From assembly GCA_022764085.1 (NCBI GenBank), contig JALERP010000139.1, forward strand, positions 1-39,330: a stretch of 39,330 nucleotides of DNA, given 5' to 3'. The number at the start of each line of letters is the position of its first letter. Positions within the stretch are counted from its first letter, which is position 1. The DNA comes from Prevotella sp. Its GTDB lineage: Bacteria > Bacteroidota > Bacteroidia > Bacteroidales > Bacteroidaceae. The notes beneath the pieces are model-generated. The model was not told the origin of the DNA and ran no database searches. It worked only from the letters and a program-made list of their open reading frames with translations. The position numbers were made by a program, and so were the translations under genes. Shown in pieces: positions 1 through 39,330 of the stretch.

Positions 1-168
1 ATTCACAAGATAACCCGTGATGATAAGGAATGCCGGCATGAAGAAAGTAAACGCCGCCGTTTTTGCCGAAGGATACAGTTCGCCAAGACTGACGATATGC
101 ACAAGTATCACTATGCACATCAACACACTACGAACAAAGTCTATCTCTGTAATTTTCTTATTGCTCAT
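1..168 (-). CDS. Acyltransferase family 3-like membrane protein, N-terminal 56 aa, truncated by window edge
   Basis: Reverse complement from 168 reads MSNKKITEIDFVRSVLMCIVILVHIVSLGELYPSAKTAAFTFFMPAFLIITGYLVN with no stop to the edge. D-x-x-R plus hydrophobic H-containing TM1 and FFMPAF..TGY are typical of acyltransferase-3 proteins. Absent from the ORF track because no stop lies inside the window. Confidence 0.72.
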   Translation of the reverse strand, partial: MSNKKITEIDFVRSVLMCIVILVHIVSLGELYPSAKTAAFTFFMPAFLIITGYLVN

Positions 169-217
169 TTCTGTTTCGTATTTAGCATCATATTACGCTT
201 ATTCCATAAAGAGGGTT

Positions 218-225
218 CAAAGATA
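218..225 (-). promoter_or_regulatory. Bacteroidetes -7-like box TATCTTTG upstream of the acyltransferase-like CDS
   Basis: Minus strand TATCTTTG matches TAnnTTTG; a weak -33-like TTTC lies 19 bp further upstream. Confidence 0.45.
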
Positions 226-404
226 CGAATAATAATCCGAATACGAAAATAATACAATGGAAAACTTGACCTATACATATAAAAAAGGTTTCTTTTGTCC
301 TCTACACCCTGATTTTATTACCAATATACAACAAACCTAAATGTATTAAATTATCTACGGATGAACTTATGAAGACAAAAGAAAACCTTTAATGTTACCC
401 TTTA

Positions 405-3400
405 TTATCTACAAATCTTTTTCGCATTACCGTTAATTACCTTTATATATATGCCAGGGAATGACGGGGTTGCCACCCTGCGGCCGTCAACAGTGAACAA
501 ACTGCCGGATATGGCTCCTTCGGATGACACACGGTCAATGCCTGTGAGGGAAGTCATAGGCAACATTACACCATCCCATGACTCAATTGTCGGAACATTG
601 TCAATACTCTTGATATAAGCTGAGAAATCTGACATCTTTGCACGGTCTTCACGATTGTCTGAATCCTGCACTACCCAAGCGCCGTTTCTCAGCACAACAC
701 TGTTCTTGGGTGCTGTGGCGGAAGTGATGAACAGGCCTAAAAGACCATTCTCGCCGTTGACGCGCTTGTCAACCTTTGCGCCACTTTCGAGTATCACTGC
801 CTCCTCGTGGTCGGAATATATCACACAAGGCTTGCCTGCCTCTATGCCGTATATCTCCTCAAGGCATATCGCTCCTGTAGCGAGACGGCCTGCTATCTGA
901 TACAACTTCACGCCCTCGGTTGGCTTCGCATCGTATGGCAGACAGATGGTTGACCATCCTGAGTCATCCACCTTGCAATGATATACAGGAATATGACACA
1001 GAGCGAAGTCGGTCACATTCCACGAACCCTCACGCCCGTCGCCACTGCCTTTCTGCTCGCCATAAGGTTTCCAGGCGTTAGCAGTTGCGCCGTTGCGGGA
1101 TGATGAGAAACCGATGGTCAGGGCGTCACGCTCATTTACATATACGGGACGAGTTGTGAGCGTCTCCCATTTCCCGTCATTCGCGAACAACGCTACGTCA
1201 AAACGGTCGGTAGAAAGTATGGGCGAAGATATGCTGTCACCATTGTGCAGGATATATGCGTGCTGGTCACTGATGCAACCATGATGGGTGGCAGCCTTAC
1301 ACCTGAGCACATACAAACCATGGGCGAGATAGTCGCCGCTTGTGTTCTTCTGTATGTCCTGGGTTATTGCCATCGTCTTGTCTGTGCGGTCTTCCCCGTC
1401 ATTGTCTGTCCACAATGCCGACCAGAATGTCATGTCATCCTGAGCGTCCACCTTCTGCGAGCCGGAAGAATAAGTACCTGACTTCTTCCATACTATTGAC
1501 TGTTGGGCGAACGAAGGATATTGAATCATCTGAACTTCGGAGAACGGAAGCCACGTAGCCACCATATCCTTAAGAGCAAGAACCTCATTGACGTAATCGG
1601 CTGCTGAGGATGTCTTCTCTATCCTTGCCAAAGCCTCACCTATCTCTGCCGTACCTTCAAGCCCCTCTGCCGACACAGCTGCATATACTGTAGATACAGA
1701 ATCAACATAGTTCTTTAGGCGGATGGCCTCTGTGATGTTATTGACGGTGGTAGTGAGCATCGAGAGCGACTGCTCGTCATCTGTGGCGGTTGACAACACA
1801 GAGCTGAGTTCGTCGTTGAGCGAAGGTATGCCGGTGTTATATTTCAGCAGCATTTCCGCACGTGCCTTCTCTGCCTTGACGCCGTCAGCCACAGCTTCAG
1901 CCTTGTTGTCAAACAGGCGCGAGATACTGAGCTGGTCGAAGCATGCCTTTGCACCGAGATAACGGAAGGAAAGCATTGCCTTGGAATATGTGCCTGTATT
2001 GAACTTCTTGTCATACTTTGTCCAGATGGAATAGTTGGACATGCTTGCCACAACCTCGTCTTCGTTTGTACCGTCGGTTGTAAGGCTCAGCTTGTTATTT
2101 GTCATACCGTCGTAGATGGATGCAGCCGAATAGTAGTAGTCTGCTCCGGGAACGACATCTACTATAGTCTTCAGCGAACCGACCTTGTCAGCTGCCTCAT
2201 GCGAATATGCCTGCAGATAGGTCTTGCCGTCATATCCTCCATTGTCAAACACCTGGAAATGCGGCAGTGAGAGTTCGCCTCCCTCGCCGTTTGTCCATCC
2301 CATAGTGCCAAAGTCGAAGTCGCCGTTGGGCAAGATGTTTCCACCTATATAATATATATTGCCGTCGATAGACACTGCATCGCCGGCAGCGAGACTTGCG
2401 GGCACAGCCTTTGCGGTCTTTGCCGTGTAGTAGTCCTTGCCGTCGGCATATACGACATGTACCCTGTACTCCGCACCGTAGAAGGTCTCGGTGTCCTCAT
2501 ACATGTAGTCGGCCTCATCCTCCTCTAAGTCAATCTCCACAAGAGTCTGCCATGGCTTTCCTGTCTCACGTCGCTCGATGGTCATGCTCTTGTTGTATTC
2601 GCCATTTTTCTCATGCCAGCGCAACACCGACACACCCTTTGCGGCGTCATATACGCAGGACAGGTTGTATGGCGCACCCTTTGCCTTTGGAATGCGTGGC
2701 ACATAGTCGTACTTGCGGTTATATCCCACCTTTCCCTCAAGGGCGGCATAGTTCTTGCCTGCTTCAGTAAGCTGACCGTTGAGATACAGTTTGGAGCGGT
2801 CAGCCTCTGAGTTCCAGAACGAATAACGCTCAATAAAGTCATATCCGTCCATCAGTTCGCAGAGTTCTTTCACCATGGCTGCATTCTGTGACATGGCGTC
2901 TGCGTCGGAAAGTGATGGATTAAACACACCGTTGCGGTTCCACGATGCACCCCAGCACCACTCAGAAATCCATATCGGGCGATGATACTTGTCATACCAT
3001 CCCGGCAGACCGTAGAAACTGCCTGACGGCCAATATGAATGCACGTCGAGCACATCACAACGCCAACCGCGGGCATCTATGGAGTCCATAAACTCCTTCA
3101 GCCAGCCAAGACTACCGTCGTGCGACGATGGCGAGCAGAGGCGCATACCCGTAGCCATGTGCTGTTCCCAGTTAGCCAACACCGTAGCCACCGACTGCGG
3201 ATGGTCGTCGGCAGAGTTGCCTGGCTCGTTGTTGGTCTTCATCGTCGGGGATGAAGTGGTGTAGTTTGTCTTTGCACAGTCGGCGATGGCAGGCCATCCC
3301 TCATAGATATGATGTGGCACGCACTCGCGGTCGATGCCCGTGTCCTCGCCAAGTCCAAACGAGTAGCACCATGTTGAACCCAGCGCATTGTTTGACTCTG

Positions 3401-4070
3401 ACCTTGTGTCGTTGGCAAGTCCTTTCTTTCCTGCATCGTTCCACTTGAAGATACGGTAGGACGAGATGCTGCGGTCGAGTATTGCAGGCATCTCGGCAAA
3501 CTCAAGGTCTTCGTTGTCGGCTATGAAACAGCGGTTGTAGCCATATCCTCCGGCACGTGTAGAGAAGGTCACCATATATCCACGCTTGAGCTTGAAGCTG
3601 CGAATCTTGTTGTTGAGCTTTGCCTCTGTGAGGGTATTCATGAATCCTCCGTTGTGCTCCAGTCCGAAGTCATTCACCGCAGTACCAGTGAAGTTTGTGC
3701 CACTATATACCGTCAGCGGTTTGATATCCTTGGAATACGGAAGGAGAATGGAGCCACGGTTGTAAATCTTCACCTGACAGGTGGAGTTGTTCACGGCAGC
3801 AGCACCGTTAATCTTGATATACTTCAGATAGGCAAGAAGTTTCGACGGCTTGACATTGTCGAATATGAGTACTGCATGGTCGGTGGCTGTTATGTCTATA
3901 CTGCCGTCAGCTGTAAAAGGCACCGTACCCGTGATATGGTAATCCACATCATCGGCAACAGTCACTGCTGACGTGACCTGGTCAACGGCGGTGGAAGTGT
4001 TGGCTCCCACCGCCTGACCGGCCGTCAGTAATGTGATTAATGAAAATGCGATCTTTTTCAGCGTTTTCAT
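405..4070 (-). CDS. Secreted glycoside hydrolase, clan GH-A-like (Asl1/GH128-like catalytic core), with CBM-like region and C-terminal sorting-like tail
   Basis: 1221 aa with signal peptide. Putative acid/base 'TNNEPGN' and nucleophile 'PIWISEWCWGASWN'; 'LDVHSYWPSG'. Jelly-roll-like 'NGDFDFGTMGWTNGEGG' region. C-terminus 'LFTVDGRRVATPSFPGIYIKVINGNAKKICR'. Confidence 0.7.
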   Translation of the reverse strand: MKTLKKIAFSLITLLTAGQAVGANTSTAVDQVTSAVTVADDVDYHITGTVPFTADGSIDITATDHAVLIFDNVKPSKLLAYLKYIKINGAAAVNNSTCQVKIYNRGSILLPYSKDIKPLTVYSGTNFTGTAVNDFGLEHNGGFMNTLTEAKLNNKIRSFKLKRGYMVTFSTRAGGYGYNRCFIADNEDLEFAEMPAILDRSISSYRIFKWNDAGKKGLANDTRSESNNALGSTWCYSFGLGEDTGIDRECVPHHIYEGWPAIADCAKTNYTTSSPTMKTNNEPGNSADDHPQSVATVLANWEQHMATGMRLCSPSSHDGSLGWLKEFMDSIDARGWRCDVLDVHSYWPSGSFYGLPGWYDKYHRPIWISEWCWGASWNRNGVFNPSLSDADAMSQNAAMVKELCELMDGYDFIERYSFWNSEADRSKLYLNGQLTEAGKNYAALEGKVGYNRKYDYVPRIPKAKGAPYNLSCVYDAAKGVSVLRWHEKNGEYNKSMTIERRETGKPWQTLVEIDLEEDEADYMYEDTETFYGAEYRVHVVYADGKDYYTAKTAKAVPASLAAGDAVSIDGNIYYIGGNILPNGDFDFGTMGWTNGEGGELSLPHFQVFDNGGYDGKTYLQAYSHEAADKVGSLKTIVDVVPGADYYYSAASIYDGMTNNKLSLTTDGTNEDEVVASMSNYSIWTKYDKKFNTGTYSKAMLSFRYLGAKACFDQLSISRLFDNKAEAVADGVKAEKARAEMLLKYNTGIPSLNDELSSVLSTATDDEQSLSMLTTTVNNITEAIRLKNYVDSVSTVYAAVSAEGLEGTAEIGEALARIEKTSSAADYVNEVLALKDMVATWLPFSEVQMIQYPSFAQQSIVWKKSGTYSSGSQKVDAQDDMTFWSALWTDNDGEDRTDKTMAITQDIQKNTSGDYLAHGLYVLRCKAATHHGCISDQHAYILHNGDSISSPILSTDRFDVALFANDGKWETLTTRPVYVNERDALTIGFSSSRNGATANAWKPYGEQKGSGDGREGSWNVTDFALCHIPVYHCKVDDSGWSTICLPYDAKPTEGVKLYQIAGRLATGAICLEEIYGIEAGKPCVIYSDHEEAVILESGAKVDKRVNGENGLLGLFITSATAPKNSVVLRNGAWVVQDSDNREDRAKMSDFSAYIKSIDNVPTIESWDGVMLPMTSLTGIDRVSSEGAISGSLFTVDGRRVATPSFPGIYIKVINGNAKKICR

Positions 4071-4090
4071 AAGCTTAACATCTTAAATCT

Positions 4091-5857
4091 CTATTTCAAA
4101 CCGATTTTGCCTCCCCACGACAGGAACCAGTTGTTCATATCGTTGAGGTCAGACTTAATCTCGCCTCTCACCTCAGCAGCCTTGTCGGCACCGCGGCGGT
4201 TATAAATCCTGTCGGCGAGATAACTCGGGTCATTACGACGGATGGCTACTCGCATCAGGTCATAATAGCGTGTTCCCTCGAAGGCAAACTCCAACGCACC
4301 TTCATCCACAATCATGTCCTCCACCTTGCTAATCTGATAGTCGAGCAGGGCCTGGCCTGTGAGTGTCGGGTCGTCGGGCATCAGATAGTACTTGTTGCAC
4401 TGGCTCCAACCTGAGCCGCGCGAGTGCAGACCGATGGTGTTGAACTCCTGGTTGGGCATTGTCAGATTGCACACAAGATAACCATTGGTTGTACTTGAGG
4501 GGAAGTTGAACTGTCTTACGAATGCCGAGTCGGAGGCATTGGTGCAATAAGGCAGCACGTCGCGCTCAATCACATTGTTGTTTACACCCTCGGAGAGAAT
4601 CTCATAGGCAAAGTGTGGATATCCGGCACGGTTGAGAGCCTCGGCAAGGCGCAGATAAACCATTGAGCGGCGATAGACATGGATGTTACGGGTTCTGAAC
4701 TTGTAAATCGTCTGGTCGGTAACGGTATTGCCGTTATACACTCTCTCGCGTGAGTTCCAGCAGTTCATAAGACGCAGGTCACCGGCACGTCCAAGTGAAA
4801 GGTTTGAAGGAGCGTATATGGTGTCCCTGCCGTTGTTCATCACTTGGCAATACACCTGTGAGCCTGAGAGGTTCTTCAGCGACTGCGACGGCACGAGGCT
4901 CACCTTGTAGTTGTTGTCCTCGCTACTGTTGTAGATATTGCGCAGCTGGCTGTAGTTACCGTCAGATGGAATCGAGTCGCCGGCAATCATAGAGATGTTC
5001 TCACGGCCGTCAGTGTATCTCTCATTTGAAAACCAGCCTGACCAACTATCCTGATAACCGTTCCAGTCGGTTCCCATCCATGAACAACGTGATGAACCGA
5101 TCGGGAATACAGTGTTACCGCCGTTGGCAGTGGAGATATACCTATAGTATGAGAGTGCGGCATCCTTGTAGTTGCCTGCCCAGAGGTTCAGGTCGCCCAT
5201 CAGCAGATAGATGGGGAAATAGAGCAGACGCGAGTCAGTGATACCGATGTCGCCGAGCGACGGCTTTGGCACGTCTGCGTATGGTGCGATGTCATTCACA
5301 AGCCAGTTGCAGAGGTCCTTTATGTCCTTTGTCTCATACTGTGCGTCAGCCTGGTCCTTGGTGGTGATAGGTTCTGTGACAAACGGCACCTTGCCATAGT
5401 TGATGGCAAGCTGCAGGTAGGTCCATGCACGGTAGGCCTTGGCAGCGGCATACTCCTTGATGAAGAGCTGGTTGTTGCTGCTGTTGCGGATGACGGTGTC
5501 AGCCTTGGCGAGATACAGGTTGCAGTTGTTGATTACCGCATAGTAGTCCTTGGGACTGTTATACTTGTTATCGTCGCTTATGTTGAACTGCGCCAGTTGT
5601 CTAAGGTCGGCATTGGCAGCATTTGTCACATCCACGAGGTCTCCCCTCACCTCTCCCAACAGGACGGTGCGGTCGCCGAGAGCCTGCATCTTCAGCATTA
5701 TGCCTGTGAGCGAGAATATTGAGTCGGATGCCCTGTCAATGTGCATGTCATCGGTGAAGATGACATGCTTTGACTCCTGGTCGAAGAAATCACTACACGA
5801 AGAGAACATCATCGAAGCGGTGGCGAGAGCACCGCAAAGAATATATTTTGCTTTCAT
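4091..5857 (-). CDS. SusD/RagB family outer-membrane glycan-binding lipoprotein (pair B)
   Basis: 588 aa. Lipobox-like 'MMFSSCSDFFDQ'; SusD-like 'AAAKAYRAWTYLQLAINYGKVPFVTEPI' and 'EFAFEGTRYYDLMRVAIRRNDP'. Directly downstream of a SusC gene. Confidence 0.95.
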   Translation of the reverse strand: MKAKYILCGALATASMMFSSCSDFFDQESKHVIFTDDMHIDRASDSIFSLTGIMLKMQALGDRTVLLGEVRGDLVDVTNAANADLRQLAQFNISDDNKYNSPKDYYAVINNCNLYLAKADTVIRNSSNNQLFIKEYAAAKAYRAWTYLQLAINYGKVPFVTEPITTKDQADAQYETKDIKDLCNWLVNDIAPYADVPKPSLGDIGITDSRLLYFPIYLLMGDLNLWAGNYKDAALSYYRYISTANGGNTVFPIGSSRCSWMGTDWNGYQDSWSGWFSNERYTDGRENISMIAGDSIPSDGNYSQLRNIYNSSEDNNYKVSLVPSQSLKNLSGSQVYCQVMNNGRDTIYAPSNLSLGRAGDLRLMNCWNSRERVYNGNTVTDQTIYKFRTRNIHVYRRSMVYLRLAEALNRAGYPHFAYEILSEGVNNNVIERDVLPYCTNASDSAFVRQFNFPSSTTNGYLVCNLTMPNQEFNTIGLHSRGSGWSQCNKYYLMPDDPTLTGQALLDYQISKVEDMIVDEGALEFAFEGTRYYDLMRVAIRRNDPSYLADRIYNRRGADKAAEVRGEIKSDLNDMNNWFLSWGGKIGLK

Positions 5858-5881
5858 ATCGTCGTTGATATTTATGTTACG

Positions 5882-8800
5882 TTACAAATTGATTTTCACA
5901 CCTGCCGAGAAGCTGCGGCTCTGTGGCAGACTACCAAGGTCAACTCCCTGTCCGATTACTGATGTGGTGGAAGACAACTCGGGGTCGGAGCCTAAGTACT
6001 TGCTGATGGTGAAGAGGTTGTTTGCCTGTACCCAGAACTCCAATCCCTGGATGAATGTGGAATTCATCGGCAGGTTGTAGCTCAGTGTCACGGTCTTCAG
6101 GCGCAGATAAGAACCATCCTCTATCCAGCGGTCGCTGAAACGTGAGTTGCCCATAGGGTCCTGGAACGTGAGCTTCGGAACTGATGTCACCTGTCCCTCT
6201 GCCTGCCAGCGGCTGAGCATGTTGGTAGTCTGGTTCATGAAGCGACTGCCGCCTTCGAGCTGTGAGCGCATGTAGTTATACACGTCGTTGCCGAGGCTAT
6301 AGTTGAAGTTCACGTCAAGCTTAAGGTTCTTGTATGACAATGACGTACTGATATTTCCGTAGATATCGGGATTCGGGTCACCGATTATCATACGGTCCTT
6401 CTCGTTGATTTCGTGATTGCCATCCATATCCTCAAATATCATGTCACCTGCACCGAAGTAGTGCTTTGTCACGCCATTGTCATCGAGTATGTAGAGTCCT
6501 GACTGTTCAGCCTCCTCGGTAGTGGCGAACACACCCTTGGTCTTGTAGCCATAGAAGAGGTTGGCAGCCTGCCCGATCTCTGAGCGGATAGTGGCACCAT
6601 AGTACTCGTTATCGAAGTGTGTGCGGTTGTCGGGCAATTCGGTAATCTTGTTCTTGTAGTGACCTACACTTGCGCCCAACTGCCAGTTCCAGTTCCTGGT
6701 AGAGACGAGCTTCACACTTGCAGCCACGTCGAAACCGGTGTTCTCGAGCTTACCGCCGTTTGACCAGTTTGTGTCAAGTCCTGAGATGAAGTTGAGGCTC
6801 TGCAGTGTGAGCAGGTCGCTTGTCCAGCTCTTGTATGCGTTTACCGAGAGGTTCACGCGGTTGTTGAAGAGGTTGGCGTCGATACCGATGTTGGCGCGGC
6901 GTGTTGTCTCCCACTTAATCTCGGTGTTGCCGATACCGTCGAGTGTAAGGGCTGAGAGTGCGTGGAGGAAGAGCTTCGAGCGCATGTAACTGCGTGCTGC
7001 ATAGTAGTCGATGTCGTCATTACCGCTCACGTCATATCCGGCAGTGAGACGCAGATAGTTGACGATGTTCGACTTTGCGAGCCAAGGCTCGTTGGTCAGC
7101 ACCCATGATGCCTGCACTGCGGGGAACAGACCCCAAGATGCACCGAACACCTTAAGCCCGTCGGCGTCCTCACCGAAGCGTGAAGAGCCCTCGGCCGTGA
7201 GGTTTGCCTGCAGGAAGTATTTGCCCATATAGTCATAGTTTGCCTGGGCATACCATGCTATTGAGTTCCAGTTGTCACTTGTTCCGAACGAGTTGGCATT
7301 CATAAGGCTTGAGCTCATGAACGGGGTCTTGTCGCTACCGGTGTTGTAACCCAGCTGGCTGTTGAGCGTATATGTCTCCCACATCACCCTTGCACCGCCG
7401 AACACGCTGATATTGTGTGCGTCATAGCGGTTGTGCCAGTCGATGCGAGTATCGCTCATCACAGAGTTCTGCTTTGAGAAGAGCGAGCGCACCTCGTTGG
7501 TACGGTATCCGTTGACGGCTGTCACATAGTACTCGGGCACACCGTTGATTGGTATGTAATACTTCTCGTTGGTGTTCACCAAGCTGTAGCTGAAGTGCTC
7601 GCTGATGGTGAGGTTGTCGTTCACCTTGAACTTTGGGGTAACGGCAAGGTTAAGCAGTGAGTTCTCAAAGCGGTTCTTGTTCTCTGCCTCTCCATACTCG
7701 TTGAGGGCTACAGGGTTGGCAAGACGCCAGTTGTAGTTGGCGTAGTTTGCCATAGCCTCGTTGAGGTAGCTCTCTGGCTCGATGTCGAAGTGTGAGTCAG
7801 AGATTACACCATAACCATAGGCATAAGGACTGAGGAACGGGGCCTTCACATATCCGAGGAATGCCGGCGATGTAGGAGTTCCCTCGTCATAACCCGAAGG
7901 AGCGGCGTCATCACGGATATTACGTGTGAGGTTGGAGAACGAAGCATCGAAGCGTACCGACAGGTTTTTGAGCAAATTGATGTCGGTGTTGAATCGGATA
8001 TTCAGTCGTCCCATGTTGTTGTACTCAAGCGTGCTCTGTGCATTGGTGTAACCTACGGAGAGATCGTAGGTAGCCACGTTGTCACCTCCCTCAACATTGA
8101 TACCATAGCTCTGGGTCAATGCGGTACGATACAGCATATCCTTCCAGTCGGTATTGTTGTGGTACTGCTTGTAATAGTAGTAGTTGGGGTCGGCATTGAG
8201 GAACTTGAACTCACGTATCTTGGTGTCGGTGGTCTTGAGCATCTCGGATGCGTAGCCACGATACTGCTCGGCATCCATCATGTCGATGAACTTGGGCAGC
8301 TGGGTGACACCGGCGGAAACTGTCGCAGATATACGTGTTGCCATACTCTTGCAACGGCGTGTCTCGATGACGATAACGCCATTGGCACCCTTGGCGCCGT
8401 AGAGGGCTGTACCGTTGCGCAGCACTGTCACTTTCTCAATGTCAGCAGGGCTGATGTTGGAAAGAATATCATTCACGAAACCATCGTGAATCATCGTTCT
8501 GCCATATTGCTGGTCAACGATTACACCATCAACGACAATCAGCGGCTGGGCGTTCACGTTCAGGGAGTTGAGACCCTGTATAAAGATATTTGAACCAATT
8601 CCCGGCATACCGTTGCGCTGCTGAGTATATGCGAACGCACCGAGCTGCTTCTGTATATCTTCCTTCACATTCACCGAGGGAGAGTAGTTGAAGTCTGTGG
8701 CAATCTTGGCGTTGCCTGTCTCCAGTTCCTTGGTGTATTCCGGTGTGAAGACAGTTGGATAGAGAGTGATTTCTCCCTGCTCCTCTCCATCAACCAAACC

Positions 8801-9166
8801 CTTAACCACACGGTTGTGCTTAGGTTCGGTGACAGTGATAGAGCTGGCGAACACAGGCACATCGAGTTTGAACGAACCGTCCTCTTCGGTCAATGCACTG
8901 TAACCATCCACACCCGAAGCTGCAACGATGGCACCAAAGACGGGTTTGTTGGCAGCGTCGGTGACACGACCATTGATGCTACGGACAGCATATCTCTTCT
9001 TCTTGGCAACAGGCTTTTTCTTTGCCGTCACAGTCACATCATCAGTTTCGTCTTCCTGGGCGAAACCGCTTGCAGGATAGGCAAGCATACCAATGCCGAT
9101 GGCACAGAAAAGGGTGCCTGCCTGTATGCGGATATGATTATATGATGTTATATTCTTGAATTTCAT
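5882..9166 (-). CDS. SusC/RagA TonB-linked outer-membrane protein (pair B)
   Basis: 1094 aa. N-terminal carboxypeptidase-regulatory-like domain 'INGRVTDAANKPVFGAIV'; plug 'QPLIVVDGVIVD', 'VLRNGTALYGAKGANGVIVIETRR'; C-terminal beta-barrel strand. Confidence 0.96.
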   Translation of the reverse strand: MKFKNITSYNHIRIQAGTLFCAIGIGMLAYPASGFAQEDETDDVTVTAKKKPVAKKKRYAVRSINGRVTDAANKPVFGAIVAASGVDGYSALTEEDGSFKLDVPVFASSITVTEPKHNRVVKGLVDGEEQGEITLYPTVFTPEYTKELETGNAKIATDFNYSPSVNVKEDIQKQLGAFAYTQQRNGMPGIGSNIFIQGLNSLNVNAQPLIVVDGVIVDQQYGRTMIHDGFVNDILSNISPADIEKVTVLRNGTALYGAKGANGVIVIETRRCKSMATRISATVSAGVTQLPKFIDMMDAEQYRGYASEMLKTTDTKIREFKFLNADPNYYYYKQYHNNTDWKDMLYRTALTQSYGINVEGGDNVATYDLSVGYTNAQSTLEYNNMGRLNIRFNTDINLLKNLSVRFDASFSNLTRNIRDDAAPSGYDEGTPTSPAFLGYVKAPFLSPYAYGYGVISDSHFDIEPESYLNEAMANYANYNWRLANPVALNEYGEAENKNRFENSLLNLAVTPKFKVNDNLTISEHFSYSLVNTNEKYYIPINGVPEYYVTAVNGYRTNEVRSLFSKQNSVMSDTRIDWHNRYDAHNISVFGGARVMWETYTLNSQLGYNTGSDKTPFMSSSLMNANSFGTSDNWNSIAWYAQANYDYMGKYFLQANLTAEGSSRFGEDADGLKVFGASWGLFPAVQASWVLTNEPWLAKSNIVNYLRLTAGYDVSGNDDIDYYAARSYMRSKLFLHALSALTLDGIGNTEIKWETTRRANIGIDANLFNNRVNLSVNAYKSWTSDLLTLQSLNFISGLDTNWSNGGKLENTGFDVAASVKLVSTRNWNWQLGASVGHYKNKITELPDNRTHFDNEYYGATIRSEIGQAANLFYGYKTKGVFATTEEAEQSGLYILDDNGVTKHYFGAGDMIFEDMDGNHEINEKDRMIIGDPNPDIYGNISTSLSYKNLKLDVNFNYSLGNDVYNYMRSQLEGGSRFMNQTTNMLSRWQAEGQVTSVPKLTFQDPMGNSRFSDRWIEDGSYLRLKTVTLSYNLPMNSTFIQGLEFWVQANNLFTISKYLGSDPELSSTTSVIGQGVDLGSLPQSRSFSAGVKINL

Positions 9167-9198
9167 ATTGCAGTTGTTTTAAATGATGAAACAGAGTA

Positions 9199-10893
9199 TT
9201 ATTCCTCTTCATGCGGTTTGAAGACGATACTGTCGATGCGGAGTATTCGGTTGAACTTACCGTTCTTCACATCATTGTTACTTACACGTGTGTCGAGAAT
9301 GAGCTTCACCTGCGGAGCGATGTTGCCACCTACTGAACAATAAGGTATCTGGACATTCTCTGCCACCTTGAAGCAATCCACCTCGTCGGCGGTGGTGATC
9401 AGTTCCTTCTGAAGCAGTGTCCACTGACTCTCCTTCGACGGTTGTTTGCCGTTAACGTCGTTGTATGCCATTCTCACGCGGAACTTGGTGGGCAGACGCG
9501 AGGCGTCTGTTGCCAAGGTGTCGCCGGCAAGTGCCGGGGCTGTGGTTATATAAATGTCATAACCGATATTTGAGAGCACTGATGGAACGTTGAACACTGC
9601 CTTGATGTTACTTGCGGCACCACGAGCAGGGGTAATCTCCGCATAGCTGTTGCTCGACAACTTGCCATAATAGGGATTGTTCTGAGCCACCCTGACTATG
9701 GTGAGAGGAGTGTTGGTGGTCAACTGGTCAACGGAGTCGAGACGCTCGTTGTCCTCACCTTCACAGATGATTGACTGCAGGAAGGTCTGCTTCTTGTCAA
9801 TCTTCCATTTGTTGGTCTTCATCACCTTACCGTTGCTGCACTGGTAGTCCTGGGTCTCGGTGAACACGCCACCTGCATCGTACGGTCTGTCATACTGATA
9901 GTACTTGGCATCAGCAGTACCATATATATACTTACGCCATTCGTATATAACAGAACTTGTTGACATGGCAGAGTCCCTAACTGTTCTGTCGGGGTTCTGC
10001 GTGCGGCTGAAAATCGTTCCACGAAGCAAGGCAAGACGTGCGTTCACATACTGCATGGAGTCGCGCTTGGGCACCGAGTTGTCATACTGATAGTACTTCT
10101 CGTATTCGGGCACGAGCCTGTTCCATTCGTCGTTGGTGGGAACAAGCATCCAATATGTACTGTCCTCTGAAGCCAACTTGGCGTCGAGATGAGCGAACAT
10201 CTCATTCTCAAGCACCGACACTGAGTCAAGATAATGGGTCTGTCCGTCCTTGATTTCACCCGGCACACTGAGTGCAGGGTCAAAGACGTACTGGTTGAAT
10301 TCGTACAGGAAGTTGGCGACAGAGTCAAGCTCTGCATCCTTCTTTAGATACTCGAAGACGTTAGGAGAGTAATCCACCTTCTTGTCGAGAGTATAGAGCA
10401 CACCGTTGCCTACGTTGCAGGCGAGGGTCATCGACTGACCGCCGAGGGAGTTGGAGGTCAGGTGCAGATACTTGCCGTTCATCATCACGATAGAGTCGTT
10501 GCTGTTGCCCGATACAGAATAATTGTAAAGGGCGATGTGGTTCTGCACGAACTCCTTGATGGCAGTGTTGTCATTGTTCTTGACACTCTGGCTCTTCTCC
10601 TGACCATACACATTGATTAGCTCCTGAGCCTGTGCTTCTGAGAAGTTGGCATTGGTGGGAGCAAACACGGTGAACATCTGCGAACTTGCCAACGAAGCGT
10701 CATATCCGCACGCCTTGACAACACTGGCGAAATTGGAAAGTTCCGAGTTTGTCGAGATTGACTCCCACAGATTGCCTTTGTATGTGCTGCCTATGTTATA
10801 GTGGTCATCCCATGTGTCAGTGCAGGAGGTGATGCTGAGAGCAATTGCCATTGCTCCCAACACCTTACTATATATATTACAATATTTTGTCAT
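9199..10893 (-). CDS. Fasciclin-domain lipoprotein (564 aa)
   Basis: Lipobox-like 'LSITSCTDTW'; FAS1-like 'LSNFASVVKACGYDASLASSQMFTVFAPTNANFS...VQNHIALYNYS' and second 'YWMLVPTNDEWNRLVP'. Confidence 0.85.
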   Translation of the reverse strand: MTKYCNIYSKVLGAMAIALSITSCTDTWDDHYNIGSTYKGNLWESISTNSELSNFASVVKACGYDASLASSQMFTVFAPTNANFSEAQAQELINVYGQEKSQSVKNNDNTAIKEFVQNHIALYNYSVSGNSNDSIVMMNGKYLHLTSNSLGGQSMTLACNVGNGVLYTLDKKVDYSPNVFEYLKKDAELDSVANFLYEFNQYVFDPALSVPGEIKDGQTHYLDSVSVLENEMFAHLDAKLASEDSTYWMLVPTNDEWNRLVPEYEKYYQYDNSVPKRDSMQYVNARLALLRGTIFSRTQNPDRTVRDSAMSTSSVIYEWRKYIYGTADAKYYQYDRPYDAGGVFTETQDYQCSNGKVMKTNKWKIDKKQTFLQSIICEGEDNERLDSVDQLTTNTPLTIVRVAQNNPYYGKLSSNSYAEITPARGAASNIKAVFNVPSVLSNIGYDIYITTAPALAGDTLATDASRLPTKFRVRMAYNDVNGKQPSKESQWTLLQKELITTADEVDCFKVAENVQIPYCSVGGNIAPQVKLILDTRVSNNDVKNGKFNRILRIDSIVFKPHEEE

Positions 10894-10920
10894 AACACTT
10901 TTTCTTTATTGTCATTGTTT

Positions 10921-12993
10921 TTACAGGTCTGACTCCATTGAGCCTGCGGTGTTAACACCATAAATGCTCTTTGGCACAATCTCAAGATAGTCCATCATGA
11001 ACTCGTTGTTGTTACCCAACTTGCTGGTAGAGGTACAACGGATGCGGATGAAGTGGTCGGTCTTGGGATTGATGTGTACGGTACACAACACCAGTCGGTA
11101 GGTACGCTCATTATCCACAAACTCGTTGATTACAGAGCCGTTGGAGTGATAGCCACCGTATGCACCACGATAGTAACCGAGGTTCTTCAGCATCTTCTGG
11201 TCCTCTGCTTTTTCCTCGTCGGTCATATCAGCCCATTTTTTCGAACCGAACTGGTCACCCATCACCGACTCATGGTTCAGACGCTTACGCATATCCACTG
11301 GAATACCCTGTGGCTTGCCGTCGAAATATACCTGAGCCACACCACGGGTGTCAAGGGCACAGAAACCGAGACGTATCTGATAGTCACCCTCGTAAGGCAC
11401 CGGCGGAAGACGGAACGTGAAGTCATAGTCGCCGAAGAGGTTGAACTCGTCACCTTCGTATGACCAGAAGTTCCAGTGGGGACGGCGATATACGAGTGTA
11501 CCGTTGCCACGCATGGTAACATTGTCGAGATAGCCCTTGGGGAACCAGTAGTTCTTACCGTTCTTGAAGGTCTGGTCTGCCTTTGAGCTTTCGTCGTCCT
11601 TCTTCGGGTCACCGTTCAGGCGTATGTTCATTGTCATCAACTCGGGGAAGATTGTTGCAAAGTCCATACGTATCCTGTCGTTCATTACCTTGTTCTGTGT
11701 GTCAGAGCTGAAAGCCACAATGTCATCCACATAGAAGTATCGGCCGTTAGGAGCATCCTGTATGTACTTGTCCTCTACGGTAGGCAGGATCTTTGCACCG
11801 TCAATCTGGTATTTATCATCCACACGGCGGTTAACATAACGCTGACCTATTTCGGCATTGCCGAGGAATGAGCGTACTGTAGCCTGCTCAATCTTCATCA
11901 TTGTGCGCGGCATAAGTGTCTCATACCAGTCGTTGGGGTTCATCTTGTCGGTCTTGATACCGATGGCGCCATCCACAATACCTGAGTGGATCTCGATAGG
12001 CGTCAACTTGTTCCATCCAATCACGTCGCGGGTAAGGATATGATAAGCCACGAACATGTTGAGGGGATTGTTGCGGTCGGTAATCTTGTCGAAGTCATGA
12101 GCTGCCTGATAGTCGGCGTCATTACCGAATACAGGGTCATAAATCTTGCAAGCAAGGTCATAGATGGCCCTCACTTTGTCGGTTCCTATGCTCACGCCAT
12201 AGTCGCTGAGCTTTGCCTTCATCACGTCGTCTGGCTCAACAAAGACTGTAAATCCGTATTTCTTCTCGTCCGGGGCGACGGCTATTTCGTGCCAGAAGTC
12301 AGAGGTATAAGAATATGTGCCATACTGCGAGGCGTCATAATTCTCGTCCTTCACCTTGATAAGGGTATCACGCAGACCTGTAGCCACGAGACAGTCGTAG
12401 AATATGCTGATGCGGTCGTTGTCCTTGATGACGTCGGCAATGGAGCTGTTGGAATTTTCAAGCACCATGTCGATAGGATGAACAATACCATTCTCTACGG
12501 AGTCGTCCTTGAGTTCGAAGATAATCTTCGACATACGGTTAAGCTCCACCACGGCATTGAGGTTCTCGTCGATGGTGTGCGTAATCTGTATGTAACGCTT
12601 GTTGAGGTTGGCGGTGTTGAGAGTACCGTCGTTCATGTCGAGCGTTGCATACATGTTGTTCACGAGGTGTGTCCTGGCGATAGTGTCGCACTGCTCCTTG
12701 GTCAGGTCTTCCACACTGTTGAGTCCCTTCTTCTGGAGGAATTTTGCCATCACGTCGTTTGAAGGCAGGAAGCAGGTGTAGTGTCCGTATGCAGAGAGTA
12801 GGTCGGTCAGATCCGCCTGGTCCACGATATATGCGAAATCACTGTATTCCGGTCGGTTGTTGAGATAGTCGCTCATCATCTCACCCGTGAACGTATAGAA
12901 GTTCTCGGCACTTGGGTCGTCAGAGCATCCCGTCAACAGCAGACCATTCATTGCGCAAATTGCGCTCAGAAGGATATACTTTATTCTTTTCAT
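10921..12993 (-). CDS. Fasciclin-domain lipoprotein (~690 aa; start re-assigned to internal Met)
   Basis: ORF opens at 13044, but the signal sequence 'MKRIKYILLSAICAMNGLLLTGCSDD' begins at Met18 (12993), which also removes the overlap with the upstream SusD. FAS1-like 'YSDFAYIVDQADLTDLLSAYGHYTCFLPSNDVMAKFL...ARTHLVNNMY'. Confidence 0.83.
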   Translation of the reverse strand: MKRIKYILLSAICAMNGLLLTGCSDDPSAENFYTFTGEMMSDYLNNRPEYSDFAYIVDQADLTDLLSAYGHYTCFLPSNDVMAKFLQKKGLNSVEDLTKEQCDTIARTHLVNNMYATLDMNDGTLNTANLNKRYIQITHTIDENLNAVVELNRMSKIIFELKDDSVENGIVHPIDMVLENSNSSIADVIKDNDRISIFYDCLVATGLRDTLIKVKDENYDASQYGTYSYTSDFWHEIAVAPDEKKYGFTVFVEPDDVMKAKLSDYGVSIGTDKVRAIYDLACKIYDPVFGNDADYQAAHDFDKITDRNNPLNMFVAYHILTRDVIGWNKLTPIEIHSGIVDGAIGIKTDKMNPNDWYETLMPRTMMKIEQATVRSFLGNAEIGQRYVNRRVDDKYQIDGAKILPTVEDKYIQDAPNGRYFYVDDIVAFSSDTQNKVMNDRIRMDFATIFPELMTMNIRLNGDPKKDDESSKADQTFKNGKNYWFPKGYLDNVTMRGNGTLVYRRPHWNFWSYEGDEFNLFGDYDFTFRLPPVPYEGDYQIRLGFCALDTRGVAQVYFDGKPQGIPVDMRKRLNHESVMGDQFGSKKWADMTDEEKAEDQKMLKNLGYYRGAYGGYHSNGSVINEFVDNERTYRLVLCTVHINPKTDHFIRIRCTSTSKLGNNNEFMMDYLEIVPKSIYGVNTAGSMESDL

Positions 12994-13012
12994 ATTATTA
13001 TACTCTATTACG

Positions 13013-14734
13013 TTAGTTCTTCTCATAATTTCCGGATTCACCACTGCCGAATGCAGGGTTCTGCTTCAGGTTCTTGTTAACCTTCAGCTCATCCACATTG
13101 TATGGCCAGAAGATAGCGTCCAACTTCCTGAACTTGTCCTGAATGGCAGATGTGTTGTTAGAATACTTCTGCAGCACCTGGCGGCTGAGGAAGGATGTCT
13201 CGCCGTCTCTCATCGAGCGGCGCACGAGGTCATACCATCTCTTGCCCTCGAACATCAGTTCGCGCTGACGCTCAAGCATCACCAGCGACTCTATCTGCTC
13301 CTTGCTCCTAAACTTGGATGCGTCGAGGGTGTCCTTCATGCTTGTTGTAGGCTGGCAAAGCGAACGCTTGTTCACTGCGTTAACGAGTGAGAAAGCCTGC
13401 TGATAGTACTTTTCGTCCTGCTCGGTGAAGTTTGTCCCGTTGCTCATAAGCTGTGTCAGAGCCTCGGCCTTCATCAGCATGATGTCGCTAAGACGATAGA
13501 TTATCCAGTTGGATTTCACCTTGCCCTCATAATACCATCCGGAGGTGAAGATGGTTGGAGTTGATGACGAGAACGAAATCTGAGTCATGCTATGGGTATA
13601 TTTCGCGATAACGCTACCCATAATGTTCTCGTATGCACGGGCGTCATAGTCATTGGCAAAAATCGAGTAAGCTTTTGTCTCAACGTCATCACCGATAAAT
13701 GACGACACTGAGGCATAACCCATGAGACCTGCGTTCTTGCTGTTACCGTAGCAGAGACTCACGGCACCGTTACTCGGCATATTATCGTCGGGCATGAATG
13801 TCAGCTCGAAGATACTCTCTGTACTGTTGCCCTCACCGAAAACCCGATTGTAGGCATAACCATACATAGAGGATGAGTTGGCATAAGCTGAAGAGATAAG
13901 AGGATAACCGTTGGTGCGTGTAAGGTCACTTGCAGAAGAGTTGCCGTATTCCTCCTCATACTGCTTCTTCTTTGCCTCGATAATCAGGTCGGCATAGCGG
14001 ATGCAGTTGTTGTAGTCCTGCTTCCACAGATACATCTCGCAGAGCATGGCATAGATGGCCTGCTGGGTGATGCGTGCGGTCTGATAGAGTTTCTTCGTGG
14101 CTGAAGAGGCGGGGTACTTTGTCACGGCGTCGCCCTTCACTCTCTCCAGGTCGTTGATAAGACTGTCGAGCACATTGTTGAAGTTAGTGGCCGGCAAGTC
14201 CATCTTCTGGTCGTCGTCGGTGAAAGCCTCTGTAGAATAAGGTACGTCACGGAACGTGCGGATAAGATAGAAATAGCACAGCGAGCGCAGGGCAGTAACC
14301 TCGGCGATGTCAGCCTTCAGTTCACTCTCGCTGAAGTTCGGGTCCTTGGCAGCCACTGAGGGTGCATACTTGATGACGGTGTTGCATCTGTTGATGATAT
14401 TGTAGAACTGGTCCCATGTGGTGTACCAGTTGGAGGCGGTGAGGTTCTCCTTGAGGATATTCTCGAGGTTAACGTCCTTGTCGAGGTTCTGTCCGCGTGA
14501 GATGTTCTCGCTTCTGAACTCGCCCCATATCATCATTCTCATAAGGATATTGTCCGACTGCATACCAGAGTAGCATCCGGCAATAATACCATCCACGTCG
14601 GCCTTCTCATTCCAGAATTTCTCGAGGATGATTTCATTCTGCGGTTCTACCACGAGGAAGTCGCTGCACGATGACATGCCTGTGATGGCAGCCAGACCGC
14701 CGGCGATAGAATATAATATGTTTCTGAATTTCAT
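13013..14734 (-). CDS. SusD/RagB family lipoprotein (pair A)
   Basis: 573 aa. 'ITGMSSCSDFLVVEPQNE'; 'VTALRSLCYFYLIRTFRDVPYSTEAF'; 'LERQRELMFEGKRWYDLVRRS'. Confidence 0.96.
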   Translation of the reverse strand: MKFRNILYSIAGGLAAITGMSSCSDFLVVEPQNEIILEKFWNEKADVDGIIAGCYSGMQSDNILMRMMIWGEFRSENISRGQNLDKDVNLENILKENLTASNWYTTWDQFYNIINRCNTVIKYAPSVAAKDPNFSESELKADIAEVTALRSLCYFYLIRTFRDVPYSTEAFTDDDQKMDLPATNFNNVLDSLINDLERVKGDAVTKYPASSATKKLYQTARITQQAIYAMLCEMYLWKQDYNNCIRYADLIIEAKKKQYEEEYGNSSASDLTRTNGYPLISSAYANSSSMYGYAYNRVFGEGNSTESIFELTFMPDDNMPSNGAVSLCYGNSKNAGLMGYASVSSFIGDDVETKAYSIFANDYDARAYENIMGSVIAKYTHSMTQISFSSSTPTIFTSGWYYEGKVKSNWIIYRLSDIMLMKAEALTQLMSNGTNFTEQDEKYYQQAFSLVNAVNKRSLCQPTTSMKDTLDASKFRSKEQIESLVMLERQRELMFEGKRWYDLVRRSMRDGETSFLSRQVLQKYSNNTSAIQDKFRKLDAIFWPYNVDELKVNKNLKQNPAFGSGESGNYEKN

Positions 14735-14746
14735 AAACGTCGTTAC

Positions 14747-17700
14747 TTAAAAATCTACTGTGATACCTAATGTATATGAACGCGAGCGAGGTGTCTGTGC
14801 CCAGTCGATTGCCGGGTCATAGCCACTGGCTGTGATGTCGGGGTCAACACCCGAGTACTTCGTGATGATGAACGGGTTGTTGGCACTTGCATATATGGCG
14901 ATGCGGTTAAGGCCTATTGGCTTCAGCATCTTCTTGCCCAACGTATATGAGAGCTGGATATAGCTCATACGCAGATATGAACCTGTCTCCACGAAGCGGT
15001 CGCTGACGAGGGTGTTGTAATTCGATGTGTTTCCGAACATTGCACGCGGGATTGTTGTCACGTCGCCTTCCTTGCGCCAGCGGTAGTTTACGGCCTGGCT
15101 CTGGTTGTCGTTGCCTCTCATTGACTCGGCGTTCAGGCGGGCCATGTTAAGAATCTTGTTACCCACACGGTAGGTGAACTGTGTGGAGAGTCGCCAGTCC
15201 TTGTAGATGAAGTTGAATCCGAAACCACCGGTGAGCTTAGGCAGTGAACTTCCGAGATATACGATATCGAGTGCGTCGATGTTACCGTCGTGGTTTACAT
15301 CCTCATAGATGGCGTCGCCACCGGTGAAAGGATAGTTCTTGCCTGTACCCTCGTTGTTGTAGTTGTAGCGCATTCTCAGTGGATTGCCCTCGGCATCGAG
15401 AATCAGCTTGCCCTCGGCATTGAATGCCACAGGGGCAGTCTTGCCGGCTGCTATGAATGCTGCGCGCTCCTCGTCGCTGAGGTCCTTGAAGGTCTCATAG
15501 TTATACTGATATACGCCCTTGCTGCGGAATCCGTAGATAGCTCCGAGCGGGTTGTTCAACTGCACGCGGCGTAACCACTCTCCATTGCCGTAGGCGTAGG
15601 TTGAGTTGAGAGAGTTGATGACATACTCGTCCATTTCAAGTATCTCGTTGCGGTTGTTACCGAAGTTGGCGTTCACGTCAATGGTCACCTTGCCCACCTT
15701 GATGAGGTTGCGGGTGTTGAGGTGGAACTCCCATCCGATGTTTCTCATCTTACCGTTGTTGTGGTAAGGTACGGTCATATAACCTGAGTTGCTCGGTATG
15801 CGGTAGTTGCTGAGCAACATGTCTGATGTCGTAGAATGATAACCCTCCAAGGTAAATGTCAGTTTGTCGTCCCACAGACCGATGTCGATACCGAGGTTAT
15901 AGCTTGAGTTAATCTGCCAGCGCAGGTCGGTCAGACGGATATTCACAGGATACATGGTTGCCATGTCGAGGTATCTGCTGCCCGAGGCATACTTACTGGT
16001 GTAGAGGTAGTCCTGGTTGGGCTGGTTACCCACGCGTCCCCAGCTTGGACGGATGGAGAGCATTGAGAGCCACTTCTCACGGAGCGGTGTCATAAACGGC
16101 TCGTCGATGATGTTCCAACGCAGTGAGACTGCGGGGAAGTAACCCCAGCGGTTGCCAGGTCCGAACTTTGTGGTACCGTCGGCACGCATTGAGAAGTCGA
16201 ACATATACTTACCCTTGTAAGCGTAGTGCATAGAATAGGTGAAGTACATCGAACGCCACTGTGAGTACCACGAGGCGAGACCGGTGTTCACACCGCCTGC
16301 GTCAGGACTCTCGATACCGCCGGAAGGCAGCAGTTTGGCACCGTTTGACTGTCCGCTTGAAGTACCTGAGTTCAACTCGAAACGACCCATCATCGACAGT
16401 GAGTGGTCTTCGCTGTTGAAGTGAGGTATGAAGGTAAGGGTCTGCTTGGTGTTGAAAGACACGCTCTTGGAACTGCCCGAAGATGCGGTATTAACACCGT
16501 CATGCCAATCAACAGTGCGCAGCTCTGATGGATAGAATGCGTCGTCATACTGGTTGAACACGCTCATATACACACTTCCGCGCCAGTCGAGGCGTGTGTG
16601 TGAATCATCGACACCAAGAAGACGGTAGTTGATGATAAGCTCCGGAGAGAGGTCGTATGTGCGGCGCTCCTTCTTTGCGAGATATGCACTTGCCACGGGG
16701 TTGACGTATGTCTTCTGGTTCTTGTCGAACACGTCCGAGGCTGTCTGCAGCATCTGATAGAAACGGTCAGTGTCCTGTCCAGTAACAGGGTCTTGCTCAT
16801 AGATGCTCATATTAGGCATCTTCTTCATTGCTATGGCAAGGAGGTCGTCACTGTTGAGCTTGTTCTTGGTATATGTCAGGGCGAAGTTGGTTGACACCTT
16901 GATACGCTCGCTGACATAGTAGTCGAGGGCAACACGTGTGGAGAAACGGCTCAGCTTCTGTTGGATTATCGAACCAGTCTCGTTGTCGAAACCACCACCG
17001 ATACGGAAGGAAGCCTTCTCGCCACCACCGGTGATTGACAGGTAGTGATTCTGTCGAAGACCTGTCTGTGTCACTGCACTGCGCCAGTCGGTGTTGTTGT
17101 TATACTGCTCGTATTCCGAGAAGTTGGGGTCGTAGTTTATTTCCTTGATGCTCTGGCTGCGGCTGTCATCCTGTGTAGGATTGAAATAGCTCTCCTTCAA
17201 CATCATGGTATAGTCATCACCACTAAGAAGGTCGTATCCCTTTGGCTGGTGGGTTGCTGTCATCTTCAGAGAGTAAGACACCTTGGGAGCACCCATGGCA
17301 CCACGCTTTGTAGTAAGCTCAATGACACCGTTACCACCCTGGCTACCATATACTGCAGTTGCGGCGGCATCCTTCAGCACGCGGATGTCGGCGATGTCCT
17401 CAGGGTTGATGTTGAGCAGTTCGGCAAACTTCTCGTCGTTGGCGCCGCCAAGGTCGAAGTTTGACATATCAACACTGCGGATGTTACCATCGACAACAAT
17501 GAGCGGGTCGGCATTTGTCAGTGAAGACAAGGCAGAGGTACCGCGCAGACGGATGGTGGAACCCGAACCGAGGTCACCCGAGTTACCAATAATGTCAAGA
17601 CCGGCGATACGTCCCTGTAGTGCCTCATCCACTGAGGTGATGGGCAGACCGGCAAACTCCTTCATAGAGATCGACTGGGCTGCGTAAGACACCTCACGCT

Positions 17701-18091
17701 CAGGAATACCGAGGTTGTTACCGCCAGTACGCTTCTTGGCCACGACGGTCACTTCCTTGATTTGCGTTGCTGACAACATCTTAATGTTGAACACGGCTTT
17801 GTTGATGGCCAGTATCTGGGTCTTCATACCTACATAACTGAACCTGATCTTGTTCTTGGCATTCTTCACGTTCATGGTGAAGTTACCGTTCAAGTCGGTA
17901 ATAGTAGAGTTTATGATACGTCCGTTGGCATCAATCTCACAGACGGTAGCGCCCATCAATCCTCCCATATCGTCAGAGACATTACCGTGTACTGACGTAA
18001 TCTGGGCATATATTGACGAGCATACCAGCAAGGCAAGCACCGTCAGAATAGTGCGGCACTGTCCCATAGACTTTTGCAATATAGCCTTCAT
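14747..18091 (-). CDS. SusC/RagA TonB-linked outer-membrane protein (pair A)
   Basis: Likely start Met11 of the ORF ('MKAILQKSMGQCRTILTVLALLVCSSIYAQ'). 'VHGNVSDDMGGLMGATV', 'DPLIVVDGNIRS', 'VLKDAAATAVYGSQGGNGVIELTTKRG'. Confidence 0.95.
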   Translation of the reverse strand: MKAILQKSMGQCRTILTVLALLVCSSIYAQITSVHGNVSDDMGGLMGATVCEIDANGRIINSTITDLNGNFTMNVKNAKNKIRFSYVGMKTQILAINKAVFNIKMLSATQIKEVTVVAKKRTGGNNLGIPEREVSYAAQSISMKEFAGLPITSVDEALQGRIAGLDIIGNSGDLGSGSTIRLRGTSALSSLTNADPLIVVDGNIRSVDMSNFDLGGANDEKFAELLNINPEDIADIRVLKDAAATAVYGSQGGNGVIELTTKRGAMGAPKVSYSLKMTATHQPKGYDLLSGDDYTMMLKESYFNPTQDDSRSQSIKEINYDPNFSEYEQYNNNTDWRSAVTQTGLRQNHYLSITGGGEKASFRIGGGFDNETGSIIQQKLSRFSTRVALDYYVSERIKVSTNFALTYTKNKLNSDDLLAIAMKKMPNMSIYEQDPVTGQDTDRFYQMLQTASDVFDKNQKTYVNPVASAYLAKKERRTYDLSPELIINYRLLGVDDSHTRLDWRGSVYMSVFNQYDDAFYPSELRTVDWHDGVNTASSGSSKSVSFNTKQTLTFIPHFNSEDHSLSMMGRFELNSGTSSGQSNGAKLLPSGGIESPDAGGVNTGLASWYSQWRSMYFTYSMHYAYKGKYMFDFSMRADGTTKFGPGNRWGYFPAVSLRWNIIDEPFMTPLREKWLSMLSIRPSWGRVGNQPNQDYLYTSKYASGSRYLDMATMYPVNIRLTDLRWQINSSYNLGIDIGLWDDKLTFTLEGYHSTTSDMLLSNYRIPSNSGYMTVPYHNNGKMRNIGWEFHLNTRNLIKVGKVTIDVNANFGNNRNEILEMDEYVINSLNSTYAYGNGEWLRRVQLNNPLGAIYGFRSKGVYQYNYETFKDLSDEERAAFIAAGKTAPVAFNAEGKLILDAEGNPLRMRYNYNNEGTGKNYPFTGGDAIYEDVNHDGNIDALDIVYLGSSLPKLTGGFGFNFIYKDWRLSTQFTYRVGNKILNMARLNAESMRGNDNQSQAVNYRWRKEGDVTTIPRAMFGNTSNYNTLVSDRFVETGSYLRMSYIQLSYTLGKKMLKPIGLNRIAIYASANNPFIITKYSGVDPDITASGYDPAIDWAQTPRSRSYTLGITVDF

Positions 18092-18124
18092 CTGTTGTTT
18101 TGTTTTAATGTAATACTCCATAAC

Positions 18125-20836
18125 TTACCTCCTTCTCGCTTTAGATTTAGCCATTTCTTGTCTCCACGGAGTCTTCTGGCTTGACGTATAGAACAACGGG
18201 CCGTCTATCTGATGTACCAGCACATCGGCAGTGGTATAGATGGACTTGTTGAAGAGTGAACCTGAAATCCAGTATTCACGGCAGATATTGTTATACAATC
18301 CGTCCTTCTTCACTACGCTGCGCGTGTCGCCTAAAAGGTCCTTCACTGTAAGGCTCTTGTTTGCCATATCTACCTCAAGACTGTAGAATCGGTTGGTCTC
18401 GGTATTGAGCATCATCGACTCATAGTTGTTCTTTGTGATGGCAATTCCTTCCGAGTCGGTATCGGGAGCACCATTTACTGCCACCGAGTTGTCCTGGATA
18501 TGATACTTCACGAAGTCAAGGATGCGATTTGATATCATGGTGCATGCTGCCTTGGCTGCGGCCCTTTCTTCTTCTGTAGAACCGTGCTCTGAAATCTCAT
18601 ACTGTGCGTCGTAGTCTTCCCAAGTGGGCAGCACGCCGTCGTTGATGAGCTTCCGTATCGACTCGTTGGTTGGGACATAAACAGTATAGTTATATGCACC
18701 GAAGAGGCGGATATTACTGTTGGTAGCTGAGTTGACACAGTTATACTTCACATTGTTGAGCGTGATTGTGCTCAACAACAGATGGTCGTCGGCTGGAAGG
18801 TTCTCCGAACCGCTCAGCAACTTGAGGAACTCGGAATATTCTTCCTTCTCGTTAAGAATCTGATATACAGACCTGGTGGCGGCCATCGGGAACTGCTCGT
18901 TGAATCGGTATGACTTACCGTTACCAGTGGTTGACATGTCGTAAATGGAGTCAACCTTTGCAATGGCGTTGTTCTCCAACTGCCATCCACCCTTTACAAT
19001 CATCTGGTTGCTCTTTCCGGCATTCTCAATCTTCACAGTAGTACCGTTTTTCGACTTGAAGTAGCTATAGTCGTTCTCTACGCTACCCACAATAATCATT
19101 TGGTTGACTATGTCTCTCAGACGGTTTTTCACGATTGCGTCAGCCACGTTTTCCTGTGCCCTGTTGCCCATTACTATCTCTCCGTTCTCACCGAGTGTAT
19201 AGTAATATCGTGAAGCCTTAACCTTTCTTTCGAGATTATCATAGTAGAACATCAGGAGCGACATCTGTGCATCGCCCACAGAACAGGGGTCGAGATAGCA
19301 CAACATGGCATTGTTGGTTGGCAACATAAGACTGTAGTATGAGTCCATTGAATTAAGATATGGCGTGAACTCCAACTCGTCGATTGCCCAATATATGACA
19401 CTCATTACGTCCTGATGGATAAGTGCGGGGAACGAAACGCTCGAATACTCCATTGGGGCGAACACGCGGTTGGTTAGATAAACCACACCGTTACAACCCA
19501 TGAAGCAACTATCTACATCGGCGGTAGTAACACCCATCGACACCTTTGCGTCGTTAACGATAGACGAGAACTTCGATGGCAATGCCTCGGTGAACGTACC
19601 GAGCATGTTTACACGCAAGAGTTTTGAAAGCACGAGGTCGGGCACATTGTCCCATGTACCGTACTTGTCCTTGAGCACCTTACCGTCGGCGTTCCACCAC
19701 TTGTCGAGAGCCTCGTTGCTCGGAACAAGCATGACACCGGCATCATAGTGAAGGTCGTAACCACTGGTGTTCTCATACATGTACTGATTCCATCCCGGGT
19801 CAAAGGTGAGCTTTGCAGGCACCTTTACCGGCACTGGGTTGCCGCTTGTCACGGGATAATATTCCGCATTCATACCGTCCTTACGGGTATCGGCGAAGTA
19901 GCGCAGTGTAAACACTGAATCGACACTCTGATTGTAGAGACGGTTGTACTCCTGTGTCTTGTAGTAGTCATAGTAAGGCGCACTGAAACGGTCAACCAGA
20001 TGCGACCACATTGACGTATTGGAATGCTGACGAAGGATTTCAGCCATATTGGGGAATCCCTCAACCACTCCATCCATCTTCTGAATATAACCGTTCTTAC
20101 AGGTAAGGTCTCTCTCAACCACCTTTCTTCCTGCCACGTAAGCGTCGTTGACAGAGGTGGCCACACCATTGGTGAGGATAGTGATGTCCTCGTCGGTGAA
20201 CGCCTGCTTGCGCATGAAGGCGGGAAGGAAATGAATCATCGGGGCCGACAGTCCGGCTGTCGAACCGTTGCTCATCATTCTACCGTCCTTGAAGAGGATG
20301 ATGTCCTTCTTGTTTTCCTTGTACCATGCCCATGCCGGAAGAGTGCCGTTCATGTCCTCGTGCTTCATCACATATACTGAGTCGAAGACACTCGTTGAGT
20401 TGGGACGTCTCATGGCGAGACCCGTCTCTGGTGGGTCGGCACTAACGTTAGACATCAGCTCTATCAGATAGGCATTGTTAATCATGGAGTTGTTCAACAG
20501 GTCTTTTTTCTGAGCTAAGGTGAGCTTGTCATACGACCTTACTCCCCACTTGTTTGTCTTGAACCACTCATCGAATGCAGCGTCGGTGGCTGCAAATAAT
20601 GTAACTGAACCGGTTCGGCTCATCTGATCATGCAGTCCCAGGTCGTCAATAAGCCTGGTTGTCACCGTATAGTTGCCGTCTTTCTGCAACTCCTCATAAA
20701 TGGAGTTACCCAACCATGAAGGCTGTCCCGTTAGGGTGTCATCCTGACATGACTGGAAGGCAACTGACGTGGCCAACATCAGACCGATTGCAAGTGTGGG
20801 CCTATACGATCCCTTTTGGATAAGTTTGCAATTCAT
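18125..20836 (-). CDS. Fasciclin-domain lipoprotein, large (903 aa)
   Basis: Lipobox-like 'SVAFQSCQDD'; repeated FAS1-like segments 'GSVTLFAATDAAFDEWF...NNSMINNAYLIELMSN', 'AGVMLVPSNEALDKWW', 'YTVYVPTNESIRKLI'. Confidence 0.85.
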   Translation of the reverse strand: MNCKLIQKGSYRPTLAIGLMLATSVAFQSCQDDTLTGQPSWLGNSIYEELQKDGNYTVTTRLIDDLGLHDQMSRTGSVTLFAATDAAFDEWFKTNKWGVRSYDKLTLAQKKDLLNNSMINNAYLIELMSNVSADPPETGLAMRRPNSTSVFDSVYVMKHEDMNGTLPAWAWYKENKKDIILFKDGRMMSNGSTAGLSAPMIHFLPAFMRKQAFTDEDITILTNGVATSVNDAYVAGRKVVERDLTCKNGYIQKMDGVVEGFPNMAEILRQHSNTSMWSHLVDRFSAPYYDYYKTQEYNRLYNQSVDSVFTLRYFADTRKDGMNAEYYPVTSGNPVPVKVPAKLTFDPGWNQYMYENTSGYDLHYDAGVMLVPSNEALDKWWNADGKVLKDKYGTWDNVPDLVLSKLLRVNMLGTFTEALPSKFSSIVNDAKVSMGVTTADVDSCFMGCNGVVYLTNRVFAPMEYSSVSFPALIHQDVMSVIYWAIDELEFTPYLNSMDSYYSLMLPTNNAMLCYLDPCSVGDAQMSLLMFYYDNLERKVKASRYYYTLGENGEIVMGNRAQENVADAIVKNRLRDIVNQMIIVGSVENDYSYFKSKNGTTVKIENAGKSNQMIVKGGWQLENNAIAKVDSIYDMSTTGNGKSYRFNEQFPMAATRSVYQILNEKEEYSEFLKLLSGSENLPADDHLLLSTITLNNVKYNCVNSATNSNIRLFGAYNYTVYVPTNESIRKLINDGVLPTWEDYDAQYEISEHGSTEEERAAAKAACTMISNRILDFVKYHIQDNSVAVNGAPDTDSEGIAITKNNYESMMLNTETNRFYSLEVDMANKSLTVKDLLGDTRSVVKKDGLYNNICREYWISGSLFNKSIYTTADVLVHQIDGPLFYTSSQKTPWRQEMAKSKARRR

Positions 20837-20856
20837 GTCAATTTAAGTTTTAATTA

Positions 20857-23800
20857 TTATTTTAATTCTTTCTTTCCATTTCTTATTCTTATTCCCTTTG
20901 TCTGGGCATTGTCTTTAATTTCCATACCACCAAGGGTGTATGTTTTTCCACTGCCCTTCATTTCCTCTTTCACACCATCAATACCTGTGGCATTACCAAG
21001 GTATTTCAGGGTGAAATTGTCGAAGCAGCACCAGTCGGAATATACGGAATTGTTATTCTCTATACCTATTTTTATATTGCCCGGCTCAGCAAGTTTCACC
21101 TTTAGGGTCAGTTTGTAATAGCCGTAGGTATTGAATGCCTCGTTGGCTGCCTGCACATTATCGGGATAGGTATAAGGACTCACACCGTATCTGTCGGCAC
21201 TCTCGTCGTAGAGACTCATCACGGACACCGACTCGCCGTTGGCGAAGAACACTGCGTTAAGCTGCTCTGTTCCGTCGGCCACCGCGTTGAGGGCATTGTC
21301 TATCGCACCGTATCTGTAGAAGCTCTGTACTCCCACTTCATACTCACCCTCAGGCAGGTTTTCCACTGTCTGGTAGAACGAGAACCAAGTGTTCCAGTAT
21401 TCTGCCACATAACCGTTTGCCTGGGTGAAGTTGCCGGATGTTGTCCATCCCTCACTTCCCTTGCTGAAGTCGGGATTGACCATCAAGGCGGTCATATCCA
21501 CTGACTTACCAGCCTCTGCCATTTCAGTGATAAAGTCCTTATAGATTGACTCACAACCTGAGAGTGCCACGAGGGCATCGTTCATGGCCTTGGCGTTCTC
21601 TGCAAATGTCGTGCTGTTGTTAAGGGCATTGTAGGCAGTTTCAAGTGCCTTGCCTATTGTTTCCGACTTGCAGGCCTTATAGTAACTTTCCACTGTGGGC
21701 AGCAAGGTCTTCACCTGTTCCCATGTTCTCAGATAATCATATTCGGCGGATGTTATCTTGAGTATGCAACCGTGTTGGGCGGCAACGGAACCGCTGATAA
21801 GTGCGGGTGCACTCACGTTGAGTCCCTGCTCGTCCATGTCGCGCATCTTATAGCCATAACCTGCACCGGAGTAATTGATATATGCGAGCTTCCACTTGTC
21901 GCTGCCTATGAGTCGCCACTGGGTGGGAGCCTCGACTGCCTGGTTGTTGTCGCCCACATGGAAGTCGGGAGTTATAGTCCACTGGCATGTTCCTGTTGTC
22001 TCGCCTGCCCTCGGGATGAGGTGTGTGGCTGTGGCACGGTCGAAGCCCGAAGTCTTCTCGCATTTGTAAATCATTACATACTGCTTGTCAACCGCATTCC
22101 AGACTATGTCGGCATCTATGATGTCATAACCGGGGTCGAAGTAAAGCTGCGGACGGGTGAGTATGTTCAGATCCTTATCTACCACGGAATAGTAGATGCG
22201 GTGACGGTCGGGGAAGCCAACACTATAATATACCACGAAGTTTCCGCTCTCGTTGTCATATATAATCTGAGGTGCCCATGCGGCAGTCATCTGCTCGGCA
22301 GTGATACCTCCGAGAGCCTCAAGGTTCTCAGGTGTCTCAAGGTCAATCTTCACGTTCTTTGTCCAGTGGACAAGGTCGGGCGAGAGCATCAGAACCATAA
22401 CATGGTTGCTTGTCCATCCCAACCTTGATGTCATGTCAGTACCGGCGAACATGAAGTTGCCGTCGGGCATTCTTGTGATGAAGGCATCACGCATACCGCC
22501 GGTGACGGTATTCGCCTTTGTGTCAAATACCTCCGCACCGTTGAACATGTCGTTCCAGCTCTGTCCATGCTGGCTAAGGGCATAGTTGGTATATTCACCA
22601 TTGCGGTTCATGTGGGCATAGAGATAGCCTGACATTCCTGCGTCTTCCTTCTCGTATTCTTCGTATGTTGTCTTTACTTCCTTGCCAATCTCCTTTGCTC
22701 CAAGACGGAAGATATTCAATGAATATGCGGGTATGTCCAATGTGACGTGTGTTTCATCCGTAACATTTACAATCTCACCCTCTGACGGCTTGACGTTGAA
22801 CGGATGTTCCATAGTGTTCTCGTCAGTACCGTTGGCTGACGCAAGTCTTACTACCGTTCCGTTGCCTATCTTCATGTTAAGCGTGTTCAGGTCGATAGTC
22901 TGGGCAGTTGCATGGGGATTGACCACCTTGACAATCAGTTCACCGTTGGTCTCGTCAATCTGCACACTCTGATAAACACCGCGGGCACCGGAAGCTTCGG
23001 GCAGGTTGAACTCATGACATACGTTGTTGTCGAGCAGACAAGTGACCTTGCCATTCTCCACCCTAATCTCCACGTCATACCAGCGGTTGCTTGCCACACT
23101 GCCACCGACTGAGGCATAAGTGGCCTTCTGTCCGTTAGTACATATCTCCACTGCATGCTGGGTATTACCCCATCCGCCTATGTTCCACCATGCGTAGTTG
23201 TTCGTATCCTGATAGTTGAACATTATGAGGAATCCCTCGTCGCCAGAGATTTTCTTTGCGCGCACCTTATATATATAATTACCTGTGGCTGCCACGTTCA
23301 GCACAGCAGTGCAGTTGGTGCCGGTAGATGTCTGCTTGAGGAAACCGTTCGTCACGCTCCAGTTTCCTTCTCCCTTTGTCCATTGCGAGATGTCGCCACT
23401 GAAATCGTCGGAGGCAATGGTATTACCTTTTATATCGGTCAATGAGGCGTTGTCAAACTGTGCCACCGTACCCCATGTGCCTACTCCTACCTTTTCCTCG
23501 CCATTGCCTTTAATCATGTTTCCGCTCTCAGTCCACAGGAGGTTCTGTTCACCGAGATGCACATTCATAAGTTTCTGCACATAATATGAAGGGGTAACGA
23601 AGTTGTCTGCGGCGTTGAAGTGAATCATGTCATACGCCCAGCAGGGGTCTTGCTCGTGCATGAAGATGGGTGCGAAGGATGCCAACTGGCACACGTCGCT
23701 ATTGCGCTCCATACCAAGCATATACACAGCCTCGCCAAGAGCACTGTTCATATTGCCGTATCTGCCGTAGTTGCCTCCGTTGGCGGCATATTCTCCGTTA

Positions 23801-25119
23801 TAAACAGGGATAGTGCGTGGATAGTTATCATACTTGTTGTAGTTGTCGCGCATCCACATGAAGTTGCGGTAGTAATGCTCGTCAACCATCTCCACGGGAT
23901 ATTCGTTGCCCCATGCGGGATTGTCCGTACCCCATGCCTCCACGTTGCCGATAGTGATTATCTCGGGATATTTGGCCTTGATGGCATCATAAAAGAGCTT
24001 GTATCTCTCTGCATAGTCAGAATGCAGGCCTGCCTGATAGTTCTCGTTTCCTATCTCAAGGAATTTAAGGTTGTACGGAGCAGCATGTCCGTTGGCTATA
24101 CGCTTGGCTCCCCACTCTGTTGTCTCGTCACCGTTGGCATATTCTATGGCATCGAGAACATCCTGAATCAGTATCTCTGTGGAATCTTTTGAAAGCGCAA
24201 AGCCGTGACCCACTCCAATGTTAACCACGAACATCGGCGCGGCTCCGAGGTCCTCGCACATCTGAAGATACTCGTCATATCCGAGACCATCTGACGACCA
24301 ATAATGCCAATTCTGGTTGTAGTGTCCTGGACGCTCCTCAATCTTTCCTATAGTCTTCTTCCACTGGAAGGCATTACCATAGCTGCCCTCTCCCTCCACA
24401 TAACATCCACCGGGGAAACGGAGGAACGACGGCTTGGTGTCAGCCAGTAGCTGAGCCAAGTCGGGACGCAGTCCGTTGGGACGGTCCTTCCATGTCTTGG
24501 GAAACAATGACACGACATCAAACGTCAGACGGCCATTGCTGCCCGTGAGCAGTAGTAGCTGTCCTTTCTTGTCGGAATCTGTCGCCGTGATTTTTGCCGT
24601 GAGCTTGCTCCACTTGGAGTCGCTAATCTCACCTTCGAGTGTTGCCTCACCGAGCACCTTTGTATTGGCTGCGTTGCGTAGCTGGGCCTTGATTTTGTTT
24701 GAAAATACATTATCCCCCTTTACCCATAGAGACAATGTATAGGTTTCATCCTTCTGGATGTTCATTCCCCAATAGCCTGTGTTTGAGATTCCTTTTAGTT
24801 TGGAATCAGAAGCACCTGATATTCTAACCTGCAATGCGTGATGCTGGGCATCGTTAAGCATGTCGTCGGTGACAAGACTTATTATAGAACCGTTGAATGA
24901 CTTCCATGATGCAGTGCCGTCCTCAAACGAGCGGTTGCTCACTAGTTCTGCATACAGACCACCGTCGCCTGCATGATTGATTTCCTCAAAAAACAAGCCA
25001 TACTGATACTGGCTAATCATCGGACCGCGCTTGGATGCATCGACCGTCATTTTCACTTGCGCCTGTGCGCTACTGAATGTTACACCCAACAACAATGCAG
25101 TTAGAAAAATATTCTTCAT
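20857..25119 (-). CDS. Multidomain secreted alpha-L-arabinofuranosidase: GH51-type + intervening LamG-like domain + GH43-like domain + CBM-like module + sorting-like tail
   Basis: GH51 signatures 'YGLFFEEINHAGDGGLYAELVSNRSFE', 'FLRFPGGCYVEGE', 'FLEIGNENYQ', 'VDEHYY', 'YNGEYAANGG'. GH43-like 'MTAAWAPQIIYDNESGNFVVYYS', 'IIDADIVWN', 'AVEAPTQWRL'. C-terminal 'FYRYG' module and 'IRIRNGKKELK' end. Confidence 0.88.
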   Translation of the reverse strand: MKNIFLTALLLGVTFSSAQAQVKMTVDASKRGPMISQYQYGLFFEEINHAGDGGLYAELVSNRSFEDGTASWKSFNGSIISLVTDDMLNDAQHHALQVRISGASDSKLKGISNTGYWGMNIQKDETYTLSLWVKGDNVFSNKIKAQLRNAANTKVLGEATLEGEISDSKWSKLTAKITATDSDKKGQLLLLTGSNGRLTFDVVSLFPKTWKDRPNGLRPDLAQLLADTKPSFLRFPGGCYVEGEGSYGNAFQWKKTIGKIEERPGHYNQNWHYWSSDGLGYDEYLQMCEDLGAAPMFVVNIGVGHGFALSKDSTEILIQDVLDAIEYANGDETTEWGAKRIANGHAAPYNLKFLEIGNENYQAGLHSDYAERYKLFYDAIKAKYPEIITIGNVEAWGTDNPAWGNEYPVEMVDEHYYRNFMWMRDNYNKYDNYPRTIPVYNGEYAANGGNYGRYGNMNSALGEAVYMLGMERNSDVCQLASFAPIFMHEQDPCWAYDMIHFNAADNFVTPSYYVQKLMNVHLGEQNLLWTESGNMIKGNGEEKVGVGTWGTVAQFDNASLTDIKGNTIASDDFSGDISQWTKGEGNWSVTNGFLKQTSTGTNCTAVLNVAATGNYIYKVRAKKISGDEGFLIMFNYQDTNNYAWWNIGGWGNTQHAVEICTNGQKATYASVGGSVASNRWYDVEIRVENGKVTCLLDNNVCHEFNLPEASGARGVYQSVQIDETNGELIVKVVNPHATAQTIDLNTLNMKIGNGTVVRLASANGTDENTMEHPFNVKPSEGEIVNVTDETHVTLDIPAYSLNIFRLGAKEIGKEVKTTYEEYEKEDAGMSGYLYAHMNRNGEYTNYALSQHGQSWNDMFNGAEVFDTKANTVTGGMRDAFITRMPDGNFMFAGTDMTSRLGWTSNHVMVLMLSPDLVHWTKNVKIDLETPENLEALGGITAEQMTAAWAPQIIYDNESGNFVVYYSVGFPDRHRIYYSVVDKDLNILTRPQLYFDPGYDIIDADIVWNAVDKQYVMIYKCEKTSGFDRATATHLIPRAGETTGTCQWTITPDFHVGDNNQAVEAPTQWRLIGSDKWKLAYINYSGAGYGYKMRDMDEQGLNVSAPALISGSVAAQHGCILKITSAEYDYLRTWEQVKTLLPTVESYYKACKSETIGKALETAYNALNNSTTFAENAKAMNDALVALSGCESIYKDFITEMAEAGKSVDMTALMVNPDFSKGSEGWTTSGNFTQANGYVAEYWNTWFSFYQTVENLPEGEYEVGVQSFYRYGAIDNALNAVADGTEQLNAVFFANGESVSVMSLYDESADRYGVSPYTYPDNVQAANEAFNTYGYYKLTLKVKLAEPGNIKIGIENNNSVYSDWCCFDNFTLKYLGNATGIDGVKEEMKGSGKTYTLGGMEIKDNAQTKGIRIRNGKKELK

Positions 25120-25161
25120 AGTGTTTGACTATTGATAAGAGGAATGTAATGATTAGTAATT

Positions 25162-25208
25162 AGAAAAATTGCAAGCGGGAGGCAGACTGCTTTAATCTGC
25201 CTCCTGCT
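25162..25208 (-). terminator. Intrinsic terminator between the large secreted protein gene and the GH51 gene
   Basis: Minus strand AGCAGGAGGCAGA-TTAAAGCAG-TCTGCCTCCCGCT (13-bp stem, one mismatch; arms 25196-25208 and 25174-25186) followed by TGCAATTTTTC. Confidence 0.72.
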
Positions 25209-25237
25209 TTATTATTTAGTTCAAGAACTCAAAGGTA

Positions 25238-28200
25238 TTACTTAATGTTTACCTTGCTGAACTTAACGGCACCGTCCTTAGATGTCATCTTAACGATGTT
25301 AACACCCTTAGAGAAGCCCTTGGTCTTCATACCGTTGACATTGTAGATCTCAACCTTTGCAGGCTCTGCTACCTCAACGCCCTCAACACCAGTGCCGATG
25401 TTGCTGTTCTCGCCATAGTATGTGAGTGTCCAGTTGTCGAGGATTACCCAGTTATTATTAACAACGTCCTCCTCTGCAAGCTTGATACCGATGGTTAGCT
25501 CGTTGTCAACAACCTTGACGATTACGTCGTTCTTGTAAGCGTCGAGAGCCTGGAAGTAGAGGTTGGCAGATACCATATCGTTAGGAACATAGAGTTCTGT
25601 ACCTTCGATATTTGAGGTACCGCCAAAACCGTTGTCCTCGCATGCACCTGATGACAGGAGAGCTACAGAAGTCTGGTTGGTCTCTGCACCTGAAGTTGCA
25701 TACAGATATGCGTTACCCTGAGTGTTGGGATCCTCTGAGTACTTAGCCCAGTCCTCTGCTGTGCTACCGAAGCGATAGAATGCGTTGACACTCACCTTAT
25801 AAGTACCGTTAGGCAGACCAACGATAGTCTGGTTGAGGTCGAATGCCTTGCCGAAGAACTCAATGAGCAATGCTGACTTCTGACTGTCGTCATTACCGAA
25901 GCTGTAACCGTCAGCGTTCCAGCCATCGATAGAGTTTGCACCTTCCTTCTCGAAGTTTGGAGTCTGGATGAGAGTAGTCAAGTCAACAGGATTATCGTCT
26001 GAAGCGTTCTCAGCATCAGCAGGAATACCAAGTTTGATAATCATCTTGTCAATTGCGGCGATATAAGCCTCAGCATCCTCATTGTTAAGAGTGTTGTTCT
26101 CTATACCATTATTAATCTCAGTGAAGAGATTGGCTGCCTCAGACTTAACCACCTCTGTTGCAGCTGAGTTCAGCCATGCAAGGTTGAGGTCTTCGTTCTT
26201 CTGGACGAGTTTTGTGAACAGAGAAGCTGACTCAATGAGAGAGTTCTTAGCGTCGATGATTTTGCAGAGCGAAGTGAACATTGCCTTACCGTCATTAGAA
26301 GAAATGGCTGCATTAGCACCATCAAGAATGATATTGGCAGCCTCCAATGTTGACTTACCAACTCTATTGGCACTGTTGATAGCTTCCTGCATAGAGACGA
26401 TAGCATCAGAGAGCAACGGCTGTACTATCTCAGCCTTTGTGCCCTGGAATACCATCTTGAAGTTGTCCCAGATAGCCCAGCTGTCACCAAGCTGGTTGGT
26501 TGCACCCTTGACACCAATGCGGAGAACATCACCTGCATTTGCAACTACACCGAATGAGGTGGCTACGTACATGCCATTTGCGAATGCCTCACTACCGGTT
26601 GTCATATCATTAGGATACCAGTACTCATTATTCGGATCAACGTAAGTTCCACCTGTGTAAAGTTCACCATTAGCAACAGGCTCGTCGAATACGCTCTTGA
26701 AGTGAGCATTGTTGTTGTTTACATAAATGTTCACAGCGTCATTAGGAGCAGTTCCATTCTGATAAGCCTCGTATGCTGTGGCACCACGTCCGTAGCGATA
26801 GAATCCCTGAACAGAAATTTCATATACACCTATAGGAGCGTCAGCTACTTCCTGATAAATATCAAACTTGCTATTGTTCCAAGCCTCAAAGCATTTATTT
26901 GTACTGGTACCACCGTATGCAACATTACCGCCATTTGCCTTCTCAACAATCCAGCCCTTGTTAGCTGTCTCAAAGTCAGCGTTTACAAGATACTTGTCAG
27001 TAACGTCTGTACCTTCCTTGATACCGTTCTTGATAGCATTATCGTACATAGTCTTTACCTTCTCTATCTCAGCATATACTTCCTCTGTAGAAAGAGCCAG
27101 GTCGCCGATAATGCCCTCAGAGTCAAGGTCTATATAGTCAGCCAAGTCATCCTTATCCGAACCGCTAATTTGTTCATCATTAGCTATGACGGCAGCCTTG
27201 TCAAGGATGTCCTTATATTCCTTCCATGCAGCGATGTTAGCATCCACCTTGGCAACTTCCTCGTTGATGGTATTGATAGCGGCGAGAACGTCAGCCTTGC
27301 TGTTGGCGATTGTCAATCCGGCAATAGCATCGTTGTAAGCGTCGATAACACCATTGGTTACGAGAACATCCTCAGAAAGACCTGAATAGTCCTTAGCTGC
27401 CTTCTTGGCCTCGTCAAGCCACATTGTGTAAGCGTCAGCTCCGTTGCCATAGTATGTCAGACCCCAATTGTCATAGAGTACCCAGTTACCGTCAGGAGTG
27501 TCAGAGTTGTCCTTCATCATACCGATGGTCATGTCGCCATCCTCTGTTGCGAAGAACACCTTATTATTATATTTACCCAAGTTGAAGTACTCCTCAGCTG
27601 TCTGCATGTTGTTGGGGATATAATAAACAGTACCGTCAGCGGCGGTTACATTTGACTCATTCATGCCAAGAGGTTCGGTGAGTGCCTCAGAGAACGGATT
27701 GACGATGTCAACCTGTACCTTTTCGCCATCAGCCTCGGCATAGAGCTTTGCGTCATACTGAGTCATGTTGATATAGTTCTCATAAGCTACATTGGAAAAG
27801 CCTGAACGATAGAAAGCCTGAACATTCAGAGCATATACACCCTTAGGAGCGCCAGTGATGTTCTGATATGTGTTGAACTTCTTCTTATAGAACTCTGCGT
27901 CAGTCCAAGACTGGAATGCAGGAGCATCACCACTCCAACCTGTGTTGTTATTGCTGTCATAGCTTGGATTGACAATCAGAGAGGTCTTGTCAACAGGATT
28001 AGCTGCTGTAACATTTCCTTCCTCTGCTGCTGCGAGTTTCTCCTTAACAGAAGCAATGGCCTCATTAATTGTATCTACAGAAGAAGACTCGTCGAGATAA
28101 ACCTTTTCCTCAGCTGAAACATCGATACCGCCAGCCTTGGCCTCGTCAATTACCTCTTTAAGATTCTGTGCAGCTCTGTATGAGGTAAGCAAAGCATTGT

Positions 28201-28792
28201 AAGCATCGAGGTCTGCCATATCAACAAAGTACCAGTCGATATCACCTTCCTCTGCGGTCAGATTCCAGTAAAGTAGTGGGTCTGAGCCACCCTTCTTAAC
28301 ACCAAAGAATGTGTTTGGCCACCATTTAGTAGCGTAGTCAACTGATGTAGCAACTGAAAAACGATAGATATCATTACCAGTATTAGTTAGCGACCAAAAA
28401 CGTCCTGCATGACCACTATTGTCAACCCATACATTTCCGATTGGAGCCAATTCTTCATCGTTAGTACCATCCCAATCATCAGCAAAGGTACATCTCCACT
28501 CGTTAAATTTCAATACATAATCCTGCAACAGATATGTATCATCCTCATTTTTGGTGATTTTCACCCTATAAGGAGAATCTGAAAGCTGACCGCGTGTTTG
28601 ATACGGATCTCCAGCAGCAAAGAACTGCTTTGCTCCTGTGTTAAACAGATACATCTCCGTGTCGAAAGCCAATGGAGACTTCACGGGGAGCGGTTGCTGA
28701 CGTACTCCGTCAACAATCTCTGCACTTGCGCCTGTTGCAGACAAGCCCAAAAGTGCCATCATAAGTAATTTTCTACCAAAATACATAGGCAT
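25238..28792 (-). CDS. Large secreted multi-module putative glycan-binding protein with three CBM-like repeats, N-terminal lectin-like region and C-terminal sorting-like tail
   Basis: 1184 aa with signal peptide. Three modules of pattern 'N-x-D/S-F...GW...Y/NQ...P.G.Y...V.(A/G)FYR.G...Y.PN(D/N)M...W...DN(W/F)' separated by helical linkers; C-terminus 'EIYNVNGMKTKGFSKGVNIVKM...KVNIK'. Confidence 0.75.
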   Translation of the reverse strand: MPMYFGRKLLMMALLGLSATGASAEIVDGVRQQPLPVKSPLAFDTEMYLFNTGAKQFFAAGDPYQTRGQLSDSPYRVKITKNEDDTYLLQDYVLKFNEWRCTFADDWDGTNDEELAPIGNVWVDNSGHAGRFWSLTNTGNDIYRFSVATSVDYATKWWPNTFFGVKKGGSDPLLYWNLTAEEGDIDWYFVDMADLDAYNALLTSYRAAQNLKEVIDEAKAGGIDVSAEEKVYLDESSSVDTINEAIASVKEKLAAAEEGNVTAANPVDKTSLIVNPSYDSNNNTGWSGDAPAFQSWTDAEFYKKKFNTYQNITGAPKGVYALNVQAFYRSGFSNVAYENYINMTQYDAKLYAEADGEKVQVDIVNPFSEALTEPLGMNESNVTAADGTVYYIPNNMQTAEEYFNLGKYNNKVFFATEDGDMTIGMMKDNSDTPDGNWVLYDNWGLTYYGNGADAYTMWLDEAKKAAKDYSGLSEDVLVTNGVIDAYNDAIAGLTIANSKADVLAAINTINEEVAKVDANIAAWKEYKDILDKAAVIANDEQISGSDKDDLADYIDLDSEGIIGDLALSTEEVYAEIEKVKTMYDNAIKNGIKEGTDVTDKYLVNADFETANKGWIVEKANGGNVAYGGTSTNKCFEAWNNSKFDIYQEVADAPIGVYEISVQGFYRYGRGATAYEAYQNGTAPNDAVNIYVNNNNAHFKSVFDEPVANGELYTGGTYVDPNNEYWYPNDMTTGSEAFANGMYVATSFGVVANAGDVLRIGVKGATNQLGDSWAIWDNFKMVFQGTKAEIVQPLLSDAIVSMQEAINSANRVGKSTLEAANIILDGANAAISSNDGKAMFTSLCKIIDAKNSLIESASLFTKLVQKNEDLNLAWLNSAATEVVKSEAANLFTEINNGIENNTLNNEDAEAYIAAIDKMIIKLGIPADAENASDDNPVDLTTLIQTPNFEKEGANSIDGWNADGYSFGNDDSQKSALLIEFFGKAFDLNQTIVGLPNGTYKVSVNAFYRFGSTAEDWAKYSEDPNTQGNAYLYATSGAETNQTSVALLSSGACEDNGFGGTSNIEGTELYVPNDMVSANLYFQALDAYKNDVIVKVVDNELTIGIKLAEEDVVNNNWVILDNWTLTYYGENSNIGTGVEGVEVAEPAKVEIYNVNGMKTKGFSKGVNIVKMTSKDGAVKFSKVNIK

Positions 28793-28839
28793 TTGATTTT
28801 TGTTATTAATAATGTTAATTAAAAGTTGTTATTTCTGTG

Positions 28840-28847
28840 CAAAGTTC
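28840..28847 (-). promoter_or_regulatory. -7-like box GAACTTTG (one mismatch to TAnnTTTG) for the large secreted protein gene
   Basis: Minus strand GAACTTTGC, 19 bp downstream of the 21-bp tandem repeat operator candidate. Confidence 0.5.
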
Positions 28848-28866
28848 GTCATTTTGACGCATTCCA

Positions 28867-28908
28867 TGGGGTATATATCATTATTTTAGGGGTACAAATC
28901 ATTATTTT
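28867..28908 (+). promoter_or_regulatory. Tandem 21-bp direct repeat, candidate HTCS operator (site 1)
   Basis: tggggtatatatcattatttt / aggggtacaaatcattatttt, adjacent units, 18/21 identical. Confidence 0.6.
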
Positions 28909-28927
28909 GACGTATATTTCCCATTTT

Positions 28928-30064
28928 TCACCATTCATCGCGCCAATTTATCACCGGTACACCATCCTTGTCGAAGTCGATAGGCAGCCATATATACCGC
29001 GCATCTATGGGATGCTCGGGACGCCAGATGTCAGCCATGAAGATATACTTGCCGTCATCCGTAGGAAGGACAAATGTTGACTGACCGCCAAAGGTTATCT
29101 CTTCCTTCGGTCCACGACAAGGATTGGGATGCTGTTTCCACGGTCCCCATATACTCGGGGCAGAGAACATCCTCGCCTTGTTGGGAGCCCAACCTGTGCA
29201 TCCGCTGGCAATCATCCAGTAGGTGTTGCCATGACGGAAAACTGCGGGTGCCTCGTTCTGTCCTCCGGGAGCCACACGTACATAACGCCCCGTATGCGAG
29301 AGATAGTCATCACTGAGTTCAGCTATATGCAAGGTGAGGTTGTCCTCAGAGGAAAAGATATGATATGCCCTACCGTCGGTATCGACAAAAAGGGTCATGT
29401 CTCTCGACATCTGTCCTGCTGGAAGGTTGTGTCCTTCTTGCGTGCGCGCCTTCATATCGCGCTTCAGGAAAAGGCCCTTCTTTATGGCATCCCGCCAAGT
29501 GGGTGTCCACCATTCCTTATAGTTGTCGGCATTGAGAGTGTCAAGCACCGCTTTGTCCGCATCGTCAAAGTCCAATGGATAATGTCCGGCATTCGCCCTG
29601 TCAGAACGTATGAACTTAAACGGGCCTTTCGGCGAGTCACTCACCGCCACGCCGTAGCGAGCTTGCCAATAGCCCTCGCCCTTGAGCTCGAGGTGAAACC
29701 ACATCACGAATTTCTTCGTAACCTTATTATATATAACCTTAGGGCGCTCAAGAGTACAGCCAGTCTCAAGGTCGTGACCTTTCTCATCCACAACACTCAA
29801 AGCCACACCTTCGTAACGCCAGTCGCGCAAGTTCTTTGATGAATAGCAGGTGACACCAACAAAGGCGGCACTCGATTTCTCGCCCTTGTGTTCGCCATAC
29901 CAATAGTAGGTATTACCATGTTTGAGCACACCACCGCCGTGGGCATTGATATGCTCACCACGGTTGTCTTTCCAAATCTCACCGGACTTGATGGTGGTCT
30001 TGCCTGACGAGAGAACAGGCAAGACCACGAGTAATGATATTATGATAACAGTTATGAGACGCAT
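28928..30064 (-). CDS. Family 43 glycoside hydrolase, exo-beta-1,3-galactanase/arabinofuranosidase-like type
   Basis: 378 aa with signal peptide. 'INAHGGGVLKHGNTYYWYGEHKGE', 'LERPKVIYNKVTKKFVMWFH', 'NEAPAVFRHGNTYWMIASGCTGWAPN', 'DIWRPEHPIDARYIWLPIDF', resembling galactanase-like GH43 subfamilies. Confidence 0.85.
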   Translation of the reverse strand: MRLITVIIISLLVVLPVLSSGKTTIKSGEIWKDNRGEHINAHGGGVLKHGNTYYWYGEHKGEKSSAAFVGVTCYSSKNLRDWRYEGVALSVVDEKGHDLETGCTLERPKVIYNKVTKKFVMWFHLELKGEGYWQARYGVAVSDSPKGPFKFIRSDRANAGHYPLDFDDADKAVLDTLNADNYKEWWTPTWRDAIKKGLFLKRDMKARTQEGHNLPAGQMSRDMTLFVDTDGRAYHIFSSEDNLTLHIAELSDDYLSHTGRYVRVAPGGQNEAPAVFRHGNTYWMIASGCTGWAPNKARMFSAPSIWGPWKQHPNPCRGPKEEITFGGQSTFVLPTDDGKYIFMADIWRPEHPIDARYIWLPIDFDKDGVPVINWRDEW

Positions 30065-30101
30065 TGTTACACAAGTTTTGGTTATTGTTTCAATTTTTGC
30101 G

Positions 30102-30109
30102 CAAAATTA
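30102..30109 (-). promoter_or_regulatory. -7 box TAATTTTG for the GH43 gene
   Basis: Minus strand TAATTTTGC, exact TAnnTTTG, 19 bp downstream of operator candidate site 2. Confidence 0.55.
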
Positions 30110-30128
30110 CTGCTAAAAGGTGTTTTAA

Positions 30129-30170
30129 AGGGGCAATTATAGTGAATTAAGGGGTAAAAATAGTGATTTT
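30129..30170 (+). promoter_or_regulatory. Tandem 21-bp direct repeat, candidate HTCS operator (site 2) in the GH43/HTCS divergent region
   Basis: aggggcaattatagtgaatta / aggggtaaaaatagtgatttt, adjacent 21-bp units; second unit matches site 1 second unit at 17/21 positions. Confidence 0.6.
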
Positions 30171-30204
30171 TTGTATAAAGCTTCGATTATTAGAAATAAT
30201 TCAT

Positions 30205-30212
30205 TAACTTTG
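30205..30212 (+). promoter_or_regulatory. -7 box TAACTTTG for the HTCS gene
   Basis: TAACTTTGC, exact TAnnTTTG, 31 bp before the ATG at 30244; weak -33-like TTCG 19 bp upstream. Confidence 0.5.
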
Positions 30213-30243
30213 CACAAAAATTATATTATTCACCAAATACTAA

Positions 30244-33200
30244 ATGATAATACTAATAATTATTTTATTGTTGGCGTCTTTATCCATCAGGGCAACCGAA
30301 ATTAAATGCAAGACGGCTTCACCTATCAAAATATACGCTTTTGACTCCGACGAGTCAGGAAAACTATATATTGACAGTAGCGGGATGTTGTGGATAGGCA
30401 CCATGTCTGGCCTGATGTCATACGACGGAGCTGAATACCGCACGTTCAAGTCAGACGCTTATTCACCCAATATCCTACCCAATAATGTCATCGTTTCAAT
30501 CACCGAAGACCATGAGTCCAACCTATGGATTGGCACAAGGGACGGACTGGTGAGAATGTCGAGGAAATACGGTACGTTCAAGACTTACCATCTGCCCAAG
30601 CCAAACCAAAGAATCATCTACACACTTTTCACGGCAAAAGACGGAACGGTATGGATCGGTACCGACGGAGGACTAAGCGTATATAACAAAAAGACCGACT
30701 CGTTCTACACATACGAATTGGGGTACAACTACAGCGTAAAGTCCATTGTGGAGGACAAACAGGGTAATATATTCTTCGGCACATGGTGCAACGGAGTGAA
30801 AAGACTGCGCAAGGACAGAAAAAACATTGACAGCTATCCGTCGCTCAATCCGTCAAACTCAGCATACACACTGCTCATAGACAGCAAGCAGAGACTATGG
30901 GTGGGAACGTGGGGATACGGAATAGCTCTCATCGACAACCCTAATAATACAAATAATGTACGCGTACATAATTATATTATTAATAAGAATAACGCCAACA
31001 TCATATACAAGATGATAGAAGACCCCGTGAGCAACACTATATGGGCTTGCAGCAGAAACGGCATAGGCATAATGCGTCAGGACAGGATGGAAGACGGATT
31101 TGTCAACTATCCGCAATATAAGTTCTGCCGCGAGATAACAACCGACGGATATGGACATATCTTCGCGGGAACATTGAACGACGGTATTCTCAGGTTCAAC
31201 ACCAATGCCAAAACCTATGATGTGATGCGGATAGACCTGAACAAGGCAGAGAATACCATAAATGTCATCAATAGCCTACATACTGACGACGGCATAAACT
31301 TCTGGCTCGGACTCAGGCCATGCGGTATTGCAAAATACAATGCCGCCACAGGAAGCATTGTATATAACTCAGACATAGCCGAACTGTGCAACTGCCCCAA
31401 TATCAATGACATATTCAAGGCAAAAGTGCCGGCAATATGCAAGAACAGGGACGGAAGCATATGGTTTGCAAGCAGTAGCGGTGGAGTGCTGATGCTAAAA
31501 GGCAAAGAGGCATCGGTATTCAACACCTGTAATTCGCCATTCATCACCGACAACTACGTAAACTATGTGTTTTGCGACCGCGAGGGCAACGTATGGATAG
31601 GACAGCGCGAGGGCGTTGGAGTGAAACTGGCGGAAAACAGACAGCAAAAGAGGAACTTCAACGGCTTCATGCTGAAAATGACAGATAATGGACGTGACTT
31701 CTCAAACTGCGACGCAAGAGGCATCATGCAAGACCACAAGGGAAATATGTGGATTGCCACCGAAAACGAGGGAATAATAAGGGTGAGCGGAGACATCAGA
31801 CATGTCAACTCGCTGAAATACAAACAATACAAAGGGAAATTGGACAATCTCGCCATTGACGACATAACATACTGCATGGAAGACTCACGCCACAGGATAT
31901 GGGCAATATCCAACTGTGGCTCGCTGTTCCTCTACAATGTGGAGGAAGACCGCTTCGTAGCGGTCAATAACTCATATCATATAATGGCAAACAGTCTGTT
32001 TGCCATCTCCGAGGGTTCCCTCGGAGACATTTGGCTCCTAACTGACAAGTCGCTCATCCAGCTTGTCTTCGAGGACGAGTCAAACGGTGCTGTTCCCAAG
32101 ATAAGGACCTATTCAAACGAAGACTCCCAAGGCAGGCGCATCAGTTCGATGTCGGAGATATTCCAATATCAAGACAAATTCTTCATCGGAAGCAAGGAAG
32201 GAATCCTGTCTTTGCAACCGAAGAACATGAGAACCATAAGACGACATAATCCCAAACTGAGCATCACCGACTTTACATTCGACGATAAGCCCTTCTTCCA
32301 CCTTGATTCACTGACACGCAGAAAAATATCAACTGAAACCCCTGCCTTCACCCGCAAAATCACGGTACCGGCTTCAGTAAGCAAGTTCTCAATAGAATTT
32401 GTCCTGCTCGACTATTTCCATCAAGCCCAAAACAGATACTCATATCAACTTGAAGGATACGACAAGACATGGCACTTCACCGTAAACCAAAGGCAAGCCA
32501 CATACGAAAACCTGCCGTCGGGAACATACTACTTCAGGCTGAGGGCATACGACGACTTCGGTAACATACAGGAACTGCCCTACTCCATCACCATCCGCGT
32601 GCTCCCGCCATGGTATCTCACCTGGTGGGCATGGATGCTATATATCCTCGCCGCAATAGCTGCCATCTGGGCAGGAATAAGATGGTACAAGAACCTGCTC
32701 AAGACGCGCAACCGCCTGCAGATGGCTGTAGTGTTTACCAATATCACCCACGAACTGCTCACACCATTGGCGGTTATCACTGCCATAGTGGATAACATGA
32801 GACGCCGCGAGGCAAAGTTCAATGATGATTATACACTGATAGACAACAATATAAACAAGATAACGCGACTGCTCAGGCAGATTCTCGAAGTGAGAAAGGC
32901 ACAGGCAGGACAGCTAAAACTGAAGGTTAGCCGTGGCAATATGCTCACGTTTATCGACAATGCGGTGAAAGATATAAGACCAATGGCGGAAGCCAAGCAG
33001 GTGACGCTAAAGCTCGAAACTATTGGGTCGAAAGCGCTCGAAGACGCATGGTTTGACAACGACAAACTGGACAAGGTTATCTATAACCTCATATCCAACT
33101 CAATAAAATACAACAACGAGGGAGGGTACGTCAACGTGAAGGTTGAGGAAGAAAACTCAAAGGTGAAAATCTCGGTTGAAGACAATGGTATCGGAATGTC

Positions 33201-34287
33201 TCACCAACAGATGAGGAAACTATACGAGAGATTCTACGACGGCGACTACCGCAGAATGAAGGCAGGCGGCACAGGCATCGGACTGTCGCTCACGCGCGAC
33301 CTCGTGCAACTGCATCACGGCACCATCAACTGTAAGAGCCACAAGGGCGAAGGAACAACATTCACCATCATACTGCCTATAAAGAAGGACGCCTTCATGC
33401 AAGAGGAAATCGACACTACGGACATGGGAAGAAAGCAGCCTGCATTGGATGTCATAACAGACAATGTGTCAGGCATTTCGCTCACGCCCAACGATAAAGA
33501 CAACAATGTATATAAGATTCTCATTGTGGAAGACAACGAGGAACTGCTTGCACTTATGAAACGCCTGCTCGACAAGAAATATAGCGTGATGACGGCAAAG
33601 AACGGCAAGCAGGCCCTGAACATCATACACCGCGAGGAACTGGACATAGTAATCTCGGACGTGATGATGCCGGTGATGGATGGCATAGAACTCACCAAGG
33701 CTATCAAGAACGACCCTAACTACGCCCAGCTGCCGGTAATAATGCTGACGGCGAAAAACCAGGACGAGGACCGCAAGAACGCGCTTGTGGCAGGTGCGGA
33801 TGACTATATCACCAAACCCTTCAGCATGGTTGACCTCGACATACGAGTGAGCAACATCATCGCCAACCGCCACAGGATTCGCAAGAAATTCGCCGAACAG
33901 ACAGACTTCAAGGTGGAAGAGCAACACTACAGCAACCCCGACCAGGCATTCGTGGAGAAGGCGGTGGAGTGTGTTAAGAAACACATATCCGACGGCGACT
34001 ACGACCGGGAGTCCTTCGCCTTCGACTTATGTATCTCATCCTCAACTCTATACAACAAGTTGCGCGCCATAACGGGACAGAACGTCACTGCCTTTATAAC
34101 AAGCATTCGCCTGAAGGAGGCATGCCGCATATTGCGCGAGAATCCGTCAATCTCCGTCGTGGAACTGTCGGCAAAGGTGGGATTCAACACGCCAAAGTAT
34201 TTCTCGAAATGCTTCAAGAAGGAATTCGGAATGACAGTAAAGGATTTTATTTTATTGGAACACAGAGACACAGAGATACAGAGGTGA
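30244..34287 (+). CDS. Hybrid two-component system regulator (beta-propeller/Y_Y_Y sensor, histidine kinase, receiver, AraC-type HTH)
   Basis: 1347 aa. Repeated 'LWIGT.DGL' propeller motifs; 'YQLEGYDKTWHFTVNQRQATYENLPSGTYYFRLRA'; H-box 'FTNITHELLTPLAV'; 'DNGIGMS', 'GTGIGLSL'; receiver 'ILIVEDNEE...DIVISDVMMPVMDG...AGADDYITKPF'; C-terminal AraC-type HTH. Confidence 0.96.
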   Translation: MIILIIILLLASLSIRATEIKCKTASPIKIYAFDSDESGKLYIDSSGMLWIGTMSGLMSYDGAEYRTFKSDAYSPNILPNNVIVSITEDHESNLWIGTRDGLVRMSRKYGTFKTYHLPKPNQRIIYTLFTAKDGTVWIGTDGGLSVYNKKTDSFYTYELGYNYSVKSIVEDKQGNIFFGTWCNGVKRLRKDRKNIDSYPSLNPSNSAYTLLIDSKQRLWVGTWGYGIALIDNPNNTNNVRVHNYIINKNNANIIYKMIEDPVSNTIWACSRNGIGIMRQDRMEDGFVNYPQYKFCREITTDGYGHIFAGTLNDGILRFNTNAKTYDVMRIDLNKAENTINVINSLHTDDGINFWLGLRPCGIAKYNAATGSIVYNSDIAELCNCPNINDIFKAKVPAICKNRDGSIWFASSSGGVLMLKGKEASVFNTCNSPFITDNYVNYVFCDREGNVWIGQREGVGVKLAENRQQKRNFNGFMLKMTDNGRDFSNCDARGIMQDHKGNMWIATENEGIIRVSGDIRHVNSLKYKQYKGKLDNLAIDDITYCMEDSRHRIWAISNCGSLFLYNVEEDRFVAVNNSYHIMANSLFAISEGSLGDIWLLTDKSLIQLVFEDESNGAVPKIRTYSNEDSQGRRISSMSEIFQYQDKFFIGSKEGILSLQPKNMRTIRRHNPKLSITDFTFDDKPFFHLDSLTRRKISTETPAFTRKITVPASVSKFSIEFVLLDYFHQAQNRYSYQLEGYDKTWHFTVNQRQATYENLPSGTYYFRLRAYDDFGNIQELPYSITIRVLPPWYLTWWAWMLYILAAIAAIWAGIRWYKNLLKTRNRLQMAVVFTNITHELLTPLAVITAIVDNMRRREAKFNDDYTLIDNNINKITRLLRQILEVRKAQAGQLKLKVSRGNMLTFIDNAVKDIRPMAEAKQVTLKLETIGSKALEDAWFDNDKLDKVIYNLISNSIKYNNEGGYVNVKVEEENSKVKISVEDNGIGMSHQQMRKLYERFYDGDYRRMKAGGTGIGLSLTRDLVQLHHGTINCKSHKGEGTTFTIILPIKKDAFMQEEIDTTDMGRKQPALDVITDNVSGISLTPNDKDNNVYKILIVEDNEELLALMKRLLDKKYSVMTAKNGKQALNIIHREELDIVISDVMMPVMDGIELTKAIKNDPNYAQLPVIMLTAKNQDEDRKNALVAGADDYITKPFSMVDLDIRVSNIIANRHRIRKKFAEQTDFKVEEQHYSNPDQAFVEKAVECVKKHISDGDYDRESFAFDLCISSSTLYNKLRAITGQNVTAFITSIRLKEACRILRENPSISVVELSAKVGFNTPKYFSKCFKKEFGMTVKDFILLEHRDTEIQR

Positions 34288-34347
34288 TTTTTTAAGTTAA
34301 TAAAAGATACTGAGAATAATTACTCTGTGACTTCGAAACTCTGTGTT
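34259..34347. repeat. MITE-like inverted-repeat element, copy 1 (overlaps 3' end of the HTCS gene)
   Basis: Begins AACACAGAG and ends CTCTGTGTT with ~89-bp span; termini resemble copy 2. Confidence 0.5.
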
Positions 34348-34384
34348 TAATAAACAAGTAACAAACTATTAATTTATTACAACT

Positions 34385-35983
34385 ATGAGAAAAAGAAATT
34401 TTATTTTGGCCTGTTGCCTGTCGGCAATGTTGGCAATGCCCACAACAATGGCGGGCGCAAGTGGCATTACCGTGAAGACTGACACACGGTATGCAAGAGG
34501 AGCTACGATGGCATTCGGAAGAATGACCGTCAAGGGTACTGGTACAACTGAAAAAGGGTTCTGCTGGTCGGAAACGCCCGAACCTACAGTGGATGACAAC
34601 AAGACAACAAAGAAATTCACCAACAACGGCTTTATCTTCTGCCTCGAAGGACTGAAGCCCGGCACTCGCTACTACATGCGTGCCTATGCAATAGACAAGG
34701 TGGGCGAGGTGATATATGGTGATGTCATCAAATTCTACACAATTCCCAAAGGCAAAATCACTTACGACATACGCAACGACGGCACTGCCGAAGTGAAAGA
34801 GCGTATCACCAATGCCGTGAAGGATGCAGTGGGATATTGGAACAACCTCACTTCAATATCGGGATTCCACACGAGTGTGGGATTTGTGGATGGTGTGCCC
34901 ACTGCCGACTGCTCTTACGGAGGATGGATCAGAGTGGGTGCCAATGCTTCTTACCAGCGCACTGGCACTATACTCCACGAACTATTGCACGGCGTGGGTG
35001 TAATACCTTGGGCTGACACCGAATGGAGCCGCCACAACCTGCGAGCGTCGTATAACAACGAAGGCTACGGCACAGGTGAATGGCTCGGTGACAGGGTGAC
35101 TGAGGTGCTAAGATTCCTCGACAACAGTCCGTCGGCAAAACTCAACGGCGACTACCAACACATGTGGCCATACGGTATCAACGGTGCGCACGAGGACACA
35201 GGCAAGGAACTGCTTTACATTGGCAACAGTCTGATTATTCAGGCATTAGGCGAAGACGGATTGCAGCACACATCGACAAGTTTCTCGCGTCCTTACTATG
35301 CCTTTGCCCATGAGGACAATGAGAAATACTACATCAAAAACGAGTCTAAAGACCGAGGTTTGCTCAGTTCTTATCTCATTCCGACACCAGAGGGTAACTT
35401 GGTTTGGCGCGAGATGACCACTGCCGAGGTTGCCGCCAACGACAGTGCGGCTTGGACCGTAACCTTCACTCCTGAAAACCAATATTATCAGATTAGGAAC
35501 GCTGCCACCGGCGAGTATATCAGTTATACCAACAGCGGCATTAACGGCATCAAGATGGCGGGCACCGACTCTCCCGGCTCATTCGAAGACTTCCAGCTAA
35601 TGCGCGGACGCAAGGATGTGCAGATGGTTCTCAATGGTCCTGTTTACCGCGGTTACTGGCTCATCCACCCCGAGAGCAACTGGACTCCCCGCTGTCTTCA
35701 GGCGAATACCAAAGGGGTCACTGTAGCTACGACATTCAACATCGCCGACACTGCCGAGAAGCAACGTTGGATATTCCTGACATCGGGTGATTTGAACAAC
35801 CTCCCAACTGCCATCTCGCAGCCCACAGTCCACGATGCCTCTTCATCTTCTGCATCATCTTCATCTACATCGGACATATTCACAGCTTCAGGGCGCAAGG
35901 TAGGGCAAGGCAAGTCAACCCTATCCACACTTCCTGATGGTGTTTATATAATAAACGGCAAGAAAGTGATTAAGTGTAAATAA
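34385..35983 (+). CDS. Secreted metallopeptidase-like protein with Fn3-like N-terminal region and C-terminal sorting-like tail
   Basis: 532 aa with signal peptide. 'GTILHELLHGVGVIPW' HExxHxxG motif; 'TEKGFCWSETPEPTVDDN...GLKPGTRYYMRAYA'; poly-Ser linker then 'SDIFTASGRKVGQGKSTLSTLPDGVYIINGKKVIKCK'. Confidence 0.65.
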   Translation: MRKRNFILACCLSAMLAMPTTMAGASGITVKTDTRYARGATMAFGRMTVKGTGTTEKGFCWSETPEPTVDDNKTTKKFTNNGFIFCLEGLKPGTRYYMRAYAIDKVGEVIYGDVIKFYTIPKGKITYDIRNDGTAEVKERITNAVKDAVGYWNNLTSISGFHTSVGFVDGVPTADCSYGGWIRVGANASYQRTGTILHELLHGVGVIPWADTEWSRHNLRASYNNEGYGTGEWLGDRVTEVLRFLDNSPSAKLNGDYQHMWPYGINGAHEDTGKELLYIGNSLIIQALGEDGLQHTSTSFSRPYYAFAHEDNEKYYIKNESKDRGLLSSYLIPTPEGNLVWREMTTAEVAANDSAAWTVTFTPENQYYQIRNAATGEYISYTNSGINGIKMAGTDSPGSFEDFQLMRGRKDVQMVLNGPVYRGYWLIHPESNWTPRCLQANTKGVTVATTFNIADTAEKQRWIFLTSGDLNNLPTAISQPTVHDASSSSASSSSTSDIFTASGRKVGQGKSTLSTLPDGVYIINGKKVIKCK

Positions 35984-35992
35984 CTCCACTTT
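35976..35992 (+). repeat. 17-bp direct repeat, left copy
   Basis: gtaaataactccacttt, identical to 36141-36157; contains the stop codon of the preceding CDS. Confidence 0.6.
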
Positions 35993-36030
35993 CTGAAGTG
36001 ATAATTCCCAATGTATAAGGGTTTTATTTA

Positions 36031-36118
36031 AACCACAGAGATAAAGAGGATAAGAGTTTTTTGTTTATTCAGTCTCTTTCCTAATATAAATACTCTTAAT
36101 CTCTTAAACTCTGTGGTT
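36031..36118. repeat. MITE-like inverted-repeat element, copy 2 (88 bp)
   Basis: aaccacagagataaagaggataagagt ... actcttaatctcttaaactctgtggtt: 27-bp terminal inverted repeats with ~4 mismatches. Confidence 0.65.
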
Positions 36119-36140
36119 CAAAATTACTTCCGAAACTTGA

Positions 36141-36157
36141 GTAAATAACTCCACTTT
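36141..36157 (+). repeat. 17-bp direct repeat, right copy
   Basis: gtaaataactccacttt, identical to 35976-35992. Confidence 0.6.
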
Positions 36158-36160
36158 TTG

Positions 36161-36538
36161 TTATGCTTTTGCCCTTGCAGGGCGTTCACTATCATCGGCA
36201 TACAAACCCAGGGTGCCGCTTCGCTATACCCTGGGCTATGTGTAGGTTGGGCTTTCAGCCCGCATTTATAGAAATGTATTGACTATAATGGAAATAATAC
36301 GGGCTGAAAGCCCAAAAGCAAATAGCACAGGGCAATGCCCTGGGTTTGTACGGTATCGACCTAATACGCCCTGCAAGGGCAAAAGCAAATAGCCCAGGGC
36401 AATGCCCTGGGTTTGTACGGTATCGACCTAATACGCCCTGCAAGGGCAAAAGCAAATAGCCCAGGGCAACGCCCTGGGTTTATGTGGTATCGACCTAATA
36501 CGCCCTGAAAGGGCAAAAGCATTTTCCTATGGACGTTA
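36161..36538. repeat. Nested palindromic (REP/BIME-like) repeat macro-unit 1, containing three tandem 67-bp units
   Basis: 67-bp period starting at 36314, 36381 and 36448 (aaaagcaaatagcccagggcaaYgccctgggttt...cgacctaatacgccctgMaagggc); inverted arm at 36161-36270. Confidence 0.9.
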
Positions 36539-36871
36539 TTATGCTTTTGCCCTTCCAGGGCGTTCACTATCATCGGCATACAAACCCAGGGTGTCGCTTC
36601 GCTATACCCTGGGCTATGTGCAGGTTGGGCTTTCAGCCCGCATTTGCAGAGATGTATTGTCTATATTTGCAGAGATGTATTGTCTATAATAGAATAATAC
36701 GGGCTGAAAGCCCAAAAGCAAATAGCCCAAGGCAACGCCCTGGATTTATATGGTATCGACCTAACACGCCCTGAAAGGGCAAAAGCGAATAGCCCAGGGC
36801 AACACCCTGGGTTTATATGGTATCGACCTAATACGCCCTGAAAGGGCAAAAGCATTTTCCTATGGACGTTA
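36539..36871. repeat. Nested palindromic repeat macro-unit 2, containing two tandem 67-bp units and a 23-bp duplication
   Basis: Same order as macro-unit 1; 67-bp units start at 36714 and 36781; tttgcagagatgtattgtctata is duplicated at 36643-36665 and 36666-36688. Confidence 0.9.
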
Positions 36872-36891
36872 TTACGCTTTTGCCCTTGCAG
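36872..36891. repeat. Truncated start of a third macro-unit
   Basis: ttacgcttttgcccttgcag matches the beginning of macro-units 1 and 2, then diverges. Confidence 0.7.
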
Positions 36892-36976
36892 ATGTAATCA
36901 AAAGATAGAGACACCAAGGCATATTATCTGACAAAATGGCAGAATACATAAGAAAAGAAACAAAATCATGACTTCT

Positions 36977-36991
36977 TGGCACACCTTTTGC
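36977..36991 (+). promoter_or_regulatory. Sigma-54-like -24/-12 sequence upstream of htpG
   Basis: TGGCACACCTTTTGC matches TGGCACGnnnnTTGC except one position, with correct GG-GC spacing. Confidence 0.35.
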
Positions 36992-37056
36992 CAACGGATT
37001 TCTTGAAGGCAAAATAGCCTCTAACAAGAAAATAATAAAATAAAAAAAGAACAGAT

Positions 37057-39111
37057 ATGCAAAAAGGTAACATCGGGGTTACTACCGAGAACATTTTCCC
37101 CGTCATCAAAAAGTTCTTGTATTCTGACCATGAGATTTTCCTGCGCGAGATGGTATCAAACGCCGTGGATGCATCGCAGAAGATGAAAACACTCGCAGAA
37201 AGAGGTGACTTCAAGGGCGAACTGGGCGACCTGACCGTGCGCGTAAGCCTCGACGAGAAGGAGGGCACACTCACAATAAGCGACCGCGGTATTGGTATGA
37301 CCGAAGAGGAAATCGACAAGTATATCAACCAGATTGCCTTCTCAGGCGTAAACGACTTCTTGGAGAAATACAAGGACAATGCCAACAATATCATCGGACA
37401 CTTCGGATTGGGCTTCTACTCATCATTCATGGTGAGCAAGAAGGTGGATATCATCACCAAGAGCTACAAGGACGGTGCAAAGGCTGTGAAGTGGAGCTGC
37501 GACGGTTCGCCGGCATACGAGATTGACGATGCCGAAAGAGAAAGCCGCGGAACAGACATCGTACTTCATATCGACGACGACTGCAAAGAATTCCTTGAGA
37601 AGAACACCATCCAGGGCTTGCTCAACAAATACTGCAAGTTTATGCCAGTGCCGGTGGCATTCGGCAAGAAGACCGAATGGAAGGACGGCAAGAGCGTGGA
37701 AACCGATGAGGATAATATAATAAATAATGTGGAGCCACTGTGGACAAAGACTCCAAGTACTCTGAAGGACGAGGACTACAAGTCATTCTACCGCACACTC
37801 TATCCCATGCAGGACGAACCACTGTTCTGGATTCACCTCAACGTTGACTATCCGTTCAACCTCACGGGTATCCTCTATTTCCCCCGCATCAAGTCGAACA
37901 TCGAACTGCAGCGCAACAAGATCCAGCTCTACTGCAACCAGGTATTCGTGACCGACCAGGTGGAAGGCATCGTGCCCGACTTCCTCACACTGCTCCACGG
38001 AGTGATCGACTCACCGGACATCCCGTTGAACGTAAGCCGCTCATATCTGCAGAGCGACCGCGATGTGAAGAAGATTGCCACATATATCACAAAGAAAGTG
38101 AGCGACCGCCTGCAGAGCATCTTCAAGGAAGACCGCAAGGGATTCGAGGAGAAATGGGACGACCTAAAGATTTTCATCAACTACGGTATGCTCAGCGAAG
38201 AGTCGTTCTACGACCGCGCCAAGGACTTCGCACTGATGAAAGACACTGAAGGCAAATACTTTACATTCGACGAATACCGCACTCTCATCAAGGACAACCA
38301 GACCGACAAGGACGGCAACCTCGTATATTTGTATTCCACTAACAAGGAGGAGCAGTACAGCTACATCGAGACGGCCAAGGCCAAGGGATACAGCGTTCTG
38401 CTCATGGACGGCGAACTCGACGTGCCGACAGCATCTATGCTGGAGCAAAAGCTCGAGAAGAGCCATTTCACCCGCGTTGACAGCGACATCATCGAGCGCA
38501 TCATCGTGAAGGAGGATGCCAAGAAGGAGACTCTTGAAGCAGACAAGAAGGAGCATCTCTCAACCGTGTTCACAACTCAGTTGCCGAAGTTGGAGAAGGC
38601 TGAGATATATGTGGATGTGGAGCCTATGGGCGAGCAGGCACAGCCTGTTATCATCACCCAGAGCGAGTATATGCGCCGCATGAAGGATATGAGCCGTCTG
38701 CAGGCAGGCATGAGTTTCTATGCCCAGATGCCCGACTCATACAACCTGGTGCTCAACTCCGACCATCCGCTCATCAAGAAGGTTCTTGACGACTGCGAGA
38801 ATAGCACTGCCGAGGCTCTCAAGCCTATCGAGGGAGAAATCAAGGGCCAGGAGGCTCGCTTAGCCGCTCTTCACCAGTCTCAGGACAAGAAGAAGCCTGA
38901 GGAAATCACCCAGGAGGAGAAAGATGACGTGAAGAATACCGAGAAGGCCATCGAGGACGAGAAGAACAAGAAGCGCGACCTGCTTGCCAACTATGCAAAG
39001 GACAACAACATCGTCCACCAGCTCATCGACCTCGCCCTGCTGCAGAACGGCATGCTCAAGGGTGCAGCTCTCGACAAGTTCCTCAAGCGTTCTATAGAAC
39101 TTATAAATTAA
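37057..39111 (+). CDS. htpG: Molecular chaperone HtpG (Hsp90 family)
   Basis: 684 aa. 'DHEIFLREMVSNAVDA', 'ISDRGIGMTEEEIDKYINQIAFSG', 'IIGHFGLGFYSSFMV', 'VDYPFNLTGILYFPRIK', 'VDSPDIPLNVSRSYLQ'-like region. Confidence 0.98.
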   Translation: MQKGNIGVTTENIFPVIKKFLYSDHEIFLREMVSNAVDASQKMKTLAERGDFKGELGDLTVRVSLDEKEGTLTISDRGIGMTEEEIDKYINQIAFSGVNDFLEKYKDNANNIIGHFGLGFYSSFMVSKKVDIITKSYKDGAKAVKWSCDGSPAYEIDDAERESRGTDIVLHIDDDCKEFLEKNTIQGLLNKYCKFMPVPVAFGKKTEWKDGKSVETDEDNIINNVEPLWTKTPSTLKDEDYKSFYRTLYPMQDEPLFWIHLNVDYPFNLTGILYFPRIKSNIELQRNKIQLYCNQVFVTDQVEGIVPDFLTLLHGVIDSPDIPLNVSRSYLQSDRDVKKIATYITKKVSDRLQSIFKEDRKGFEEKWDDLKIFINYGMLSEESFYDRAKDFALMKDTEGKYFTFDEYRTLIKDNQTDKDGNLVYLYSTNKEEQYSYIETAKAKGYSVLLMDGELDVPTASMLEQKLEKSHFTRVDSDIIERIIVKEDAKKETLEADKKEHLSTVFTTQLPKLEKAEIYVDVEPMGEQAQPVIITQSEYMRRMKDMSRLQAGMSFYAQMPDSYNLVLNSDHPLIKKVLDDCENSTAEALKPIEGEIKGQEARLAALHQSQDKKKPEEITQEEKDDVKNTEKAIEDEKNKKRDLLANYAKDNNIVHQLIDLALLQNGMLKGAALDKFLKRSIELIN

Positions 39112-39113
39112 AA

Positions 39114-39134
39114 ATTAAGAATTAAGAATTAAGA
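39114..39134 (+). repeat. Three tandem ATTAAGA heptamers immediately after htpG
   Basis: attaaga attaaga attaaga at 39114-39134. Confidence 0.8.
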
Positions 39135-39158
39135 ACTCAAGTTTCGGAAGTAATTTTT

Positions 39159-39330
39159 AACCACAGAGTTTAAGAGGTTAAGAGTATTTATATTAGGAAA
39201 GAGACTGAATGCCAAGGCATTTAGAGATCATAGAGGGCTGCGCATGATTTCATCTGCCCGAAGGCTCTGTGTTCTCCGTCGCTTGCGACCTACTCTATAT
39301 AAACAAAAATCTCTTTTCCTCTTTATCTCT
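39159..39330. repeat. MITE-like element, copy 3, interrupted by ~89 bp and running off the window
   Basis: 39135-39209 is the reverse complement of 36068-36142 with 2 mismatches by eye. Homology resumes at ~39299 (ataaacaaaaatctcttttcctctttatctct), leaving ~39210-39298 as extra sequence. Confidence 0.65.

Follow-up and report, generated by a model that had tools for sequence, protein, structure and literature searches.

The window analysed here, 39,330 nucleotides of a Prevotella sp. genome (contig C105 of a 3.0-Mb assembly that is 87% complete), carries a polysaccharide utilization locus (PUL) on its minus strand, with a divergent HTCS gene (Table 1). HTCSs control a large share of the glycan-foraging genes in gut Bacteroidota. 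Besides GH51, the run of closely spaced genes at the far end of the PUL encodes fasciclin-domain proteins, two SusC/SusD pairs and a Glyco_hydro_cc protein; the large secreted protein encoded ahead of this run matches no Pfam or NCBIfam family. Early in its coding sequence, the GH43 gene contains a perfect 13-bp inverted repeat (window positions 29994-30028), and a very similar hairpin is present in a relative (G129). Among the genomes of the collection searched, the closest ortholog of the HTCS was found in a Prevotella MAG.

Table 1 Features of the PUL and of the related regulator loci (window coordinates unless a locus is named).
Feature	Position	Strand	Remarks
GH51 and eight further closely spaced genes	405..25119	-	lack a separate operator; transcription presumed to read through from operator A
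Hairpin with a trailing T run	25173..25209	-	between the large secreted-protein gene and GH51; z -4.1
Large secreted-protein gene	25238..28792	-	1184 aa; first gene of a presumed long operon; putative target of operator A
-7-like box GAACTTTG	28847-28840	-	large secreted-protein gene; 19 bp from operator A
Operator A	28867..28908	-	two abutting 21-bp direct repeats, promoter strand AAAATAATGATTTGTACCCCT AAAATAATGATATATACCCCA; faces the large secreted-protein gene
GH43 gene	28928..30064	-	putative target of operator B
-7 box TAATTTTG	30109-30102	-	GH43 gene; 19 bp from operator B
Operator B	30129..30170	-	two abutting 21-bp direct repeats, promoter strand AAAATCACTATTTTTACCCCT TAATTCACTATAATTGCCCCT; faces the GH43 gene
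-7 box TAACTTTG	30205..30212	+	divergent HTCS gene; 34 bp from operator B
HTCS gene	30244..34287	+	propeller, Y_Y_Y, HisKA, HATPase_c, REC, AraC-type HTH_18 (Pfam); presumed binder
Kinase-less regulator, locus L194	8103-11036	+	operator at 19 bp
Kinase-less regulator, locus L196	8249-11125	-	operator at 19 bp

Two tandem putative operators and their -7 boxes

The two pairs of abutting 21-bp units were found at the coordinates given for them in the initial annotation, and the distance between operator and -7 box, recomputed for GAACTTTG and TAATTTTG, is exactly 19 bp in both cases, as had been proposed there. The units are identical at 18 of 21 positions in operator A (28867-28887 and 28888-28908) and at 16 of 21 in operator B (30129-30149 and 30150-30170). 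The sigma-ABfr promoter of Bacteroidetes comprises TTTG at -33 and TAnnTTTG at -7 (PMC7366714). The two window promoters resemble it in the -7 box, which is canonical for the GH43 gene (TAATTTTG) and carries a single mismatch at the large secreted-protein gene (GAACTTTG, the same in the nearest relative, G129), but differ from it in lacking the -33 TTTG, in whose place the end of the operator is found. Between operator A and its -7 box lies a small inverted repeat, CGTCA-TTT-TGACG (28847-28859), that is not clearly conserved in G129.

When the window was scored with a tandem position weight matrix (PWM), the operators reached 57.4 and 55.1, and the next site, a partly overlapping one, scored 17.9. 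On the 3.0-Mb own genome, a tandem pattern allowing up to three mismatches matched only operators A and B, both with 0 mismatches; the reversed control pattern had 0 matches on the same genome, which is 87% complete.

Conservation of the operator and of its spacing

Orthologs of the HTCS, 42-80% identical, were found in genomes of the genus, and 20 of their upstream regions were taken for comparison. In a motif-free test of lags 12 to 40 in regions upstream of HTCS genes, lag 21 stands out, with a mean best match of 13.7 of 21 positions compared to a shuffled mean of 10.8 (standard deviation of the mean about 0.28). The PWM started with the window's four units and was refined with sequences from promoters of the orthologs, chosen upstream of TAnnTTTG boxes; at no stage did the gap enter its construction. 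A scan of 375 kb, covering both strands of the 20 orthologous PUL loci and the window and blind to promoters, yielded 25 tandem sites. Each of the 25 is followed by nnnnTTTG, at a distance of 19 bp in 22 cases, 18 bp in two and 20 bp in one, and all lie on the strand that points away from the HTCS gene. The spacers between operator and -7 box are dissimilar, with a mean of 5.9 of 19 positions identical (about 31%), so that comparison of orthologous PULs, which the initial annotation had suggested as a check, shows the 21-bp period and the 19-bp gap kept over largely different sequence. Seven of the 20 ortholog loci have no strict TAnnTTTG-anchored site of the kind scored; in four of the seven, a site is present whose box or spacing is a variant, and at the remaining loci (L130, L136 and L140) there was no operator site at the threshold used.

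An independent degenerate pattern, run on 399 genomes of the genus, matched in 28, and its reversed control in none. Outside the training loci, 20 held-out sites were examined; 18 of them, including one (L295) with AAACTTTG at 19 bp plus a TTTG inside the spacer, have the box at 19 bp and two have no box, but the independent cases are fewer than 20, because some of these sites are near-identical to one another or belong to loci close to the training ones. In many relatives, the spacer between operator and -7 box contains an FNR-like dyad, TTGATNNNNATCAA or a close variant (L135, L194, L196, L197, L273, L279, L286, L291 and L292), which is absent from the window and is perhaps the site of a second regulator.

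The position of the operator relative to the upstream promoter element was compared with that of TTTG in 341 other promoter-like sites near HTCS genes. In these, TTTG enrichment is strongest for copies that end at gap 19 or 20 from the -7 box (6.7% of sites at gap 19 and 10.6% at gap 20, vs about 1% at most other distances), and this peak is the known -33 element. None of the 25 operator promoters, operators A and B included, has TTTG at gap 19-20. Thus, the operator, with its end at 19 bp, occupies the -33 slot, in line with the earlier proposal that its edge lies where the -33 element sits: the TTTG of other promoters ends flush with it. Given that the missing TTTG is partly due to the motif's own sequence, the informative point is the constant placement of the operator at the -33 slot, rather than the absence of TTTG.

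The HTCS as presumed reader of the repeats

The HTCS has Pfam matches above cut-off to Reg_prop, Y_Y_Y, HATPase_c, Response_reg and HTH_18, that is, the chain of sensor, kinase, receiver and HTH, with HisKA just under the cut-off (26.3 vs 26.9). Its receiver carries AQLP in place of the S/CHIP motif, as most orthologs carry [AGRW]QLP (L014-L034), whereas S/CHIP is present in most other Bacteroidota HTCSs examined. This motif is typical of HTCS receivers, at about 84-98% per position, but not defining, and its residues have been tied to phosphorylation-gated DNA binding (PMC11253607). With an AQLP-type sequence instead, the gating or the sign of regulation may differ from the Bacteroides paradigm.

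A check for widespread occurrence of the motif returned the two own-genome sites and none in the 104 kb at the genome's other HTCS-like loci. The same PWM found one site in paralog loci of the genus (426 kb), none at more distant HTCS loci (1.08 Mb) and one weak site at order-level loci (0.86 Mb); the reversed PWM found none. Operator sites follow the clade of the window HTCS and are nearly absent at other HTCS loci. Other genomes of the genus encode kinase-less regulators that keep the propeller, Y_Y_Y and the HTH, have neither kinase nor receiver, and whose HTH is about 58% identical to that of the HTCS; the operator is found at 19 bp at six of six such loci. That these relatives keep both site and spacing favours the HTH domain as the part that recognises the site and suggests that the DNA geometry outlasts the phosphorelay. 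Many genomes of the genus also encode short, propeller-less HK-REC-HTH proteins (about 560-620 aa; L170 9692-11437, minus strand, and L199-L203), about 44-52% identical to the C-terminal half of the HTCS. The own genome has, elsewhere, a paralog of this architecture (581 aa, 48% identity to the same half). At the loci L170 and L199-L203, no operator was found with the PWM. For other HTCS proteins, published work describes binding of response-regulator fragments to PUL promoters (PMC11253607) and ChIP-seq signals at regulated PULs (PMC3404733). It is very probable that the neighbouring HTCS docks on these repeats.

Activation model, alternatives and generality

In E. coli, AraC, a one-component sugar sensor acting at a sigma-70 promoter, occupies the direct half-sites araI1 and araI2, 21 bp apart, of which the proximal one overlaps the upstream promoter element. 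The window system has this class II geometry, with two direct half-sites 21 bp apart and the proximal one overlapping the upstream promoter element, but differs in combining a membrane HTCS with a Bacteroidetes -7/-33 promoter. HTCS operators consisting of direct repeats with a period of about 21 bp are already known: the Bacteroides study by Ravcheev et al. (2013; PMC3878776) describes direct repeats upstream of PUL operons beside the HTCS gene, all 16 HTCS motifs reconstructed for B. thetaiotaomicron being direct repeats with an average period of 21 bp, and predicts a dimer whose two monomers sit on the same side of the DNA. The window operators share with the Bacteroides ones the tandem direct repeat, the period and the location near an HTCS gene, and differ in genus and sequence; no fixed -7 distance or -33 occupation was found reported there, in contrast to the 19 bp and the -33 slot of the window operators. 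Neither the operator sequence, the Prevotella clade and the 19-bp placement in the -33 slot, nor a description of how HTCSs engage the Bacteroidetes promoter was found in the open literature searched. A fixed spacing between HTCS operator and -7 box was likewise not found there, which is weak evidence of novelty because subscription papers were not covered.

We consider it likely that the HTCS sits on the 42-bp tandem repeats as a direct-repeat dimer of the AraC type and that it activates by taking the place of the -33 element. The AraC-type HTH domains of the dimer would sit on the two repeat units, two helical turns apart and on one face of the DNA, with the promoter-proximal unit ending where the TTTG of sigma-ABfr promoters would, 19 bp from the -7 box; the bound HTCS would most likely contact RNA polymerase at the -33 slot, in a class II mode resembling that at araI1/araI2. 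The model put forward in the initial annotation, the HTCS on the repeats in place of the -33 element, is supported at the level of sequence. Operator B also faces the -7 box of the HTCS gene, at 34 bp, and may allow autoregulation: this distance is 33-35 bp in three orthologs, although three more have other distances. A rigid distance to the -7 box in the -33 slot offers a specific activation model together with a route to predicting HTCS targets.

Activation rather than repression is inferred because the -33 element is missing and the spacing is rigid. Alternatively, repression could be the chief role of the bound HTCS: sitting on the repeats, it would keep polymerase from the -33 region until released by ligand. 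The clade does lack the S/CHIP lock, and non-consensus HTCSs could bind unphosphorylated, BT2391 being cited as a repressor (PMC11253607). However, promoters without the -33 TTTG would be weak unaided, a 19-bp spacing held over unalignable spacers is unnecessary for a repressor, and the kinase and receiver of the HTCS look intact by Pfam, so that we regard repression as the main mode as unlikely. The true binder might, conceivably, be another regulator, such as an unlinked AraC-family protein or a short HK-REC-HTH paralog, given that AraC-type sites resemble one another and that the genome encodes the 581-aa paralog described above. This is quite improbable, as the sites lie only beside the window HTCS clade or its kinase-less relatives and are missing from the short-paralog loci.

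The fixed distance to the -7 box would also suit a -33-like element of an alternative sigma factor, without an activator. We give this very little weight: sigma elements are shorter than a 42-bp tandem direct repeat, the -7 boxes are those of a primary sigma factor, and the sites track the HTCS clade. As for a dispersed repeat or a chance AT-rich duplication with no regulatory role, the units are indeed short and AT-rich, but the genome has two sites in 3.0 Mb, all 25 sites of the ortholog set precede a TTTG box at 18-20 bp, and the reversed controls gave 0 in the own genome, at the HTCS loci and in the genus genomes. Together with the gap in PWM scores between the two operators and the next site in the window, these results led us to reject such an origin, which now has next to no credibility.

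The HTCS-activation reading leaves the GH51 gene and those after it to transcription from upstream. The PWM scan found no operator ahead of GH51, either in the window or at four orthologous loci (L123, L125, L126 and L141), extending to four relatives what the first inspection of the window had indicated. Three of the four relatives examined share the hairpin upstream of GH51, including some compensatory changes, and the fourth has a different sequence in its place; the hairpin is a possible attenuator or processing site. The conserved hairpin and the lack of an operator fit read-through transcription past the hairpin, and the simplest reading would be read-through with partial termination or processing.

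The arrangement may extend to HTCSs across Bacteroidota, which would then be -33-replacing activators with operators that, irrespective of repeat sequence, always end 19 bp from the -7 box; we put this forward tentatively, as a conjecture somewhat short of probable. If true, HTCS targets could be read off a genome by geometry alone. A general 19-bp rule derived from a de novo tandem search was dropped: among 12 other HTCS groups, one stood out and eleven were not clearly above the off-lag controls. Generality beyond the window HTCS clade is suggested by two observations. At promoters of unrelated, non-orthologous HTCS loci, the best combination of lag and gap was lag 21 at gap 21, the same as for the orthologs and an optimum common to two separately drawn sets, with a small effect (about 0.33 vs 0.28). 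A 19-bp distance to a -7-like box is also seen for six of seven operators in one distant group of HTCSs (Pedobacter, a Chitinophagaceae MAG and other Bacteroidales), a count for which the register was set by hand on CCC[CT] and relaxed boxes were allowed. Three distant HTCS loci (L228, L230 and L237) have three or four successive repeats of about 21 bp, rather than two.
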